Of a stretch of DNA of 64,000 nt, positions 1 through 64,000 are shown in pieces. Each line of letters begins with the position of its first letter. Positions within the stretch are counted from its first letter, which is position 1. The DNA is from Streptomyces sp. 3214.6. GTDB taxonomy: Bacteria; Actinomycetota; Actinomycetes; Streptomycetales; Streptomycetaceae. The DNA lies in assembly GCF_900129855.1 (NCBI RefSeq), contig NZ_LT670819.1, positions 372,001 through 436,000 on the forward strand. The letters run 5' to 3'. The notes below the pieces were generated by a model. The model was not told the DNA's origin, ran no database searches, and saw only the letters and a program-made list of their open reading frames with translations. A program made the translations under genes and the position numbers.

Positions 1-684
1 GTGCCATCACGGCCATGCCGGTCAGCAGCAACGGCATCCCGCTGGTGGGCGTGAAACTCTGGGCGACGCCGGTCAGGACTCCGCCGGCCGCGGCGAGGGC
101 CGCGGCGCCGGCGAAGGTCATGGCGTACACCGTCGGCACGTTGATGCCGAGCACGGCGGCCGTGGCCGGGTCCGCCGAGGCGGCTCGGACCGCGCTTCCG
201 GCGCGCGTGCGGGTCAGGACCAGGTGGGTGGCGGCGCACAGGAGGGTGGTGAGCGCGAAGGCGATCAGATAGATCGTCTGGATCCGTACGCCGAGGATCG
301 AGATGCCTGAGTCGGCGTAGGGGGCGGACAGGCTCTTGGGGTGGGTGCCGAACACGCCCTGAAAGAGTGCCTGGGCGAGCAGGGACAGCCCGAAGGTGCC
401 CACCAGCGGTGCGGTACTGCTCCCCTTGAGGAGCGGTGTGAGCAGGTACCGCTGGAGCGGATAGGCGATCAGGGCGACGCCCGCCATGGCGAGCGGCAGG
501 GCCAGCAGTGGGTCCCAGCCGGCTCTCACCACCAGCAGGGAGGCCAGGTAGGCGCCGCCGATGACGAGTTCGCCGTGGGCCAGGTTCATCAGGCCGAGGA
601 CGCCGAAGACCAGGGAGATGCCCAGTCCGATCAGGGCGTACAGGCCGCCGGCGAGGATACCGGCGGCCAGGACGTCGAGGCTCA
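1..684 (-). CDS. livH: Branched-chain amino acid type ABC transporter permease, LivH-like (3' end outside window)
   Basis: The frame reads leftward and is open to the window edge. It translates to a very hydrophobic protein beginning VSLDVLAAGILAGGLYAL, followed by the LivH hallmark stretch LVFGVLGLMNLAHGELV and further membrane segments. In the family this permease forms half of the channel for branched-chain amino acids or, in actinomycetes, often amides or aromatic acids. I chose the GTG at 684 because the conserved N-terminus starts there, 56 bp after the receptor gene. It is third in a leftward operon after the ATPase and receptor. The partner permease LivM would be expected beyond position 1. 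The family assignment is solid; the substrate is not known. Confidence 0.88.
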
Positions 685-740
685 CGATGTGCTCCGTTCG
701 CTCACGCTCGCAGGGGGTCGTCTCGAGCTCATGCCGGGCC

Positions 741-1940
741 TCAGTTGAGCCCGGACAGCGGGGTGAGCGGCTTCGCGCCCTTGGCCGGCCAGACCTGCTC
801 GATGACGCCGTTGTTCCACTGTCCGATGAAGGTCGGCGTCGCGCTCTTGTTGTCCACGAACTTCACCGGGCCCTGTGCGGAGACGGTGATGCTCTTGGCC
901 AGCGCCTTGTTGACGGCCTCGCGGTCGGTGCTGCCGGCGGACTTGATGGCGTCGAGGAGGATGGTCGCCTCGTGCATCCCGAGGGCGACCGAGCCGAGGT
1001 CGGTGAGGTTGGTGTACTTCTTGCCGTACTTGCTGACGATGAGGTCGGTGTCCGGAAGCCCGGCAGTCTTGGACCAGTTCAGCTGGACGAGGGTGCCGTT
1101 GCCGAGAGAGCCGAGGGAGCCCCAGCCGGGCGTCTGGGCGCAGTTCAGACCGATGGCGACCTTGGGCTTGTAAGCGAGCGCCTTCATCTGCTTCCACATG
1201 GCGAAGCAGTCCTGCGGGGCCATGGAGGCGATCAGCACCTGCGAGTTGGAGGACTTTCCGGCCTTGATGACGTCGGAGAAGTCCGTGGTGCCGGTGGGCA
1301 CGGCCTTGGTGGCGGAGATGGTGAAGCCGGCCTTCTCGCCGGCCGCTCCCCACATCTTGCCGGCGGAGATGCCCTGGCCGTCGTTGCTGGTGACGAGCAG
1401 CGTCTTCTTGTTGGTCTTCGCTCCGGCGGCGACGGAGTAGAAGCCCTCGGCCCCGTCGGCAAGTGACTGGAAGGAGTCCCAGGTGTAGCCCTTGCCCTTG
1501 GGCAGCAGTTCGATGGGCAGGGCGCCCATCACCAGCGGCACCTTCAGCGCGTCGGCCTGGCCCTGCATGTCGATGTTCTGCTGACAGCACGACCCCAGCA
1601 GACCCACGGCCTTGTCGCTGAGCACCAGGGAACGGACCTGCTGGACCATGGTGTTGGTGTCGCTGCGGTTGTCGAGCACCTTCAGCTCGACCTTCCGCTT
1701 CTTCCCGCCCACTTCGAGGCCGCCCTTGGCGTTCACCTGCTGCACCGCCAGGAGGTAGCCGTCGCGGATCTGCTTGTTCACGAAGGCGCCGGACAGCTGG
1801 ATGCTGGTACCGATGACGATGGGGCCGTCATCGCTGGAACCACCGCTGCTCGTCGAGGCGTTGCCCGCGCAGCCCGCCGTGAGAGCGAGGACCGCGGTGG
1901 TGCTGAGTGCGAGGGTGCGCCGGGAGGCGGTTCTGATCAC
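741..1940 (-). CDS. ABC transporter substrate-binding lipoprotein (Liv-type receptor)
   Basis: A 399-residue type I periplasmic-binding-fold protein anchored in the membrane as a lipoprotein. The signal peptide ends in an LTAGC lipobox with the lipidated cysteine at residue 24, followed by a Ser/Gly-rich linker and a mature part starting PIVIGTSIQLSGAF, typical of Liv and amide receptors. The GTG start overlaps the stop of the upstream ATPase gene by 4 bp (GTGA), so the two are translationally coupled. Three Cys residues (SCC and NCAQ) lie in the binding lobes. The substrate cannot be read from sequence. The operon's upstream element is shared with ring-degradation genes, so an aromatic acid is my preferred guess over an amino acid. 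Confidence 0.88.
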   Translation of the reverse strand: MIRTASRRTLALSTTAVLALTAGCAGNASTSSGGSSDDGPIVIGTSIQLSGAFVNKQIRDGYLLAVQQVNAKGGLEVGGKKRKVELKVLDNRSDTNTMVQQVRSLVLSDKAVGLLGSCCQQNIDMQGQADALKVPLVMGALPIELLPKGKGYTWDSFQSLADGAEGFYSVAAGAKTNKKTLLVTSNDGQGISAGKMWGAAGEKAGFTISATKAVPTGTTDFSDVIKAGKSSNSQVLIASMAPQDCFAMWKQMKALAYKPKVAIGLNCAQTPGWGSLGSLGNGTLVQLNWSKTAGLPDTDLIVSKYGKKYTNLTDLGSVALGMHEATILLDAIKSAGSTDREAVNKALAKSITVSAQGPVKFVDNKSATPTFIGQWNNGVIEQVWPAKGAKPLTPLSGLN

Positions 1941-3619
1941 GAGGGGTCTCCTTCGGAGGCACTGAGCGAAGTGGGAGTGGGCGAAGAGGAGGGACGGGAC
2001 GGAGAAGCGGCGCCCGTGGCGTTGTCGTCGTCGGTGCCGAAGTAGGCGGCGTCGAGGGCCTCGTCACTGAGCAGGCCGGCCGGGTCACCGCTGTAGGAGA
2101 TGCGGCCGCGGGAGAGCACGACGGCGTGGTCGGTGATGCCCAGCGCCCGTTTGACGTTCTGTTCGACCAGCACGATCGCGACGCCCTGGGAGTTGATCTC
2201 GGCCAGTGCCCCGTACAGGGCGTCGATGGCCACGGGCGCGAGGCCGAGCGAGATCTCGTCGCAGATCAGCACCTTGGGGTCGGCCATCAGGGCGCGTCCC
2301 ACGGCCAGCATCTGCTGCTGGCCTCCGGACATGGTCCCGGCCTGCTGTGTGGCCCGCTCGGCCAGCACCGGGAAGATCTCATGGACCCGCTCCATACGGG
2401 CCCGCACCTCGTCATTGCCCAGCGCGAGCGGAGCACCGAGCTTCAGGTTCTCGGCGACCGTGAGGGCGGTGAAGATGCGGCGGCCTTCCTGGCAGTAGGC
2501 GATCCCCAGGCGCGCCCGTTCGTGGGTGGGCATGCCGGTGATGTCCTTGCCGAAGGCGTGCACGGATCCCGACCTCGCCGCGACGGCGCCCATGACCGTG
2601 GCACACAGCGTCGACTTGCCGGCCCCGTTGGCACCCAGCACCGTCACGATCCGCCCCGCCTCGACGCGCATCGAGAAGTCCCGCAGAGCGACCATGTCGC
2701 CGTAACCCGCACTCACCGACTCCAGCGCCAGTACGGCACCGGTGTCCGAGGCTGTTGCCGGTGTGCGGGCGGGCGGCGCCTGGGATTTGTCGCCGTCGCC
2801 GAGGTAGACGGCCCGTACGTCCTGGTTGGCGGCGATCTCGGCCGGTGTTCCCTCGGCCAGGGGCCGGCCCCAGTTGAGCACCAGGACACGGTCGACGAGT
2901 TCCCGTACCACCCGCTCGATGTGCTCGACCAATAGCACGGTGATGCCCCGGTCTCGGACCTGGCGGATCAGGTCGATCGCCTCGTCCAGCTCGCGGCCGA
3001 CGAGCCCGGCCGCGACCTCGTCGAACATGAGTACCCGGGGACGGGTGGCGAGGGCCCGCGCCACCTCCAGCCGCTTCAGGTCCAGGACGCGCAGGGAGTC
3101 GGCCGGGCGGGACGCCTTGGTGTCCAACCCGCACTGAGCGAGGATTTCGTCGATCTCACCCGGGTGCAGGTGGGGTCGGCCCGCCATGGCTCCGATGCGT
3201 ACGTTCTCCCGGACGGTGAGGCCGTGGAAGGGCCGCGGGACCTGATGGGCCAGCGCGACACCACTGCGGGCGATGCGGTGCGCCGGCATCCGGTCCAGCC
3301 GCTGCTCCCCAAGCCAGATCTCTCCCTCGGTCGGGCGGTGCACGCCGGCAATCAGCTTGAGCAGTGTGCTCTTGCCCGCGCCGTTGGGGCCGATGACGGC
3401 GATGGCCTCCCCGGCCGCCACCGAGAGGTCGACGCCGTCGAGAGCCGTGACACCGCCGAATCGCTTGGCGAGTCCTCTTACCTGAAGAGGGGCTCCGGGC
3501 GAGGTGCCCGGCAGGGTTGCGGCCGAGGTTGCGGTACGAGGTTCGGCCCCTGGCGGGGGCGACGCACCAGCATCGCCGCCCCTCAGGTGGGGGGTCGTCT
3601 CAGCATCCAGTTTCTTCAC
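1937..3619 (-). CDS. Fused LivG-LivF ABC transporter ATPase (two nucleotide-binding domains in one chain)
   Basis: Two complete ATPase domains lie in one 560-residue chain, where the family normally has two proteins of about 250 residues. Domain 1 is LivG-like: Walker A GPNGAGKST near residues 77-85, a degenerate signature around LRVLDLKRLE, and Walker B LMFDEVAAGL. A Pro/Ala/Thr linker follows at about 276-295. Domain 2 is LivF-like: GANGAGKST near 329-337, MSGGQQQMLAVGRAL, and LICDEISLGLAP. It should power the LivH/LivM channel at the inner face of the membrane. I prefer the GTG at 3619 because GAGGAG lies 7 nt upstream; a GTG at 3634 is also open. The C-terminal tail is Ser/Pro-rich and disordered. 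Confidence 0.9.
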   Translation of the reverse strand: MKKLDAETTPHLRGGDAGASPPPGAEPRTATSAATLPGTSPGAPLQVRGLAKRFGGVTALDGVDLSVAAGEAIAVIGPNGAGKSTLLKLIAGVHRPTEGEIWLGEQRLDRMPAHRIARSGVALAHQVPRPFHGLTVRENVRIGAMAGRPHLHPGEIDEILAQCGLDTKASRPADSLRVLDLKRLEVARALATRPRVLMFDEVAAGLVGRELDEAIDLIRQVRDRGITVLLVEHIERVVRELVDRVLVLNWGRPLAEGTPAEIAANQDVRAVYLGDGDKSQAPPARTPATASDTGAVLALESVSAGYGDMVALRDFSMRVEAGRIVTVLGANGAGKSTLCATVMGAVAARSGSVHAFGKDITGMPTHERARLGIAYCQEGRRIFTALTVAENLKLGAPLALGNDEVRARMERVHEIFPVLAERATQQAGTMSGGQQQMLAVGRALMADPKVLICDEISLGLAPVAIDALYGALAEINSQGVAIVLVEQNVKRALGITDHAVVLSRGRISYSGDPAGLLSDEALDAAYFGTDDDNATGAASPSRPSSSPTPTSLSASEGDPS

Positions 3620-3701
3620 GCCCTGACTCCTCACCGCCGCGCCGGGGATGCCCCTGATGTCACGCGGCGAGTGGCTGACCGTAACTTCCGCGAAGCGTAC
3701 G

Positions 3702-3718
3702 GTCCCTCATGTCGAAAC
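3702..3718. promoter_or_regulatory. GTCCC-N6-CGAAAC element upstream of the transporter operon
   Basis: The 17-bp string GTCCCTCATGTCGAAAC lies about 85 bp upstream of the fused ATPase start. The same half-sites with the same 6-bp spacer occur at 14481-14497, in front of the ring-degradation genes. The arms form an imperfect inverted repeat of the kind bound by IclR-family dimers. This is inference: the nearest IclR gene is at 17661. Confidence 0.5.
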
Positions 3719-4315
3719 GCTAGTCCTAATTCATGGGACATTCAGAAAGATCTTGGATGCCGTGCACCGCCGGCCGGGCGGGTGGCCGCGCCACCGGGCG
3801 CCGGCAGTGACATCAGCGCGGCAGGGGCCGTCAACTGGCCGCCGGGGGCGGCGGGTTGCCCTCGTCGCCCCGCGATCGCGGCCGCCGCGGGTGCTCGAAC
3901 TCCAGGATCGGCGAGGCGGCGGCCCGCCCGCTCCCCCTCGACATGACTACCCTGCAGGTCACACGCGCCGACCGCCTCGGGCGTCACCCCCGACGCCCTC
4001 GCCCGCAGTCCTGGGCCTCCCGCACGCACTTCGCCGTCGGCCCCATGGTCCACACGGCTACGCCTCCGCCATCACGACACAGAAGGCCGCCTCGCTGTCT
4101 TACCCGTGAGCGCGACACCGCGACCTTGGAATCACCCGATCAAAGGGGAGCTGCAGCGCGACACGCGAGCCGTTGTCCCTCCATACCGGGAAGGAGAGTC
4201 CGGGTTATCAGGAGTCTGGTCCGGGCTATCAGGATGCGATTCCCGGGGGCACCCGTCCGCAGGGGCAGGCGTGAAACGCCTTGCCAACCCAGCACACCAG
4301 GCCAGGGGGCGCGCG
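3719..4315. other. Non-coding stretch between transporter operon and MarR gene
   Basis: About 600 bp without a convincing gene. Open frames exist on both strands, but all are Arg/Pro-rich readings of GC-rich DNA with no recognisable domain and no ribosome-binding site. The MarR gene and the transporter operon both read leftward, so the transporter promoter must sit near 3640-3760. I see nothing else there. Confidence 0.5.
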
Positions 4316-4801
4316 TCAGCCCTCCTGGTCGCGTAGGACCTTCATGCCGGTGGCCACCTGTTCGAGTTGCTGGGCTCCCAGCGGCTCGAGGACGTAACGC
4401 CGGAGGCTGTCGAGGTGCACCTGGAGCGCACGGTCGAGGACACGCGCGCCCTGCGGCGTGAGCCCGGCCAGGGTGACGCGGCGATCAGTGGGACTCGGCC
4501 GCCGCTCGATCAGGCCGCCCGCGACCAGCCGATCGGTCATCTTGGTGAACCCGCCACTGGAGAACGCGACCTCCTTGGCGAGGTAGGTGAGCGGGAGTTC
4601 GCGGCCGGGTGTCCGTGAGAGCCGCAGCAGGATTTCGAACCACGGCCCGGGCAGATCCGCGACTCCGCGCAGATCCGCGTCGATGCGGCCATGGGCGTGA
4701 CTGAAGCCCTCCAGAATGAGCCCCCACCAGGTCACCAGTGTCTCGTCGTCGACGGACGCATTCCGTCCACGCCCAGCCCGGGGCCGACCTGACGTGCTCA
4801 T
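4316..4801 (-). CDS. MarR-family transcriptional regulator
   Basis: A 161-residue winged-helix regulator of normal MarR length. The recognition region reads LTYLAKEVAFSSGGFTKMTDRLVAGGLIERRPSPTDRR in the reading frame, with the usual wing Arg residues in DRRVTLAGLTPQG. MarR dimers bind palindromes and release DNA on binding a phenolic or similar ligand. The gene is divergent from the secreted SnoaL-like gene at 4944. The shared 142-bp intergenic region carries two 12-bp palindromes (4881-4892, 4909-4920), so autoregulation and control of that neighbour are likely. Confidence 0.9.
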   Translation of the reverse strand: MSTSGRPRAGRGRNASVDDETLVTWWGLILEGFSHAHGRIDADLRGVADLPGPWFEILLRLSRTPGRELPLTYLAKEVAFSSGGFTKMTDRLVAGGLIERRPSPTDRRVTLAGLTPQGARVLDRALQVHLDSLRRYVLEPLGAQQLEQVATGMKVLRDQEG

Positions 4802-4880
4802 ACCGCACTCCCTCCTTCACTGCGGTGCACCTGCCATGCCGGTGGCGCCGCCCGCCGCACCTTACCTCGCCCGACAGAGT

Positions 4881-4920
4881 CTTGCGAGCAAGATGTTTAT
4901 GCATATACCTTGCTGGCAAG
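4881..4920. promoter_or_regulatory. Paired MarR-type operators CTTGCNNGCAAG
   Basis: Two perfect palindromes, CTTGCGAGCAAG (4881-4892) and CTTGCTGGCAAG (4909-4920), sit 28 bp apart and are both followed by AT. They lie between the divergent MarR gene and the secreted protein gene, the second only 23 bp before its start codon. Palindrome, spacing and location fit operators for the adjacent MarR protein. The surrounding sequence (ATGTTTATGCATATAC) is unusually AT-rich and probably contains the promoters. Confidence 0.7.
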
Positions 4921-4943
4921 ATACTTTCGGGAAAGAGGAACTT

Positions 4944-5852
4944 GTGAGACCACTTACAAGGGCGCTGGCCGGCGCCCTCGCGCTCTCCGCCGTTCTGTTC
5001 GTCGGCGAACCGGCCGTAGCGGCATCCCGGACCGCCGTAACGGCATCCCAGGTCGACGCCTCGCATCTCGCCAGAAGCAAGGCGCTGGTCGCGGATTTCA
5101 CGCAGCGGCTGTACAACCGGCATGACCTGTCGGCCATCGACACCCGCCTCAGCGCGGACTTCGTCCAGCACGATCCCCGCATCGCCGACGGGCAGGCAGG
5201 ACTGCGCGACTACCTGACCGCGCAGAACGCGGCCCACCCCGACTCATATGTCTCGGTCAAGCGCGTCATCGCGGAGGGCGACCTCGTCGCCGTCCACAGC
5301 AACCTGGTCCTCGACCCGGGCACCAGGGGCTACTCCGTCCTCGACCTGTACCGCCTGTCCGGCGGCAAGATCGTCGAACACTGGGACACCACCCAGGAAG
5401 TGCCGGCGACCACGGTCAGCGGCAACGACATGTTCTCGACGCTCAGCTCCCCGCAGGTGAGCAGACCGGCCCCGTGCGCGCCCACCACGTCCAACAAGCA
5501 GCTCGTCACGGACATGTACAGGCAAGTGTTCGTGGACAAGGACGTCACCGGGTTCGACCGCTACATCGTCGACCCCTATTACCAGCACAACCCCGGCTTC
5601 GCCAACGGCATCCAGGCGGCCAAGGACGGGATCGCCGGGATGTTCGGGGCGTTCCCCGACTTCCACTCCGACATCTACCGGGTCATCGCCGAAGGCGACC
5701 TGGTCGTGATCCAGTCCCACGGCACGTTCACGCCGGACATGGCCTCCGGTGTCTTCGACATCTACCGGGTGCAGAACGGCAAGGTCGTGGAGCACTGGGA
5801 CATCGTCCAGAACGTGCCCGCCACCTCCGCCAACGGCAACGGCATGTTCTGA
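4944..5852 (+). CDS. Secreted protein with two SnoaL-like (NTF2-fold) domains
   Basis: A 302-residue protein with a Sec signal peptide (hydrophobic core ALAGALALSAVLFV, likely cleavage after AVA near residue 28). Two homologous domains of about 125 residues follow. Each contains the pattern D-F/Y-Q-H-x-P/N, then VIAEGDLV, then YR-x-x-x-GK-I/V-VEHWD, the hallmark of the SnoaL-like aldol-condensation/NTF2 superfamily. I chose the GTG at 4944 because AAAGAGG lies 5-12 nt upstream and the signal peptide begins there. It probably acts outside the membrane on a small ligand; the reaction is unknown. The internal duplication is clear from the repeated GDLV and EHWD blocks. Control by the divergent MarR gene is likely, and a strong hairpin closes the unit. 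Confidence 0.85.
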   Translation: MRPLTRALAGALALSAVLFVGEPAVAASRTAVTASQVDASHLARSKALVADFTQRLYNRHDLSAIDTRLSADFVQHDPRIADGQAGLRDYLTAQNAAHPDSYVSVKRVIAEGDLVAVHSNLVLDPGTRGYSVLDLYRLSGGKIVEHWDTTQEVPATTVSGNDMFSTLSSPQVSRPAPCAPTTSNKQLVTDMYRQVFVDKDVTGFDRYIVDPYYQHNPGFANGIQAAKDGIAGMFGAFPDFHSDIYRVIAEGDLVVIQSHGTFTPDMASGVFDIYRVQNGKVVEHWDIVQNVPATSANGNGMF

Positions 5853-5864
5853 CCCGAAGCACGG

Positions 5865-5900
5865 GAGCTGGGGCGCTGCCGTTCGGCAGCGCCCCAGCTC
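5865..5900 (+). terminator. Perfect 16-bp stem hairpin terminator
   Basis: GAGCTGGGGCGCTGCC (5865-5880) is perfectly complementary to 5885-5900 across a GTTC tetraloop, beginning 13 bp after the stop codon of the SnoaL-like gene. There is no long T run, as is usual in actinomycete terminators. Confidence 0.85.
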
Positions 5901-5985
5901 TCACTCAAGTCCCCCCTCGAACAGCCCCATCCTGGCGTGATCCAGGGCCCGTGTGCCGCACGCCGGTCCGGAAAGATGAATCCCG

Positions 5986-6345
5986 ATGAAGCTCCCCCGC
6001 GCATCGCTTGTCTCCGTCCCGCTGGCTCTCGCCCTGGCCGCGGGCACGAGCGCTTCCTTCGCCGACTCCGGCGGCACACCGAAGCCGGCTGCCTGGGCCG
6101 CTCAGGACGCTTCCGCGGGCGGCGTCGAGACCGATGCCGTGCTCCCCAGCGTCGCGGTCAGACCTGGTGAGCCGACTACGGCGACAACACCGTCTTCGGC
6201 CGGTTCGTCGTGGAGCTCACCTTCACCTCCGCGACCCGGATGACCTTCCACGTCATCGAGGGTCGATCATGGGGTCGACAGACACTGTCGACTACACCGC
6301 CACTCGGATCCGCCCCGGCTTCCACCGGTCCGCGACCCGGCGCGC
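5986..6345 (+). pseudogene. Broken secreted MoaF-like protein
   Basis: The start is good: MKLPRASLVSVPLALALAAG is a typical signal peptide. The meaningful sequence then changes frame twice. After about 6180 the plausible protein continues in another frame as TVFGRFVVELTFTSATRMTF, and after about 6265 in a third as GSTDTVDYTATRIRPGF. These pieces, in this order, resemble the MoaF-like lipocalin-type domain (beta strands ending in a DTVDYTATRIRPG-like segment). No single frame spans them, so I call a decayed gene. Sequencing error is the alternative. The remnant runs into the 3' end of the convergent VOC gene. Confidence 0.45.
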
Positions 6346-6370
6346 AACCCTGTACGCGCGTCCCGCGGTC

Positions 6371-6871
6371 TCAGAGGGATGCCTTGTACATGTCGGTGAA
6401 GGTCGCGTCGAGGCCCGGGCTCGCTTCGATGAGCTCGGTCATGCCGGGAAGGACATCGCGGGTGTCGAAATAGGCGACCCGGGAGTCGGATCCGACGGAC
6501 GCGCTGAACACGGTTTCATATCCCTTCCGGTGCATCGCCTCCACCGTTTCGTCGAAAGCAGTCGTGGCGTAGCCGAAGTGGTGGAAGCCGTACCCCTGCT
6601 GGGTGATCACGTCGCGATGCACCGACGGCAGTTCGTCCGCGGGCTGGATGAGTTCGTACTGCATGTGCCCGCCGAAACCGAGCGCCACGTGCGCGCGTGC
6701 CTGGGAGGGTTCGCCCCGGTAGCGGGGATTCTCGCCGGCGAAGTCACGTAGGACCGTCCACGGACCGACCCGGAAGCTCTCGCGGAATCGAGCCATCGCC
6801 CCGTCGAGATCCTCGACGACGAACGCCATCTGGATGAGGCCGTCGGTGGGCTGGCCGAAGTCGAACAACAT
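6371..6871 (-). CDS. VOC (glyoxalase/bleomycin-resistance) superfamily protein
   Basis: A 166-residue protein with the VOC beta-alpha-beta-beta-beta layout. The N-terminal module carries QMAFVVEDLDGAMARF and the second half carries GYGFHHFGYATTAFDETV. The likely metal ligands are in the HHFGY block and the late Glu in GMTELIEA. Members isomerise or epimerise CoA esters, cleave catechols, or bind drugs; the length and the HFGY motif resemble methylmalonyl-CoA-epimerase-like members. It is last in the leftward operon after the ThDP enzyme, 160 bp downstream of it. A separate promoter is possible because a 12-bp-arm inverted repeat lies about 40 bp upstream of its start. Confidence 0.8.
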   Translation of the reverse strand: MLFDFGQPTDGLIQMAFVVEDLDGAMARFRESFRVGPWTVLRDFAGENPRYRGEPSQARAHVALGFGGHMQYELIQPADELPSVHRDVITQQGYGFHHFGYATTAFDETVEAMHRKGYETVFSASVGSDSRVAYFDTRDVLPGMTELIEASPGLDATFTDMYKASL

Positions 6872-6912
6872 GGCAAATCCCTCACAATCATCGAACAGTT
6901 AGGGCCGCTGCC

Positions 6913-6946
6913 ACGGTTGGTGTGCCATCAGGTGCATACCAACCGT
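6913..6946. promoter_or_regulatory. Long inverted repeat upstream of the VOC gene
   Basis: ACGGTTGGTGTG (6913-6924) and CATACCAACCGT (6935-6946) are inverted copies with one mismatch, separated by 10 bp. The TTGG...CCAA type symmetry and the position 42 bp upstream of the VOC start suggest an operator. It could instead form a stem ending transcripts from the ThDP gene, though the 10-nt loop and moderate GC make that less likely. Confidence 0.45.
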
Positions 6947-7030
6947 TCAGAGCCGCCACCGCCCGCGCGTCGCACGATTTCCCGTGCCGTTGACGATGGC
7001 GGCCGCACGTTCTCACCCAGGAGAGTGCAG

Positions 7031-8713
7031 TCAGAACGGGCTGCCGCCCATGATCACCCGTTCCTCCGGCGGGATCGGGTCGAGACTGACGTGGACCTCG
7101 ATGCAGGACGGCCGTCCGCTCCGGAGAGCCTTGGCGAGGGCCGGCGCGAGCTCGTCGAGAGTGCGGACCTGGTAGCCGTCCGCACCGAGCGCGATCGCGG
7201 CGGCGGCGTAAGAACCGTTCTCCAGCCGGTTGTTGACCACCCGGTCCTTGCCGTGCACGATCTCCTGCGCATGCAAAGTGGCGCCCCAGGCCCGGTTGTT
7301 GAGCACGACGACGATCGCTCCGAGCCCGGCGCGCACCATCGAGTCGAACTCGCCGAGGCTGTAGCCGACGGACCCGTCACCGGTCACGAGAACGACGTTC
7401 GTGCCGGGTTCGACCGCTGCCTGCGCTCCCAGCGCGACCCCCACGCCGACTCCCATGGAGCCGAGATAGCCGTGGCAGAGGAACGCGGACACCCGCGCCT
7501 CGGAGATCGTTTCCGACAGCCAGAGGTAGGTGAGTGCGCCATCGGCGACGACCACCGACGACTCGGGCACCGCTTCCGCGATGGCGCGTACGGCGTCGTA
7601 CGGGTGGACGCGCTCGTCGTGGACGACCTGAGCGGCCACGGCTTCGCGACGCCGCTGCAGGTGCGCCCGCAAGATGTTCCGCCAGCCCGCCAGATCCGGA
7701 CCGGTCGCCTGCCTGGTCGCGAGCCCCCGGTTGAGGTCCTGGAACACCGGCAGCGGGTCGGCGGCGACCGACAGCTCGACGGGTTGCAGGTGGCCCAGCT
7801 CGGCGCCGGAGGGATCGATCTGCACCACACGCGCGTCACGCGGGATCAGCGCGCCCGAGCCGTGCGCGGTCGTGAGACCGAACCGGAGACCCGCCATGAT
7901 CACCAAGTCGGGTTCTTCTCCGGGCGGTAGGCCGTGCAGCGATTGCAACAGACCGAAGTTCATGGGGCTGCGCGAGATCGCGCCGAGGCCCTCGTAGTCC
8001 GACATCAGGGGCACGCCGAGTCGCTCGGCCAAAGCGCGAAGCTCGCCGTCGGCGCCGGATCTCGGCACCTCGGACCCCGCGACGATCACCGGCCGCCGGG
8101 CCTGAGACAGCAGCCCGAGGATCCGGTCCGCCCCGGCCTGGGAGAGCCCCGGCCCGAAGTCGGCGCCGTGCAGGAGTTCCGTCGCCAGGTCGGGCATCTC
8201 GTCGAGCTGCTCGGTCAGCACGTCCCAGGGGATGTCCACCAGCACGGGCCCGCGCGGCGCGGACAGCGCGGTGCGGATCGCGCGGGCCAGGATGCGGGGA
8301 ATCAGCGAGGCGCGCGTCACCCGATGCGCCCACTTGGTGACGGGTGTGGCGATCGCGACCTGGTCCAGCCCTGCCTGCAGGGTGTTGGTCTGGTCGTCGG
8401 CGAGCGGCCCGGACGCGGCGAGGTAGAGCACGGGAGTGCGGTCGAGGTGGGCGTTGGCCATCGATGTCACGGCGTTGGTGAACCCGCCGCCGGCGGTGAG
8501 CAACGCGACCCCGAGAGCGTTGCGCACGCGTGCGTAGCCTTCCGCCGCGTGGCCCGCGTTCATCTCGTGCCGCGTGTCCACGATGGGCAGCTGATGATCG
8601 AGTGCGGCCTGGTACACCGAGTCGATGTGCGCGCCGTTGATGCCGAACATCCGGTCGACACCGGCCTGCTGGAGGAGACGGACGACGAGGTCGCCGCCGG
8701 ACACACGGGTCAT
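7031..8713 (-). CDS. Thiamine diphosphate-dependent enzyme, acetolactate synthase/benzoylformate decarboxylase-like
   Basis: A 560-residue enzyme of normal length with the three ThDP-family domains. The N-terminal PYR domain has the catalytic glutamate in RHEMNAGHAAEGYARV, the central domain a Rossmann-like stretch, and the C-terminal PP domain the cofactor motif GDGSVGYSLGEFD ending in NNRAWG. Such enzymes decarboxylate 2-oxo acids or ligate aldehydes; nothing in the sequence fixes the substrate. In this operon of an aldehyde dehydrogenase, oxygenase and two SDRs, a carboligase or decarboxylase acting on an aromatic aldehyde or keto acid is reasonable inference. GAAAGGAAG precedes the ATG. 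It lies 30 bp after the SDR gene. Confidence 0.85.
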   Translation of the reverse strand: MTRVSGGDLVVRLLQQAGVDRMFGINGAHIDSVYQAALDHQLPIVDTRHEMNAGHAAEGYARVRNALGVALLTAGGGFTNAVTSMANAHLDRTPVLYLAASGPLADDQTNTLQAGLDQVAIATPVTKWAHRVTRASLIPRILARAIRTALSAPRGPVLVDIPWDVLTEQLDEMPDLATELLHGADFGPGLSQAGADRILGLLSQARRPVIVAGSEVPRSGADGELRALAERLGVPLMSDYEGLGAISRSPMNFGLLQSLHGLPPGEEPDLVIMAGLRFGLTTAHGSGALIPRDARVVQIDPSGAELGHLQPVELSVAADPLPVFQDLNRGLATRQATGPDLAGWRNILRAHLQRRREAVAAQVVHDERVHPYDAVRAIAEAVPESSVVVADGALTYLWLSETISEARVSAFLCHGYLGSMGVGVGVALGAQAAVEPGTNVVLVTGDGSVGYSLGEFDSMVRAGLGAIVVVLNNRAWGATLHAQEIVHGKDRVVNNRLENGSYAAAAIALGADGYQVRTLDELAPALAKALRSGRPSCIEVHVSLDPIPPEERVIMGGSPF

Positions 8714-8743
8714 GGAATGCTGCTTCCTTTCCGGACGCGGACG

Positions 8744-9508
8744 TCAGACGCAGGTTTCGCCGCCGTCGACGGCCAGGACATGACCGGTGACGAAACTCGC
8801 CCGTGGGGAAGCGAGCCAGTACGCGGCTTCGGCGACCTCCCGCGGCCCCGCCACGCGGCCGAGCGGGGTCCCGGCCGCCGCGGCGGCGGGGTCGAGGTTC
8901 TCGTGTTCCTCCAAGTGCCGCAGCATTCCGGTGCGGGTCAGGCCCGGGGCTATCGCGTTGATACGGATCCCGTGCCGGCCGTGCTCGGCGGCCGCGGACT
9001 TGGTCAGCCCGACGACGCCGTGCTTGAACGCGGAGTACGCGGCCCCGCCCCCGGGGTTGCCCACCAGGCCGGCGACCGATGACGTGTTCACGATCGCGCC
9101 GCGTCCCTGCGGCACCATGACGGCGAGTTCGTGTTTCATGCACAGCCACACGCCACGCAGGTTCACCGACTCCGACAGCTCCCAGCTGTCGCTGCTGAGC
9201 TGTTCGATCGGGCCCACAGGGGGCGCGATTCCCGCGTTGTTGAACGCGGCGTCCAGAGTGCCGTAGGTGTCGATCGCCGTGGCGACCATGTTCTCGACGT
9301 CCTTTTCGACCGAGACGTCCACCTGAACGAAGGTCGCCTTGCCACCCGCCGCGGTGATGGTGGAGACGGTCTCGGCGGCGGACTCGGAGCGGTCCGCCGC
9401 GACCACGGCCGCGCCGCGCTCGGCGAACAGTTCCGCCGCCGCCCGCCCGATTCCCGAACCGGCGCCGGTCACGAGCACGACCGATCCCTTCATGTCGTGT
9501 GCCGTCAC
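8744..9508 (-). CDS. Short-chain dehydrogenase/reductase (classical SDR)
   Basis: A 254-residue NAD(P)-dependent oxidoreductase. The cofactor motif TGAGSGIG lies near residues 14-21, NNAG follows the central strand, and the catalytic Ser-Tyr-Lys set is present (NTSSVAG then YSAFK). The C-terminal VDGGETCV ending is typical of the family. The GTG at 9508 overlaps the previous SDR's stop; an ATG five codons later (9493) is an alternative start. An acidic residue (DRS) after strand 2 suggests NAD preference. Substrate unknown; an alcohol or hydroxyketone intermediate of the same pathway is likely. Confidence 0.88.
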   Translation of the reverse strand: MTAHDMKGSVVLVTGAGSGIGRAAAELFAERGAAVVAADRSESAAETVSTITAAGGKATFVQVDVSVEKDVENMVATAIDTYGTLDAAFNNAGIAPPVGPIEQLSSDSWELSESVNLRGVWLCMKHELAVMVPQGRGAIVNTSSVAGLVGNPGGGAAYSAFKHGVVGLTKSAAAEHGRHGIRINAIAPGLTRTGMLRHLEEHENLDPAAAAAGTPLGRVAGPREVAEAAYWLASPRASFVTGHVLAVDGGETCV

Positions 9509-10392
9509 CGTCGGGCCCCCTTCGCGGTCAGGATCTCGTCGTAGATCGGGTTGGCCAGGACCGTCCGCTCCACCGCGGCTCGGCGCGGGTCCCCCTGGTC
9601 GGTGGGTACCGACGCGAGGATCGCGTCGAACCGCCGGGCGAGCAGTTCCCGATGCTCGGCATGCGTCAGCACGTAGAGCCTTTCCTCTTGAATCGCTTGC
9701 AGGACCCGCTCGCCGACTTCCCGCGGCTGGATCGCCGCCTCATGCAGATCGGCCTCCGCGGTGGCGGACGGCGCGTGCGTCCGTGGCTCGCCAGGGGGCG
9801 GCGGTCCCTTGTGGATGTTGGTTCGGACGATGCCCGGCGTCAGGACTGACACGTTCACCGGGGTGCCCCTCAGTTCGGCTGCCAGCGCCTCCATCAGCCC
9901 CACCACACCGAACTTCGCGGCCACGTAGAGCGCTCCCGGTGTGCCCAGCAGACCGCCGATCGACGCGGTCGAGACGATGTGCCCCGGACGGCCGGAGGCC
10001 AGCATGCGCGGCAGGAAGGTCCGGATGCCGTTGAAGACGCCCGTGAGGTTGATGTCGAGCACCCAGTCCCACTGTTCGAAGGTCGCCTCGGCCAACGGCG
10101 CGAGGAATCCGACGCCCGCGTTGTTGACCAGCACGTCCACGCCGCCGTAGTCGGCGTCGAGACGGTCGGCGACGGCCGCGAACGCCTCCCGGTCCCGTAC
10201 GTCGAGCTGAATGGACTCGGCCTCGGCCTTGCCGATGCTCGCGAGTTCGCGTTGCGCGCTCGCGAGTGTCTCTGCGACGACTCCGCAGATCACCACGTTC
10301 ATTCCGGCCTGGCACAGGACCTGCGCCACGCCGAAACCGATGCCGCTGTCCCCGCCGGTGATGAAGGCGGTCTTGCCCGCCAAATCTCGCAT
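9505..10392 (-). CDS. Short-chain dehydrogenase/reductase, extended C-terminus
   Basis: A 295-residue SDR. TGGDSGIG is the cofactor motif, NNAG is present, and the active site is STASIGG with YVAAK. The C-terminal 60 residues are longer than in the neighbouring SDR and are basic, ending in AVERTVLANPIYDEILTAKGARR. This layout is seen in SDRs acting on bulky hydrophobic alcohols. I chose the ATG at 10392 because GGAAAGGAAAC lies 6-16 nt upstream; the open frame extends further upstream without coding character. It overlaps the next SDR gene by 4 bp and lies 70 bp after the carotenoid-oxygenase-type gene. Confidence 0.87.
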   Translation of the reverse strand: MRDLAGKTAFITGGDSGIGFGVAQVLCQAGMNVVICGVVAETLASAQRELASIGKAEAESIQLDVRDREAFAAVADRLDADYGGVDVLVNNAGVGFLAPLAEATFEQWDWVLDINLTGVFNGIRTFLPRMLASGRPGHIVSTASIGGLLGTPGALYVAAKFGVVGLMEALAAELRGTPVNVSVLTPGIVRTNIHKGPPPPGEPRTHAPSATAEADLHEAAIQPREVGERVLQAIQEERLYVLTHAEHRELLARRFDAILASVPTDQGDPRRAAVERTVLANPIYDEILTAKGARR

Positions 10393-10462
10393 GGTGGGTG
10401 TTTCCTTTCCCCGCGGCAGGCCGCGGGTGTCTTCGATCTCACGCTGCGACGGCCCGGGACGG

Positions 10463-11998
10463 TCAGTCGTTGCTGCGGTGAGCGTCGATGGCTCGGTCCA
10501 GCGTGGCGTGGTCGGCCCAGCTGCCGTGGAAGCCGAACGGCACCCGGCTGGGGAGCTTGACCCGGGCCAGCGGGGTGCGGCGCAGGTCAGCGGCGTCGTG
10601 GATGAGCAGTTCGGTGAGGTTGGTGGTGCGGTTCCACCACAGCGAGAGCAGGTAGCCGTCGTCCTCGGCGCTCGCGTTCTCGCGGGCCACAAAGACCGGT
10701 TCGCCGGGGCTGGTCAGGCCCTCCGGACCTTCGACGACGGTGGTGTGGTCGAGGAGGTAGTCGTGGCGGGCCAGTCCGTCGGACATGATGTCGTCGGCCA
10801 GGCCGCGGGTGGTGACGAAGTAGCCGTAGCGGTTCGGGCGGCCCGTGTACGCATCGTTGATCTTCGGGAACTCGCCGAAGATGCCGCTGATCATCTCCTC
10901 CGTGGCCCGGCCGGTCGCCAGGTCGACGCGCCAGCGGTAGGGCTGGGCCGGGGGGAACCACTCGTGGGAGGTCACCGGCGTGCCGATGCGGTCGATCGGG
11001 GTCCCGAGCCGGCTGATGCGGTGCCCGTCGATGACCAGTTGGCCGTCCTGCTCGTAGGCGTTGAAGAAGTGGGTGTTGGCCCAGTGGCCGCCGAGCTCGT
11101 GCCAGGTGACCTCATGGGTGTGACGGTTCATCAGGACGATCTGCACACCGTGCTCGAGGGACTTCTCGTCCCAGACCACGCCGGGCCTGCTCTGTGCCAC
11201 CAGGTCCAGGCGGAACTGGGCGGGTGTGACGAAGAAGATGGCGTAGGTGTCGCTGACGGCGAAGTCGTGCATGAGGACCGGCACGCCGATGTCGAAGGAG
11301 TGCGAGTCGATGATCTCGGCCGTCTTGACGTCGGCGCGGTACCAGGTGATGGTCGATCCGACGGCGGCGAAGAACAGCATGTCGCCGCTGTCCGGGTCGG
11401 TCTTGTAGTGGCCGGTGCACAGGACGTCGATGCCGCCGTGGAAGTCGTACGTGCCCAGCGTGCGCAGCGTCTCGGGGTCCAGCGCGTGCGGCAGCCCGCC
11501 CTCGAAGTAGACGATCAGGTGGTCGTCGAAGACACCGGCGTTGATGTTGGCCACGTTCTTGGCGCGCGGGGCGCCCTCGGGCAGCCGGCCCGGGGTGCCG
11601 CCGTTGACGAAGCCACTGTAGATCGCCTCCCCCGCCTCCACCTCGACCTTCATCGAGTCGGTCTCCACCCAGCGGGTGCGGTAGGCGGCCCGGCCCTCGC
11701 GCAGGTAGATGCCGCACACCATGCCGTCGCCCTCCCACCAGTGGTAGCGGTCGGTGTTGCGCGGCTCGAAGCGGGGGTTGGAGGAGACGCGGAACAGAGC
11801 GCCCGCGAGGTCGGACGGTATCTCGCCGTCCACCTGAAGGTCGTACGCCTCGCTCTCCTCCGTCCACGGGGCGAAGGGGCCGTTGAGGAACTTGTTGTCC
11901 GTGGACCAGCCGGCTTCCGCGTGCGAGGGGGCGGCGGCCTGTCCGCTCTGGCGGGGGGCGACGGTCATGAGGGTCGGGGGAACGGGAGTCGGGGGCAT
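10463..11998 (-). CDS. Carotenoid-cleavage-oxygenase family enzyme (lignostilbene/isoeugenol dioxygenase-like)
   Basis: A 511-residue member of the RPE65/CCD family, a non-haem iron oxygenase that splits a C=C bond into two carbonyls. The four iron-binding histidines are recognisable in context: CTGHYKTD, VLMHDFAV, NTHFFNAY and PFGFHGSW near the C-terminus. The N-terminal LFRVSSNPRFEP and HWWEGDGMV blocks are family hallmarks. It is 33 bp downstream of an aldehyde dehydrogenase gene, so an aldehyde product passed to that enzyme is likely. This points to a phenylpropene or stilbene rather than a carotenoid substrate, which is inference. GGAGATCTCC precedes the ATG. Confidence 0.88.
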   Translation of the reverse strand: MPPTPVPPTLMTVAPRQSGQAAAPSHAEAGWSTDNKFLNGPFAPWTEESEAYDLQVDGEIPSDLAGALFRVSSNPRFEPRNTDRYHWWEGDGMVCGIYLREGRAAYRTRWVETDSMKVEVEAGEAIYSGFVNGGTPGRLPEGAPRAKNVANINAGVFDDHLIVYFEGGLPHALDPETLRTLGTYDFHGGIDVLCTGHYKTDPDSGDMLFFAAVGSTITWYRADVKTAEIIDSHSFDIGVPVLMHDFAVSDTYAIFFVTPAQFRLDLVAQSRPGVVWDEKSLEHGVQIVLMNRHTHEVTWHELGGHWANTHFFNAYEQDGQLVIDGHRISRLGTPIDRIGTPVTSHEWFPPAQPYRWRVDLATGRATEEMISGIFGEFPKINDAYTGRPNRYGYFVTTRGLADDIMSDGLARHDYLLDHTTVVEGPEGLTSPGEPVFVARENASAEDDGYLLSLWWNRTTNLTELLIHDAADLRRTPLARVKLPSRVPFGFHGSWADHATLDRAIDAHRSND

Positions 11999-12031
11999 GG
12001 AGATCTCCGTGTGGTTCTGTGGGGCGGGCGG

Positions 12032-13501
12032 TCAGAAGGGGTAGTGCGGGAGCTCGCCCCGGACGGTGACCCACTGCTGTTCGGTGAAGGCCTCGAGGTT
12101 GGCGGCCGCGCCGCCGTGCCGGGACCCGGTGCCGGAGTCGCCGACCCCGCCGAAGGGGATGAGCGCCTCGTCGTTGACGGTCTGGTCGTTGATGTGGACG
12201 AGCCCGCTGGGCACGCGCTCTGCGAGGGCGAGGCCCTTCATGACGTCGCGGGTGAGGATGCCCAGGGACAGTCCGTATTCGGTGTCGGCGGCCAGGCGGG
12301 CCGCCTCGTCGAGGTCCTGGAAGGGGACGACGGGCGCCACGGGGCCGAAGATCTCCTGGGCGTAGGCGGGCGCGGTCAGCGGTACGTCGGTCAGCACGGT
12401 CGGCCGGTAGAACAGGTCCTCGTAGGTGCCGCCCGCGGCCAGCCGGGCACCGGCCTCGACGGTCTCGGTGACGATGCGGTGGATTTTGTCGCGCTGTCCG
12501 GCGTCGATGATCGGGCCGAGAGCGACGTGTTCGGTGGTCGGGTCGCCGACCGGGAGCGCGTCGGCGTGCTGGGCGAGCAGGGCCGTGTACTCGTCGGCGA
12601 CCGAGGCGTGGACGAGGTGGCGGCTGCTGGCCATGCAGATCTGGCCGGCGTGCACGAAGGAGCCCCAGGCGCCCACCGAGGCGGCCTTGTCCAGGTCGAC
12701 GTCGTCCATGATGACGAGCGCCGAGTTACCGCCGAGCTCCAGGTGGGCTCGCTTGAAGTGCTGGGCGGCGGCGATGCCGATGGCACGGCCGGCCCGGGTG
12801 GAGCCGGTGAACGCGATGACGGGGATCTGCGGGTGTTCGACGACGGCGGCTCCGACGTCCGCGCCGCCGGGCAGGACGTGCAGCAGACCGGGCGGCAGGC
12901 CGGCCTCCTCGAAGACGCGGGCAAAGACGATCCCGCCGCTGACAGCGGTACGCGGATCCGGCTTGAGGACGACGGCGTTGCCAAGGGCGAGTGCCGGGGC
13001 GACCGCCCGCATGGCCAGGATGACTGGCACGTTGAACGGGGCGATCACCCCGACGACCCCCACCGGCACTCGCCGGGCGAACGACAGCCGCTGCTGCCCG
13101 GAACGCAGCAGCTCACCGTAGGGCGCCCCGGCGAGCGCGGCGGCCTCGTGGCACTCCTCCGCGCCGCCGCTGGAGACCTGCAGCGCGGCGAACGGCCGGA
13201 TCGCGCCGGACTCCCGCATCAACCAGGTCTCGATCTCCTGCTGGTGCTCCTCGAAGAGTCGCGCGGCGCGGCGCAGCACGGCGGCGCGGTCGGAGTACGG
13301 CCGGGCGGCCCATTCGCGCTGGGCCCGCACCGCCTGCTCAACCGCCCTGCCCACGTCGGCCGGGGCGGCGGAGCCGACGCGGCCCAGGGGCTTGCCGGTG
13401 GCGGGCTCGACAGCGTCGTACGTCTCGCCGGAGCCGCTGATCCACTCGCCCAGGCCGGAGAAGATGCGGCCTTCCCAGGTGCTGCTGTCCAGAAATGTCA
13501 T
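12032..13501 (-). CDS. NAD(P)-dependent aldehyde dehydrogenase, benzaldehyde/vanillin dehydrogenase-like
   Basis: A 489-residue ALDH of normal length. The catalytic cysteine is in HAGQICMASSRH, the general-base glutamate in LELGGNSALV, and the cofactor loop is FTGSTRAGRAIG. The C-terminal FGGVGDSGTGSRHG and EQQWVTVRGELPHYPF endings resemble benzaldehyde and vanillin dehydrogenases. I chose the ATG at 13501; a GTG five codons upstream is open but has no better ribosome site. It probably oxidises the aldehyde released by the adjacent carotenoid-oxygenase-type enzyme to the carboxylic acid. Confidence 0.9.
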   Translation of the reverse strand: MTFLDSSTWEGRIFSGLGEWISGSGETYDAVEPATGKPLGRVGSAAPADVGRAVEQAVRAQREWAARPYSDRAAVLRRAARLFEEHQQEIETWLMRESGAIRPFAALQVSSGGAEECHEAAALAGAPYGELLRSGQQRLSFARRVPVGVVGVIAPFNVPVILAMRAVAPALALGNAVVLKPDPRTAVSGGIVFARVFEEAGLPPGLLHVLPGGADVGAAVVEHPQIPVIAFTGSTRAGRAIGIAAAQHFKRAHLELGGNSALVIMDDVDLDKAASVGAWGSFVHAGQICMASSRHLVHASVADEYTALLAQHADALPVGDPTTEHVALGPIIDAGQRDKIHRIVTETVEAGARLAAGGTYEDLFYRPTVLTDVPLTAPAYAQEIFGPVAPVVPFQDLDEAARLAADTEYGLSLGILTRDVMKGLALAERVPSGLVHINDQTVNDEALIPFGGVGDSGTGSRHGGAAANLEAFTEQQWVTVRGELPHYPF

Positions 13502-13595
13502 GGTGTCCCGTTCCACTTGGTGCGCGTGTCGCGAAGGTTATGTGTCGTGTCTCGAAGATGGTGAGGTGGGGCGATTTCCGACCTCGGTTCCGGTT

Positions 13596-14111
13596 TCATC
13601 CCGCAGGCCACCCTGCGAAGGTCCTGTCCCTGCCGTCGTCCGTGTCGCTGTCCGGCCAGGATCGCTCCAGGCCGAGCACGGCATCGGCCGCCAGCGCGCC
13701 CGGACCGGCGGCGGAGAGCAGCAGACAGATCGCGAGGAAGAGAAAGTCGACCTCGGCTCCGCCCACGCCATTCGGGCCGAGGACGCCGGTGTGCCAGACG
13801 TTCAGCTTGATCCAGAACCCGGTAATCACCATCTCTGTGCACAGCAGGACGGCGACGGCCCGGGTCAGCAGCCCGGCGATCAGGAGAGCGCCGGCGGCGA
13901 TCTCGAACGCGGGGACGAGTCCGCTCAGCAGGCCGGGCACGGGCAGCCCGAGAGGCTTGAGGACGCCGTTCTCCCAACCGTTGATGGTCACACCGAACTT
14001 GTAGAGCCCGTGCAGGATGAACAGCCAGCCGGTCACGGCTCGCAGAATCAGGAGCGCGGCACTGTGCAGCCCGGCCGTCCGGGACGTCGTGCTGCGGTAC
14101 AAGCGGAACAC
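13596..14111 (-). CDS. DoxX-family membrane protein
   Basis: A 171-residue protein with four predicted membrane segments and the DoxX-type start LLILRAVTGWLFILHGLYKFG. A hydrophilic C-terminal tail follows. I chose the GTG at 14111 because GAAGGAGAG lies just upstream and the hydrophobic part begins there; the much longer open frame upstream is non-coding. DoxX proteins sit in the cytoplasmic membrane and are often found with oxidoreductases; the role here is unknown. It is first in the leftward catabolic operon, starting 412 bp from the divergent VOC gene. Confidence 0.85.
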   Translation of the reverse strand: MFRLYRSTTSRTAGLHSAALLILRAVTGWLFILHGLYKFGVTINGWENGVLKPLGLPVPGLLSGLVPAFEIAAGALLIAGLLTRAVAVLLCTEMVITGFWIKLNVWHTGVLGPNGVGGAEVDFLFLAICLLLSAAGPGALAADAVLGLERSWPDSDTDDGRDRTFAGWPAG

Positions 14112-14353
14112 GGGGCTCTCCTTCGGGGGTGGGCATGGGAGTCGATGGACGGCCGCCGGACATGCCGCAGCCCGGGCCTTCAATGCTTGGCTTCGCAGCG
14201 CCTCGGCCTTCGAGATGGCGCAGTCCATGACCTCTTGCAGCGCGGAGGCGCGCCCTCCGCGCTGGCTGGTGCGGCTCGTCCGGCATCCGAACAGGTCATG
14301 GGGTTTGCCTCCAGCAGTGGCTTGAGCGGTCCCAGCAGGCTCCCCAAAGCGAT

Positions 14354-14370
14354 ATATGCGTCCCGCATAT
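14354..14370. promoter_or_regulatory. Perfect palindrome ATATGCG-TCC-CGCATAT
   Basis: Seven-base arms flank TCC, giving a 17-bp operator-like site 240 bp upstream of the DoxX start and 150 bp upstream of the VOC start. It is in the only AT-containing patch of the intergenic region. IclR or GntR binding are both possible. Confidence 0.6.
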
Positions 14371-14480
14371 CCGGACTCCAATAGCGTGATACAGGACGCT
14401 GCACCGGAAGGGTGCACGACGTCAAGGGGTGGGAAGTTGCGATTCTCCTCGGTTGACGGTGCCCCACGCATCGATCTAGT

Positions 14481-14497
14481 GTCCCATAAAACGAAAC
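14481..14497. promoter_or_regulatory. GTCCC-N6-CGAAAC element upstream of the ring-degradation operon
   Basis: GTCCCATAAAACGAAAC shares both half-sites and spacing with the element at 3702-3718. It ends 26 bp before the VOC start codon, where bound protein would block RNA polymerase or the start of transcription. Repression by the IclR protein encoded at the end of this operon is the simplest model. Confidence 0.55.
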
Positions 14498-14523
14498 GCG
14501 CGTCCCGCAAAAGGAGACATGTA

Positions 14524-15018
14524 ATGGCGATCACCGGGTTGGGTCACACCGGCTTCTGGGTCGACGACCTGGAGAAGATGCGCGACTTCTACGAGCGGGT
14601 GCTGGGGCTGACCGTCACGGACGAGGACGAGGAGAAGGGCATCGTGTTCTTCTCCGCACGGCCGACGGAAGAGCACCACGAGTTCGTTCTGCAGCGGGGC
14701 CGCACCGCCCCTGCCGGCGCCAAGCTCACCCACCAGGTGTCGTGGCGCGTGGACTCGCTGGAGTCGATCATCGACTTCCATCACCGGTTCCGCGCCGAGG
14801 GCATCGAGGTCCAGCAGGAGGTGACGCACGGGAACGCGATCGGGATCTACTTCTTCGACCCCGAGGGCAACCGCAACGAGGTCTACCTGCGCATCGAGCG
14901 TGACGTGCGCCAGCCGTTCCGCAAGACCCTCAACCTCGACCTGCCTCCGCAGGAGATCTTCGCCGAGGTCGAGCGGCTGCTGGCCGAGGGCGGCCCGGCC
15001 TACCAGCCGGTGCAGTAG
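14524..15018 (+). CDS. VOC-family protein, likely extradiol ring-cleavage dioxygenase-like
   Basis: A 164-residue single-module-pair VOC protein. GLGHTGFWVDDLEKMRDFYERVLG supplies the first His, LTHQVSWRVDSLES the second, and NRNEVYLRIE the Glu: the 2-His-1-Glu metal triad of extradiol dioxygenases. It is about half the length of classical catechol 2,3-dioxygenases, as in small single-domain members. The ATG follows AAAGGAGA by 6 nt. Directly after it are a flavin hydroxylase and a fumarylacetoacetate-hydrolase-like gene, so ring opening between hydroxylation and hydrolysis is the fitting role. Confidence 0.8.
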   Translation: MAITGLGHTGFWVDDLEKMRDFYERVLGLTVTDEDEEKGIVFFSARPTEEHHEFVLQRGRTAPAGAKLTHQVSWRVDSLESIIDFHHRFRAEGIEVQQEVTHGNAIGIYFFDPEGNRNEVYLRIERDVRQPFRKTLNLDLPPQEIFAEVERLLAEGGPAYQPVQ

Positions 15019-15067
15019 CCCTCACGACCGCAGAAGGAACGACCGAAGCAACGGCGGAAGGCCCCTC

Positions 15068-16759
15068 ATGACAGAACCCTCGGTACGGCAGCCCGCCGTG
15101 CTGGTCGTCGGCGCCGGCCCGACCGGCCTGGCAGCCGCCCATCTGCTGGGCTCCCGCGGCGTACCGGTGCTGCTGGTGGAACGCAACGCCACCACGAGCA
15201 ACGACGCCAAGGCGATCAGCCTCGACGACGAGTCGCTGCGCACCCTGCAATCGGCCGACGGCCTCGACGAGGCGGTCTACCCGATCCTCGTACCGGGCAC
15301 CGGAACCAGGTACTTCGGCGTCGGCGGGCGGCCGCTCGTCCACGCTCGCGGCACCGGCGACCAGCGCTTCGGACATCCGTTCAAGAACCCCTTCGCCCAG
15401 CCCGACCTGGAACGCGTGCTGCGTGAGCAGTTGCGTCGCCTCCCCAGCGTGGACGTCCGCTTCGGCACCCGGCTGACAGGCCTCGTCACCCAGCACCCCG
15501 ACCACGTGGGCGTGTCGCTGCGCACGGGCGGGGAGGACGGGCCGGTCGAGGAGCTGGACGTCTCCTACGTCCTCGGCTGCGACGGCGGCCGCAGCACCGT
15601 ACGCGACCTGCTGTCCATCCCCATGCAGGGGCGCAGCTTCCCCGACGAGGTGTGGCTGGTGGTCGACACCCTTCACGACACGCACGACCAGCGCTTCGGC
15701 ATGCACCACGGCGCCCCCGACCGGCCCGTCGTCATCGTCCCGGGCCGGGGCGGCCGTTGCCGCTACGAGTTCCGCCTGAAGCCCGGCGAGTGCGAGGCGG
15801 GGTCCCCTCCCGCGTTCACTCTGGTGCGCCAACTCCTCCAGCCCTACCGTGAGATAACGCCCGAGCAGGTGGAGCGCGCGGTCGCCTACAGCTTCCACGC
15901 GCTGCTCGCCGAGCGGCTGCGGGACGGGCGCTGCTTCCTGCTCGGCGACGCCGCGCACATGATGCCGCCGTTCGCCGGACAGGGCCTCAACTCCGGTGTC
16001 CGGGACGCGGCCAACCTCTGCTGGAAGATCGACGAGGTCCTGGCAGGCCGGGCCGGTGACGCGCTGCTCGACACGTACGACACCGAGCGGCGCCCGCACG
16101 CCCGCGCGGTGATCGACCTGTCCGTACGGCTCGGCCGGATCGTCATGACCACCAGCCGCCCGCGCGCCCTACTGCGCGATGCGCTGGTGCGCGCGGCCAT
16201 GCTCACCCCGCCGGGCCGCCGCTACCTCACCGAGATGCGCTACCGCCCCGACACCCGCGTGACGTCGGGAGCCGTCGTCCGCGGGGACGGCCCAGGCCGT
16301 GAACTCGTCGGCACGATGCTGCCGCAGCCACGGGTGCTGCACGGAGCGCACCATCGCCTCACACGGCTCGACGACCTTCTCGGACCGGGCTGGAGCCTGC
16401 TCGGCATCGACGTGACCGACACCGACTGGACAGCCGTCGCGCGAACCGGCCTCCCGGACGCCACCCCTGTGGACGTCTCCCTGGACGACCGCGCACCGCG
16501 CGAGCGCGCCGGCCGGGTGGGGATCGCCGACGCCGACGGCCGGCTCGACGCCCTCTTCACCGGGCTGACCGGATCCTTCGTACTGGTACGGCCCGACCGT
16601 CTGGTCGCCGCCGTCTTCCGGCCCGCCCAAGCCGCGCACGTCGGCGCGGAGCTGCGGCGCTTCGCCGCCCGCCCCCTCACGGCCACCGTCTCGCCGCAGG
16701 CAGCCACCGCCGCCACCGATCCCCAAGTCCAGCACGACTCCCCAGGAGTACACCGATGA
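15068..16759 (+). CDS. FAD-dependent aromatic hydroxylase (MhpA/resorcinol-hydroxylase-like)
   Basis: A 563-residue class A flavoprotein monooxygenase. It has the dinucleotide motif VVGAGPTGLAAAHLL near residue 14, the DG motif VLGCDGGRSTVR, and the FAD-ribityl motif LLGDAAHMMPPFAGQGLNSG. A C-terminal thioredoxin-like domain of about 150 residues is typical of the phenol/3-(3-hydroxyphenyl)propionate hydroxylase branch. It should insert one oxygen into a phenolic ring using NAD(P)H and O2. I chose the ATG at 15068 because GGAAGG precedes it and the dinucleotide fold begins there. Its stop overlaps the next gene by 4 bp. Confidence 0.9.
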   Translation: MTEPSVRQPAVLVVGAGPTGLAAAHLLGSRGVPVLLVERNATTSNDAKAISLDDESLRTLQSADGLDEAVYPILVPGTGTRYFGVGGRPLVHARGTGDQRFGHPFKNPFAQPDLERVLREQLRRLPSVDVRFGTRLTGLVTQHPDHVGVSLRTGGEDGPVEELDVSYVLGCDGGRSTVRDLLSIPMQGRSFPDEVWLVVDTLHDTHDQRFGMHHGAPDRPVVIVPGRGGRCRYEFRLKPGECEAGSPPAFTLVRQLLQPYREITPEQVERAVAYSFHALLAERLRDGRCFLLGDAAHMMPPFAGQGLNSGVRDAANLCWKIDEVLAGRAGDALLDTYDTERRPHARAVIDLSVRLGRIVMTTSRPRALLRDALVRAAMLTPPGRRYLTEMRYRPDTRVTSGAVVRGDGPGRELVGTMLPQPRVLHGAHHRLTRLDDLLGPGWSLLGIDVTDTDWTAVARTGLPDATPVDVSLDDRAPRERAGRVGIADADGRLDALFTGLTGSFVLVRPDRLVAAVFRPAQAAHVGAELRRFAARPLTATVSPQAATAATDPQVQHDSPGVHR

Positions 16760-17595
16760 AGCTCAGCACCGTGCGCGTGGCCGATGACCGGACCGCCGCC
16801 GCCCGGCAGGAAGGCGACGAGCTCGTCCTGCTGCCCTTCTCCGACGTCGGCGCACTGCTCGCCGCCGGCGACGACTGGCCCGAGCGGGCGGCCGCCGCCG
16901 ACGGCGAGCGCCTGCCCTTGGCCGAGGCTTCCCTCACCCCGCTCATCCCCCACCCCAACAAGATCATCTGCCTCGGCCTCAACTACGCCACCCACATCAA
17001 GGAGATGGGCCGGCCCACCCCCGCCCACCCCACCCTGTTCGCCAAGTACGACGGCTCCCTGGTCGGCGCCCACGACGACATCCACATGCCGCCGGTCAGC
17101 GACGACCTCGACTGGGAAGCCGAGCTGGCGGTCGTCATCGGACGCAGCGGCCGCCACGTACCGCGCGAGACGGCCCTGGAGCACGTTGCCGGCTACACGG
17201 TCGCCAACGACGTCACCGTCCGCGACTGGCAGCACCGCACCCGCGAGTTCCTCTCAGGCAAGACCTTCGAGGCCACCACGCCCGTCGGCCCCGCGCTCGT
17301 CACCCCCGACGAACTCCCGCCCGGCGCCTGCGGGTTGACCATCTCCTGCAGCGTCGACGGCCACACCATGCAGAAGTCCAACACCGCCGACCTGCTCTTT
17401 GACGTCGCCGACACCATCGCCTACATCAGCACCATCATCACGCTGCTGCCCGGCGACCTGATCCTCACCGGCACCCCGGGAGGCGTGGGCGCCGGCCGTG
17501 ACCCCAAGGTGTTCCTGCGCCCCGGACAGGAACTCGTCACCACCGTCGAGGGCATCGGAGAACTGCGCAACACCGTCGTCAAGGACCAGCTGTAG
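16756..17595 (+). CDS. Fumarylacetoacetate-hydrolase-family protein (FahA/HpcE-type)
   Basis: A 279-residue enzyme with the FAH-fold C-terminal domain starting KIICLGLNYATHIKEMG. The metal ligands are recognisable: two Glu in DWEAELAVVIG and Asp in VANDVTVRD. TPGGVGAGRDP near the end is the conserved glycine-rich loop. Family members hydrolyse or decarboxylate 2,4-dioxo acids from ring opening. Here it follows a hydroxylase and a dioxygenase-like protein with a 4-bp overlap (ATGA), so it probably processes their product. The exact substrate is unknown. Confidence 0.9.
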   Translation: MKLSTVRVADDRTAAARQEGDELVLLPFSDVGALLAAGDDWPERAAAADGERLPLAEASLTPLIPHPNKIICLGLNYATHIKEMGRPTPAHPTLFAKYDGSLVGAHDDIHMPPVSDDLDWEAELAVVIGRSGRHVPRETALEHVAGYTVANDVTVRDWQHRTREFLSGKTFEATTPVGPALVTPDELPPGACGLTISCSVDGHTMQKSNTADLLFDVADTIAYISTIITLLPGDLILTGTPGGVGAGRDPKVFLRPGQELVTTVEGIGELRNTVVKDQL

Positions 17596-17647
17596 ACCGG
17601 GTAAGCGGGCAGCCGGGCGCGGCCCCCACCGGTCCGCGCCCACCCGC

Positions 17648-17653
17648 TAGAGT
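17648..17653 (+). promoter_or_regulatory. -10 element for a leaderless IclR transcript
   Basis: TAGAGT matches the actinomycete -10 pattern TANNNT and ends 7 bp before the ATG at 17661. There is no Shine-Dalgarno sequence, so transcription probably begins at or next to the start codon. Confidence 0.5.
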
Positions 17654-17660
17654 GTCTCGC

Positions 17661-18446
17661 ATGTCAGGAAACACGTCCCCCAGCTACCGCGACCGCAATT
17701 CCACCGCTGACCGGGCGCTGGACATCCTGACCATGTTCGACGACGTCCACCTCGTCGTCTCCGGCACCGCCGTGGCGGAGCGGCTGGGCGTGGCACGCTC
17801 CACCGCCTACCGCTACCTGCAGAGCCTGGTCGCTGGACGCTTCCTCGAAGAAGCCCCCGGCGGCGGCTTCCGGCTCGGCCTGCGGGTGCTGGAGATCGCC
17901 CGGCTGGCCCGCCGCAGCTACGGCCTCTCCGAAGTCGCCTTGCCGGCGATGGAGGCGCTCGTCGAGGAGACGCACGAGACCGTCCTGCTCACCCGCCGCA
18001 CCGGCGACCTGGTGGTCTGCGTGGACCGCGCGGAGAGCACCCGCGCGGTCCGTATCTCCTACGAGCGCGGCAGCGCCCTGCCCATCAACGCCGGCGCCTC
18101 CGCCCTCGTCCTGCTCGCCTGGAGCCCGGACGACGAGGTCCGCCGTCTGCTGGAGGTCGCCGAACTGCGCCGGTTCACCGCTGCCACACTGACCGACGTC
18201 GACGCCCTGATGGAACGCATCGGCCGCATCCGCCGCCTCGGCTACTCCATCACCCGCGGTGAACTCGACCCCGACGTGGTGGGCATCGCAGCGCCCATCC
18301 GGGACGAGAACAAGCAGGTGGTCGCGGCGGTGAGCGTGGCCGCCCTCGCCTCCCGGGTCTACCCGGAGGCCGAGGCGGAGATCGCCCAGAAGGTCCTCGC
18401 CACCGCGCACGAGATCAGCGACCGGATGGCCGTAGTCGCGGGCTGA
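17661..18446 (+). CDS. IclR-family transcriptional regulator
   Basis: A 261-residue regulator. The N-terminal winged helix contains TADRALDILTMF and AERLGVARSTAYRYLQSLV. The C-terminal effector domain has ISYERGSALPINAGASALVLLAW and the later GYSITRGELDPDVVGIAAPI, both IclR hallmarks. IclR proteins in aromatic catabolism bind the substrate or an intermediate and control divergent operons. I chose the ATG at 17661 over a GTG at 17652 because a -10-like TAGAGT lies 7 bp upstream, as in leaderless genes. It is the last gene of the ring-degradation set and the best candidate to bind the sites near 3702, 14354 and 14481. Confidence 0.9.
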   Translation: MSGNTSPSYRDRNSTADRALDILTMFDDVHLVVSGTAVAERLGVARSTAYRYLQSLVAGRFLEEAPGGGFRLGLRVLEIARLARRSYGLSEVALPAMEALVEETHETVLLTRRTGDLVVCVDRAESTRAVRISYERGSALPINAGASALVLLAWSPDDEVRRLLEVAELRRFTAATLTDVDALMERIGRIRRLGYSITRGELDPDVVGIAAPIRDENKQVVAAVSVAALASRVYPEAEAEIAQKVLATAHEISDRMAVVAG

Positions 18447-18700
18447 CCCGCCCCGGCGACCTGGGACGCCCGCTGCCGCACGGTCGCATCACCGGCGTCC
18501 TCGCATCAGCCGTACCCGGCACTGAACCGCTGCGCCGACGCCGGGCCATCGCGGCTCGGGGCCGTGTCCGGCGGATCATGCTGATCACGTGGCTCCTGGA
18601 TCTTTGTTCTGCTCGTGGGGCAGGGCGATCTGACGACTGGCACCGCACCTGCCGAAGTACGGTCACCGGGGCGGGCGTTGGGGCGACCACCGCATGGTGT

Positions 18701-20908
18701 TCAACGGGATGCCTGGACTGCGGCCGGCTTCGCGGAGCGATCCACGGTGAGAAGCGATGTTTCGGCCCAGATGACCTTGCCCTCGCGGGTGTGCCGGGTG
18801 CCCCAATGATCCGCGATCTGGGCGACCAGGAGCAGTCCGCGACCGCCCTCGTCGAAAACACGGGCCCGGCGTAGGTGCGGAGCTGTGCTACTGGAGTCGG
18901 AGACCTCGACTATGAGAGTGGACTCGAGGATCAGTCGCAGTCGAATGGGCGACCGTCCGTACCGGATCGCGTTCGTCACCAGCTCGCTGACGATGAGCTC
19001 GGTTGCGAACGCCATCTCGACCAGACCCCAGGAGGTCAGTTGGCCGACTGCGCACGCACGGGCCTGGGCGACCATCTCCGGATCGGAGGGGAGGTCCAGC
19101 GTGAGGACATGGTCGGCGTCAAGCACCCGGGTGCGGGCGACCAGAAGTGCCACGTCGTCGGGTGACCGGACGGGCCTGAGCGCCGACAGCAGCTGGTCAC
19201 AGGTGTCCTCCAGCTCCGTTGAGGCCTCTTCGAGAACGTGACGCAGCAGGTCCAAGCCGGTGTCGACGTCACGAGTGCGGCTTTCGATGAGCCCATCCGT
19301 GTACAGAGCGAGCACGCTGCCTTCTGGGAGTGGGAATTGACTCATCTCGAAGGGGAGACCGCCCAGTCCCAGTGGCGGACCGACCCGCAGCTCCGGGAAG
19401 TGCGCCCGACGGGGTACCGCGAGATCGTCGGACACCCCCGCCGGAGTGACCACCGCGGGTACAAGGTGCCCGGCACTGGCCATGGAGCACACACGGGACA
19501 CGGGGTCGTACACCGCATAGAGGCATGTGGCGCTGGTCTCGTCAGCGCCCTGTTCCTCCTGTTTCTGCAGGCGGATGACGACGTCGTCGAGATGCGTGAG
19601 CAATTCGTCCGGCATCAGATCGATGTCCGCAAGCGTACGAACGGCCGTACGCAGTCGGCCCATGGTGGCTGAGGCACGCAGACCACGGCCGACCACGTCC
19701 CCGACGACCAGGGCGACCCGGCCTCCGGACAGGGGAATGACGTCGTACCAGTCGCCGCCCACCTCAGCCCGGGCCTCAGAAGGGAGGTAGCGGACCGCGG
19801 TCTCGACAGCCGGGTGCTGGGGCACATGCCGTGGCAGCAGGCTGTGCTGGAGAGTCAGTGCGGTCGAACGCTCGTGGGCGAACTGGCGTGCATTGTCGAT
19901 GTAGACCGCAGCTCGGGATGTGATCTCCTGAGCGAGGAGCAGATCGTCATCATCGAAGGGCGCGTGTGTCTGATGGCGAACGAATTGTGCCAGCCCCAGC
20001 GGACTGCCATGGGCCCATAGCGGCGCCAGGAGGATCGAGCCAATGGTTGAAGTACTCGTGTCGTTGCTGTCGGCAAAGGTTCTCGCAGCCCATTCCGGCA
20101 GATCGGAGGAGGTCATGGCGTAACGCACGGGCCGGCCCTGCGCCATCGCGCGCGCCGGCTCCGATCCATCAGGCAATCGATAGGACATCCCCACGGCAGG
20201 CGGGTCCGGCTTCCCTCCGTACGCGGACTTCCGGGCAACTCGATGCAGCACAAACGCTTCGGGCTCGGGGTGGGCATGGATCTGTTCCTGCAGCGCGGAG
20301 CCGAGCAGGTCGACAGTGACCAGGTCGGCAAGCTGGTCGACGCCCACTTCTGCCAGTTCGCGAGCCGTTCGGACGGCATCGAGAGTGCCCCCTATCCGTC
20401 TGCTCGCCTCATTGATCACGAGCAGACGCCGCTGAAGTCGGCGATCGCGCGCTTCCTGGTACACCGCGACGACCTGTTCCGATGCACGGTCCACGTAGTC
20501 GAACGTCAGCTGGATCAACTCAGCGGCCGCCGCGGTTCGCAGTTCCGCGTCCCGGGTGAGACGGGCCACCTCTTCCAGGGCCGTCTGGAGAGCACCGGCA
20601 TGGGCGACCCGATAGGTGCGCAGAAGCTCGCTGATCGGAATCCCGCGCTCGGCGACACGTCTGGCGAACTCGACGGCGGTCGGCGGCACGGTCGCGTCCG
20701 CGACACCGCGACCACTCTCCAGAACGTCCAACATCAGAGCGATGTGCTCGTGCACCTCCAGCGCCGCCAGTGCGGCCAAATCGTCGTGCTCCCAGACGGT
20801 CGGGGTGTGGGTGCGCTTGCTCTCGACCAGTGGGGCTGCCATCTGATCAGCCCGTTGCCGGAGTCCCCGAGCAAGACCACAAAGGAAGGCATCGACGTCC
20901 ATCTCCAT
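18701..20908 (-). CDS. SpoIIE-type PP2C phosphatase with sensor, GAF and HATPase domains
   Basis: A 735-residue signalling protein. In order: an alpha-helical N-terminal domain resembling RsbR/PucR-type sensors (about 30-170), a GAF domain (about 185-330), a PP2C/SpoIIE phosphatase with VGGDWYDVIPL and LVVGDVVGRGL (about 370-590), and an RsbW-like ATPase domain with SELVTNAIRYG and DEGGRGLLLV (about 610-725). One protein thus holds both a phosphatase for an anti-anti-sigma factor and an anti-sigma-kinase-type domain. No partner STAS or sigma gene is adjacent, so it is an orphan. Soluble; no membrane segment seen. An AT-rich stretch just upstream (20910-20960) probably holds its promoter. Confidence 0.9.
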   Translation of the reverse strand: MEMDVDAFLCGLARGLRQRADQMAAPLVESKRTHTPTVWEHDDLAALAALEVHEHIALMLDVLESGRGVADATVPPTAVEFARRVAERGIPISELLRTYRVAHAGALQTALEEVARLTRDAELRTAAAAELIQLTFDYVDRASEQVVAVYQEARDRRLQRRLLVINEASRRIGGTLDAVRTARELAEVGVDQLADLVTVDLLGSALQEQIHAHPEPEAFVLHRVARKSAYGGKPDPPAVGMSYRLPDGSEPARAMAQGRPVRYAMTSSDLPEWAARTFADSNDTSTSTIGSILLAPLWAHGSPLGLAQFVRHQTHAPFDDDDLLLAQEITSRAAVYIDNARQFAHERSTALTLQHSLLPRHVPQHPAVETAVRYLPSEARAEVGGDWYDVIPLSGGRVALVVGDVVGRGLRASATMGRLRTAVRTLADIDLMPDELLTHLDDVVIRLQKQEEQGADETSATCLYAVYDPVSRVCSMASAGHLVPAVVTPAGVSDDLAVPRRAHFPELRVGPPLGLGGLPFEMSQFPLPEGSVLALYTDGLIESRTRDVDTGLDLLRHVLEEASTELEDTCDQLLSALRPVRSPDDVALLVARTRVLDADHVLTLDLPSDPEMVAQARACAVGQLTSWGLVEMAFATELIVSELVTNAIRYGRSPIRLRLILESTLIVEVSDSSSTAPHLRRARVFDEGGRGLLLVAQIADHWGTRHTREGKVIWAETSLLTVDRSAKPAAVQASR

Positions 20909-21135
20909 ACCCTAAATATATGGCAGAATTTTATGTTATTTCTGATTTGCTACCATTTCAGATATTGGGAAGTGGCGGTCGCTCGTCGTACATCGATTCG
21001 TTGTGCGATGCCGGATCTCATGAGGCCGGGGCCAGGCGCGGAGGTCGGTTGTCATGGAGGTTCCCCGCCGTCGTACGGACACGGTGCCGGCCAGACTTCG
21101 GGGCTCGCCATGGGGAGTTCGTCCCGTCGGGGCGG

Positions 21136-21915
21136 TCAGTAGTAGATGGGACCGAGCTCACCACCGCTGGCGATGATCGGGTCGCCGTTGAGCGCGACGC
21201 TGCGCGGGCTGGCCAGAAACGCGATCACTGCGGCGACCTCGCCCGGCGCGACGATCCGGCCGATCGAGATCGCCGCGCTGAACTGGCGTTCGACCTCCTC
21301 CACAGTCAGCCCGCGGGACTCGGCGTTGGCCGCCAACGCCTTGGCCATGGTGTCGCTGCTGGTGGGGCCGGGGTGTACGACGGTGACGTTCACGCCACGT
21401 GGGCCCAGTTCGTCGGCGAGGTTCTTGGTCAGCGCGGCAACGGCGACATTGCGGATCGAGCCGGTTACCGAGCCAGTGCGCCGCGCGGCAGCGCCGCCGA
21501 CGTTGATGATCCGGCCCCAGCCGCGCTCGACCATGCCGGGCGCGAACGCCCTCGCACAGCGCAGATAGCCCCGCACCTTGACGTTGATCTCCGCTTCCAA
21601 CGCCGACTCCGCGATCACGCCGGGGTTGGTCATGGCCGCGTTGTTGACCAGGATGTCGACGCCGCCCAACTGCTCAATGGCGGCCGCAGCCATGGTCGCC
21701 ACCGAGACGTCGTCACCGGTGTCCGCGCCGATCCCGATCACACGCGCCCCGGTGTCGGCGGCGAGCGCAGCGGCCTGCTCGGCCGCCGCCTGCGCATTGC
21801 GGCCGACAAGTGCGACATCGGCACCTTCCTGGGCGAGAGCCCGGCCCACTGCCAGGCCAATGCCCCGGCTGCCACCGGTGACCACCGCGCGTTTGTCCTT
21901 CAGCTCCAGATCCAT
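21136..21915 (-). CDS. Atypical SDR-family protein lacking the Tyr-x-x-x-Lys pair
   Basis: A 259-residue protein with the SDR cofactor motif TGGSRGIG and the structural NNAA. Where the active site should read Ser...YxxxK it reads NVGGAAARRTGSVTGSIRNVAVAAL when followed in frame, so Tyr is replaced by Thr and Lys by Arg (TGSIR in place of YxASK). The rest of the fold is well kept, including LTKNLADELGPRGVNV and the C-terminal IIASGGELG. The protein probably binds NAD(P) but is unlikely to work by the normal proton relay; an altered mechanism or binding role is possible. It stands alone between the phosphatase and the P450 cluster. Confidence 0.85.
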   Translation of the reverse strand: MDLELKDKRAVVTGGSRGIGLAVGRALAQEGADVALVGRNAQAAAEQAAALAADTGARVIGIGADTGDDVSVATMAAAAIEQLGGVDILVNNAAMTNPGVIAESALEAEINVKVRGYLRCARAFAPGMVERGWGRIINVGGAAARRTGSVTGSIRNVAVAALTKNLADELGPRGVNVTVVHPGPTSSDTMAKALAANAESRGLTVEEVERQFSAAISIGRIVAPGEVAAVIAFLASPRSVALNGDPIIASGGELGPIYY

Positions 21916-22008
21916 GGCATTCTCTCCTCATTTTGATCACCTCTCATGCGAGGCGGTGGCGACAACCGGGTTCGCCGCGGGCGGCCCGGACGGTTTCCTG
22001 AGCACGCC

Positions 22009-22131
22009 TCAGTAGATGAGATCGGTACTGTCCTGTTGGCAGTGTGGGGAGTGGCACAGCGCCTGTAGCACCATGTCCCCATATCGGCGCCAGACCGCAG
22101 GGTCACGTTCTCCGAATCGCACCAGCTGCAC
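22009..22131 (-). CDS. Possible 40-residue ORF or gene remnant
   Basis: Between the alcohol dehydrogenase stop and the SDR start, the leftward frame ending at 22009 reads VQLVRFGERDPAVWRRYGD and finishes with HSPHCQQDSTDLIY. The residue mix is protein-like and the codons are less GC-rich than those of the neighbours. No clear ribosome site precedes the GTG at 22131, and I do not recognise a family. It may be the C-terminal piece of a lost gene. Confidence 0.25.
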   Translation of the reverse strand: MQLVRFGERDPAVWRRYGDMVLQALCHSPHCQQDSTDLIY

Positions 22132-22189
22132 TTCGGTGGCGCGACGGATCGGGGCGACTCGTGGTCGACCGCGGTGTGATCTCTTAGCG

Positions 22190-23284
22190 TCACGCCGGCA
22201 GGAGCACGGGCTTGACGGTGGTTCCCGCGATCGCGTCGGATTCCGCCTGATTGATGTCGTCCAGGGAGTAGGTACGGACGAGCTTCTCGAACGGGAAGAG
22301 TCCGCGCTCCCAGAAGCGGAGCAGTCTCGGCAGGAAGAGCTGGGGGACGGAGTTGCCCTCCAGGGAGAAGGTGAGGGTGCGCCCTGCCAGCATCGCGGGC
22401 GGGACGGAGACCTCCTTGCTGCCGACACCGACCAGCACGGCCTTGCCTGGCCGGGCCAGGCATGCCACGGCCGTGCGCATCACACCGGGGACGCCCGTGG
22501 TGTCGAGGGTGAAGTCGACGCCCGGACCACCGTTGACGATCCGCGCGAGTACGTCGTCGGTGTCGCCCAGGACCGTGCGTGTCGCACCGAGTTCAAGGGC
22601 GAGGTCGAGACGGCCGGGGACGAGGTCGACGACCACGATGTCGGCCGCACCGGCGATCTTGGCCGCCATGACGGCGGCGAGGCCGACCGCGCCCGCACCG
22701 AAGACGGCGATCGACTGGCCGGTGCTCGGCGCCATCTCGTTGAGTACCGCGCCCGCCCCCGTCTGGAGCCCGCAGCCCAAAGGCCCCAGCAGTTCGAGCG
22801 GGAGTTCGCGGTCCACGACGACGGCGTTGCGCTCGGTGGCCACGGCGTGCCCGGCGAACGAGGACTGGCCGAACCACCGCACCGCGAGCGGGGCACCGTC
22901 CCGGTCCGTCGCTCCGTGGGTGCCGTCGGTGCGCCGGCCCGTCATGTTGCGCTGCGAGAACTCGGTGCAGTAGGCGGGTGCCCCGCGCAGGCACGTCGCG
23001 CACCAGCCGCAGGAGTCGAAGCTGAGCAGGACATGGTCGCCGACCTGAATTCTGGTCACCGCGGATCCGACCTGCTCGACCACCCCGGACCCTTCGTGCC
23101 CGAGCACGACGGGTCCGAGCCGGGCCGCGACACCGGGGTCACGGGGCATCATGTCGGTGTGGCACAGGCCGACACCGGCGATGCGTACCAGGATCTCGTC
23201 CGGGCGCAGCGGGCCCAGCTCGACGTCCTCGACGGCGAACGCGCGGTCGTGTCCGCGCAGTACCGCCGCGCGGGTAGCCGTCAT
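22190..23284 (-). CDS. Zinc-dependent alcohol dehydrogenase (aryl/benzyl-alcohol-dehydrogenase-like)
   Basis: A 364-residue MDR-superfamily dehydrogenase. Catalytic zinc ligands are in GLCHTDM and GHEGSG. The structural-zinc lobe is CGWCATCLRGAPAYC, the family signature of four cysteines, and the cofactor motif is VFGAGAVGLAAV. The insert around FAGHAVATERN and the C-terminal FPFEKLVRTYSLDDINQA resemble benzyl-alcohol dehydrogenases of the XylB type. Its ATG overlaps the stop of the ferredoxin reductase gene (4 bp), placing it last in the P450 operon. It probably oxidises the alcohol made by the P450. Confidence 0.88.
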   Translation of the reverse strand: MTATRAAVLRGHDRAFAVEDVELGPLRPDEILVRIAGVGLCHTDMMPRDPGVAARLGPVVLGHEGSGVVEQVGSAVTRIQVGDHVLLSFDSCGWCATCLRGAPAYCTEFSQRNMTGRRTDGTHGATDRDGAPLAVRWFGQSSFAGHAVATERNAVVVDRELPLELLGPLGCGLQTGAGAVLNEMAPSTGQSIAVFGAGAVGLAAVMAAKIAGAADIVVVDLVPGRLDLALELGATRTVLGDTDDVLARIVNGGPGVDFTLDTTGVPGVMRTAVACLARPGKAVLVGVGSKEVSVPPAMLAGRTLTFSLEGNSVPQLFLPRLLRFWERGLFPFEKLVRTYSLDDINQAESDAIAGTTVKPVLLPA

Positions 23285-24516
23285 CGGGTGCTCACCGACT
23301 TGGCCCGCACCAGTTCCACGGCCTCGTACCAGCTGCCGCGGGCGGCGATCAGCCGCCGCAACTTCATGATCAGTCGGGGTTCGTCGAGGGTGGCGGCCCC
23401 GATCACTCGGTCGCCGGTGCGATAGAGCGCGGTGAACCGGTCGTCGTCCGGCAGGCTGTCGACGAACTTGACGCTCTCGGCGGTCGCGGTGCCGACGAAC
23501 TGGATGCGCCGGCCGTACCAGTCACTCCAGAAGTACGGGACCGTCTCGTACCCCTGCGCCTTCTCGGGGAAGAGTGCGTTCAGGGCTGCACGCGCCCCCT
23601 GGTCGGCTGCGTTCGTCCAGTTCTCCAGGCGCATGGTGGTGTCCATGAGCGCATTCGGCCAGTGCACGAGGTCGCCGGCGGCGTACACGTGCTCGTTGGA
23701 CGTGCGCAGTTTGGCATCGCACACCAGGCCGCCGTCGACGGGGTGGAGTTCCAGCCCGGAATCGCGGAGCCAGCCGGTGGCCGGTGCGGCGCCGACGCCG
23801 ACGCCGAGCAGATCGGTTTCGAGGGTCTCGCCGGTACTCAGAGTGACGGCGGTGATGTGCCCGTCACCGACGATCTTCTCCAGCGCCGTGCCGCGCAGCA
23901 GTCGTACTCCGTTACGCCCATGGAGGCCGGAGACCGCGGCACCGACGGTTTCGCCGAGGGCGCGGACCAGCGGAGTGGCGGCCGCCTCCACGATCGTCAC
24001 CCGGGCGCCGAGTGTGCGCGCCGAGGAGGCGACCTCCGAGCCGATGAAGCCCGCGCCGACGATGACCACGTTCTTCGCGTCCCGCAGCGCGTGGCGCAGC
24101 GCGGCCGCCTCCGAGAGCGTGCGCAGGGTGTGCACGCCGGTGAGCGGGGGTGTCTCGGCCAGGGGGCGGGCGTCCGCGCCCGTCGCGACGATCAGCTTGT
24201 CGTAGGCGAGGGGCGCGCCGCCGACGGTGACGGTCCGGGAGGCGAGGTCGACACCGGTGGCTTCCGCTCCGAGGCGCAGTTCCACGTCGAGTCCGGCGAG
24301 TTCCGCCTCGTCGATGTAGAAGGTCGGCTCGGCGTCCTGCTCGGTGAGGAACGACTTCGACAGGGGAGGGCGGTCGTAGGGCAGCTGATGTTCCCGTCCG
24401 ACCAGTACGATCCGGCCGCGGAAGCCGCCTCGCCGCGCGGCCTGGACGGCTCGCAGTCCCGCGAGGCAGCCACCGATCACCACGAGACCGGCACCAGTGG
24501 TCGACGTCATGGCCAT
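23281..24516 (-). CDS. FAD-dependent NAD(P)H-ferredoxin reductase
   Basis: A 411-residue class I (putidaredoxin-reductase-like) flavoprotein. It has an N-terminal FAD fold (VVIGGCLAGLRA, one glycine moved from the usual GxGxxG), YDRPPLSKSFL, an NAD fold VIVGAGFIGSEVA and the C-terminal FAD-binding VYAAGDLVHWPN. It passes electrons from NAD(P)H to the small ferredoxin encoded immediately upstream. The ATG at 24516 overlaps that gene's stop; an ATG two codons later is equally plausible. Together with the ferredoxin and P450 genes it forms a full three-component chain. Confidence 0.92.
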   Translation of the reverse strand: MAMTSTTGAGLVVIGGCLAGLRAVQAARRGGFRGRIVLVGREHQLPYDRPPLSKSFLTEQDAEPTFYIDEAELAGLDVELRLGAEATGVDLASRTVTVGGAPLAYDKLIVATGADARPLAETPPLTGVHTLRTLSEAAALRHALRDAKNVVIVGAGFIGSEVASSARTLGARVTIVEAAATPLVRALGETVGAAVSGLHGRNGVRLLRGTALEKIVGDGHITAVTLSTGETLETDLLGVGVGAAPATGWLRDSGLELHPVDGGLVCDAKLRTSNEHVYAAGDLVHWPNALMDTTMRLENWTNAADQGARAALNALFPEKAQGYETVPYFWSDWYGRRIQFVGTATAESVKFVDSLPDDDRFTALYRTGDRVIGAATLDEPRLIMKLRRLIAARGSWYEAVELVRAKSVSTR

Positions 24517-24710
24517 CAGTCCTCGACGATCGAGAGGGCGAGCGCGGGACAGGCGCGCACGGCGTCCTCGACTTCCGCCCGCTGTGGGTCGTCGATGTGC
24601 TCGCGCAGGAGGACGAGACCGCCGTCGTCGCCCACCTCGAAATAGTCGGGTGCGACCGACTCGCAGATGCCGATGCCGGTGCAGCGGCCACGGTCCACCT
24701 TGATCTTCAT
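24516..24710 (-). CDS. [3Fe-4S] ferredoxin, P450 partner
   Basis: A 64-residue soluble ferredoxin. The cluster motif reads CTGIGIC, then a distant CP near the C-terminus (RACPALAL). The middle Cys of the usual CxxCxxC is replaced by Gly, so three Cys ligands remain, which indicates a 3Fe-4S cluster. This type is standard for actinomycete P450 partners. The gene lies 41 bp after the P450 stop and overlaps the reductase start by one base. Confidence 0.9.
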   Translation of the reverse strand: MKIKVDRGRCTGIGICESVAPDYFEVGDDGGLVLLREHIDDPQRAEVEDAVRACPALALSIVED

Positions 24711-24751
24711 GTCATGTGTCCTTACTGAACTGAATTGCCGGTGATGAATTG

Positions 24752-26032
24752 CTAGTTGGGGATGACGACGGGCAGGTGGCGGATGCCGTGGATGAATTCG
24801 CTCTGGAGCATTTCCGGCTCGCCCACCCGCATGTCGGCGAGTTTGGTGAGGATGTTGGAGAAGAGGGCGCGCAACTGCGCCTTCGCGATGCCGTTGCCGA
24901 GGCAGAAGTGGACGCCTCCGCCGCCGAAGCCGTAGTGCGGGACGGGCGTCCGCCTCAGGTCGAAGCGGTGCGGCTCGTCGAACACCTCCTCGTCGCGGTT
25001 GGCCGAGGCGTAGAAGACGACGACCTTGTCGCCGGCGAGGATCTCTTGGCCGCCGAGTTCCAGGTCCTGGGTCGCGGTGCGGGCGAACTCGACGACCGGT
25101 GAGGCGTGGCGGATGAACTCCTCGATGGAGGCGGCGATACGGCCGTCGAAGTCCTCCGTCAGCCAGGCCTTCTGGTCCGGGTGCTGCCACAGCTGGACGA
25201 CACTGTGCGAGGTGGTCTGCTTGGTGGTGTCGTTTCCGGCCACGCTGAGCAGCAGCATGGCCGACTGGATGTCGTCGTCCGAGAGCGGCTTGCCGTCGAA
25301 CTCGGCCTGTGCGAGCGCCGTCGCGATGTCGTCCGTGGGGTGGGTACGGCGGTGCCGGACGAGGTCGACCCCGATCTCGCGCAGCACTCGTATCTGCTGC
25401 ATCGCGAACTGGGTGCGGTCCGTGCCGCCGTTGATCTCCGGGTCGTCGGCCCCGACGAAGCGGTCGCCGGCCTCGGCGAACGTCTCGACCAGCTCCTCGG
25501 GGACACCGACGAGGTCGGCCACTGTCATCATCGGCAGCTTCGCCGAGACCTCGGTGACGAAGTCGATCTCGCCGGCCCCCATGACGCGGTCGACGATCCG
25601 CGCGGCGCGCTGTTCGATCAGCCCGCGCAGCCGGTTCACGGCCTTGGGGGTGAACCCTGCGCTCATGATGCGGCGGTAGCGCGTGTGCTCCGGGGGGTCC
25701 ATGGTGAGGAAGGTCGGCGACGGCACGAGCGAGGGGTCCGTCGGCCGGAACAGGACCGAGCGGCCGTGCTTCTTCGAGTCGGAGCTGAACAATTCGTGGT
25801 TGCGGCTCACGAAGGCGACGTCCTCGGCACGTACCACGGCCCAGAAACCCGGCTCCCCGTGCACCTCGGGCGGAAGCTCGGGGGTCTGAAGCGGAGGATG
25901 CCAGCTCACCGGTGCGTTCTTCCGCAGCCAGCCGAACGTCTCTTCCCGCTCGACGAAGGACCGCGACCAGAATTCGACGCTCGATATGTCCTTGTCCGTA
26001 GTGAACGGGCGTGGGTGTGTGGGTACCGGCAT
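24752..26032 (-). CDS. Cytochrome P450 (CYP124/125/142-like branch)
   Basis: A 426-residue soluble bacterial P450. The I-helix oxygen-activation motif is AGNDTT, the ExxR motif is present as EEFIRHA, and the haem loop is FGGGGVHFCLGNGIAK with the proximal Cys near residue 377. FLTMDPPEHTRYRRIMSAGFTPKAV is typical of the CYP124/125/142 group, which oxidises steroid side chains, terpenoids or branched lipids; the real substrate is not known. I chose the ATG at 26032 because GAGAGG precedes it and similar proteins start there; the frame is open much further upstream across the divergent TetR gene without meaning. It heads the P450-ferredoxin-reductase-alcohol dehydrogenase operon. Confidence 0.92.
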   Translation of the reverse strand: MPVPTHPRPFTTDKDISSVEFWSRSFVEREETFGWLRKNAPVSWHPPLQTPELPPEVHGEPGFWAVVRAEDVAFVSRNHELFSSDSKKHGRSVLFRPTDPSLVPSPTFLTMDPPEHTRYRRIMSAGFTPKAVNRLRGLIEQRAARIVDRVMGAGEIDFVTEVSAKLPMMTVADLVGVPEELVETFAEAGDRFVGADDPEINGGTDRTQFAMQQIRVLREIGVDLVRHRRTHPTDDIATALAQAEFDGKPLSDDDIQSAMLLLSVAGNDTTKQTTSHSVVQLWQHPDQKAWLTEDFDGRIAASIEEFIRHASPVVEFARTATQDLELGGQEILAGDKVVVFYASANRDEEVFDEPHRFDLRRTPVPHYGFGGGGVHFCLGNGIAKAQLRALFSNILTKLADMRVGEPEMLQSEFIHGIRHLPVVIPN

Positions 26033-26095
26033 GGTAAGTGCCTCTCGCTGTGCATTTTCCTCGATGGCAGTCACGAAGGTAACGCGCCGGGATGG

Positions 26096-26119
26096 ATTGG
26101 TAAACCCCTGTAAACCAAT
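26096..26119. promoter_or_regulatory. Inverted repeat between P450 and TetR genes
   Basis: ATTGGTAAAC (26096-26105) and GTAAACCAAT (26110-26119) match as inverted arms at 8 of 10 positions; GTAAACC also occurs as a direct repeat within it. It lies in the 150-bp divergent promoter region, 64 bp from each start codon, as expected for the operator of the TetR protein encoded at 26183. Confidence 0.6.
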
Positions 26120-26182
26120 AATTTCGTGCGAGGGTGTATGGAACAATGACGGCCTGGTGGAGCGGACGAAGAGGGGCCACGC

Positions 26183-26869
26183 GTGACGAAGAAATCGACC
26201 GGCGAGTCGGCTGAGCAGGCCGTCGGCCCACGGGGCGGTTCCCGTCGCACGCCCAATCGAAAGGGCGAAGGCGGACGCCTGCGGGGCGACCTGCTCGACG
26301 CCGCTGCTCGGGTGCTGGCCGAGAAGGGGCCCTCGGGAGTGACACTGCGGTCGGTGGCCAGAGAGGCCAATGTGACCGCACCCGCGCTCTACCTCCACTT
26401 CGAGGACAGAGGCGATCTGATGTGGCACCTCCTGCTCAGGGCGTGGGGCGAGCTCGCGAAGGTGATGGATCAGGCCGACCGAAAGGCAGCCGGCGAGGGG
26501 CCGTTCGCGCAGCTGGAGGCACAGCTCGCCGCCTATGTCGAATACGCGACCAGGAACCCGACCAACTACGAGTTGCTGTTCTCGGCCTCTCCCGACCACG
26601 CCCGTGTGGCACAGGAGGACTACGCCACACCCTGGCCGGTCTACGACACCCTGGAGCGGGCCGTCGCACGGTGCCGTGAGGCAGGCTTCGTCATGCCTCT
26701 GGGGCAAGACGACGTCGATCCGACGACCGTACTGCTGTTCGTCATCGCTCACGGCCGGGTCGCCCTGGGCCATGCGACGAAACGGCCTGCCTTCCAGGGG
26801 AAGGACGACGCTCAGGCGTTCGTCGCCGCTTCGTTGCGCGCGCTCGTCAGGCCGCCCGCGTCTTCCTGA
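26183..26869 (+). CDS. TetR-family regulator of the P450 operon
   Basis: A 228-residue regulator. After a basic N-terminal tail (about 35 residues) comes the TetR helix-turn-helix RSVAREANVTAPALYLHFEDRGDL. The C-terminal ligand domain contains ELLFSASPDHARVAQ and a long aliphatic helix. The start is GTG with GAAGAGGGG upstream. Divergent from the P450 gene across a 150-bp region with an inverted repeat, it almost certainly represses that operon until a hydrophobic ligand binds. Its 3' end is convergent with an aldehyde dehydrogenase. Confidence 0.9.
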   Translation: MTKKSTGESAEQAVGPRGGSRRTPNRKGEGGRLRGDLLDAAARVLAEKGPSGVTLRSVAREANVTAPALYLHFEDRGDLMWHLLLRAWGELAKVMDQADRKAAGEGPFAQLEAQLAAYVEYATRNPTNYELLFSASPDHARVAQEDYATPWPVYDTLERAVARCREAGFVMPLGQDDVDPTTVLLFVIAHGRVALGHATKRPAFQGKDDAQAFVAASLRALVRPPASS

Positions 26870-26892
26870 CCGGAGCGCCCCACCTGCATGCA

Positions 26893-26913
26893 TGATCCCT
26901 TTCAGGGGGATCA
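26893..26913. terminator. Bidirectional hairpin between convergent genes
   Basis: TGATCCC (26893-26899) and GGGATCA (26907-26913) form a 7-bp perfect stem with a 7-nt loop, midway between the TetR stop and the stop of the leftward aldehyde dehydrogenase. Confidence 0.5.
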
Positions 26914-26942
26914 CCCGCGCGGTCGCTCTCGTCACCTCCGGT

Positions 26943-28391
26943 TCAGGCGATGCCGTAGATGCTCTTGAGCTGCTGGTAGGCGGCCAGACCCTCGGGGCCG
27001 AGTTCGCGGCCGAGGCCGCTGTCCTTGACGCCGCCGAAGGGTGCGCCGAGGTCCAGCGCGTATCCGTTGACGCCGACGCTTCCTGTATGGACCCGGCGGG
27101 CGACAGCGAGGGCGCGCTCAATGTCGGTGCCCCAGACGGTGCCGCCGAGGCCGTAATCGGAGTCGTTGGCGATACGGACGGCGTCGTCGACATCGTGGTA
27201 CGGCAGCACGCACAGGACCGGTCCGAAGATCTCCTCGCGGGCCGGGGTGAAGTCGTTGTCCACGTCCGCGAAGATCGTCGGCTCCACGAACCAGCCGCGG
27301 TCGAGGCCCTGCGGCCTACCGCCGCCGGTGGTGATCCGCCCGCCTTCCGCGCGGCCCTTGGCGATGTAGCCCTCGACGCGCTCGCGCTGCCGTCGCGAGA
27401 CGAGCGGGCCGACGCGCGTCCCCTCGTCGAGCGGGTCGCCGATGCTGAGGGAGCCGAAGTAGTCGGTGAGCAGGTCGACCACCTCGCCGTAGCGGCTGCG
27501 CGGGGCGAGGACGCGGGTGCCGATCAGACAGGTCTGCCCGTTGTTGTTCAAGGTCGCGCGGAAGAACGCGTCGAGGTTGGGCTCCAGATCCGCGTCGTCG
27601 AGGACGATCGCGGCGGACTTGCCCCCCAGCTCCAGCGTGACCGGACGCAGCAGCCTGCCGCACTGCTCGGCGATTGCCCGGCCGGTGGCCGTGGAACCGG
27701 TGAAGGCGACCTTGTCCACGCCGGGATGACCGACGAGGTAGCCGGAAGCCTCACGGTCGGCGGGCACGACGTTCACCACGCCGGGTGGAAGGCCGGCCTC
27801 CCTGACGGCCTCGGCCAGCAGGAAGGCGTCGAGGGCGGTCTCCGGCGCGGGCTTGAGGACGACCGTGCAGCCTGCCGCGAGGACCGGCCCCAGCTTGAAC
27901 ATGGTCAGGGTCTGCGGGAAGTTCCACGGCACGATCGCGGCGACCACCCCGACCGGGGCACGGCGTACGACGGTGGTGCCGTTGCCGGCCACCGCCGGGC
28001 GGGACTCCTCGACGCCGGTCTGCCGGGCAAGGGCGGCGTAGTACCGCAGTACGGCGGCGCCGATCACGGCCTCCGAGCGGCGGCTGGTCACGATGGGCAT
28101 GCCGTTCTCACGGCTGACGAGCTGCGCGAACTGCTCGCCGCGCTTGCCGAGCATGTCGGCGAGCCGTTCCATCGCCTCGGCCCGGCGGTCCGGCTCCCAT
28201 GTCGCCCACCCGGTCGGGTCGTCGAAGGCGCTGCGGGCAGCGGCGACGGCAGCGTCGACATCGGCCGACACCGCCTCCGGTACCCGTCCGATGGGCTCTT
28301 CGGTGGTCGCCGAGGCGACGGTGATCGTCGCGGCCGACGACGGTGCGATCCAGTCGCCGCCGATGAACAGAGAGCCGTATATGTGTTCCAT
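26943..28391 (-). CDS. NAD(P)-dependent aldehyde dehydrogenase
   Basis: A 482-residue ALDH. It has the cofactor loop FTGSTATGRAIA, the general base in LELGGKSAAIV, the catalytic cysteine in NNNGQTCLIGTR, and the C-terminal FGGVKDSGLGRELG. I chose the ATG at 28391 because GAAGGAG sits 9-10 nt upstream; an ATG three codons earlier is too close to that site. The frame stays open and codon-biased further upstream to 28514 and, beyond one TAG, to about 28770. It may finish the oxidation begun by the P450 and alcohol dehydrogenase, or serve the MpaB-type oxygenase encoded upstream on the same strand. Confidence 0.9.
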   Translation of the reverse strand: MEHIYGSLFIGGDWIAPSSAATITVASATTEEPIGRVPEAVSADVDAAVAAARSAFDDPTGWATWEPDRRAEAMERLADMLGKRGEQFAQLVSRENGMPIVTSRRSEAVIGAAVLRYYAALARQTGVEESRPAVAGNGTTVVRRAPVGVVAAIVPWNFPQTLTMFKLGPVLAAGCTVVLKPAPETALDAFLLAEAVREAGLPPGVVNVVPADREASGYLVGHPGVDKVAFTGSTATGRAIAEQCGRLLRPVTLELGGKSAAIVLDDADLEPNLDAFFRATLNNNGQTCLIGTRVLAPRSRYGEVVDLLTDYFGSLSIGDPLDEGTRVGPLVSRRQRERVEGYIAKGRAEGGRITTGGGRPQGLDRGWFVEPTIFADVDNDFTPAREEIFGPVLCVLPYHDVDDAVRIANDSDYGLGGTVWGTDIERALAVARRVHTGSVGVNGYALDLGAPFGGVKDSGLGRELGPEGLAAYQQLKSIYGIA

Positions 28392-28526
28392 TGTTTGCAT
28401 GCTCCTTCGGAAGTGCAGGTCCGGTCGGCGGACGTAGAACTTGCCGTCGGCACGGACCGTGATGTCGCTGAGGCGGACTGCAGGGGTGCGGACGATGTCG
28501 ATGGCGACGAGCACAGGGGCGATGTG

Positions 28527-28769
28527 CTACTCGCCGAGTTCGGCCAACTGGAGGGTCGCGTCGCGGAACGGGGGCTGCTGCGCCTGCTGCAGGGGCTTGA
28601 GTCCGGCCGCCGACTGGAGCGTGCAGGAGGCGGCCGCCTCATGCGTCGACCACCCTGCCCGCTCCCGCACCGCGAGATCGTTTGCACGCTCGGCGAGCCC
28701 GCTGGGGTCGGCCGACTTGTCGAAACCCGGATCAGCGATGATGGTGAGGAAGACCCCGCTGTGGGTCAC
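28527..28769 (-). CDS. Hypothetical 80-residue ORF in frame with the downstream ALDH
   Basis: The leftward frame from a GTG at 28769 reads MTHSGVFLTIIADPGFDKSA, becomes Ala/Gln-rich (AAGLKPLQQAQQPPFRD) and ends AELGE at a TAG. Third-position GC is as high as in real genes. The same frame continues after the TAG, through a GTG at 28514, into the aldehyde dehydrogenase, so this may be a separate small gene, a remnant, or part of a longer reading frame interrupted by one stop. No family recognised. The rest of the 470-bp gap (28392-28526, 28770-28863) shows nothing else. Confidence 0.3.
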   Translation of the reverse strand: MTHSGVFLTIIADPGFDKSADPSGLAERANDLAVRERAGWSTHEAAASCTLQSAAGLKPLQQAQQPPFRDATLQLAELGE

Positions 28770-28863
28770 GACGTCCTCAACCCGCCGGCCCGGCTTGGGA
28801 CATGAGAAGCCCGGCCTTTCAAGGGAAATTAAAGGGTGCGGGTCAGGGGATACGGGCGACGGA

Positions 28864-29991
28864 CTACGCCGCCGTCCTGTTCGGTGCGTCGGGGAGCAGC
28901 CCCGCCTTTGCCTGGCGCTGCAGTTCACGGGCCGACTCGATCAGCTTCACCGCGTCGGGGCCCCACATCAGCCGCAGCATGTGGCGTTCCGTCTGCGGCT
29001 GCTGGGCCAGCCAGATCAGCGGCAGCATGGTCTTGGTCGATGCGACGGCCATGGCGTTCTTGACCGGTCCCATGCCCATGTTGCGCCGGGTCCTGCCCGA
29101 GACGGCACCCAGGATCGCGTACCGGAACAGCTTCTGACTCAGCAGCAACTGGGCCCGGATGCGCAGCTGGGAGACGTGGAAGTTCTTCTTGATCGAGTCG
29201 TGTTGGATCTTGTGGAAGCTCTGTCCGGTCGCGGGGATGACGTCCATGGTCCGGCTGGGCTTGAACATGTCGTCGTACTTCTCGTAGAGCGCCTTCAGCT
29301 CGGCCATGGTCGTGGGGATCTCTCCCTCGGGCGAGTCGAAGAGGCGGCAGTACACGGCCACCTCGGCGATGTACTGGTCGCGCTGCTCGGGGGTGAGGCG
29401 GTGCGGGGCCTTGCCGTCGCGGAAGGCGAGGTTCTCGTAGACCCACAGCATGGTGTGCATCTCGGTGAGCGCCGCCCACATGGCCTCGCGCGGGCCGTTG
29501 GCCTGGTAGCCGCCGAGCTCGGGATGGGCGATGTCGATGAGGTCACCGGCCACCTTGGCGTGGATGTTGTGCAGGTGCTGGGCAACGCGGCGGGCGGTGG
29601 GGGTGTCACCGAGCCACATGGGGGCGTGGATCCCGGAGTTCCGCTGCTGCCGGTCGAAGCGGTCGAAGATGGTGAGTTCGCCCTTGCGGGCCTTGCGCGA
29701 GATCGGGTCCCAGTCGCGCACGCCCGCCAGGATCGGCTTGTACGTCAGCTGGAGCACGAACTGCGCGGGGCTCTGGAAGAAGACCGTGGCCGGGTGCAGC
29801 AGCACGTCCCACGCTATGCTGCCCGGCCCGAACACGCCGTAGTCCGGCGTCCCGTCCTCCTTGAGGGAGCCGCCCGCGGGGGTCGGCTCGCCGAACCGGC
29901 GCCACCGTGACTCGGTGCCGAGCATGCGCTCTTTGGTGACGACCGGGTCGACCCGGCCGGCAGTCTTCGGGCTCTTGTCTGTGGCAGCCAT
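28864..29991 (-). CDS. MpaB/rubber-oxygenase-family (DUF2236) oxygenase
   Basis: A 375-residue protein of the oxygenase MpaB family. Recognisable parts are FGPGSIAWDVLLHPATVFFQ near residue 55, the histidine-rich helix ARRVAQHLHNIHAKVAG, and EAMWAALTEMHTMLWV. These supply the His residues thought to bind haem in latex-clearing-protein relatives. Family members cleave or oxidise hydrophobic chains, but most are uncharacterised. The gene is divergent from a TetR regulator across 174 bp holding an 18-bp operator-like palindrome. A long basic C-terminal stretch follows the core. No signal peptide is evident. Confidence 0.85.
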   Translation of the reverse strand: MAATDKSPKTAGRVDPVVTKERMLGTESRWRRFGEPTPAGGSLKEDGTPDYGVFGPGSIAWDVLLHPATVFFQSPAQFVLQLTYKPILAGVRDWDPISRKARKGELTIFDRFDRQQRNSGIHAPMWLGDTPTARRVAQHLHNIHAKVAGDLIDIAHPELGGYQANGPREAMWAALTEMHTMLWVYENLAFRDGKAPHRLTPEQRDQYIAEVAVYCRLFDSPEGEIPTTMAELKALYEKYDDMFKPSRTMDVIPATGQSFHKIQHDSIKKNFHVSQLRIRAQLLLSQKLFRYAILGAVSGRTRRNMGMGPVKNAMAVASTKTMLPLIWLAQQPQTERHMLRLMWGPDAVKLIESARELQRQAKAGLLPDAPNRTAA

Positions 29992-30120
29992 ACCGAACTC
30001 CTTTGTTCACCGATGGGCGAGGAAGGCGCTGGACCGGGCGGCCGTCGTCTCCGGCGCAACGCTCCCGAGGGGCCCGCCGAGTCGGGCCGTATGAGACCGA
30101 GGCGACTCCCTCAAAGACGC

Positions 30121-30138
30121 TTGCTAAGCGTTCAGCAA
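30121..30138. promoter_or_regulatory. TetR-type operator TTGCTAAGCGTTCAGCAA
   Basis: An 18-bp imperfect palindrome (7 of 9 positions pair) lies 28 bp before the TetR start and 130 bp upstream of the MpaB-type gene. It is the classic size and symmetry of a TetR operator in a divergent region. TAAGCT at 30154-30159 may be the -10 box of a leaderless tetR transcript. Confidence 0.65.
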
Positions 30139-30165
30139 TGATTTGGAAGATAGTAAGCTCGGCAC

Positions 30166-30822
30166 ATGCCGTCAACCCCGCTGAACTCCGAAACCGCAGC
30201 TCCCGCCCCGCCGCGCACCAAGCAGGAGCGGCGCGACCAGGCGGAACGAGCGCTCCTGGACGCCGCGAGTCGGCTCGTCGCGCGCAGGGGTGTTGATCAG
30301 ACCTCGGTGGCGGATGTCGGCGCGGAGGCCGGATACAGCCGAGGGCTGGTCAACCACCACTTCGGATCCAAGGTGGTGCTGCTGCAACGCGTGGCGCGAG
30401 AGAGTCAGCGGGGGATTGTCGAGATCATCGACGGCCTCACCGGGGATCCGCTGGAGTTGCTGGTCGGGCTGGTCCGCTCCTACCTCACCTGGGTCGCCCG
30501 GGAGCCAGAGGCCGCCCGTGCCTTCTTCGCGCTATGGGGTGCGTCCCTGCCCGAGGAATCGGTCGTGCGGGAGGTGTTCGTGGAGTTCGACCGCGGCATC
30601 CGGGCCAAGGTCGAGACGTACGTGCGCTCCGGTCAGGAGGACGGGACGGTCAGGACGGACGTCGACCCGGCCGGCGTGGCGGCCGCGATCACCGGGATGC
30701 TGCGCGGCACCGCGGCCCAACTGCTGGTGGCACCCGAGGCGTTCGCCCTGGAGGCCGCGTCCACCACATGTGAGCAGTTCGTCCGCCGCATGCTGGCCGC
30801 GCACGGCGAAGCCCGCCGCTGA
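30166..30822 (+). CDS. TetR-family transcriptional regulator
   Basis: A 218-residue regulator with helix-turn-helix VADVGAEAGYSRGLVNHHFGSK and a C-terminal domain of the type found in TetR_C_6 proteins (LVRSYLTWVAREPEAARAFFALWG). It is divergent from the MpaB-type oxygenase gene and probably controls it through the palindrome at 30121. No Shine-Dalgarno is visible before the ATG. Confidence 0.9.
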   Translation: MPSTPLNSETAAPAPPRTKQERRDQAERALLDAASRLVARRGVDQTSVADVGAEAGYSRGLVNHHFGSKVVLLQRVARESQRGIVEIIDGLTGDPLELLVGLVRSYLTWVAREPEAARAFFALWGASLPEESVVREVFVEFDRGIRAKVETYVRSGQEDGTVRTDVDPAGVAAAITGMLRGTAAQLLVAPEAFALEAASTTCEQFVRRMLAAHGEARR

Positions 30823-31147
30823 ACGTAAACGGGCCGTCACGCGCAGCACAGGACCGGTGAGACAGGCCGCTGCCGGTGTGGAGAACGAGACTGTCGGTCC
30901 GCAGCGCAGTCCGACTCGACATCAAGCCACACCTGATGCCCCGAGCACTCCTGTCGATCAGGACGGCCGCGAAGAACGGGCCACTCCAGCTCAACGCCCT
31001 CGAGCTGCTGATCGGGCACCTCCTGTCGGCCCCGGTCCACCGCTCACACGCGGCTGCACCGCACTCCGCACGCACCGCACTACGGGGAGCACCGCCAACG
31101 AGGGGCACCTCGCCCGCCATGTGGACCTCGTGATGTAGGCCGGGCTG
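30823..31147. other. Gene-free stretch before the LysR remnant
   Basis: About 325 bp after the TetR gene. Short readable pieces exist on both strands (for example LLSIRTAAKNGPLQLNALEL rightward at about 30940-31000), but no start, ribosome site or family. It looks like decayed sequence next to the mobile-element remnants. Confidence 0.4.
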
Positions 31148-31675
31148 GTGGAGAGGGGAGAGTCGATGACGCTGCTCACCTGGTGGCGTTGCACCCTGCC
31201 CTCCTCGAGGGCGGTTCAGGTGGCGGCGCTGGAACGGAGCCTCGGCAGCAAGGTCGTGGCGCGCAGCACCCGCGGGGTCACGCCGACCGAGGCCGGACGG
31301 ATCATGGTCGAGGCCGCCGAGTCGGTCAACGCGGGGCTGGAGCACGCCAGACGGCAGGTCGAGCGGCTCGACACGGGCCGGACGAAGCTCACCGTCGCCA
31401 CATTCACCAGCGGTGGCCGGCTGCTGCTGCCCGCTGCCTCCGCCCGGCCGACCGCCGCGCACCCGGACACCGAGCTCCATGTCGTGGAGGCCGAGCCGGA
31501 GGGCAGCCTGCCGCTGGTCGGCAGAATGTCGTGGACCTGGCGCTCGCCTACCACTTCCACGGCCCGCTGCCAGGTCGGACGGGCGCGAGTTCCGGCGTGA
31601 GGTGGACGGCCCCGTTGTCTGTCGTCCTGCCCGAAGGCCACCGACTGGCCGACCGCGACCGGATGGGAATCGCCG
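31148..31675 (+). pseudogene. LysR-family regulator remnant
   Basis: The frame starting near 31166 carries AALERSLGSKVVARSTRGVTPTEAG, the end of a LysR winged helix, then EHARRQVERLDTG and the start of the effector domain. Near 31535 the sense switches frame to DLALAYHFHGPLPG and PLSVVLPEGHRLADR. The HTH start is degenerate, there is at least one frameshift, and the gene stops at about 31675, where transposase sequence begins. It is therefore a truncated, inactivated gene. Confidence 0.65.
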
Positions 31676-32046
31676 AATTACTGGCTGTCCAACCTGCCAG
31701 CCGACACCCCGATCGCTGACCTGGTCCGTCTGGCCAAGGTTCGCTGGCGCATCGAGCACAACTACCGCGAACTCAAACACGGCCTGGGGCACTTCGAGGG
31801 CCGGTCCTGGCCTGGCTGGCACCACCACGTCACCCTCGTGACCGCCGCCCACGCTTTCCTCACCGAACTACGCCTGGCCCCAAGGCGCCCGAACCGGTCT
31901 CACTCTCTACCAAGTCCTCGACGCACTACAGGACGTCCTGAGGTATTGGACCGGCACCTGCACCACCTGCCATCAGCCCCTGCCCAGCCGGACACACAGC
32001 ACATCAAGATCGAGACAGACCTAACGGAGTCCTGTGAAAAGTTAGG
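31676..32046 (+). pseudogene. IS701-type transposase C-terminal remnant with possible IS end
   Basis: The translation runs NYWLSNLPADTPIADLVRLA, then RWRIEHNYRELKHGLGHFEGRSW and HHHVTLVTAAHAFLTELRL, the conserved C-terminal block of IS701/IS4-like transposases. After a frameshift near 31885 it continues as LTLYQVLDALQDVLRYWTGT. The N-terminal two thirds are missing and LysR sequence abuts directly. CCTAAC (32020-32025) and GTTAGG (32041-32046) form a small inverted repeat that may mark the former right end. Confidence 0.7.
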
Positions 32047-32058
32047 CTGAATTCGCTG

Positions 32059-33012
32059 ATGTCTCACATCAATGAGAGCGATGCGGGGGTCGCCGTGAAG
32101 TTGTCGAACCTGGATCTGAACCTCCTCGTGTCGCTCGACGTGTTGCTGGAGGAGCGTTCGGTGACGCGCGCCGCCGCTCGCCTCGGCTTGTCCCAGCCCG
32201 CCCTCTCGGGCGCGCTCGCCCGGTTGCGGCGGCACTTCGACGATCCGCTGCTCGTCCGGTCAGGCAATACGTCCGAGTTGAGCCCACTCGCCCAGGCCCT
32301 GCGGCTCCGCACGGCTCACGCACTGAAGGAGGTCGAGCGCGTGTTCGCCAGTGAGGCCGTGTTCGATCCGGCGACATCCACGCGGACCTTCACCCTGCAC
32401 GCCTCGGACTACGCCATGGCCGTGCTCGGTCCGCGGGTCGCACAGGTGCTCGAGGACCGGGCTCCCGGTGTCATGCTGCGGTTCGAGAATCACCCGAACA
32501 CCGTGACGGACAGCCCGACCGACTGGCTCCGCGGGATGGACGGCATGATCGTTCCACGCGGATACGTGTTCGACCTGCCGTCGAGCGACTTGTTCACCGA
32601 CGAATGGGTGTGCGTGGTCGATCAGGACAACGACGCCGTCGGTGCTGCCCTGACCATGACGGACGTCACCGAGCTGCCCTGGGTACTCACCCACCACGGA
32701 CCGACCCGCTTCCTCTCCGCCGTGCGGCAACTGGAGCAACTGGGAATCGAGCCCAGGGTCCAGGCGGTCGTCGAGAGCTTCCTCGCCCTGCCGTTCTACA
32801 TCGTCGGGACCCGTCGACTCGGACTCATTCAGCGTCACCTGGCCGACATACTGGCTGCCCGTCACCGACTCCGGGTGCTCGCATGTCCCTGGGACGTGGT
32901 GCCGGTGGTGCAGGCGCTCTGGTGGCATCCGCTGCAAACTCGCGAGCCGGGGCACGCGTGGCTGCGCTCGGTCCTCACCGACACGAGCCGGCACCTCGAC
33001 CGGCGGACGTGA
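32059..33012 (+). CDS. LysR-family transcriptional regulator (NodD-like branch)
   Basis: A 317-residue LysR protein. The N-terminal winged helix is LDLNLLVSLDVLLEERSVTRAAARLGLSQPALSGALARLR in frame, with DPLLVRSGNTSELSPLA after it as in NodD/SyrM-type members. The effector domain follows normally. A later GTG is an alternative start, but the ATG at 32059 fits. It lies 131 bp upstream of the small ORF/amidohydrolase unit on the same strand. That gap contains CATCAG...CTGATG inverted halves (about 33066-33094), a possible binding site. Confidence 0.9.
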   Translation: MSHINESDAGVAVKLSNLDLNLLVSLDVLLEERSVTRAAARLGLSQPALSGALARLRRHFDDPLLVRSGNTSELSPLAQALRLRTAHALKEVERVFASEAVFDPATSTRTFTLHASDYAMAVLGPRVAQVLEDRAPGVMLRFENHPNTVTDSPTDWLRGMDGMIVPRGYVFDLPSSDLFTDEWVCVVDQDNDAVGAALTMTDVTELPWVLTHHGPTRFLSAVRQLEQLGIEPRVQAVVESFLALPFYIVGTRRLGLIQRHLADILAARHRLRVLACPWDVVPVVQALWWHPLQTREPGHAWLRSVLTDTSRHLDRRT

Positions 33013-33143
33013 CGTTCCCGCCCGCCGCAGTGATCCCCGCGCGACATTCGTCTGCCTTATACAGGGCATCAGTCTTTTCAGCTTCCCTGATGTGGTCGGC
33101 CGGGCAGACAGTAGTGGCGTCACAGTAAACGGAAGGACCGCTC

Positions 33144-33305
33144 ATGGTTGCTCCTCTTGCTCTCGCCACGGTCGTAGACGCTCACGTGGAACGTCCCGCG
33201 CTGGTCGTCGATCTCCACTGGGGTCCCGACCGGCGGGACCTCTCCTGTCCCGGGCCGACCGTGCACACGCCACGGCAGGACTCCCCGATCGTGGAGCAGC
33301 CGTGA
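33144..33305 (+). CDS. 53-residue ORF coupled to the amidohydrolase gene
   Basis: The frame starts ATG with a strong GGAAGGA site 5-11 nt upstream and reads MVAPLALATVVDAHVERPAL, then DLHWGPDRRDLSCPG, ending SPIVEQP. Its TGA overlaps the GTG start of the amidohydrolase by 2 bp, the pattern of translational coupling. His and Cys residues are present, but no family is recognised. It may be a real small protein or a leader peptide that sets amidohydrolase translation. Confidence 0.5.
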   Translation: MVAPLALATVVDAHVERPALVVDLHWGPDRRDLSCPGPTVHTPRQDSPIVEQP

Positions 33306-34399
33306 ACACCCCGCAGACGCCCGCCCCGGGCAGGGACCTCGCGATCGACGTGCACGCCCACTGCTTCATCGCTGAGGTTGAGGCGCTGGTCGCCGACGAG
33401 CCGGGACTCGCCGAACTCCACGCGCTCGAGGCACGGCGCCACGGCGCGGAATCGATGACAGTTTCGGGGCAGATGGTCCGGGCGGCCATGCCCGCGCTGA
33501 CGACTGTGGAGCGGCGCCTGTCCGACATGGACGCGGCGGGCGTGGACGTGCAGGTCGTCTCGCCGTCCCCGTCGCACTACCACTACTGGGCGCACCCCGA
33601 TCTTGCGACCGAGGTGTGCCGAGCGGCGAACCGCGGTGTGGCGGCCGTCGTCGCCCAGGCTCCCGACCGGCTGGCGGGGTTCGGACTGGTCCCACTGCAG
33701 CATCCCGATCTGTGCGTCGCCGCTCTCGACGACGCTCTCGGTCTCGGTCTCAAGGGCGTCGAGATCTCCTCGTTCGCCCCCGGCGTCGAGCTGTCGGACG
33801 CACGGCTCGACCCGTTCTGGGCGCGGGCCGCCGAGACCGCCGCTGTGGTGTTCCTGCACCCTCTCGGCTGTTCGCTCGACGAGCGACTCGACCGGTTCTA
33901 CCTGGCCAACACGGTCGGACAACCGGTCGAGAACGCCGTCGCCCTCTCGCACCTGATCTTCGCGGGGGTCCTGGACCGGCACCCGAACCTGCGGGTGATC
34001 GCCGCGCACGGCGGCGGCTACCTGCCCACCTACCTCGGCCGCTCCGACCACGCCTGGCAGGTGCGCAGCGACGCCCAGCAGTGCGCCGAAGCACCCTCGG
34101 CGTACCTGCGCCGGATCTGGTTCGACTCGCTCGTCTACAGCCCGCAGGCGCTGCGCGCACTGGTCGCCGCCGTCGGCGCCGACCGGGTCGTGCTCGGCTC
34201 CGACCATCCGTTCGACATGGGCGTGCCCGATCCGCTTGCCCGCCTCGACGCCGCCGGACTGGACCCGGCCGACCGCGCCGCGATCGCCGGCGGCACCGCG
34301 CAGAAGCTGGGGCTGGTCCCCGGGTGTTCGAAGGATGAGCAGATGGGCAGGTCGGTTCCCGGCGGTTCCACCTCTGCTCTCTCCGGCAGGCGTTCATGA
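33302..34399 (+). CDS. Metal-dependent amidohydrolase (ACMSD/TIM-barrel decarboxylase-like)
   Basis: A 365-residue amidohydrolase-2 family protein. Metal ligands appear in DVHAHC near the start, VFLHPLGC, AAHGGGYLPTYLGR and GSDHPFDMG. This set is typical of 2-amino-3-carboxymuconate-6-semialdehyde decarboxylase and gamma-resorcylate decarboxylase relatives, which decarboxylate aromatic or ring-opened acids using zinc. I chose the GTG at 33302 because it is preceded by GGAG and overlaps the small ORF's stop. Its own stop overlaps the next gene's start (ATGA), so it forms a tight three-gene unit next to a LysR regulator. Confidence 0.88.
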   Translation: MNTPQTPAPGRDLAIDVHAHCFIAEVEALVADEPGLAELHALEARRHGAESMTVSGQMVRAAMPALTTVERRLSDMDAAGVDVQVVSPSPSHYHYWAHPDLATEVCRAANRGVAAVVAQAPDRLAGFGLVPLQHPDLCVAALDDALGLGLKGVEISSFAPGVELSDARLDPFWARAAETAAVVFLHPLGCSLDERLDRFYLANTVGQPVENAVALSHLIFAGVLDRHPNLRVIAAHGGGYLPTYLGRSDHAWQVRSDAQQCAEAPSAYLRRIWFDSLVYSPQALRALVAAVGADRVVLGSDHPFDMGVPDPLARLDAAGLDPADRAAIAGGTAQKLGLVPGCSKDEQMGRSVPGGSTSALSGRRS

Positions 34400-35232
34400 C
34401 CAAGACCAGCCAGGCGCGCCGTACCGGATACCCCTACGCCAAGGTGCCCGCGCTCACCGCGATCTTCTGGGTCGCCAAGTTGCTCACGACCGGTCTGGGG
34501 GAGTCGGCCTCGGATTTCATGTTTCTGGGCGGACACTGGATCACGCTGATCGTCACCGCTCTCGCGGTCGTCGGGGCTTTCGTGTGGCAATTCCGGACGT
34601 CCTGGTACCAGGCGGTCCCGTATTGGACCGCGGTCCTGGGCGTCGCTGTCTTCGGCACGGCCGAAGCCGATATTGTGACCTACATCGTCGGCGTGCCCCT
34701 GCCGCTGGTGACCGCCGGCTACGCCGCTGCCACCGCTGCTGTACTCGCACTCTGGTACCGGTCAGAAGGGACGCTCTCGGTTCACAGCATCACCACGCGG
34801 CGCTGCGAGACCTTCTACTGGCTGACCGTCATGTGCAGCTTCGCCCTGGGCACCGCGGCGGGTGACCTGACAGCCAGCACCCTGGGACTCGGCTTTGTGG
34901 GCTCGATGGCGTTGTTCGGCGTCGCCATCGTGGTTCCGTGGATCCTCCACCGCCGCGGAACCCTCCATTCGGTCACGGCTTTCTGGGCGGCATACGTCCT
35001 CACCCGGCCGCTGGGCGCCTCGGTGGCCGACTGGCTCCTCAAGCCCGTCCACGCCGACGGTGAAGGGGGCGGTGGGATCGGCCTCGGGTCAGGCGCGGTC
35101 ACCTTCGGAGGGCTCCTACTGTTCATGCTCCTGGTCGCCTATCTCGCGATCAAGCGCCCTGACGTGCAGGATCCGATCGAGAGTATCGACGCCCAGCGCG
35201 TGGCCTCTCCCGCCGAGACGCCGAACGCCTGA
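34396..35232 (+). CDS. COG4705-type integral membrane protein
   Basis: A 278-residue protein with about eight membrane segments in a repeated pattern: KVPALTAIFWVAKLLTTGLGESASDF near the start and ETFYWLTVMCSFALGTAAGD in the middle. These are the two halves of the uncharacterised COG4705 membrane family. The C-terminal tail is hydrophilic. Coupled by overlap to the amidohydrolase; it could import or export that enzyme's substrate, but this is a guess from position. Confidence 0.82.
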   Translation: MTKTSQARRTGYPYAKVPALTAIFWVAKLLTTGLGESASDFMFLGGHWITLIVTALAVVGAFVWQFRTSWYQAVPYWTAVLGVAVFGTAEADIVTYIVGVPLPLVTAGYAAATAAVLALWYRSEGTLSVHSITTRRCETFYWLTVMCSFALGTAAGDLTASTLGLGFVGSMALFGVAIVVPWILHRRGTLHSVTAFWAAYVLTRPLGASVADWLLKPVHADGEGGGGIGLGSGAVTFGGLLLFMLLVAYLAIKRPDVQDPIESIDAQRVASPAETPNA

Positions 35233-36087
35233 CCAGGGAAAGTGCGGGACCGGCCGACGCCGCCGCTCGTGGTCATGGCACCCATTGCCGACGTGATCCG
35301 GGCGTCGCCGGCCAGGAGCCTGCGGGACGCCGACCGCGTCGCGCGCCGCGGCGGCCGCATGCGCCCTCGCCGTCTCCGAAGTGAGAGACGCTCACTGAGC
35401 GCACGGCTCGGGGTCTTTCGCGACCGCGCCCCTGCTCTCACCGACGCTCCGGGGGATCGATGGAGTCAGCGGGAGGCCGGAGCCCTGCCGACTCCGGGGA
35501 CGTCTGCCTACGGTAGCCGCCAGGTGAAGTAGTCCGTCGAAGCGCAGCACGGCGTCCTCGTTGACCGCCTCGGAGCGGCTGTCGGTGCGCAGCAGGATGG
35601 CGCGGGCACCGGGCGCAGCGGGACCTGCTGACGCTTGCCCTGGCGGGCACGACGGGAGTTGGAGAACTTCTCGTACTCGCGCAGGGCATGGCGCAGAACC
35701 GCACAGTCGCTGGTCAAGCATGGTCTTGCGGAGCCGTCGGTGGACGGGAACACACCAACAAGCCCCCCTCCCAGCGTCATCAGGAGTAGGAGCAGGTCAC
35801 CGGAGAGCGAGCGTCGCCGGTCCACCGCGCACAGCGGGCGAAGGCGCTCGCGAACCCGGGCACCGTGCATCGCCCCATTGGCGTTCTTCACGAAGGGCAG
35901 GAACGCAACGACAACGGCTTCGTCGTCTTCCCGTCAGGCGGAGCCGTTCGTCCCCTGGTCTACTGCGATCGCGGTAGAGACAAGTGTCTGCGAACGCCCA
36001 ACGACGAGAGGCCGCAGCGATGCGAACGTGAGAGCGGGCCGGGATCGTCGGCCCGCTCACGTGGCGTATCCCTGGAAAGGCTCGTCG
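35233..36087. other. Long gene-poor stretch with an unidentified leftward remnant
   Basis: About 850 bp. A leftward reading from about 35890 to 35510 contains protein-like pieces, CAVLRHALREYEKFSNSRRA and, in another frame, AVNEDAVLRFDGLLHLAATV, suggesting a frameshifted remnant of a gene I cannot name. A small hairpin, AGTGAG...CTCACT (35380-35396), lies 148 bp after the membrane protein gene. The last 150 bp probably hold the promoter of the MMPL gene. Confidence 0.4.
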
Positions 36088-38268
36088 ATGTCCCCTCTCG
36101 CCCGCTGGTGCCACCGGCACCGGCTCGCCGTCGTCCTGGTCTGGGTGGGCCTGTTGATCGGTCTGGGGGCCGGGGTCGGTGCGGTCGGCAGCGCCTTCGG
36201 CAACAGCCCGACCTCTCAGAACACCGACTCGGCGAAGGCCACGGCCCTGTTGCGGCACGCCTCGAACAGCGCGGCGGGCAAGAGCGGCCGGGTCGTCTGG
36301 CAGCTGAAGGACGGCAAGGTCACCGAGCCCGCGGCCGAGCGGGCGATGACCGGCGCGCTGGGACGCATCGCCCACGCGCCGGGTGTCGCTTCCGTGACCA
36401 GCCCCTACGCGCCGAGCGGCAAGGCGCAGGTCAGCAAGGACGGGAAGACGGCCTACGCCACGGTCGCATTCGACCTTGACGTGGCCGACGCCCAGATCGA
36501 CCACGTCAAGGAACTCGCGACCGCCCCGGAGACGAAGAGCCTGCACATCGCGTTGAACGGGCAGGCGTTCACGGTCAACCCCGCCCCGAACGCGGTCGCC
36601 GACGCCATGGGCATCGTGCTCGCCTTCGTCGTGCTGCTGTTCGTCTTCCGCGCGGTGTGGGTGGCGGTGCTGCCCATCCTCACGGCGATCGTCGGCGTCG
36701 GCACCTCTGCAGTCGCTGTGATCCTGCTCAGCCACGTCATCACGCTGTCCGACACCACCCTGACCCTCGGCTCGCTGATCGGTCTCGGTGTGGGCATCGA
36801 CTACGCCCTGTTCATCGTCAACCGGCACCGCGCCAACCTGAAGGCGGGCATGGATACGACCGAGTCGGTCGCCAAGGCCCTCAACACCTCAGGCCGGGCG
36901 GTGGTGTTCGCCGGGCTGACCGTCGTCGTCGCGCTGCTCGGCATGCTCACCCTGAACGTCGGCATCATCAACGGAATGGCCATCGGCGCGGCCGTCACCG
37001 TCGTCCTGACCGTGCTGGCCGCCATCACCCTGCTGCCGGCGCTGCTCGGCATGATCGGACCCCGGGTCCTCAGCCGCCGCGAGCGCAGCGCCCCCGTCGG
37101 CGGCACGAGCGGGACCGGTCTGTGGGGCCGGTGGGCCACACGGGTCCAGACCCACCCCAAGGCCCTCGGTGCCATCGTGCTCGCCGTGCTGGCGGCGCTC
37201 GCGCTCCCGACCCTGTCGCTGCGTCTGGGCGCGGCCGACGACGGCAACCTGCCCACGACGTCGACGAACCGCCAGGCGTACGACATGATCGCGGACGGTT
37301 TCGGGCCCGGCTTCAACGGCCCGCTCGTCCTCGCCGTCCAGGCCCCCACCGTCGCCGACAAGGCGGCCGAGGCGAAGCTGGTCACCGCCCTTCAGCAGGT
37401 CGACGGGATCGCCAGTGCCGGCGCCGCTCCGATGAAGGAAGGGCAGACGGTCGGCGTGATCTCCGTCGTGCCGACGACCTCCCCGCAGGCGGCGGCCACC
37501 TCCGACCTGATCGGCCACCTGCGTGACGACGTGATCCCGTCGACAGAGCGGGGCACGTCGATGAAGGTCTACGTGGGTGGTCTCACCGCGAGCAACGACG
37601 ACTTCGCGTCGGTGCTGCTGGGCAAGCTGCCGGTGTTCGTGCTGGTGATCGCCGCGCTCGGGTTCCTGCTGCTGACCGTCGCCTTCCGCAGCCTGCTCAT
37701 CCCTGCCGTGGGCGCCGTCCTCAACATCCTCAGCATCGGGGTGGCCTTCGGCGCGATCGTCGTCGTCTTCCAGTACGGCTACGGCGCCTCGCTCCTCGGA
37801 CTCGGCGCCGCCGGACCGATCGAGTCGTTCGTACCGATCCTGGTCGTCGGCATCATGTTCGGCCTGTCCATGGACTACCAGGTCTTCCTGGTCAGCCGGA
37901 TGCGCGAGGAGTGGGCCCACACCGGCGGCAACCACCGGGCCGTGCGGGTCGGACAGGCCGAGACCGGCAAGGTGATCGTCGTCGCCGCCACCATCATGTT
38001 CTGCGTCTTCGGCTCCTTCGTGTTCGGCGGCATGCGGGTGATCTCCGAGTTCGGCGTGAGCCTGGCCGTGGCCGTCGCCGTGGACGCGCTGCTGATCCGG
38101 ATGATTTTCGTCCCGGCACTCATGCACCTGTGCGGACGGGCGAACTGGTGGCTGCCGCGTCGGCTGGACAAGGCACTGCCGCGGGTGTCCGTGGAGGGAC
38201 CGTCGGACGAACCGGAGCGGCAGCCGCACCCGGTGCGGGAGCCGCAGCCCGTCGGACCGGCCGACTGA
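36088..38268 (+). CDS. MMPL/RND-superfamily membrane exporter
   Basis: A 726-residue transporter. It has the MMPL layout: one membrane segment (AVVLVWVGLLIGLGAGVGAV), an extracytoplasmic loop of about 150 residues, five segments with GLGVGIDYALFIVNRHR, and then the same arrangement repeated with VVGIMFGLSMDYQVFLVSRMREE. The Asp-Tyr pairs in these motifs are the proton-relay residues. The tail is Pro/Glu-rich. I chose the ATG at 36088 because GGAAAGG precedes it; upstream in-frame sequence is non-coding. Directly followed by a two-component system that likely senses its substrate or envelope stress. Confidence 0.92.
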   Translation: MSPLARWCHRHRLAVVLVWVGLLIGLGAGVGAVGSAFGNSPTSQNTDSAKATALLRHASNSAAGKSGRVVWQLKDGKVTEPAAERAMTGALGRIAHAPGVASVTSPYAPSGKAQVSKDGKTAYATVAFDLDVADAQIDHVKELATAPETKSLHIALNGQAFTVNPAPNAVADAMGIVLAFVVLLFVFRAVWVAVLPILTAIVGVGTSAVAVILLSHVITLSDTTLTLGSLIGLGVGIDYALFIVNRHRANLKAGMDTTESVAKALNTSGRAVVFAGLTVVVALLGMLTLNVGIINGMAIGAAVTVVLTVLAAITLLPALLGMIGPRVLSRRERSAPVGGTSGTGLWGRWATRVQTHPKALGAIVLAVLAALALPTLSLRLGAADDGNLPTTSTNRQAYDMIADGFGPGFNGPLVLAVQAPTVADKAAEAKLVTALQQVDGIASAGAAPMKEGQTVGVISVVPTTSPQAAATSDLIGHLRDDVIPSTERGTSMKVYVGGLTASNDDFASVLLGKLPVFVLVIAALGFLLLTVAFRSLLIPAVGAVLNILSIGVAFGAIVVVFQYGYGASLLGLGAAGPIESFVPILVVGIMFGLSMDYQVFLVSRMREEWAHTGGNHRAVRVGQAETGKVIVVAATIMFCVFGSFVFGGMRVISEFGVSLAVAVAVDALLIRMIFVPALMHLCGRANWWLPRRLDKALPRVSVEGPSDEPERQPHPVREPQPVGPAD

Positions 38269-38344
38269 GACCGCCGTACTCGCGGGTCGGCGACAGGCTG
38301 GGGTGACCCGCCCGTCGTCGGCCCGCGCTTCGTACATTGAGGAA

Positions 38345-39523
38345 ATGCAGGTGACAGTAATGAGGCGGTGGCTGGCACACCATGCCCGGATCAGGGACGC
38401 GCTGCCCTCGGTGGCGGTGGTCCTCGTCGCCGTGGCCGCCTCGGCCGCGGGAACGTCCGGCTGGCACACTCCCCGGGCAACGTGGGTGGCGTGGACGGCA
38501 CTGTCCTGCGTCCCCCTGGTGTTCCGGAGCCGCTGGCCGCTGCCCGTCGTCGTACTCACCCTGGCGGTCGATCTGACCGGCATGGCCCTGGCCCCGGACC
38601 ACGCCTTCACTCCGGCGGCGAGCCTCGTCGCCCTGTACACACTCGCCACCCGCAACGACCGACGCACCGCCTGGATCACCGGCGTCACCGCCTCCATCGC
38701 GATCATGGGAGCCTACGACGCCACCCATCAGGGGCCGCTCCTGGTGGGTACGAGTCTGCTGCGCTTCGACTTCGCCATCGCGGCGACCGCCCTGGGCGAC
38801 GCCGTCCGCAGCCGCCGCCGGCACCTCGCACAGGTCGAAGCGCGCGCGGAAAGCGCCGAGCGCACCAGGGAGGAGGAGGCCCGGCGCCGCGTCACCGAGG
38901 AACGCGTGCGCATCGCCCGCGAACTCCACGATGTCGTCGCCCACCACATCACCCTGGTCAACGCCCAGGCAGGCGTGGCCCATCACCTCATGCGCACCGA
39001 CCCGGACCGGGCTTACGAGGCGCTGGCCCACATCAAGGACAACAGTCGGGCCGCCCTCGACGAACTGCGGGCCACCGTCGGCCTGCTGCGCCAGTCCGAC
39101 GACGCACCCGGCTCCCGGGCCCCCATTCCCCGCCTGGCCGACCTCGACGCCCTGGTCAGCGGTGTCCGCAGCGGGGGTCTGTGCGTGTCGCTGTCACGCA
39201 CGGGTGTCCCCAGGCCGCTGGCACCCTCCACCGAACTGACGGCCTACCGCATCATCCAGGAAGCCCTCACCAACACCCACAAACACGCCCGCGCGGCACA
39301 CGCCGAGGTGGCCCTGGAGTACGGTGTCACGGCCCTGCGCGTCACCATCACGGACGACGGTCCGCCGCACGCGCCCAAGAGGCTCGGCACCGGTCACGGC
39401 CTGATCGGCATGCGCGAACGCGCCGCCGCCGTCGGCGGCACCGTCACCACCGGACCACGGCCCGAGGGCGGCTTCCGGGTCGTCGCCGAACTGCCCCTCT
39501 CCCTCACCCCTGCGCCCGCGTGA
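38345..39523 (+). CDS. NarL-type sensor histidine kinase (HisKA_3)
   Basis: A 392-residue membrane kinase. Four or five hydrophobic segments (about 20-150) precede a coiled coil and the phospho-acceptor motif RIARELHDVVAHHITLV. The ATPase domain has EALTNTHKHARAAHAEV and TDDGPPHAPKRLGTGHGLIGMRER. Starts at 38303 and 38360 are also possible. TACATT ends 7 bp before the ATG at 38345, so a leaderless transcript is conceivable. It pairs with the response regulator 31 bp downstream. Confidence 0.9.
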   Translation: MQVTVMRRWLAHHARIRDALPSVAVVLVAVAASAAGTSGWHTPRATWVAWTALSCVPLVFRSRWPLPVVVLTLAVDLTGMALAPDHAFTPAASLVALYTLATRNDRRTAWITGVTASIAIMGAYDATHQGPLLVGTSLLRFDFAIAATALGDAVRSRRRHLAQVEARAESAERTREEEARRRVTEERVRIARELHDVVAHHITLVNAQAGVAHHLMRTDPDRAYEALAHIKDNSRAALDELRATVGLLRQSDDAPGSRAPIPRLADLDALVSGVRSGGLCVSLSRTGVPRPLAPSTELTAYRIIQEALTNTHKHARAAHAEVALEYGVTALRVTITDDGPPHAPKRLGTGHGLIGMRERAAAVGGTVTTGPRPEGGFRVVAELPLSLTPAPA

Positions 39524-39554
39524 CCGGCCTAAAGAACTCAAGGAAACACCGCCC

Positions 39555-40232
39555 ATGACGATTCGCGTCCTGCTCGCCGACGACCAGGCCCTCCTGCGCG
39601 GCACCTTCCGGCTGCTCATCGACGCGCAACCCGACATGGAGGTCGTCGCGGAGGCGTCCAACGGCCACGAAGCCGTACAACTGGCCCGTTCCGAGCGGGC
39701 CGACATCGTGGTGATGGACATCCGCATGCCCGAGGTCGACGGCATCGAGGCCACCCGGCTCATCGGGCAGAACGAGGACCTGGCGGGCGTGAAAGTGCTC
39801 GTCCTCACCACCTTCGAGGTCGACGAGTTCGTCGTCGAAGCACTCCGGGCAGGTGCCAGCGGCTTCCTCGGCAAAGGCATCGAACCCGCCCAACTACTCG
39901 ACGCCATCCGGCTGGTCGCGGCGGACGAGGCACTGCTCTCCCCCGTCGCGACGAAGAAACTGATCGCCCGGTTCCTCACCCAGCCGTCCCCCGGCTCGCT
40001 CGCCGACCCCCACCGCCTGGCCACCCTCACACCGCGGGAGCGCGAGGTGATGACCCTCATCGCCACGGGCCTGTCCAACGGCGAGATCGCCGAACGCCTC
40101 TTCGTCACCCCCGTCACCGTCAAGACGCACGCCAACCGCGCCATGGCCAAACTCGGCGCCCGCGACCGCGCCCAACTCGTCGTCATTGCCTATGAAAGCG
40201 GCCTGGTCCGCGCCGGAGAGACCCAACCCTGA
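39555..40232 (+). CDS. NarL/LuxR-type response regulator
   Basis: A 225-residue regulator. The receiver domain has the acidic pocket LLADDQALL, the phospho-acceptor in IVVMDIRMPEVDGIEA, and the switch residues TTFEVDEF and KG. The C-terminal LuxR helix-turn-helix is LTPREREVMTLIATGLSNGEIAERLFVTPVTVKTH in frame. It forms a two-component system with the kinase before it; the MMPL exporter gene is the likely target. A striking palindrome lies 82 bp downstream. Confidence 0.93.
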   Translation: MTIRVLLADDQALLRGTFRLLIDAQPDMEVVAEASNGHEAVQLARSERADIVVMDIRMPEVDGIEATRLIGQNEDLAGVKVLVLTTFEVDEFVVEALRAGASGFLGKGIEPAQLLDAIRLVAADEALLSPVATKKLIARFLTQPSPGSLADPHRLATLTPREREVMTLIATGLSNGEIAERLFVTPVTVKTHANRAMAKLGARDRAQLVVIAYESGLVRAGETQP

Positions 40233-40313
40233 ACCGGGTTCGATGCCCGGCGCCCGCTCTGCGGGGCGTCGGTGACGCCTTCGACGGCGTCCTGGACCGG
40301 GTCCTCGTTCTCG

Positions 40314-40349
40314 ATGTCGACCGATGCCGACGTCGGCATCGGTCGACAT
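40314..40349. terminator. 36-bp perfect palindrome after the two-component operon
   Basis: The left half ATGTCGACCGATGCCGAC (40314-40331) is followed with no spacer by its exact reverse complement (40332-40349). As RNA it would fold to a long hairpin and may end the response-regulator transcript. The absence of any loop bases is unusual for a terminator, so a protein-binding or recombination site is possible. Confidence 0.5.
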
Positions 40350-40713
40350 ACGGCACGATTTCTGTCAACGGACGGGGGTGGATCTGATTCCGGACGCGGG
40401 AAGGCCGCTCGCCGCATCCGGAACCGGGGATGGGGCGGTCAGCGCAACGCCGCGTGGCCGGTGAGGGCCTGACCGACGACCAGGGGTGCATCTCGCTAAC
40501 TGAGCTGGAGCGCGTCCAGGACCGCCCGCCACTCAGCGAAGGCACATACCTGACAGCCATCAAGACGGCGTCCGCCAGAGGGTAGCGCCGCGTTGAACCG
40601 GTCCCCCTTGGCCGACCAGACTCCTCAACTACCTCGCATCCCCCTACAGCGGCCCCGCCCGAACCGTCCTGCCGCCGCAGATCGTGGAGAGCATTGAGAC
40701 GGCATCGGCAGCC
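40350..40713. other. Gene-free flank of the IS element with a possible gene tail
   Basis: Mostly featureless. Rightward, about 40617-40716 reads LLNYLASPYSGPARTVLPPQ and IVESIETASAA, ending at the TAA formed by the IS tip. Another frame before it reads LTELERVQDRPPLSEGTYLT. These could be pieces of a broken gene interrupted near the IS insertion. No family recognised. Confidence 0.35.
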
Positions 40714-40742
40714 TAACGACCTCGTGCACGGTTGGCCGTGGC
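40714..40742 (+). repeat. IS left terminal inverted repeat
   Basis: 29 bp starting TAACGACCTCG, with no mismatch to the right copy. Confidence 0.88.
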
Positions 40743-40770
40743 ACGTCGAGGTGTGCGGCGTTGTCGGTGT

Positions 40771-41703
40771 TCACCCTTGAAGGCCGTGGTCGAGGGTGGC
40801 GGTCTGCTGGTGGGAGAGCAGTGCGGCGATGGCTTGGACGATGTCACTCATGTGCTGGCGGCGGCCAAGGTGCTGGGCGAGAGCCCGCCAGTTCTTGAGG
40901 TGTGCGATGCCGTGCTCGACCCGGATGCGTCGTGAGGAGTGTGCCTTGCGTTGCTGCTCGTGCCTTTCCTCGTACCAGGCTGGAGCGTTCTTCTTGAACT
41001 TGCGATGTGGTGGTGTCAGCACGCGTCCGCCGGTCTGCGCGCCCATGCCCTGATAGCCGGCGTCCGCGAGGATCTCGAGGAACGGGCCGTCGGCCAGGAG
41101 CTGGGCCAGTCCCAGCTGCCGGGCCTGGGTGATGTCGGCGCAACTGCCGCGCCGGACCGGGCTGCAGAACAGTACGCGCCCCTCGGCGTCCGTGAGGATC
41201 ATGGACTTCACGGCGTTCTGTTTGGTCTTACCGGAGACGAATGTGTCCCGGTCCTTTCGGCCTGCGGCCGGGCGACGCACGCGGACCTCCGTGCCGTCGA
41301 TGATGCCGGTCCCGCCGGCGCCCAGGTACTCGATGAGCTCGGCGAGAGTGCGCAGCCGGATGCCCCGGGCGACGGTGCAGCCCCGTTGCGCCAGCAGGGG
41401 CCGCACCTCGCCGATGGCACGGGTGATGGTGGAGCGGTCCACACCGAACCAGCAGGCCAGCACGTCGTGCGTGGTGCCGTGGCGCAGACTCACCAGCGTG
41501 GCCAACAGCCGATCGATGAAGACGAACTTGTGCTTCGCCCCGGCTCCCACCGCCCGCTGCCGTGGCCGAGCGCTAAGCCGAGCCTGATGCAGCTCGTGCC
41601 ACAACGGCCCTACCTCAGCGACGAGTTCAGCGATCACCGTCGGCGACAACCCGGTGATCCGGTACTCCGCCACGATCAACTCACGCGCCCCAGCCCCCAC
41701 CAT
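40771..41703 (-). CDS. IS5-family transposase
   Basis: A 310-residue DDE transposase. An N-terminal helix-turn-helix domain (VFIDRLLATLVSLRHGTTHDVLACWFGVDRSTITRAI in frame) precedes the catalytic core: first Asp in GIIDGTEVRV, second Asp in ILADAGYQG, and Glu in RIRVEHGIAHLKNWRAL. Length and spacing match intact IS5-group proteins. It occupies nearly the whole element between the two 29-bp ends. No frameshift is needed. Confidence 0.93.
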   Translation of the reverse strand: MVGAGARELIVAEYRITGLSPTVIAELVAEVGPLWHELHQARLSARPRQRAVGAGAKHKFVFIDRLLATLVSLRHGTTHDVLACWFGVDRSTITRAIGEVRPLLAQRGCTVARGIRLRTLAELIEYLGAGGTGIIDGTEVRVRRPAAGRKDRDTFVSGKTKQNAVKSMILTDAEGRVLFCSPVRRGSCADITQARQLGLAQLLADGPFLEILADAGYQGMGAQTGGRVLTPPHRKFKKNAPAWYEERHEQQRKAHSSRRIRVEHGIAHLKNWRALAQHLGRRQHMSDIVQAIAALLSHQQTATLDHGLQG

Positions 41704-41733
41704 GCCCCGTTCAACGAGCTACCTGAACGCTGA

Positions 41734-41762
41734 GCCACGGCCAACCGTGCACGAGGTCGTTA
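41734..41762 (-). repeat. IS right terminal inverted repeat
   Basis: 29 bp ending CGAGGTCGTTA, the exact reverse complement of 40714-40742. Confidence 0.88.
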
Positions 41763-41942
41763 GCCGCTGAAGAAGGTGCACTCAGTGGCCAAGATCGTGA
41801 GACGAACTACCGGTGGCCATTACTGAGACACGTCTGATCAGCGGAGGTAGGCGATCGAACACTATTGGCGGCTCACCGGCGGTGAGCAGGGCGGCCAGTG
41901 GCTCGTAGAGGATGCGCCTCACGGCATGCTGGAGAGTGGTGC

Positions 41943-42461
41943 GTGGCGGTCATCGCGGCGGCACAGGCGACGGACGGCGGCTGGACCTGGGCCCAGACCG
42001 CCGCACTGATCGTCCCCTGCATCGCCCTCTTCGGCGCCTACCTCACGTACATCCTCAACCAGTGGGCCGTACGCAGGGAACGCCGTGCCAAGACCTTCGC
42101 CGAAGCCCTGACGGCGGTCGAGGAGTACCTGGAGATGCCGTACCGCATACGGCGACGCCCCAAAGCCTCCTCCACCGTACGCCAACAGCTCACCGCCGAA
42201 GTCAGCGAACTACTGGCCCAGATGGCCTTCCATCAGGCGTGGCTCCAGATCGAGGCTTCGGCGGTTGCGGGCCCCTATGCGACGCTCGTGGCCACGGCCC
42301 GAGCGGAGGCCGGCGCACAGATGAGCCTCGCCCGGGACCAGCCGCCGATCACCACCGACAGCGGCATGAACCTCGGGGTGCCGTATCCGCGGGACCGGTC
42401 AAACGCCGCACGAGCCATCTGCATCGAGGTGATGCGCCGTCACCTCGGAGAACGATCGTGA
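41943..42461 (+). CDS. Hypothetical protein with one N-terminal membrane segment
   Basis: A 172-residue protein. A single hydrophobic segment (TAALIVPCIALFGAYLTYIL) is followed by a basic cytoplasmic region RRERRAKTFAEALTAVEEYLEMPYRIRRR when read in frame, then a soluble helical part. The GTG at 41943 has GGAG about 8 nt upstream; a frame-open start at 41898 is less likely. The type is common in Streptomyces but I know no function. It lies between the IS element and the decayed fluoride-exporter genes. Confidence 0.65.
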   Translation: MAVIAAAQATDGGWTWAQTAALIVPCIALFGAYLTYILNQWAVRRERRAKTFAEALTAVEEYLEMPYRIRRRPKASSTVRQQLTAEVSELLAQMAFHQAWLQIEASAVAGPYATLVATARAEAGAQMSLARDQPPITTDSGMNLGVPYPRDRSNAARAICIEVMRRHLGERS

Positions 42462-42493
42462 TCTTGGTGTCAACTATCCCTCTTTTGTGCCAA

Positions 42494-42875
42494 CTAAAAA
42501 TCCTCGTCACACAGCTTGTCCAGGACCACCGCGTTCAGATGGTCGGTGTCGCGAAACAGCCACATGCAGTCCTCGAGGATTACCAGACCCTCGGTGACCA
42601 GCTCGTCGAGCTTCGGCAGGAATGCCCGCACCCGCTCCTCGGTGTCCACGATGACGATCGCCACCGGCAGGTCCTCGCTCAGCGACAACCGCCGCAAAGC
42701 GTGGATCAGCGAGGGGGCGCCGAAGCCCTCCACGCCGCGGAACACCGACGCGCCGGCCTTGGCCGGCCTTGTGCGCCCGGTGCACGATCTCGCCATACAG
42801 CGGCTTGTGATGCCAGACGTCGTTCTCACCGATGAAGATCGTTACTCGCAGGGCAGTGCCCGTCAGCCTTGCCAC
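42494..42875 (-). pseudogene. DUF190 (UPF0166) gene with a frameshift
   Basis: Starting from the GTG at 42875, the frame reads [20 protein letters not shown] and [10 protein letters not shown], then loses sense. The expected continuation [20 protein letters not shown] to LDKLCDEDF is in another frame. The break is at a 10-bp tandem duplication (42753-42772); removing one copy restores [13 protein letters not shown]190 genes typically accompany crcB fluoride-exporter genes, as here, where the start overlaps the end of the crcB remnant by 13 bp. The rest of the gene looks undamaged, so inactivation is recent. Confidence 0.8.
42753..42772. repeat. 10-bp tandem duplication causing the DUF190 frameshift
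   Basis: CCGGCCTTGG (42753-42762) is followed by CCGGCCTTGT (42763-42772). The extra ten bases shift the frame by one. Confidence 0.8.
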
Positions 42876-43195
42876 TGCTGCCTCCACGCCACCAGGCGGC
42901 GCGTCCCCGTCGCCGCAATCCATACCGCCGCCAACGCCGCGCACATGGTCGCGGCGAGATATGCGAGCCCGGTCCGGGGATGGCCGCCGTTCACGAGCTT
43001 CTCGATGTCGACGGCGTACGTCGAGAACGTCGTGAACCCGCCCAGCACCCCGGTCCCGAAGAACGGCCGCACCAGCCGGTGCGCCGCCCACACGTCGCTG
43101 ATCAGCACCATGAACACGCCGATCACCGCACAGCCGACCAGCGACGCCCCGTAGCGGGCCGACGCCCCGACCGCACCGCCGACAACGAGCGGCGT
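42863..43195 (-). pseudogene. crcB: crcB fluoride-exporter remnant with internal deletion
   Basis: Leftward translation gives [18 protein letters not shown], then directly [16 protein letters not shown], then [21 protein letters not shown] and [12 protein letters not shown]. The GGFTTFS motif is diagnostic for CrcB/Fluc channels. Compared with the family's roughly 120-130 residues, the segment with the pore-lining Asn (GTxxxNxxG) is missing after ASL, an in-frame loss of about 15 residues. No start codon is found, because the 5' end meets the merR remnant. Fluoride export by this copy is therefore unlikely. Confidence 0.65.
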
Positions 43196-43540
43196 GGCCT
43201 GCTGGAGGAACCCGACCGTAGTCCGGGTGTCACCGTCTGTACGGGGGTGAGGCGGTGACCGCGCTGCGGGTGATCAAGGCCGCCCAGCGCCTGGGCTTCA
43301 CGCTGGAGGAGGTCGCCGAGTTGCCGGAAACGGGCCGCCACCGCCACGGCCGCCCGGTCGCGGGCCTTCAGCAGCGCGCGACCGCGAAGCTCGCCGAGGT
43401 CGACGCAAAGATCGCAGACCTGACCACCATCCGCACCGCCCTGGTCGCCGCCGTCGAGGCGGGCTGCGACGACCTGACCGTGTGCACGTCCAGCGCCTGC
43501 TGCCCCATCCCCTTCACCGACCTCGCCGAGGAGAACCGCC

Positions 43541-43560
<20 letters not shown>
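43185..43560 (+). pseudogene. MerR-family regulator missing its DNA-binding helix
   Basis: Readable sequence starts [14 protein letters not shown], in the middle of the MerR N-terminal domain. It shifts frame near 43229 and continues [21 protein letters not shown], then a coiled coil, and ends VCTSSACCPIPFTDLAEENR and HAGPCC. The recognition helix is gone, replaced by crcB sequence. The Cys-rich end suggests a metal-sensing member. A fragment from the GTG at 43255 could still be made, but it would not bind DNA normally. Confidence 0.65.
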
Positions 43561-43885
<325 letters not shown>

Positions 43886-43896
43886 GGTCAGCCGAT

Positions 43897-44232
43897 ATGA
43901 CCGTCGCTCGTTCCGTTGCCCTGTTCGTTGTCGCCGCCCTCTTCGAGATCGGCGGGGCATGGCTGGTGTGGCAGGGCATTCGCGAGCACAAAGGCTGGAT
44001 CTGGATCGGTGCCGGAGTGATCGCCCTCGGGCTCTATGGTGTCGTCGCGACCTTCCAGAGCGACGACAACTTCGGGCGGATCCTCGCCGCGTACGGCGGC
44101 ATCTTCGTCGCCGGGTCGATCGCCTGGGGCATGGTCGCCGACGGCTACCGGCCCGACCGCTACGACGTCATCGGCGCCCTGGTCTGCCTCGCCGGCATGG
44201 CCGTGATCATGTACGCGCCCCGCAGCCACTGA
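43897..44232 (+). CDS. UPF0060 (YnfA-family) membrane protein
   Basis: A 111-residue protein with four membrane helices and the YnfA hallmarks: [22 protein letters not shown], the central [22 protein letters not shown] and the C-terminal [23 protein letters not shown]. The family belongs to the small-multidrug-resistance-like group; its role is usually unproven. The ATG at 43897 has no ribosome site, but TAGGGT (43883-43888) lies 8 bp upstream, suggesting a leaderless transcript. It follows the Cys-Ser-repeat gene by 11 bp. Confidence 0.9.
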
Positions 44233-44541
44233 AGAAGCGCCGGGGCAGTTCAGTCCACCGACCAGTTGTGAGAGGAACACTCTCGCCGAATCGGGTTGGT
44301 TGCAGATCCAGGGGCTGCTCGGGACGGCACCGTTGGCGTGCCCTTGCCGAGGCCCGCGAGGCAGGCTTCGTCCCCTGGAAGCCGGCCACGATGCGCCAGT
44401 ACCTCGTCCGTTCACAGCGTCGCGGAATCCCACTGCCCAGGAGCACCTGGGACAGACAATCGTTCGTCCGGACCGGTCCCCTGGGGTCGAGGCGGCCGAT
44501 ACCGTGGGAGCAGACGCCAGTTCTGCCCTCTGGAGCCCTCG
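44233..44541. other. Gap with an unidentified ORF fragment
   Basis: About 300 bp between the YnfA-type gene and the toxin-antitoxin pair. A rightward fragment at about 44330-44460 reads EAREAGFVPWKPATMRQYLV and RSQRRGIPLPRSTW, protein-like but without start or family. The final 60 bp likely hold the promoter of the toxin-antitoxin pair. Confidence 0.35.
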
Positions 44542-44775
44542 ATGAGCGAACAACCGGCCACCGCCGACCACACCCGGCAGCAGCTGGAGCCCGCGGCCGC
44601 CGACGCGGTACGCGCGTACGCGGCCCAGACCCGCGAGAGGGCCGACCAATTCGCCGCCGCCCTGGAGGACGTCGCGGCCAACGGGCTGCCCTCGGTGGAG
44701 GACTGCACGCCGTGGGAGGAGCTGCGCGAGGCCCACCTCGCCCGGCTCGCCGCACAGCGCCCGGCCGTCGCCTGA
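44542..44775 (+). CDS. Putative antitoxin of a RelE/ParE-type pair
   Basis: A 77-residue acidic, helical protein (MSEQPATADHTRQQLEPAAA to HLARLAAQRPAVA) with TGGAGCC before its ATG. Its stop overlaps the start of a RelE-like toxin gene (TGATG), the classic antitoxin-toxin arrangement. I see no standard ribbon-helix-helix or Phd motif, so the assignment rests on position, size and charge. Confidence 0.65.
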   Translation: MSEQPATADHTRQQLEPAAADAVRAYAAQTRERADQFAAALEDVAANGLPSVEDCTPWEELREAHLARLAAQRPAVA

Positions 44776-45047
44776 TGGCCCCGCAGCATGGCCCTCGCCG
44801 CGCCCGGATCGCCTTCTCCGACTCCGCCGCCAAGCAGCTGGAGAACATCACCACCGAGGCGGAGATCCACGCCCTGGACCGCGCCCTGGTCGTCCTCTCC
44901 GTCGACCCTGATGTCGGCGAGCCGATCCCCGGCGACACCGCCAACCCCCAGCTGCGCCAGTACACCGACGACGTCGAGCAGGTGCGCGTCCTGTACTTCG
45001 TCACCGCGCTGCGCACCGTCGTGGTCGTCGCCTACATCGAGGTCTAG
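44775..45047 (+). CDS. RelE/ParE-superfamily toxin
   Basis: A 90-residue basic protein with the RelE/ParE beta-sheet pattern: RIAFSDSAAKQLENI at the start, NPQLRQYTDDVEQVRVLY in the middle and LRTVVVVAYIEV as the last strand. RelE relatives cut mRNA at the ribosome; ParE relatives poison gyrase. The C-terminal catalytic residues are not typical of either, so the target is open. Coupled to the antitoxin gene. Confidence 0.75.
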   Translation: MAPQHGPRRARIAFSDSAAKQLENITTEAEIHALDRALVVLSVDPDVGEPIPGDTANPQLRQYTDDVEQVRVLYFVTALRTVVVVAYIEV

Positions 45048-45175
45048 CCCGTCCAGACCGACGCGGCGCACCGGCCTTGCGCCCATCACCGCGCCGCCGT
45101 CCGGACGCGAGTCCACAGAGCCGGCTCCCCCTGCAACACCCGGGGGCAATAATGGACTGACCGGGGCATATCCGG

Positions 45176-45330
45176 ACCTCTTTTTCCGTGCTCGTGGCGC
45201 TGCGGCAGTGGGGCGACGCCTGGGTCGCCGACGGGCAGGGGCCCCCGGTCGTCGCACGCCACAAAGGATGCGGCGCCGAGGTGCATGCCGTGCTTCGTTG
45301 CGCCGACGGGCACGACGTGCACTTCGAGGA
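45176..45330 (+). pseudogene. HxlR-type regulator C-terminal remnant
   Basis: The rightward frame reads VLVALRQWGDAWVADGQGPP and HKGCGAEVHAVLRCADGHDV, the conserved end of HxlR winged-helix regulators. The winged helix itself is missing, and an indel lies in the run of Ts at 45181-45185. The following 280 bp up to the AraC gene's terminator show nothing else. Confidence 0.6.
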
Positions 45331-45610
45331 CTCATTCGTCGACGCCGGCCCGGGCCTCGTCCGCATCGACCCTGACAGTCCCGGACCCCGACGGCGGCCG
45401 ACGGGGCCCGGCGGGGCTCCCTGGGAGGCGGCAGGTCAGTCAGGTCCGGGGGTGCGCCGAGGGGACCAGCAAGCCAGTTGACTCCTACCATCGGCCTACG
45501 ACCACCCTGACCTGCCGTCAACCCACACCATCGCCGGATTCAACGAACTACCGGTACTTGTTTCGTGGGTCGTTCAAGGTAGAGACGGGTGCGAGTATCA
45601 CGGTGGATCC

Positions 45611-45633
45611 GTGTCACCACGATGCGGTGACAC
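45611..45633 (-). terminator. Hairpin after the AraC gene
   Basis: GTGTCACC (45611-45618) and GGTGACAC (45626-45633) form a perfect 8-bp stem with a 7-nt loop, beginning 5 bp after the AraC stop. Confidence 0.65.
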
Positions 45634-45637
45634 CCGC

Positions 45638-46489
45638 TCAAGGGGAAGAGGCACGCTGCCCTTGCTGCCGGTATTGCGATGGCGCGCATCCAACGTGCTT
45701 ACGGAACACGCGGGCGAAGTGCTCCGGGTTAGCGAAACCGCAGCGCCTACCGACTTGAGATACTGGGTCATTGTCTACTGCGAGCAGATAGCAGGCAGCT
45801 TCGATGCGCAACTCGGTGAGGTATTGCAGAGGTGTCTTTCCGGTGGCTGCGGAAAAACGACGCAGGAAGTGGTACCGACTGAGTCCTGCTTCCTTGGCAA
45901 GCTGATCAAGCGTGATGCTCGAGGAGAAATTCGCGCTCATGAATGTGGTCACCGTTTGTAGCTGTTCCGGGCTGAGACCTCCGGTGCGCGGTGAGGCGTC
46001 GCGGCGTGGATGGAGTAGATATTCAGCCAGGTAGTGGGCTGCACTCTGGGCATAGCGCTCTCCTGCACCTGTCTTTCGGGCGTGAAGTAGGGCTTGCGCC
46101 ATGGATGCGACATGTGGATCGAAGGTGCGCAGTGTCTGTAATTCCGAAACATCACGGACAGGAGCGGCGGTGTGCGTTTCCAGTGCCCGCTGAAGGACCT
46201 CTACGGAAAGCTGGATATAAACGACTTCGAATGGGAGACGTCTGGGCGGTGTCCTGCTGACCCGGATCAGGTTGTTGGGTGCGACCCGGCAGACCTCTCC
46301 AGGCCCGAGCGTGGTACGTAGCCAACCGTTATTCTCTCGACCTTCAATTTGACACACACCTCGTATTGGCGTGACGATGCCGAACCACTGATCCGGCAAT
46401 TGGTACGTCCAGGTGCCGCTGTCGTGTCCAGCGGCTCGCTCTTCCACAACGAGTTTCCGACTGGATTGATCTCGCAACGTAATGATCAC
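45638..46489 (-). CDS. AraC-family transcriptional regulator with a TTA codon
   Basis: A 283-residue regulator with an N-terminal cupin-like effector domain (LPDQWFGIVTPIRGVCQIEG) and a C-terminal pair of AraC helix-turn-helices: ITLDQLAKEAGLSRYHFLRRF and DPVSQVGRRCGFANPEHFARVFRKHVG in frame. The GTG at 46489 has AGGGAAA upstream. Base composition is clearly lower in GC than the neighbours, and codon 117 is TTA (46139-46141), which in Streptomyces would place it under bldA control. The setting between remnants and IS debris suggests horizontal origin. Confidence 0.9.
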   Translation of the reverse strand: MIITLRDQSSRKLVVEERAAGHDSGTWTYQLPDQWFGIVTPIRGVCQIEGRENNGWLRTTLGPGEVCRVAPNNLIRVSRTPPRRLPFEVVYIQLSVEVLQRALETHTAAPVRDVSELQTLRTFDPHVASMAQALLHARKTGAGERYAQSAAHYLAEYLLHPRRDASPRTGGLSPEQLQTVTTFMSANFSSSITLDQLAKEAGLSRYHFLRRFSAATGKTPLQYLTELRIEAACYLLAVDNDPVSQVGRRCGFANPEHFARVFRKHVGCAPSQYRQQGQRASSP

Positions 46490-46560
46490 GTAGTTTTCCC
46501 TTGCGTGGGGTCGGGGAAACGAGGAGTGACAGGAGCCAGGTCCGTCAGCCTCAGGGCTGC

Positions 46561-46968
46561 AAAAGAAGGGGGCCACTGACCGGACCGAATCGGACTGGCC
46601 GCTGCAAAGACGGATCGAAAATCCACCTGGCCACGGACCGGAACGGTCTACCTCTGTCGCTGGGCATCTCTGGCGCCAACTGCACGACAGCCTCGGGTTG
46701 AAGCCGCTCGTGCGCGGGATGCCACCGGTCCGCTCACGTCGCGGCCCGCGCCGATGGCTCCGCAAGCGAGGCATCCGCCACCGCACCGCCCGCAAAGGCA
46801 TCGAGTCCTTGCGGCTGGACCGCCACCGTCGGGTCGTTGAGTGGACCGTGTCCTGGCTCGCCGGGCTGCCGACGGCTGCAGCGCCGCTACGAGCGCAAGG
46901 CCGAGCACTTTCTGGCCTTCGTCGGCATCGCCGCAGCCCTCATCAGCTACCGCCGTCTCACCAAATGA
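46561..46968 (+). pseudogene. IS5-family transposase remnant
   Basis: Pieces in successive frames read GPLTGPNRTGRCKDGSKIHL, ATDRNGLPLSLGISGAN, then LVRGMPPVRSRRGPRRWLRK, RGIRHRTARKGIESLRLDRH and finally YERKAEHFLAFVGIAAALIS, ending RLTK. This is the order of an IS5-type transposase. The stretch with the second catalytic Asp (ADKGYD) is deleted and there are at least two frameshifts. It is unrelated in sequence to the intact element at 40714. Confidence 0.8.
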
Positions 46969-46977
46969 AACGACGTC

Positions 46978-47091
46978 TTACTCCCTTGATTCTTGGCTCC
47001 ACAAGTCGGGCTGCCAGCCCGCGGCGATGGAATCGTGCCTTATGCACCGATGCGTCACGCGTTCAATCGCATCTCGTTTGTCCATGTTCAT
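46978..47091 (-). CDS. Possible 37-residue small ORF
   Basis: A leftward ORF begins MNMDKRDAIERVTHRCIRHD and ends QPDLWSQESRE, with AGGAAAC 4-10 nt before the ATG at 47091. Codons are AT-richer than in neighbouring genes. No family is recognised; it may be a truncated N-terminus cut off by the transposase remnant. The remaining bases up to 47327 show nothing I can call. Confidence 0.3.
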   Translation of the reverse strand: MNMDKRDAIERVTHRCIRHDSIAAGWQPDLWSQESRE

Positions 47092-47327
47092 GGGTGTTTC
47101 CTAAGCGTTCCCTCAGGTCCGAGCTCGAGCCAGCATGCGCCGTCGAATGCCAAGGCTGCTGCGGGTAACCATGCTGGCAGGAGTGATCAACTGTTCAGGC
47201 TGTCTCGGTCGTTCAGCGGCTAAGTACAGGGAAACTGATCGCGAACCGTCGTGTCCGCTGCCCAGCTTCGTCGGACGGCTGCGGGGGTGGGCGGCCGGGT
47301 GGCTCGCGGGTCAAGGGCCTGGTTATG

Positions 47328-50300
47328 TCAGCGGGAGTCGAGGGTGCCCGTGAGGACGGCGGTGACGAGTTCGGTGCGGGAGCGCTTTCCGGTGCGGGCA
47401 AGCAGCCGGGACAGGCGTCCGACGACCGCGTCCTCGTTCAGTCGCAGGATGGTGGCGATCTGGCGGGTGGTGAGCTGTTCGGCGAGCAGGGTGGCGAGCA
47501 GGTGGTCGTTCTCGGCAGTGGCCTGCTTGCGGCCGGGGATGGTGAGTCCGGCCTCGCGCAGCAAGGTCCTGGTGTGGAAGCGCCACAGGGCGGCACCGGT
47601 CATGCCGAACAGTTCGTATGCCTCGTACAGGGGCTTGCCCGGGGCCGCACCCCCGTCGGCGGCTTCCAGGAGGGTGGTCGCCGTCTCGAAGGGCAGGCCG
47701 CGGGAGCGGGCCAGGTTCACCGCCTCGCGCAGGTGGTCGCCGGCGGTGTCGGGGGCCTCCTGGCGCAGGACCCGGGCCGAGGCCAGCAGGTACCTGAGCT
47801 GTGCCCGTCCGCTGCCCGTGCGGGAGGCGACCTGCCCCAGGCTTTCCAGGCAGGTCGCCGCCTCGGCGGTGCGTCCGGCCTCGACTGTCACCTCGGCCAG
47901 CAGGGCCCACAGCTCCTCTGTGCCGTAGATCTGGTCGTGCTCCCGTGCAGCGGCGAGCCCGCGGCGCAGTGTTTTCTCGGCTGCGTCCATGTCGCCGAGG
48001 GCCATGAGCACTTCTGCTTCTGATGCGTTCAGGGCGCACTGCGGCGGACTCGTGCCGGGGCCGCGCATTTCCTCGACGATCTGCAGGGCGCTGGTGACGC
48101 GGCCCCGGGCGAGGAGGATGGCCGCGGTCCGCGCGGGCATCAGAGAGTTGTCCGACACCGGGGTGGACTGGATCTCGCTGTTGGCCAGCAGTCGGCGGGC
48201 TGACTCCAATGCCTGATCCCACCGGCCCGTTAGGTGGTCGAAGAGGAACTGGCCGAGCGGGGGCAGCATTTCTACGGTCAGGCCGGCGGTCTCCAGGAGG
48301 TTGTTGGCTGCGTTGAGGTCGTAGCTGGTGAGCAGGTCGTCGAACGTGCCGCTCGCCAGCGAGTACACCTTGCCGGGGGGCAGCTCGGGGGCGCCGTGCA
48401 TGGCCAGTTCGCGCCGGTAGAGTTCTGGTCGGCCCATGGCCAGGTCGGCCAGGGCCCTGGCCAGGGCGGGCGCCGCACGTGCGCGTGGGCTGGTGGTCCA
48501 CACGGTTTCGGTCTGCTGGAGCAGATTGGCTGCCTCCTTCCATCGTGAGAGGTGACACAGGGCCAGGGACTGGCCGCTCACCTTGGCGAGGGCGGGCACT
48601 GGCAGTCCGTCCCACCAGTGAGCGGTGGCGAGCCTGGACATCGTGGTCCAGTCACGTTGGTTGGCCGTGACCGCCACGACCAGGTAGGCGGCCTCCTGCA
48701 GGTCGAGGTCGCTCAGCGCAGGTCCCGGGTTACGCAGCAGCGATTCCCCGGCGGCCCGTCCCGTGGCGTAGTCGCAGGCCAGGTAGGCGGTCGTCCCGTA
48801 CTGCTGGAGGACGAGATCGCGAGCGTCGGCGTGCTCGGTCAGGTCACTGGCGGCCCGGAGCCACCGCAGGGCCCGCCCGTCATCGTTGCCGGGCCTCATC
48901 CGCCGTGCGGCAGCCGTCAGTTCGGCCACCGCACGCTCCCGGTCGACCAGGCTGCCCGCGTCCGCGACCCGGTCTGCCTGGTAGGCCGCCGCGTCCTTCT
49001 CGTCGAGAAGACCCGGCGCCGGGGGGATCATATGTCCGGGGTGTTCCGAGTCCGCGCCCTTCCAGAGGACTCCGACCGCCGTGGCGGACAACCGACTGCG
49101 GTCCACCGGGCTCAGCCGCTCCCGAAGGGTGTGCGCTGTCAGTGGAAGACGGAAGGTCCACCCGCGCACCGTGGTTGCGTCCGGTCCGGGCTGTTCCTCG
49201 ATGATGTCCGCCTCGATCAGGTGGCGGACAACGTCGTAGGTAGCGTCGGCGGACAGGCCGGCCCATGCCGCTGTCAGCGGAAGGGCCGGCCGGCCAAGCG
49301 GCCACAGGATGCTCAGCGCCGCGGCCACTGCACGACACGGCTCGCCCAGCGCGTCCACTGCTGTGACGAACCGGTCGTCGTCGGGCAGCACCGGTACCGA
49401 CGTCCTCGCGCCAAGGAAGGCGTGGCCGTCGGCGACCCGGATCCCGTCCTGGCGAGTCCAGCCTGCGAGCAGGGCGTCGACTGCTCCCGGGATGCCATGG
49501 GTCAACTCGCCTACCTGCCGGGCGAGGAAGGCGTCGGGCTTTGCCCGCAACCACCGCGCGACCAGCGCGGTGACGTCATCCGGTCCCAGGGAGGACAGCT
49601 CCACCGTGCGGGCCCCCTCGATATCGGACAGCCGCTCCAGGAGCCCGGCCGGACCGTCGCAGCCTGGTGCCCGGGCCTCCCCGGCCTTCCGTCCATGGCG
49701 TGAGGTGCCCAAGCCGACGGCATCCGGCGTGCCCTCTCTCATACGGACTGGGCCCGATGCGACGTGCCGCACTCCGGACACCACCAGCCGGACACCGGGC
49801 GCGAACCGCGAGAAGTCGATCCGGCACAGCACGGCCAGGGAGTCGGGATCGGCATGCTGAACGTCGTCGACCAGGATGGTGAGCGGCGTGGCCTGGGTGA
49901 GGGAAGCGCGAAGCAATGCGTGCATCGTTGTGGAGTCACGCTGGTCGACGGCGGCCAGCGCTCGAGCAACCAACTTTCCGGCCGGCCGCTGCCGTGGCGG
50001 GGCGGATCGGTGCTCTTCGAGTGCAATGACCAGCCGCAGCGCCAGTAGCAGAGGCCGTTCACCGTCGCCTCGGACACTGTCCACCACGTGCAGGGCAGTT
50101 CCCTGTGTGCGCAGTCGCTCGCCGACCGCGTTCAGGAACGCACTGCGGCCCACGCCGCGTTCGCCGCGCACGAGCACCAGGCGGGGGCCGTCAGGGTCGC
50201 TCAGGAGGTCGTGGACCTGTTCCAACTCGCGCTCGCGGCCAAGCAGACCGTCGTTGGTGCGGTCCAGGCGCGCGGCCGTACCCCAGCGGATCAGTTCGTC

Positions 50301-50333
50301 GGTGTCCGACCACGCAGCCACTGTGCCGTACAT
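47328..50333 (-). CDS. LAL-type (large ATP-binding) LuxR regulator
   Basis: A 1001-residue regulator. The N-terminal AAA-type ATPase has LLGRERELEQVHDLL and a degenerate Walker A RGERGVGRSAF, with ILVDDVQHAD as Walker B. A long TPR-like helical middle region follows (about 350-900). At the C-terminus is a LuxR-type helix-turn-helix, AEQLTTRQIATILRLNEDAVVGRLSRLL, followed by ARTGKRSRTELV. In streptomycetes such proteins are usually pathway-specific activators of secondary metabolism. It is divergent from a second LAL gene across 244 bp, and both lie at the downstream end of the peptide-synthetase operon. I saw no TTA codon. Confidence 0.9.
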   Translation of the reverse strand: MYGTVAAWSDTDELIRWGTAARLDRTNDGLLGRERELEQVHDLLSDPDGPRLVLVRGERGVGRSAFLNAVGERLRTQGTALHVVDSVRGDGERPLLLALRLVIALEEHRSAPPRQRPAGKLVARALAAVDQRDSTTMHALLRASLTQATPLTILVDDVQHADPDSLAVLCRIDFSRFAPGVRLVVSGVRHVASGPVRMREGTPDAVGLGTSRHGRKAGEARAPGCDGPAGLLERLSDIEGARTVELSSLGPDDVTALVARWLRAKPDAFLARQVGELTHGIPGAVDALLAGWTRQDGIRVADGHAFLGARTSVPVLPDDDRFVTAVDALGEPCRAVAAALSILWPLGRPALPLTAAWAGLSADATYDVVRHLIEADIIEEQPGPDATTVRGWTFRLPLTAHTLRERLSPVDRSRLSATAVGVLWKGADSEHPGHMIPPAPGLLDEKDAAAYQADRVADAGSLVDRERAVAELTAAARRMRPGNDDGRALRWLRAASDLTEHADARDLVLQQYGTTAYLACDYATGRAAGESLLRNPGPALSDLDLQEAAYLVVAVTANQRDWTTMSRLATAHWWDGLPVPALAKVSGQSLALCHLSRWKEAANLLQQTETVWTTSPRARAAPALARALADLAMGRPELYRRELAMHGAPELPPGKVYSLASGTFDDLLTSYDLNAANNLLETAGLTVEMLPPLGQFLFDHLTGRWDQALESARRLLANSEIQSTPVSDNSLMPARTAAILLARGRVTSALQIVEEMRGPGTSPPQCALNASEAEVLMALGDMDAAEKTLRRGLAAAREHDQIYGTEELWALLAEVTVEAGRTAEAATCLESLGQVASRTGSGRAQLRYLLASARVLRQEAPDTAGDHLREAVNLARSRGLPFETATTLLEAADGGAAPGKPLYEAYELFGMTGAALWRFHTRTLLREAGLTIPGRKQATAENDHLLATLLAEQLTTRQIATILRLNEDAVVGRLSRLLARTGKRSRTELVTAVLTGTLDSR

Positions 50334-50577
50334 CCCTTTTTCAAAATTATGCCCCGCGGGTGGTGAACACGGCCGTCAACAGCTGTGCGCCCGCGCCCAG
50401 GCCTTCCTCTGTGCGCTGACATTATGAGCGCCCCCGCCACGCCGTGAACCGCCCGGGCCTCTGCACAGCAACTCCCGGTGCCAGCAGGAACCGTTCGTCT
50501 CCGGCCGGGTAAAGGGAACGTAAAATGGCCGTATGGCATCTCTCCTCGAGAGTGAGGAGAACGAGTGAGGTGGCACC

Positions 50578-53430
50578 ATGCGGCAACAACGCGGAGCGGT
50601 CATCGGCAGAGACGGCGCAGTCCGCGAGATAGTGGAGGCCCTGCGCGCCACGGGTGAAGCGGCCCGTGTGCTGCTGGTCACTGCAGAGGCCGGGATGGGC
50701 AAAACCGCTGTACTGGAGCATGCGCGGCGTGTGGCAGCCCAGGACGGCGCTGCGGTGATGAGGCTCGGCTGGGAAGACGAACACGCCGAGGACACGGCCG
50801 ACGCGATCGTCCTGGACGCAGGCTGCGGCCTGATCGTCGAGGACCCCGACGGCTGCCTGCCACCCCTCGCCACAGCCGGTCGCGCACAGGTGCGCGGCGC
50901 CGCGCGGCAGGGTGAGTTGAGCAGGCTGTCCGCCTTCTCCGCCGCACTGCTGGAGGCATCCCGCCAAACCCCGTTCGCGCTGGTCGCCGACGGCGTCGAG
51001 CGGATGCCACAGCGCAGTGCCAGCGCTTTGGCGCTGCTCCTGCGGATCTTCCGCCCGCGCGGCATACCCGTGGTGATGGCCGGCCGGCCGTGGCCCACGA
51101 CGGACCCCGGCCGCGCCGGGCTGACGGCCGCGGCCGACCAGATGCTCGAACTGCCCACACTGCAGCCTGCCGACGTCGCCACGCTCGTCGACGTCCACGT
51201 CACCCGGCGGTTCGGTCGTCCGGCCGAACCGGCGCTGGCGGAGGCAGTGTCGCGGGCGCTGGGCGCGCTGGCGGGCAACCCCCGCGCCGTGCTCTCAGTG
51301 CTCGACGCACTGGACGAGCAGGACCTGGTGGAACTCGACGGCCTGTTGTGCCTCACGCTCCCCGAAAAGCGGCTGCGCCTGAGCGCCGGGACGGCCGAGC
51401 TGCTCCGGTCCGCCTTGCCCGATACGCCCGCGGACCACAGGGCACTCGAGGCGGCGATCGTCACCGCCCGTGTGCTGGACCACGCCGAAGTGCACATCGA
51501 CGATGCGTTCAGGATGACGCCGTCGGCCGGCGACCGAGCCCTTGAACACGCACTGAACCGCCTGATCACGGACAGGATCCTGACCGCGGACCCGCAGGGC
51601 CGCCTGTCATTCGCCGTCCCGGCGCTCGCGGCGGCCTTACGGACCCTGCCCATCCAGCGCGACGTGCAGGGCAACTCTGCCCGGTACGTCGCACAGTTGA
51701 CGGACAGGCTCGGTCCGGAAGCCACCGGCCGTGGCTACCCGAGGCTGGCCGATCGCGTCGCAGCCTCCGGCCCGCGCCTGGACGACACCCTCGCGGTACC
51801 GCTGCTGCTGGCCGCGGCCCGCGAGGAGACCAGGACCAACTGGCCCCGATCGGCCCGCGCCTACGCAGCCGCGCTGCACCGGCTCACGCCACAGGACCGT
51901 CACACCGCTGATGTGCTTCACGAGGCGAGCAGCCTCAGCCTGCGGCACGGCGACCACGAAGGGCTCCTGAAGCTCGGCCAGCCTCTGCTCGCCCTCCTCG
52001 ACCGACCGCACACCGAACACACCGAGGGCGTCGAGAAACCGGCCGGCCTGTCGAGCATTGCCGCCGCATGGGTGTGGGCAGCCCTTCACGAACACCGAGC
52101 CGCTCGCGCCGATAGCATCCATCTTCGCTTAGGCAAGGTCGCCGGCCGGTTTCCCGCCGCGGCCGGGCTTGCGGCACTGGGCGGCCTCTACGGCATCGGC
52201 CCGCTGACGGTTCGGCCGACGGAGGACTCACGCCACATGCTGGACACCTCCGGTCCCGGACACCGGCGCATGCCGCTGCCCCAGCCCACCGAACTCCGCC
52301 TGATGACCGCCGCGGTCGGCAGCCACACCGAACTGAGCCGCGCGCGGCAGCACATGCCCCCCGACGCCGTCGACGACCACACCCTGGACCAGCTGCGCAG
52401 CGCGGCCGCATACGCAGACCTGGCCGGCGCTCTCGCGGCAGTCCTCGGCGACCGGTATGTCGCGGCACCCGAGGGCATCGCCGTCCAGTACCGGGGCATG
52501 GTGCGCGACTACCTGTCAGGGGATTGGGACGCCGCTCTGGCGGCCGCCCGCCGCATCGAGGTGCGTAGCCGCACCCACGCGGCGGCAGGCACCCCGCACC
52601 TCCCACGGGCGCTGGCCGCGGAGATCCACTGCGCGCGCGGGGACGTCGCACGCGCCACAACGTGGCTCGACCTGGTCCCCGACACCCTCACTCATCCCCT
52701 GGTCGCCCGGGCGCGGCTGGCGGTCCGGTACTGGTCGGGCCGACGAGAGGAGGCGCTGGAGGAAGCCTGGCACGACGCTCGGCAGGCACGAAAGAACGGC
52801 CAGCTCGCCGGTGTCGAGCGGCTGCTGCTGCGCATCCTGTCGCTCGCCGCCCACTCGGATCAGCCGCACACGGTCCAACAGGCCCTGGAGGAAGTGGAAA
52901 CCCTGCACGAGGAGGCAGCCACCCCCATGACCCACGAGGCCCTCCTTCTCGCACGCGGCATCGCGAACCACGACGCGGACAGCGCGCTGACCGCCCACCG
53001 GTTGATCAAGCTCCGAGGCGACATACACCTGAGCGTCATCTGCTGCCTGTGCCTGACACGTGTCGCCGACGACCCCCGGCGCTGGCTGACCGAGGCCGTA
53101 GGCAACGCTCACACCCTCGGCCTGGGAGGCCGCTTCCGCACCGCAGTCACCCGTGTCGCGCGGCAGCGCAACATCCCCGTACCGAGACTCCGCCAAGGCC
53201 ACCAGAAGCTGACCGAACTCGACATCAGGCTGGTGCGCATGGTCGCTGACGGCGCGAGCAACCGGCAGATCGCCGCAGAACTCGCCTGCAGTCCCAAAAC
53301 GGTGGAACAGCGCCTGACACGACTGTTCCAGCGCACAGGCTCCCGCTCCCGGAGGGAACTCACCGCCGCCTGGCTCAACGGAAGCCTCACCCAGACCACC
53401 TCCGCCCCCTCCAGCCTGGACGACCACTGA
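50578..53430 (+). CDS. LAL-type LuxR regulator with two TTA codons
   Basis: A 950-residue regulator. N-terminal VIGRDGAVREIV with Walker A TAEAGMGKTA and Walker B FALVADGVERM, a helical TPR-like centre, and a C-terminal LuxR helix-turn-helix: ELDIRLVRMVADGASNRQIAAELACSPKTVEQRLTRLF in frame. Codons 354 (51637-51639) and 518 (52129-52131) are TTA, so translation would depend on the bldA tRNA in Streptomyces. It is convergent with the peptide-synthetase gene ending at 53518 and is the best candidate for the cluster's activator. Divergent from the other LAL gene. Confidence 0.92.
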   Translation: MRQQRGAVIGRDGAVREIVEALRATGEAARVLLVTAEAGMGKTAVLEHARRVAAQDGAAVMRLGWEDEHAEDTADAIVLDAGCGLIVEDPDGCLPPLATAGRAQVRGAARQGELSRLSAFSAALLEASRQTPFALVADGVERMPQRSASALALLLRIFRPRGIPVVMAGRPWPTTDPGRAGLTAAADQMLELPTLQPADVATLVDVHVTRRFGRPAEPALAEAVSRALGALAGNPRAVLSVLDALDEQDLVELDGLLCLTLPEKRLRLSAGTAELLRSALPDTPADHRALEAAIVTARVLDHAEVHIDDAFRMTPSAGDRALEHALNRLITDRILTADPQGRLSFAVPALAAALRTLPIQRDVQGNSARYVAQLTDRLGPEATGRGYPRLADRVAASGPRLDDTLAVPLLLAAAREETRTNWPRSARAYAAALHRLTPQDRHTADVLHEASSLSLRHGDHEGLLKLGQPLLALLDRPHTEHTEGVEKPAGLSSIAAAWVWAALHEHRAARADSIHLRLGKVAGRFPAAAGLAALGGLYGIGPLTVRPTEDSRHMLDTSGPGHRRMPLPQPTELRLMTAAVGSHTELSRARQHMPPDAVDDHTLDQLRSAAAYADLAGALAAVLGDRYVAAPEGIAVQYRGMVRDYLSGDWDAALAAARRIEVRSRTHAAAGTPHLPRALAAEIHCARGDVARATTWLDLVPDTLTHPLVARARLAVRYWSGRREEALEEAWHDARQARKNGQLAGVERLLLRILSLAAHSDQPHTVQQALEEVETLHEEAATPMTHEALLLARGIANHDADSALTAHRLIKLRGDIHLSVICCLCLTRVADDPRRWLTEAVGNAHTLGLGGRFRTAVTRVARQRNIPVPRLRQGHQKLTELDIRLVRMVADGASNRQIAAELACSPKTVEQRLTRLFQRTGSRSRRELTAAWLNGSLTQTTSAPSSLDDH

Positions 53431-53517
53431 CCCTGTGAACACCAACCCATGTTCCCGAGCCGATCCCCACTGCCTTGTTCGGGAGCACAGCGACCCGCGC
53501 GTGCGCCGATGGCGCAG

Positions 53518-56500
53518 TCAGCCGACTGGTTGGTCGGCCCCCGCCGCCACGATCAGTCGGGCGGCGTTGGTGACTGAGGAGTCCATGAAGAACTCGGCAA
53601 TCGGGACTTGCACCGTGAACACACTCTTGAGGCGGGAAACGAGCCGCAGCGCGGCCAGGGAGTGGAAACCCAGCGCAAAGATGTCCGTCCGAAGGTCGAT
53701 CGTCGGTACTTTGAGTACCTCACAGTAGACCTCCGCGACCTTGACTTCGAGCTCGCTGCCCTGCGCTTCCTCGGGGACGACACGTTCGCGGCTCTGCAGC
53801 AGCGCGAGCAAGGCTGCTTGGTCAACCTTGCCATGCGAGGTGAGCGGGAACCGTTCAACTACTGAGATGTGAGCCGGAACCAGGTGTGGGGGAAGCTGGG
53901 TACGAACGTACGCCGCGACAGTTGCCTCGTCGGCGTACGGACCGATCAGGAACGCGATCAGCTCAAGCTCGGCCGCTGGATCAGCCTCGGTGCGCCGAGG
54001 CACGACCACGCTGCGCACCACGTCCGGATGGCCGTCGAGTACCGATTCGATCTCGGCGAGCTCGACCCGATGGCCGCGCAGTTTGAGCTGACGGTCCACG
54101 CGGCCGAGAAATTCGAGGTCACCTTCGGTAGTCCATCGGCCTTGGTCGCCGGTGCGATACATACGTGTGCCCGGCTCGGCCGCGAAGGGGTCCGCCAAGA
54201 AGCGCTCGGCGGTCTGCTCGGGCCGGTTGAGCAAGCCGTCGGAGACGCCGGGGCCGGCCAGGTAGATCTCCCCTGCCACGCCGCGTCCAACCGGTGCGAG
54301 CAAAGCGTCGAGCACGTAGACGGAGGCGTGCGGCATTGGTCGTCCGATCGGCAGCGCCTCGCGGTCGAAGTCAGCACCGGGCTGATAGGTCGTGCTGGTC
54401 ACCGCCGTTTCGGTGAGCCCATAGACATTGGTGAGCGGAATCCCGAAGTCCAACCAGCGCTGGTAGACCTCGATCGGCGCGCGTTCGCCGCCGACCAGCA
54501 CTCGCCGCATGGTTTGCGGAATGGGGACAACAGCCGGGTCGATCAGGCGCACTACTTCGATCCAGTAGGCGGTGGGGAGCTCACATATAGTGATCTCGCG
54601 CTCTCCGAGGAGGTGCAGCAGTTCCGCCGGGCCGGTCCGGCCGAGCACGCCATCGAAAAAGACGACGCAGCCACCGGCCAGCCAGGTGGGGAAGAACTCC
54701 TCGACATGTACGTCGAAGGTCATCGCGGCGAGCTGCAGCATCCTGTCTTCCGGGCCCAGATCGAACGTGTCCACCGCGGCACGGGTGAACGCAGTCAGGT
54801 TGACATGGGTGACGAGGGTGCCCTTGGGCACACCCGTCGAGCCGGAGGTGAACGGGACATACGCGACCTGACGGCCTGTCACAGCGATGCCCTTGAGATC
54901 TTCACCGCTCTGGGCCTCGATCGAGGAAGCAACCGCCGGATCGTCGAGGGCGAGCACATGGTGGGCCCCGGCAAAGTCCGCGGCAAAGTCCACGACCGTG
55001 AGCACCAAGCGGGGCGCAGTCTCGGCGAGGACATGGGCCTTGCGGCTGCCGGGCGCGTCCGGAGCCACAGGGACGTAGGCTCCGCCCGCCTTCAGTACGG
55101 CGAGCACGGCGGACGGCCAGGAGGAGCCATGGGGCAAGGCGAGCGCCACCGGCTCCCCCGCGCGAAGACCTAGCTGACGCAGATGCCGCGCGAGCCGGTT
55201 GGCCTGGCTGTTGAGCTGTGCGTAACTGACTGGCGTACCGTCTTCACGCTCGATCGCCGGCGCATCTGGGCTCTGTCGGACCCGTCGCTCGAACAGCGCG
55301 TGCAGGGTGGCCAGCTCGTCCCCCGGCACGGGCCGACCAGTGAGCTCCCGATCGGGCTCGGCGTCGGTCGACGTGCGAAGCGCTCCCAGCGGGAACTCGG
55401 GGTGGGACGCGGCCTCGCCGAGCAGCACCAGGTAGCTCTCGGCCATTGCCTCGATGGTGCCCGCGTCGAACAGCTCACTGTCGTATTCGAACTGAAGGCT
55501 CAGCTCCCCCAGAGCGTCCACAGCGCTGAGACTGAGACGGAACCGGGACCCGCCGTTGGACACCTCGTAGAGCTCCGTCACCGCGCAGCCCGGCAGCGTG
55601 GCCTCGAACTCCGTGGACTGCTCGAAGGAGAACACCGCCTGGAAGAGCGGGGCCTCACGCGAAGTGCGTTTGGAGTCGACCCGTTTGACAAGCTCGGTGA
55701 ATGGCGCGTCTTGTGAGGAGAGCGCGTCGAAGGTACTCAGCTGGAGTTCGCGGACCAGGGAGGCGAAGGACACGTTCGCGTCCAGCCGCAGTCGCAACGG
55801 CATTGTGTTGGCGAACAGCCCGATGAGCGACTGGTACTCGAGCCGGGTCCGGCCGGCCAGAGGCGTTCCGATCAGCAGGTCGTCCTGACGGGTGTAGCGG
55901 GCCAGCAGCACGCCCCACACACCGCCGAGCATCGCGAAGGGCGTGACCCCGAGCCGCTTGGCGCAGGCGTAGGTATCGGCCCGAAGCTGCTCTGGTACCA
56001 CTGTCGTGAACTCATCCCCCCGGTATTCCCGGGAGGCTCCTGAACGGTGATCGACCGGCAGTGCAAGGATCGTCGTCGCACCCGCCAATTCCCGAGCCCA
56101 CGCGTCGAGCACGTCGCCGTACCCGCCGTCCTCGGTGATGCGCCGCTGTTCGGCGGCGAAGTCGCGGTACTGCATGGTGAGGTCAGGCAGATCGGGCTCA
56201 CCGCCCGTGTGCCATGCGGTGTAGAGCGCGACGAACTCGGTCCAGAACAGACGCAGCGACCAACCGTCCGCAACGATGTGGTGCATGTTGAGGAAGAACG
56301 CGTAGGCGTCATCCTCAAGACGTAGCGCAGCAGCCCGCAGAAGCGGGCCGTGCACAAGGTCGAAGGGCTCGCAAGCGGCGGTCTCGACGAACCCACGCCA
56401 CTCGTCGGGCCGGGAGCGAAAGTCGAACACAGGCAGCGCGAAGGGCTGCGGCGGATCTGTGATCAGGTACAGTTCACCGTTTTCCTCGCCCACCCGGGAG

Positions 56501-56736
56501 CGCAGCACCTCATGCCGACGCACGATCTCGGTCACGCAGCGCGCGGCGAGCTCCGTGTCCAACGTGCCACGCAGACGGATCACCATAGGTATTCCGTAAA
56601 CGCTGCGGCCCGGGGCGAGTTGTTCAGCAATCCAGATCTGCTCCTGCAGGAGGGAGATCCTCTCGATCTGTCGGTTGCCCATGGGTGCTCCGGTCGGGTG
56701 CGTGGCCTTCGGAGTAGTGGTTGACTCGGTCATCAT
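53518..56736 (-). CDS. Nonribosomal peptide synthetase module, C-A-PCP
   Basis: A 1072-residue single module. The condensation domain (about 25-455) has the intact motif MHHIVADGWS at 151-160. The adenylation domain (about 485-960) has FTSGSTGVPKG, NVYGLTETAVTST, YRTGDQGRW, VDRQLKLRGHRVELAEIE and the core Lys in SHGKVDQ. The carrier domain has ALGFHSLAAL with the phosphopantetheine Ser near 1026. A4 reads FDVHVEEFF, so the amino-group-binding Asp is present; the code by eye is about D-V-E-E-L-G-V-V-T-K, not one I can assign. No thioesterase follows. AGGAAGAG precedes the ATG. It is the last gene of the operon, 23 bp after the dehydrogenase gene. Confidence 0.93.
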   Translation of the reverse strand: MMTESTTTPKATHPTGAPMGNRQIERISLLQEQIWIAEQLAPGRSVYGIPMVIRLRGTLDTELAARCVTEIVRRHEVLRSRVGEENGELYLITDPPQPFALPVFDFRSRPDEWRGFVETAACEPFDLVHGPLLRAAALRLEDDAYAFFLNMHHIVADGWSLRLFWTEFVALYTAWHTGGEPDLPDLTMQYRDFAAEQRRITEDGGYGDVLDAWARELAGATTILALPVDHRSGASREYRGDEFTTVVPEQLRADTYACAKRLGVTPFAMLGGVWGVLLARYTRQDDLLIGTPLAGRTRLEYQSLIGLFANTMPLRLRLDANVSFASLVRELQLSTFDALSSQDAPFTELVKRVDSKRTSREAPLFQAVFSFEQSTEFEATLPGCAVTELYEVSNGGSRFRLSLSAVDALGELSLQFEYDSELFDAGTIEAMAESYLVLLGEAASHPEFPLGALRTSTDAEPDRELTGRPVPGDELATLHALFERRVRQSPDAPAIEREDGTPVSYAQLNSQANRLARHLRQLGLRAGEPVALALPHGSSWPSAVLAVLKAGGAYVPVAPDAPGSRKAHVLAETAPRLVLTVVDFAADFAGAHHVLALDDPAVASSIEAQSGEDLKGIAVTGRQVAYVPFTSGSTGVPKGTLVTHVNLTAFTRAAVDTFDLGPEDRMLQLAAMTFDVHVEEFFPTWLAGGCVVFFDGVLGRTGPAELLHLLGEREITICELPTAYWIEVVRLIDPAVVPIPQTMRRVLVGGERAPIEVYQRWLDFGIPLTNVYGLTETAVTSTTYQPGADFDREALPIGRPMPHASVYVLDALLAPVGRGVAGEIYLAGPGVSDGLLNRPEQTAERFLADPFAAEPGTRMYRTGDQGRWTTEGDLEFLGRVDRQLKLRGHRVELAEIESVLDGHPDVVRSVVVPRRTEADPAAELELIAFLIGPYADEATVAAYVRTQLPPHLVPAHISVVERFPLTSHGKVDQAALLALLQSRERVVPEEAQGSELEVKVAEVYCEVLKVPTIDLRTDIFALGFHSLAALRLVSRLKSVFTVQVPIAEFFMDSSVTNAARLIVAAGADQPVG

Positions 56737-56759
56737 GACCCGCTCTTCCTGACAGTCGG

Positions 56760-57677
56760 CTAGTAACCGAGTTCCCGGTCGACCAGGCCGATCGGCTCAA
56801 GGCCGTTCGCCAGTCGACGAATGTTGCGCCGGACCAGGTCGACGAAGGGTCCGAGTGCGTGATCCAGATCGCCCGCGCAGTGCGCGGTGATCACACAGGT
56901 GGGAAGGGACCACAGCGGGTGCTCCGGAGGAAGCGGCTCGGGGTCGGTGACGTCCAGGCCGGCGCCGGCAATCCACCCGGAGGTCAGCGCACGAACGAGG
57001 TCGTCTGTGATGACAAGCCCGCCGCGCGCCACGTTCACCAGGCACGCGTCCCGACGCATGGATCTGAGTCTGGCTGCGTCGATCAGCCCGGCCGTGTCCG
57101 CGGTCAGCGGCGCCGCGAGGAAGACCACACGGGCCTCGGGCAGCCATTCGTCGAGGCGATCGGGCGTGGCGACCTCGGCGCCCGCCATCGGGGCGCCGCT
57201 GCGGCACACCACCTTGGGGCGGACCCTGAACGGGCGCAGCAGTGCGAGCAGTGCCCGGGCAACCGCGCCGCCGCCCACCACAAGGACCTCGGCGTTCGTC
57301 AGCCCGATGGCGGGGCGCGGCAGCCACGCGCCGGCCCTCACGGAGGCAGTGCCCTGTCGCAGCACGGTCAGCGCGAGCATGAGGGCGTGTTCAGCTACCA
57401 GCTCGGACTGGACGCCCACGGCCCGGCTCCAGCGGATCCGCTGATCCATGAGCGGCAGGTAGCTTTCGACGCCGGTGCTCGCCAGCTGAACCCAGCGCAC
57501 CGACGGCGCGCACTCCAGTGCGGCTGCCAGCGCCGAGGGCCGCTCGCCGGTCCAGATCAAGCCCTGAGCCCGGGCCAGCGGAGCCAGTCGAACGCCTGAG
57601 TCATGCAGCGCTGTCATGAGATCGGCGGGCGCCGGCTCCGGAAGCACTGCCAGTGGTAGGTCGGGAAGCATGGTCAC
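56760..57677 (-). CDS. D-isomer-specific 2-hydroxyacid dehydrogenase
   Basis: A 305-residue NAD-dependent dehydrogenase. The cofactor motif is VLVVGGGAVARALLAL; catalytic Arg is in VNVARGGLV, Glu in DVTDPEPLPPEHPLW, and His in VITAHCAGD. The enzyme interconverts a 2-oxo acid and a D-2-hydroxy acid. The GTG at 57677 overlaps the stop of the A-PCP gene (GTGA), so the two are translationally coupled, suggesting it makes that protein's substrate. An ATG two codons later is an alternative start. Confidence 0.9.
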   Translation of the reverse strand: MTMLPDLPLAVLPEPAPADLMTALHDSGVRLAPLARAQGLIWTGERPSALAAALECAPSVRWVQLASTGVESYLPLMDQRIRWSRAVGVQSELVAEHALMLALTVLRQGTASVRAGAWLPRPAIGLTNAEVLVVGGGAVARALLALLRPFRVRPKVVCRSGAPMAGAEVATPDRLDEWLPEARVVFLAAPLTADTAGLIDAARLRSMRRDACLVNVARGGLVITDDLVRALTSGWIAGAGLDVTDPEPLPPEHPLWSLPTCVITAHCAGDLDHALGPFVDLVRRNIRRLANGLEPIGLVDRELGY

Positions 57678-59503
57678 CAGCCACTGCCCGGCTTACCCGC
57701 CGCCGCGACGTCTGCCGTCGCGTCGGCCAGCGCTGCCACTCCGCGTACCGAATACGCGGCGAAGACCTCGCGGACACCGAGGCTTATGCCGAAGTGTTTG
57801 CGGATCCAGCTGATCAGCCGCAACATGAACAGCGAATCCCCTCCCAGGTCAAGCAGGTTGTCGAGCACACCGATCTCGTCGAGTCCCAGGAGCTCCGCCG
57901 CGGCGGCGCCGATGCGCCGCTCGATTTCACCTGCCGGCGGCACGAACTCGGTGGGCAAGTCGGGCCGACGCTTCGGTGGCTGCGGAAGCATCGCGTGGTC
58001 GATTTTCCGATGCATCGTCAGCGGAAATTCGTCCAGCCGGATCAGCGCTGAAGGGATCAGATGGGCCGGCAGTTCGTCGGCGAGGAAGGCACGCAGCTCA
58101 CCGCTGCTCACCGTGTCCCGGTCAGCAGTCACGTAGCCGATCAGACACTGCTCACCCGACGCGTCTCGACCAGTGGTGACCAGGGCTTGGCGCACCGCCG
58201 GGTGCCGGTCGAGCGCAGCCTCGATCTCGCCTGGTTCGACGCGATAACCACGCACCTTGACTTGCTGGTCGCTGCGTCCAAGGAATTGCAGCCGACCGTC
58301 GGGAAGACGGCGTACCCGATCGCCGGTGCGGTACAACCTGGCCCCCGGAATCCCCGAGTAGCGGTCGGCGACGAACCTCTCCGCGGTGACGTCGGGTCTG
58401 CCCAGGTAACCGCGTGCCAGCGAGTCACCACCAATGAGCAGCTCGCCCTCGGCATCCGCGGGAACGAGTTCGAGCCGCTCGTCGACGACGAACATTCGGG
58501 TTCCGGCGATGGCATCGCCGATGGACAACACCCCGTCCTTGGGTGCTTGTCCGGGCGGCACGCTCCAGTATGCCGCGGTCGCAGTGGTCTCGGTCGGCCC
58601 GTAGACGTGCACCAGCGGAAGGCGGAAGCGGTTCCACTGCTGGACGGCTTCGGGCATGGCGCGGTCTCCTCCCATGACGATCAGCCGCAGCGACGGGGGC
58701 AGTGCCCCGCCGGTGTCCACGAGGTGGCGAACCAGCAGGTGCCAGTGCGCGGTCTGCATCTCCAGCAGCGTGACGTCGTGCGCGGTGAGGAAGTCGAGCA
58801 GGGTCTCCACCGGGGAGAGCGCAACCCGATCGGTCGGGAACACGCTTGTCCCGCCCTGCACGAGTGGGGGGAACAGCTCCTCGAGTGAGGCGGAGAATGC
58901 GGCGGCGGCCAGCATCAGGTAGCGATCACCCGGCCCCATGCCGAACTCGGCACTCGCGGCGGCTGCGAGATTCGCCAGGCCGAGATGGGTGATCATGACG
59001 CCTTTGGGCGCTCCGGTGGAACCTGAGGTGTAGATGACGCAGGCCAGATCGTCCGGCGCGGCTACGGGGGCGCCCGGACGGGGAGGCAAGCGCCCCCGGT
59101 CCGGCGCAAGCGTCGTGACGGGCAAGCTGGTTGGACTCCCCTGCGCTCCGTCTACAATGAGAATCTTGATACCGGAGTCCGCCGCGAGGAAACTCTTGCG
59201 CTGGTCGGGGTAGTCCGGGTCGATAGGCACGTAAGCCGCTCTCGCACGCAGCACGCCGAGAATCGCGACAAGCAGGTCAGCGGAGTGACGCATCATCACG
59301 CCGACGCGATCGCCCGGAAGCACTCCCGCCTCCGCCAGGCGCGCCGCCATGTGCTCGGCTTCGGCGGCGAGTTCGGCGTAGGTCAGCGCCCGCTGTGAAT
59401 CCTCGGTGGCGCAAGCGTGCGGCGTCACCCTTGAGTGCTGCTCAAGCAGGTGCGGGATGAGCTTCGGCGCGTCGTTACGCGCTGATTGAACGTCGGCGTT
59501 CAC
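57674..59503 (-). CDS. NRPS loading-type A-PCP didomain lacking the amino-binding Asp
   Basis: A 609-residue protein with an adenylation domain (about 15-505) and one carrier domain. Motifs: IYTSGSTGAPKGVMITH, HVYGPTETTATAAY, YRTGDRVRR, DQQVKVRGYRVEPGEIE, core Lys in MHRKIDH, and carrier Ser in DLGGDSLFML (about 557). A4 reads FSASLEELF where amino-acid-activating domains have FDxSxxE: the Asp that binds the alpha-amino group is Ser. The code by eye is S-A-E-E-V-G-V-A-T-K. This implies a substrate without a free alpha-amino group, such as a hydroxy or keto acid. No condensation domain is present, as in starter modules. Coupled at both ends to the aminotransferase and dehydrogenase genes. Confidence 0.92.
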   Translation of the reverse strand: MNADVQSARNDAPKLIPHLLEQHSRVTPHACATEDSQRALTYAELAAEAEHMAARLAEAGVLPGDRVGVMMRHSADLLVAILGVLRARAAYVPIDPDYPDQRKSFLAADSGIKILIVDGAQGSPTSLPVTTLAPDRGRLPPRPGAPVAAPDDLACVIYTSGSTGAPKGVMITHLGLANLAAAASAEFGMGPGDRYLMLAAAAFSASLEELFPPLVQGGTSVFPTDRVALSPVETLLDFLTAHDVTLLEMQTAHWHLLVRHLVDTGGALPPSLRLIVMGGDRAMPEAVQQWNRFRLPLVHVYGPTETTATAAYWSVPPGQAPKDGVLSIGDAIAGTRMFVVDERLELVPADAEGELLIGGDSLARGYLGRPDVTAERFVADRYSGIPGARLYRTGDRVRRLPDGRLQFLGRSDQQVKVRGYRVEPGEIEAALDRHPAVRQALVTTGRDASGEQCLIGYVTADRDTVSSGELRAFLADELPAHLIPSALIRLDEFPLTMHRKIDHAMLPQPPKRRPDLPTEFVPPAGEIERRIGAAAAELLGLDEIGVLDNLLDLGGDSLFMLRLISWIRKHFGISLGVREVFAAYSVRGVAALADATADVAAAGKPGSGW

Positions 59504-60705
59504 GCAGCAGACTCCTCAGGGGTGGGCGACATCGACGTCAAGGGGCCTGCGGCGGCGTCAACCTGCTCTGCCATCAGCTTCACAATGGGTGTGACGCCAC
59601 TGCCCGGCAGCACCGGGGCGCCGAGGGCTGCGAACCCGGTCTCAAGCGCGGCCAGCGCGGTAACCAGGTCGAGCGGGTCGGCGTGGCCGCAGTGGCCGAT
59701 CCGCACCACTTGGTCGGCCAGTTCCCCGTTGCCGGTAGCCAGCTGGACGCCTGTGTGCTCGACTACCGCATCGACGAGAAGTTGCGCCCCTACTCCGGGC
59801 GGTGTGAACGCGGCCGTTACGATGCCGTTGCGCGCCACTTCTGGGGTCAGCAGCCGGAGTCCGAGGCCGCGCAGGCCCGCTCTGGCCATCCGGCCGAGCT
59901 CCGAATGCCGCCGGTGGCGCCGCTCCATGCCTTCAGCGAGTACCTGTTCGAGCGCCGCAGACAACTGGAGCAGCACGCCGACCGCCGGCGTCCAGGGGGT
60001 ACGCGGGATGGAGTGGTTCAGGCTGTCACGCGTGATCGTCCAGTCGAAGTAGTACCGCAGATGCCTGGCCTTGGCGTGCCGGCGCCAGGCGCGCTCACTG
60101 ACCGAGACGAAAGAGACCCCTGGCGGCGCCATCAGCGCCTTCTGACTCCCGCCGACCACGACGTCCAACCCCCACGCGTCGGCCTGCATTTCGCAGCCGC
60201 CGACCCCGGAGGCCGAGTCCACTATCGTCAGCACACTGCGGGTTGCGCGCCCGAAGGCCTCAAGGTCGGTGACGACGCCTGTGGAGGTCTCGCAGTGTAC
60301 GACGATCGCCGCGACGATTTGCGAGTCGGCCGCCAGGCAGGCTTCGACAACTGCAGGGTCCGGCTCGCAACCCCACGCGACGTTGAGCACGACGGTCTCC
60401 AGGCCATAAGCGCGGCATAGCCCCACCCAGCGCCTTCCGAAGGCACCGTTGTCCACCACGAGCACCTTTTCCCCCGGGCTGAAGAGGTTCTGCACCGCGC
60501 TCTCGAACGCACCGGTGGTGCTTGACGAGAAGATCAGCACGTCCCCCGCGGTACCCAGCACATGCCTGAGCCCGTCGATGATTCGTGTGAATGTGCGCGC
60601 GAAGTCCACGGTGCGCTCGTCGACCATGGGATGCGTCGCCGCCGCGATGACCGCGGGCGGCAGCGGGGTCGGACCGGGTATAGCCAATCTGTCCTTGTAA
60701 ATCAT
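59500..60705 (-). CDS. Class V PLP-dependent aminotransferase (alanine-glyoxylate/serine-pyruvate type)
   Basis: A 401-residue aminotransferase. PGPTPLPPAV near the start and SSSTTGAFESAVQNLF bind the cofactor phosphate. VHCETSTGVV and VDSASGVGG carry the PLP-contacting residues, and the Schiff-base Lys is in GGSQKALMAPPG. It moves an amino group between a small amino acid and a 2-oxo acid or aldehyde. AGGAAG directly precedes the ATG. The stop overlaps the A-PCP gene's GTG by 4 bp. With the dehydrogenase gene it suggests that one 2-oxo acid is turned either into an amino acid or into a hydroxy acid for the peptide. Confidence 0.9.
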   Translation of the reverse strand: MIYKDRLAIPGPTPLPPAVIAAATHPMVDERTVDFARTFTRIIDGLRHVLGTAGDVLIFSSSTTGAFESAVQNLFSPGEKVLVVDNGAFGRRWVGLCRAYGLETVVLNVAWGCEPDPAVVEACLAADSQIVAAIVVHCETSTGVVTDLEAFGRATRSVLTIVDSASGVGGCEMQADAWGLDVVVGGSQKALMAPPGVSFVSVSERAWRRHAKARHLRYYFDWTITRDSLNHSIPRTPWTPAVGVLLQLSAALEQVLAEGMERRHRRHSELGRMARAGLRGLGLRLLTPEVARNGIVTAAFTPPGVGAQLLVDAVVEHTGVQLATGNGELADQVVRIGHCGHADPLDLVTALAALETGFAALGAPVLPGSGVTPIVKLMAEQVDAAAGPLTSMSPTPEESAA

Positions 60706-60771
60706 CTTCCTGATTCCTTAGTGCCGCGGTGGTCCGGCTTCGTCAAAGGCTCGTCTGCAGTCGAGTACCGC

Positions 60772-62112
60772 TCAGCTGACCGGCGCCCCACTGCCGCCAT
60801 CTGGCACGTGCGGTTCGATGGCGCACCCGCGCAGCCCGGCATCGTCCGGCTCGTTGTGCACCTGTAGCTCTGGTTGCTCAACCCTGGTCACGGCAAGGGC
60901 GAACAGTGCCGTGCCCACCACCGCGACCACAGCACAGCCCACCAGCACCGGGCGTAGGCCGAACAGGATGCCCAGTGGGCCGGCTACGGCGAAGCCGACC
61001 GGCTGGGCGATCTCCGAGGCCACCAAATCGAAGGCGGCCACCCGGCCGAGTACCGCCCTCGGTACGGCGCGCTGCATGAGGGTCTGGAAGAACACTCCTT
61101 GCAGGCCGATCGCGCAGCCGGAGAGCAGTGCGGCACCCGCCACCACCACCGTCGGCACGCCAGAGCCGAGGGCCAACGTTTCGAAGACGATCAGCGGTGG
61201 CAGCCACGCCATGAAGACCACCGGTCGCTTCGGCTTGATCCGCCCGGCGGTGAACTGCGCGCAGACCACGCCGATGGTCATGCAGGTGCCGATGACACCC
61301 CAAGCTGCGGCACCGCCCAGATAGGTGTCGGCCACCAACGGGCCGAGGACCGCGAGGGGAGCCAGCAGGACCAGCGAGAACAACGTCCACTGCAAGGTGA
61401 GCAGCCACAGCCAGGGGCGCATTCGAAACTCCCGCCAGCCTTCCCCCAGCTGCGCGAGCGTCCCGCCTTCGCGCTCCGGCTCGGCTTCGCCCCCAGCGGG
61501 GATCTTGGCGAATATGAGACAAAGAGTGATGAACAACATCAGCACGCTCTCCACCAGGAAAGCGGCTCCCGAACCGTACGCCGCCACGACCACTCCTGCC
61601 GCCGCAGGGGCCGCCGTAAAAGCCAGCGAGGAAAAAGTGCCGATCAACGCATTGGCCTCGTCCAGGTCATCTTTCGCAACGACGTCCGGCATGATCGCCG
61701 CGCTGGCCGGACCGAATAGCGCGTCAGCGCCGCCGTATACGACTGCCAGAGCGAAGAACCAGCCGAGGGTCGCAGTATGCGTGAGCAGTCCTATCGACAA
61801 GGTCGCCGCCGCGACCAGGCGTACGATCGACGAAGCGATGAGCAACGCGGCACGCGGAAAGCGGTCCGCCGCGACGCCGGCAAACAGCGACAAGACGAGC
61901 GAAACCGCCGCCTGAACTCCGAGGACAAGGCCGAGGTCACTCGCAGAACCAGTGGTGTGGAGGACACCGAAGCTCTCCGCAACTGGCAGGAAGCCGTTGG
62001 CCATGCCGGAGCCCAGCCGGGCGGCCAATAAGCAGGCGAAGTGTCGGTCGGTCAGCAGCCTTCTGCGTTTGCCTCGGCGTCCTCGTTCGCCGGAGACCAC
62101 TACATCGCTCAT
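60772..62112 (-). CDS. MFS exporter (antibiotic-efflux type)
   Basis: A 446-residue protein with about 12 membrane helices. The cytoplasmic loop motif VAADRFPRAALLIASSIVR after helix 2 and the central loop rich in Glu/Gly match the MFS_3/enterobactin-exporter-like group. It stands between the MbtH gene and the aminotransferase in the peptide operon, so export of the finished product or self-protection is the likely role. Confidence 0.9.
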   Translation of the reverse strand: MSDVVVSGERGRRGKRRRLLTDRHFACLLAARLGSGMANGFLPVAESFGVLHTTGSASDLGLVLGVQAAVSLVLSLFAGVAADRFPRAALLIASSIVRLVAAATLSIGLLTHTATLGWFFALAVVYGGADALFGPASAAIMPDVVAKDDLDEANALIGTFSSLAFTAAPAAAGVVVAAYGSGAAFLVESVLMLFITLCLIFAKIPAGGEAEPEREGGTLAQLGEGWREFRMRPWLWLLTLQWTLFSLVLLAPLAVLGPLVADTYLGGAAAWGVIGTCMTIGVVCAQFTAGRIKPKRPVVFMAWLPPLIVFETLALGSGVPTVVVAGAALLSGCAIGLQGVFFQTLMQRAVPRAVLGRVAAFDLVASEIAQPVGFAVAGPLGILFGLRPVLVGCAVVAVVGTALFALAVTRVEQPELQVHNEPDDAGLRGCAIEPHVPDGGSGAPVS

Positions 62113-62212
62113 TGCGCCTCTTTCCGCGCGTGCTGGTTTCAGGTCCCGGCACGAGGGCTAGGTGATGGTTCCTTTGGGTCCGGTCGGCCGGCGGTGCCAC
62201 ACCGAGGGGCCC

Positions 62213-62422
62213 TCAAGAGGTTGTCGCCTCGACCAGGGACCTGGGCCGCATGTCCGTCCAGTTCCGTTTCACGTACTCCAGGCAGTCCTCTCGCCCAGCT
62301 TCGCCGTGTACTACGGTCCAGCCCTTGGGCACAGTGATGGCGGCGGGCCACAACGAGTGTTGTCCCTCAGCATTGACCAGCACCAGGTACACGCCGTCCT
62401 GGTCCTCGAATGGATTCGCCAC
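62213..62422 (-). CDS. mbtH: MbtH-like protein
   Basis: A 69-residue protein with the diagnostic family sequence [33 protein letters not shown] and [17 protein letters not shown], including the conserved Trp residues. MbtH proteins bind adenylation domains and are needed for their folding or activity. I chose the GTG at 62422 (three codons inside the longest frame) because the GGGGAG site is then 8 nt away. It should partner one or both adenylation domains of this operon. Confidence 0.95.
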
Positions 62423-62457
62423 TGCTTTCACTCCCCTAGGTAAGTTGTCATCATTCG

Positions 62458-62619
62458 TCAGCGGCCGCTCAACTCGATATGCGTGCCGAATTCACGGGCA
62501 ATAAGAAACGTGTGTACCCCGCCATTGGTATCTTCCGGGGCGGGCTGTACGATCAGCGCCTCGCGCCGCAAACGGCTCGGGCTGGTTCGCCGCGACCACC
62601 GGAACCTGCGTGTGGTCAT
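62458..62619 (-). CDS. 53-residue ORF inside the peptide operon
   Basis: Between the condensation-domain gene and mbtH, a same-strand frame starts [20 protein letters not shown], very basic, and ends [20 protein letters not shown] then ELSGR. Its codons include AT-rich choices (TTT, CTT, ATT) unusual for the region. No family recognised. It could be a real small protein of the pathway, a remnant of a larger domain after the condensation domain, or chance. The ribosome site is weak. Confidence 0.4.
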
Positions 62620-62635
62620 AGGACTCGATCGAACA

Positions 62636-63997
62636 TCAGCGCTTGATGCACTCCCCCAGCACGTCGACTGTGCTGATCGGCGCATCCGGGTCCGCGGCAA
62701 GAGCGGCCAGCATCCGCCGGTAACCGTCCGCCACGCGCTGTGCGGACTCCCGTTCGAACAGGTCGAGCCGGTACTCCAGGAACGCATCCATCCCAGCCGG
62801 CTCCTTGTACGGGCCGAAGTTCTCCCGCAGGCTCAAGGCCAAGTCGAACATGGAGCTGCCGCCGTCGATGTCCAATGGCACGTCGGTCAATCCGTCGAAC
62901 TTGAGCCCGGCGTCGGCGTTGTTCTCCAGGGTGAACATGACCTGGAAAAGCGGGTGACGGGTCCGCGAGCGGGCAGGATTGAGTGCCCTGACCAGGCGAT
63001 CGAAGGGAATGTCCTGGTTGTCGTAGGCATCAAGGGCGACGGTCTGGACCCGCTTGACCAGGTCTCGCAGACTCGGGTCGCCGGACACTTCAACGCGGAA
63101 TACCAGCATATTGACGAAGTACCCGACGAGTTCGGTCAGCGCATCATCCATGCGGCCAGCCACGGGCGAGCCGATCGGAATGTCGGTGCCCGCACCGAGC
63201 TTGCTCAGCAGCGCCGCAAACCCGGCCTGCAATACCATGAACATGGTCGCATTTTCGGTGCGGGCGACCTCGGCCAGTGCTGTATGGAGATCGACGTCGA
63301 GGGTGAACTCGATCGCGCCCCCGGCGAAGTCGGACATCGGTCGGCGCGGGTGATCCACCGGCAACCGCAGTTCCTCGGGCATGCCGTCGAGCACCGAACG
63401 CCAGTGCTTGAGCTGTCTCGACGCCAGGCTGTCCGGGTCCTCCTCGCGGCCCAGCAACCGCCTCTGCCAGACTGCGTAGTCGGCGTACTGGACAGGCAGC
63501 GGCGGCATATTCGGCTCGGCACCACGGCGCCGCGCCGCGTAGGCCCGGGCGAGGTCTCGGGTGAGCGGCCCCAACGACCAACCATCGCTGACGATGTGGT
63601 GCATCGATATAAGCAACACGTGCTCCTGCGGCCCCAGCGCGAACAGCCATGCCCGAAGGGGCAGGTCGCGCACAAGGTCGAACGGGCGTTCCGAGGCCTC
63701 GTGCATCGCCTGATGCAGCTCTTCCTCGGCAAGCTCCTTGTACTCCAGTCTCACTGCGCATTCTGAGATATCCAGGACAACCTGGTGCGGCACGCCTTCA
63801 CCGTCCCGGATTACCGTGCGAAGCGATTCATGTCGCTGCACGACGTCTCGCAATGCCTCCTCCAGGGCTGTGCTGTCCAGCTGCCCCGTCAGCCGCGAAG
63901 CGAGCTGCATGGTGTATATCGAGCTGCCCGGATTCATCTGATGGATGAACCACAGTCCGAGCTGCCCAAACGACAGAGGGATCATGACTGGTCCCAC
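62636..63997 (-). CDS. Stand-alone NRPS condensation domain (5' end at window edge uncertain)
   Basis: A 453-residue condensation domain from IPLSFGQLGLWFIHQ (motif C1) through the catalytic SMHHIVSDGWS (about 132-141), GYFVNMLVFRVEV and the late HPLFQVMFTLEN. It ends right after the domain (TVDVLGECIKR), without adenylation or carrier domains. The frame is still open at the window's last base. I mark the GTG at 63997, but an ATG four codons in (63985) or an upstream domain outside the window are possible. As a separate protein it could join the two carrier-bound units or release the product by condensation. Confidence 0.85.
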   Translation of the reverse strand: MGPVMIPLSFGQLGLWFIHQMNPGSSIYTMQLASRLTGQLDSTALEEALRDVVQRHESLRTVIRDGEGVPHQVVLDISECAVRLEYKELAEEELHQAMHEASERPFDLVRDLPLRAWLFALGPQEHVLLISMHHIVSDGWSLGPLTRDLARAYAARRRGAEPNMPPLPVQYADYAVWQRRLLGREEDPDSLASRQLKHWRSVLDGMPEELRLPVDHPRRPMSDFAGGAIEFTLDVDLHTALAEVARTENATMFMVLQAGFAALLSKLGAGTDIPIGSPVAGRMDDALTELVGYFVNMLVFRVEVSGDPSLRDLVKRVQTVALDAYDNQDIPFDRLVRALNPARSRTRHPLFQVMFTLENNADAGLKFDGLTDVPLDIDGGSSMFDLALSLRENFGPYKEPAGMDAFLEYRLDLFERESAQRVADGYRRMLAALAADPDAPISTVDVLGECIKR

Positions 63998-64000
63998 ATA

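Follow-up and report, generated by a model that had tools for sequence, protein, structure and literature searches.

Part of a biosynthetic gene cluster lies at one end of the 64,000-nucleotide Streptomyces stretch that we analyzed (the window). Judging from its sequence, we put at about 0.6 the probability that this is a hybrid NRPS(-PKS) cluster whose chain begins with a guanidino amino acid, most probably capreomycidine, in its 2-hydroxy acid form. The best reading is that an aminotransferase and a dehydrogenase would convert capreomycidine (or arginine) to the 2-hydroxy acid, which an A-PCP protein would load as the starter. The residues, their conservation, the coupling of the genes, the kinship of the pockets and the co-occurrence of the genes were all observed in this analysis.

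Gene Layout Within and Beyond the Window

The gene set and order given in the preliminary description, from 53518 to 63997 and all on one strand, were confirmed by ORF and Pfam analyses (Table 1). The A-PCP gene indeed overlaps the dehydrogenase and aminotransferase genes by 4 bp each, and both overlaps are GTGA junctions. The condensation protein, likewise described as free-standing, is a closed ORF here, with the preceding gene 263 bp away; its Catenulispora orthologue is the C domain of a C-A-PCP-reductase protein. Both large regulators adjoin the cluster in the same five of the eight orthologous loci fetched, and one of the three loci without the LuxR-type regulator, L007, stops short of its position.

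Table 1. Genes at the right end of the window (K517 of the pocket codes was taken from the motif)
Feature	Coordinates	Strand	Remarks
Second large AAA regulator	47328-50333	minus	
AAA/STAND LuxR-type regulator	50578-53430	plus	divergent
C-A-PCP, 1072 aa	53518-56736	minus	A code D V E A L G V V T K; A5 motif YGLTE
2-Hydroxyacid dehydrogenase (D-isomer family), 305 aa	56760-57677	minus	Pfam
A-PCP, putative loading protein, 609 aa	57674-59503	minus	code S A E A V G V A T K (Ser235, Glu239, Thr331); YGPTE kept; A10 is HRKID
Class V (fold I) aminotransferase	59500-60705	minus	serine/alanine-glyoxylate, BhcA, PhnW group
MFS exporter (predicted)	60772-62112	minus	
MbtH-like protein	62213-62431	minus	
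Free-standing condensation protein	62636-63997	minus	HHxxxDG; groups with L-donor (LCL) domains

Past position 64000 lie genes for a 1087-aa C-A-PCP, an oxygenase of the arginine-hydroxylase family, a capreomycidine synthase, a P450, a further A-PCP and a KS-PCP-reductase. We scored the synthase and oxygenase of this cluster, of its Catenulispora orthologue and of a second kind of cluster, found in another genus (G925), against models with curated cut-offs. All three synthases exceeded the cut-off of 390.9 for the capreomycidine synthase VioD model TIGR03947, with scores of 498.2, 491.1 and 493.7, respectively. With the arginine β-hydroxylase VioC model TIGR03946 (cut-off 418.6), the oxygenases of our cluster and of Catenulispora fell below the threshold, at 401.9 and 413.1, and that of G925 lay above it, at 431.3; all three passed the GntD model (493.9, 486.6 and 387.5; cut-off 345). 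The top PDB matches of our own oxygenase are arginine β-hydroxylases.

The preliminary description had an unspecified α-hydroxy acid joined to one amino acid, with the free-standing condensation domain joining or releasing the product to give a small hydroxyacyl peptide or ester. The loss of D235 and the gene coupling on which it drew are real, but at least a second C-A-PCP, a further A-PCP and the KS-PCP-reductase stand outside the window, and the basic pocket type and the capreomycidine genes indicate a guanidino unit. A product with a single added amino acid, in the form of a small ester, was thus not supported, and we give that version as a whole almost no credence.

Replacement of Asp235 in an Intact A Domain

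In gap-free alignments with LgrA A1, ApnA A1 and CmnG, the A-PCP carries Ser in place of Asp235, as previously read; a shift of the Asp by one position was checked and did not apply, since the Ser of FSASLEELF sits on the reference Asp without a gap. This Ser is kept in nine of nine orthologous A-PCPs, eight from Streptomyces including our own and one from Catenulispora (the set comprises our locus and L005-L012; row L012_C1087, the C-A-PCP-reductase protein, was left out), and it recurs in G925. By comparison, Asp235 is present in 71/71 A domains from 21 other loci, many of the Bacillus rows being near copies of one another. The FSASLEELF motif occurs in 3 of 394 family genomes and 1 of 394 class genomes, counts that both include our own genome, and it is therefore neither a chance occurrence nor common. 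The catalytic core is intact (YTSGSTG, YGPTE, HRKID and LGGDSL), with Pfam AMP-binding and PP-binding matches above cut-off, and V299 and G301 of the pocket code were fixed by alignment to the 1072-aa domain (GGERA/GGDRA). The A-PCP therefore combines the replaced Asp235 and the intact core of a hydroxy-acid-activating A domain, and activation itself is predicted.

Excerpts of the published work describe loss of D235 in both hydroxy- and keto-acid domains (PMC11253843). Like the A-PCP, the α-hydroxy- and α-keto-acid domains EnSynA1, engineered TycA and StsA lack Asp235; unlike it, they carry Ala, Gly or Ile instead of Ser and take hydrophobic substrates, and in StsA a conserved Pro is changed (PMC11253843). 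Since keto-acid domains share the loss, the A-PCP might load a 2-oxo acid, with reduction coming later or serving another compound, as in cereulide/valinomycin-type logic. We regard this as improbable, to be given little weight. StsA has Met for the Pro that is conserved in amino-acid domains, and its M415P substitution abolishes activity (PMC11253843), whereas this Pro, which we infer to be that of YGPTE, is kept in all nine Ser235 orthologues and in G925. Moreover, there is no KR domain among the Pfam matches of the A-PCP, so that the A-KR-PCP layout of StsA was not found, and the genes of the dehydrogenase and the A-PCP overlap.

A Pocket of Guanidine-Binding Type

By its sequence, the pocket of the A-PCP belongs to the guanidine-binding type. 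The hydroxy-acid starter proposed in the preliminary description is supported, but its side chain had been left unspecified, and both this pocket and the capreomycidine genes of the cluster had been missed. Glu239 is found in the A-PCP and in the 1072-aa C-A-PCP and in none of the 71 comparison domains (one is gapped there). The codes of these two proteins agree at E239, A278, G301, V322 and T331, and their main difference is position 235. According to the literature, Pls Glu217 forms a salt bridge to the Lys ε-amino group, and in ApnA the substrate is oriented by Glu204 and Ser243 (PMC11253843).

Near-duplicate rows were dropped before A-domain trees were built (from 79 to 61 and from 84 to 70), and the rows for the 70-row trees had first been cleared of repeated Bacillus, Catenulispora and G925 entries. 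In the quick tree of the A3-A5 subdomain from 70 A domains, three Ser235 and seven DVE domains group together in a single clade (SH-aLRT 99, stem 0.75), in which the A-PCP subdomain clusters with A domains from capreomycidine-gene clusters. The A-PCP and the 1072-aa domain are sisters (97/96) in the full-length tree of 61 rows and are not sisters in the full-length quick tree of 70 rows. As these two trees disagree, we base the kinship only on the subdomain tree and on a ranking with ApnA A1, the reverse control for our PDB search with pocket stretches. In that search the A-PCP stretch matched ApnA A1 best and then CmnG, and the 1072-aa stretch matched CmnG best and then ApnA A1. With the ApnA A1 stretch as query, the ten Ser235/DVE pockets took ranks 1 to 10 of 70. 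CmnG, the solved capreomycidine domain, placed only six of the ten in the top 12 of 70, with no clean separation, and has Gln rather than Glu at 239; for both reasons we set it aside as weak proof of capreomycidine.

ApnA A1, the Arg/Tyr domain of anabaenopeptin biosynthesis, resembles the A-PCP in Glu239 and the TAYWH/TAHWH stretch, but it retains Asp235 and activates amino acids (PMC11253843). The viomycin/capreomycin capreomycidine pathway (VioC/CmnC, VioD, CmnG) is similar in that our VioD exceeds its cut-off, our hydroxylase belongs to the arginine β-hydroxylase family and the 1072-aa pocket stretch has CmnG as its closest PDB match; it differs in Gln239 of CmnG and in the genes of other VioD loci (see below). 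We predict from the pocket that the 1072-aa C-A-PCP adds capreomycidine (or arginine).

The best match of the A-PCP pocket is thus an Arg/Tyr domain, which also ranks the pocket family first, and the pocket codes do not tell Arg from capreomycidine. The starter might therefore come straight from arginine or 3-hydroxyarginine, as an argininic acid type, with capreomycidine used only by the 1072-aa C-A-PCP. We consider this unlikely in view of G925. Among the five A domains found there in ~96 kb, the Ser235 domain alone has E239 and is the sole basic-type pocket found, yet capreomycidine genes are present; VioC and VioD, both above cut-off, would then make a product for which the 96 kb read hold no fitting pocket of amino-acid type.

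Recurrence of the Aminotransferase and Dehydrogenase

The proposal that loss of the amino anchor is coupled to a hydroxy-acid supply gained support: the trio of aminotransferase, Ser235 A domain and dehydrogenase recurs in the rearranged G925 cluster, where the two enzymes share 55-56% identity with ours and the GTGA junction between aminotransferase and A domain is kept. In the eight VioD loci that we scanned, both loci with a Ser235 domain carry both enzymes, and no match to either was found among ORFs of >300 codons in the six without one.

In PDB searches, the nearest solved relatives of the aminotransferase include glyoxylate-using enzymes, and those of the dehydrogenase are D-2-hydroxyacid and glyoxylate reductases; for this reason neither enzyme predicts a guanidino substrate. 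With the BhcA model NF045640, our aminotransferase and that of G925 scored 266.1 and 320.2 against a cut-off of 650. By sequence, both are class V relatives only and not the L-aspartate--glyoxylate aminotransferase BhcA. Six further genomes contain relatives of the aminotransferase at 37-39% identity (with our own, 7 of 394). The dehydrogenases matched PF02826 with 143.9 bits (own) and 153.1 bits (G925). Enzymes of this type use an Arg/Glu/His triad, and VNVARGG, DPEPLP and TAHC are present in our protein and that of Catenulispora; in G925 the Glu of D-P-E-P, which we take to be the usual catalytic Glu of the family, is Ala. A genus search with the dehydrogenase retrieved 5 of 392 genomes, namely our own, G093 (the WAC 01529 cluster) and a further three of 40-44% identity, at whose loci visual inspection of the output of a crude ORF picker showed no NRPS.

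Phosphoglycerate dehydrogenase and SerC belong to these same dehydrogenase and class V aminotransferase groups. Together with the glyoxylate aminotransferases and glyoxylate reductases among the nearest solved relatives, this raises the possibility that the two enzymes serve another step, such as supplying or recycling glyoxylate, or a route to an amino acid that resembles the serine pathway, and that the Ser235 pocket takes an acid without an α substituent or a β/γ-amino acid, for example of the guanidinobutyrate type. That the three genes stay together in two kinds of cluster, that the enzymes are unmatched in the six other VioD loci and that the GTGA coupling is kept all speak against such a role, which we hold to be decidedly unlikely.

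Condensation Domains

Products of the D-isomer dehydrogenase family are usually D-hydroxy acids. Seven condensation domains, three from our cluster (including that of the 1072-aa C-A-PCP), three from Catenulispora and the one following the Ser235 module in G925, all fell outside the D-donor (DCL) clade, and a D-hydroxy acid starter therefore fits poorly. This clade holds 16 of 16 DCL references, defined as C domains directly after an E domain, along with 3 of the 17 rows that we had labelled LCL; these three, for which an upstream E domain was perhaps missed, were kept in.

Proposed Pathway and Implications

In the pathway that we favor, in which the peptide chain would start with the 2-hydroxy acid of capreomycidine, the VioC/GntD-like enzyme would hydroxylate arginine and the VioD-type synthase would cyclize the product, as their families suggest. 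The class V aminotransferase would remove the α-amino group, with glyoxylate or pyruvate as the probable acceptor, and the dehydrogenase would reduce the 2-oxo acid to the 2-hydroxy acid. The A-PCP would load this acid, its guanidine held by Glu239 and Thr331 as in basic-side-chain domains, with Ser235 in place of the Asp that would bind an α-ammonium group. Capreomycidine itself would be added by the 1072-aa C-A-PCP and an aromatic-type residue by the 1087-aa C-A-PCP, and the free-standing C domain may hand the chain to the further PCP and reductase release, the order being presumptive.

The antipain, chymostatin and omicsynin clusters are similar in having discrete NRPS proteins, some products with capreomycidine, and reductase release (PMC12783407). 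They differ in the ureido link of their products, and the available excerpts of their description mention neither a hydroxyacid dehydrogenase nor a class V aminotransferase; the omicsynin cluster also has an arginine cyclase of the AnpI type and five NRPS genes that together encode three A domains (PMC12783407). We considered the ureido-tetrapeptide-aldehyde type (antipain, chymostatin) and did not assign the cluster to it. The literature that we searched yielded no matching cluster and no hydroxy-guanidino building block of a peptide; in one search with 60 matches, the terms that contain capreomycidine had 0 occurrences among the 25 matches listed.

We tentatively suggest, with somewhat less than even confidence, that A domains with SAExxxxAT (Ser235/Glu239) are the first recognized loaders of a cyclic guanidine α-hydroxy acid, 2-hydroxy-capreomycidine, supplied by a dedicated aminotransferase and reductase; that their pocket evolved when a capreomycidine/arginine pocket lost its amino anchor; and that the motif marks at least two kinds of cluster that produce guanidino-hydroxyacyl peptides of a class not yet described. 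If so, two related guanidine pockets, with and without the amino-binding Asp, would form a natural comparison within one pathway and permit a direct test of how an A domain switches from amino to hydroxy acids. The finding would also add a building block not found in the literature searched and a sequence motif with which to find more such clusters, and a peptide of this guanidino hydroxyacyl type, released by a reductase, might plausibly act as a protease inhibitor or antibiotic.

Ser235 is conserved in the loading protein

The A-PCP loading protein had been described as carrying Ser in place of Asp235 (PheA numbering). Alignment bears this out, as the Ser of FSASLEELF falls, gap-free, on the Asp of LgrA A1, the anabaenopeptin Arg/Tyr domain ApnA A1, and the capreomycidine domain CmnG. 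All nine A-PCP orthologues, the source genome included, harbor Ser235, and all 71 comparison A domains, drawn from 21 other loci, harbor Asp235. The observation is right and the residue conserved. Across the family, the motif FSASLEELF itself was found in 3 of 394 genomes (the source genome, G1012, and G925, a member of another genus), and across the class in 1 of 394 (the source genome). Around the catalytic A10 Lys, the three aligned Ser235 domains (source, Catenulispora, and G925) read HRKID, and the 1072-aa C-A-PCP and other domains with DVE codes read GKVD or GKLD; HRKID is a possible further adaptation of Ser235 domains.

The pocket resembles guanidine-type pockets

The pocket codes of the A-PCP (SAEAVGVAT) and the 1072-aa protein (DVEALGVVT), each followed by the A10 Lys (off the alignment), contain Glu239, which was found in none of the 71 comparison domains (one has a gap there). 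Glu239 does occur beside homologues of capreomycidine synthase (VioD) at loci lacking Ser235, in one of five coded domains in both G792 and G830, one of four in G902, and the single ones of G871 and G893, always as DVE...T plus YGLTE or YGVTE. Neither coded A domain at the G670 VioD locus, where one A domain is cut by the contig end, has it.

A quick-method tree built from 70 rows and 119 columns of the A3-A5 subdomain places the three Ser235 domains together with the seven DVE domains in a single clade (SH-aLRT 99, stem 0.75). When ApnA A1 supplied the query stretch, these ten occupied ranks 1-10 of 70; with CmnG, the top 12 of 70 held only six of them. The best PDB matches of the A-PCP pocket stretch were ApnA A1 (1.3e-19) and CmnG (1.2e-10), and those of the 1072-aa protein CmnG (3.5e-16) and ApnA A1 (1.2e-13). 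In two longer searches, ApnA A1 ranked 12th and 7th and CmnG 43rd and last of 29. Full-length A-domain trees conflict on kinship, which pocket-subdomain exchange would fit as an explanation. According to the review PMC11253843, Pls Glu217 forms a salt bridge to the lysine ε-amino group, Glu204 and Ser243 keep substrate orientation in ApnA A1, and D235 is replaced in hydroxy- and keto-acid A domains. Given these roles and the codes, clade, and ApnA A1/CmnG matches, the A-PCP pocket appears to be of the basic, guanidine type, minus the amino anchor.

The cluster includes capreomycidine-type genes

The genes named in the preliminary description are real and co-directional; the cluster extends further than that description had it, with more genes on both strands past 64000.

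Features past the window edge, in window numbering (window = G000:C1:372001-436000 of the 9.38-Mb source genome, G000)
Feature	Position	Strand	Remark
Second C-A-PCP, 1087 aa	64261-67524	-	Strand shared with window genes
VioC/GntD-like oxygenase	67521-68579	-	Strand shared with window genes
Fold-I PLP enzyme (capreomycidine synthase type)	68576-69769	-	Strand shared with window genes
P450	71443-72876		Beyond PLP enzyme gene
Outer A-PCP	73780-75876	+	Opposite strand; G000:C1:445780-447876
KS-PCP-reductase protein	ends 80440	+	Opposite strand

The PLP enzyme scored above the VioD model cut-off (498.2 versus 390.9 bits). The oxygenase, whose best PDB relatives are arginine beta-hydroxylases, scored above the GntD cut-off (493.9 versus 345) and below that of VioC (401.9 versus 418.6). 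Within the window, an ORF at 45638-46801 (-) resembles, by eye, an AraC-type regulator in its C-terminal part.

The Arg, Glu, and His motifs of the dehydrogenase family are present in the source and Catenulispora enzymes; in G925 the Glu position is Ala. Among solved structures, the dehydrogenase comes closest to a D-2-hydroxyacid dehydrogenase and to glyoxylate reductases; the aminotransferase is closest to serine-glyoxylate and related enzymes. Neither set of relatives fixes the substrate. The proposal of a hydroxy-acid starter is supported; the acid, previously unspecified, now reads as a guanidino hydroxy acid, given the pocket type and capreomycidine genes.

The block recurs in Streptomyces and Catenulispora

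The block is present in seven named Streptomyces and in Catenulispora pinisilvae. In the seven Streptomyces, nine genes from the oxygenase to the 1072-aa C-A-PCP retain their order at 86-97% identity, and the PLP enzyme and KS-PCP-reductase are likewise present. The P450 is found in all seven (8 of 9 genome handles; G093 and G395, with identical match coordinates, are both Streptomyces sp. WAC 01529) and had no match in Catenulispora at the threshold used. The ~9-kb segment spanning P450 to KS-PCP-reductase keeps the source orientation in one stretch (L035) and is inverted in the other six (L029-L034). A second P450 (L030:2882-4114; also L031, L033, and Catenulispora, L012) was seen in just three of the seven Streptomyces stretches, with 95-96% identity among the three and 71% to Catenulispora, and was not seen in the 36-kb source stretch.

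The Catenulispora block is 51-70% identical to the source, and its capreomycidine synthase (70%) exceeds the model cut-off. There (L012:482-7054), the second C-A-PCP lacks most of the A core, so that trans loading of its PCP is possible. It is followed by a complete C-A-PCP-reductase, whose first domain is the orthologue of the free-standing condensation protein.

A second cluster kind occurs in G925

Within ~11 kb, G925 encodes an aminotransferase and dehydrogenase (55% and 56% identical to the source), an A-PCP-C protein (motif FSASLEELFPPL, code SAEAGSIAT), an MFS protein, and VioD- and VioC-type enzymes above their cut-offs (493.7 versus 390.9 and 431.3 versus 418.6). The aminotransferase and A genes overlap by GTGA, as in the source. 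Of five A domains in the surrounding ~96 kb, only the Ser235 one has Glu239. As far as the sequence was read, the VioC/VioD product, if the enzymes work, would have only the Ser235 pocket to enter, and mainly for this reason capreomycidine is preferred over arginine as the parent. Among ORFs >300 codons in the six VioD loci without Ser235 (16-40 kb each), neither the aminotransferase nor the dehydrogenase had a match. The G925 cluster (C24 81931-105725; L070, L071, L083) further contains two similar A codes (DVFSMCIVY and DVFSACIVY), A domains in separate shorter ORFs, and, by eye, thioesterase-like sequence.

Condensation, later modules, and release

Condensation domains were compared with 43 references whose labels follow their position, comprising 10 E domains, 16 C domains immediately after an E, and 17 other C domains, plus one unlabeled reference. 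One clade holds all 16 after-E references and 3 of the 17 others; none of six query domains (three source, three Catenulispora) lies inside it, nor, in a quick tree, does the C domain after the G925 Ser235 module. This placement is at odds with a D-hydroxy acid donor; either configuration may apply.

The 1087-aa A domain code, DASSVAAVC, is near the Phe code DAWTVAAVCK in PMC8399532 (Table 3). This domain therefore likely takes an aromatic residue, the pocket being roomier at position 239.

The outer A-PCP code of the source, DVWSFSLIE, whose core is shared by L029, resembles Ser codes; the other six strains have a different domain (FDSSVAGVW). This difference appears to reflect a natural A-domain exchange between strains. 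The source protein is 96% identical to that of L029 and 38-41% to the six others; the PCP-bearing end is similar across strains, as is the adjoining KS-PCP-reductase (about 93%). Between these two genes, ~1 kb of the source (G000:C1:447877-448949) holds a fragment that by eye resembles a type II thioesterase, alongside a partial A domain with PCP; this interval is mostly absent from L029, and L032 and L034 retain short matching remnants.

Release is probably reductive, via KS-PCP-reductase in Streptomyces or C-A-PCP-reductase in Catenulispora, in a module order that we infer. No cluster in the papers searched matched this one, which represents a new form of NRPS hydroxy-acid loading.
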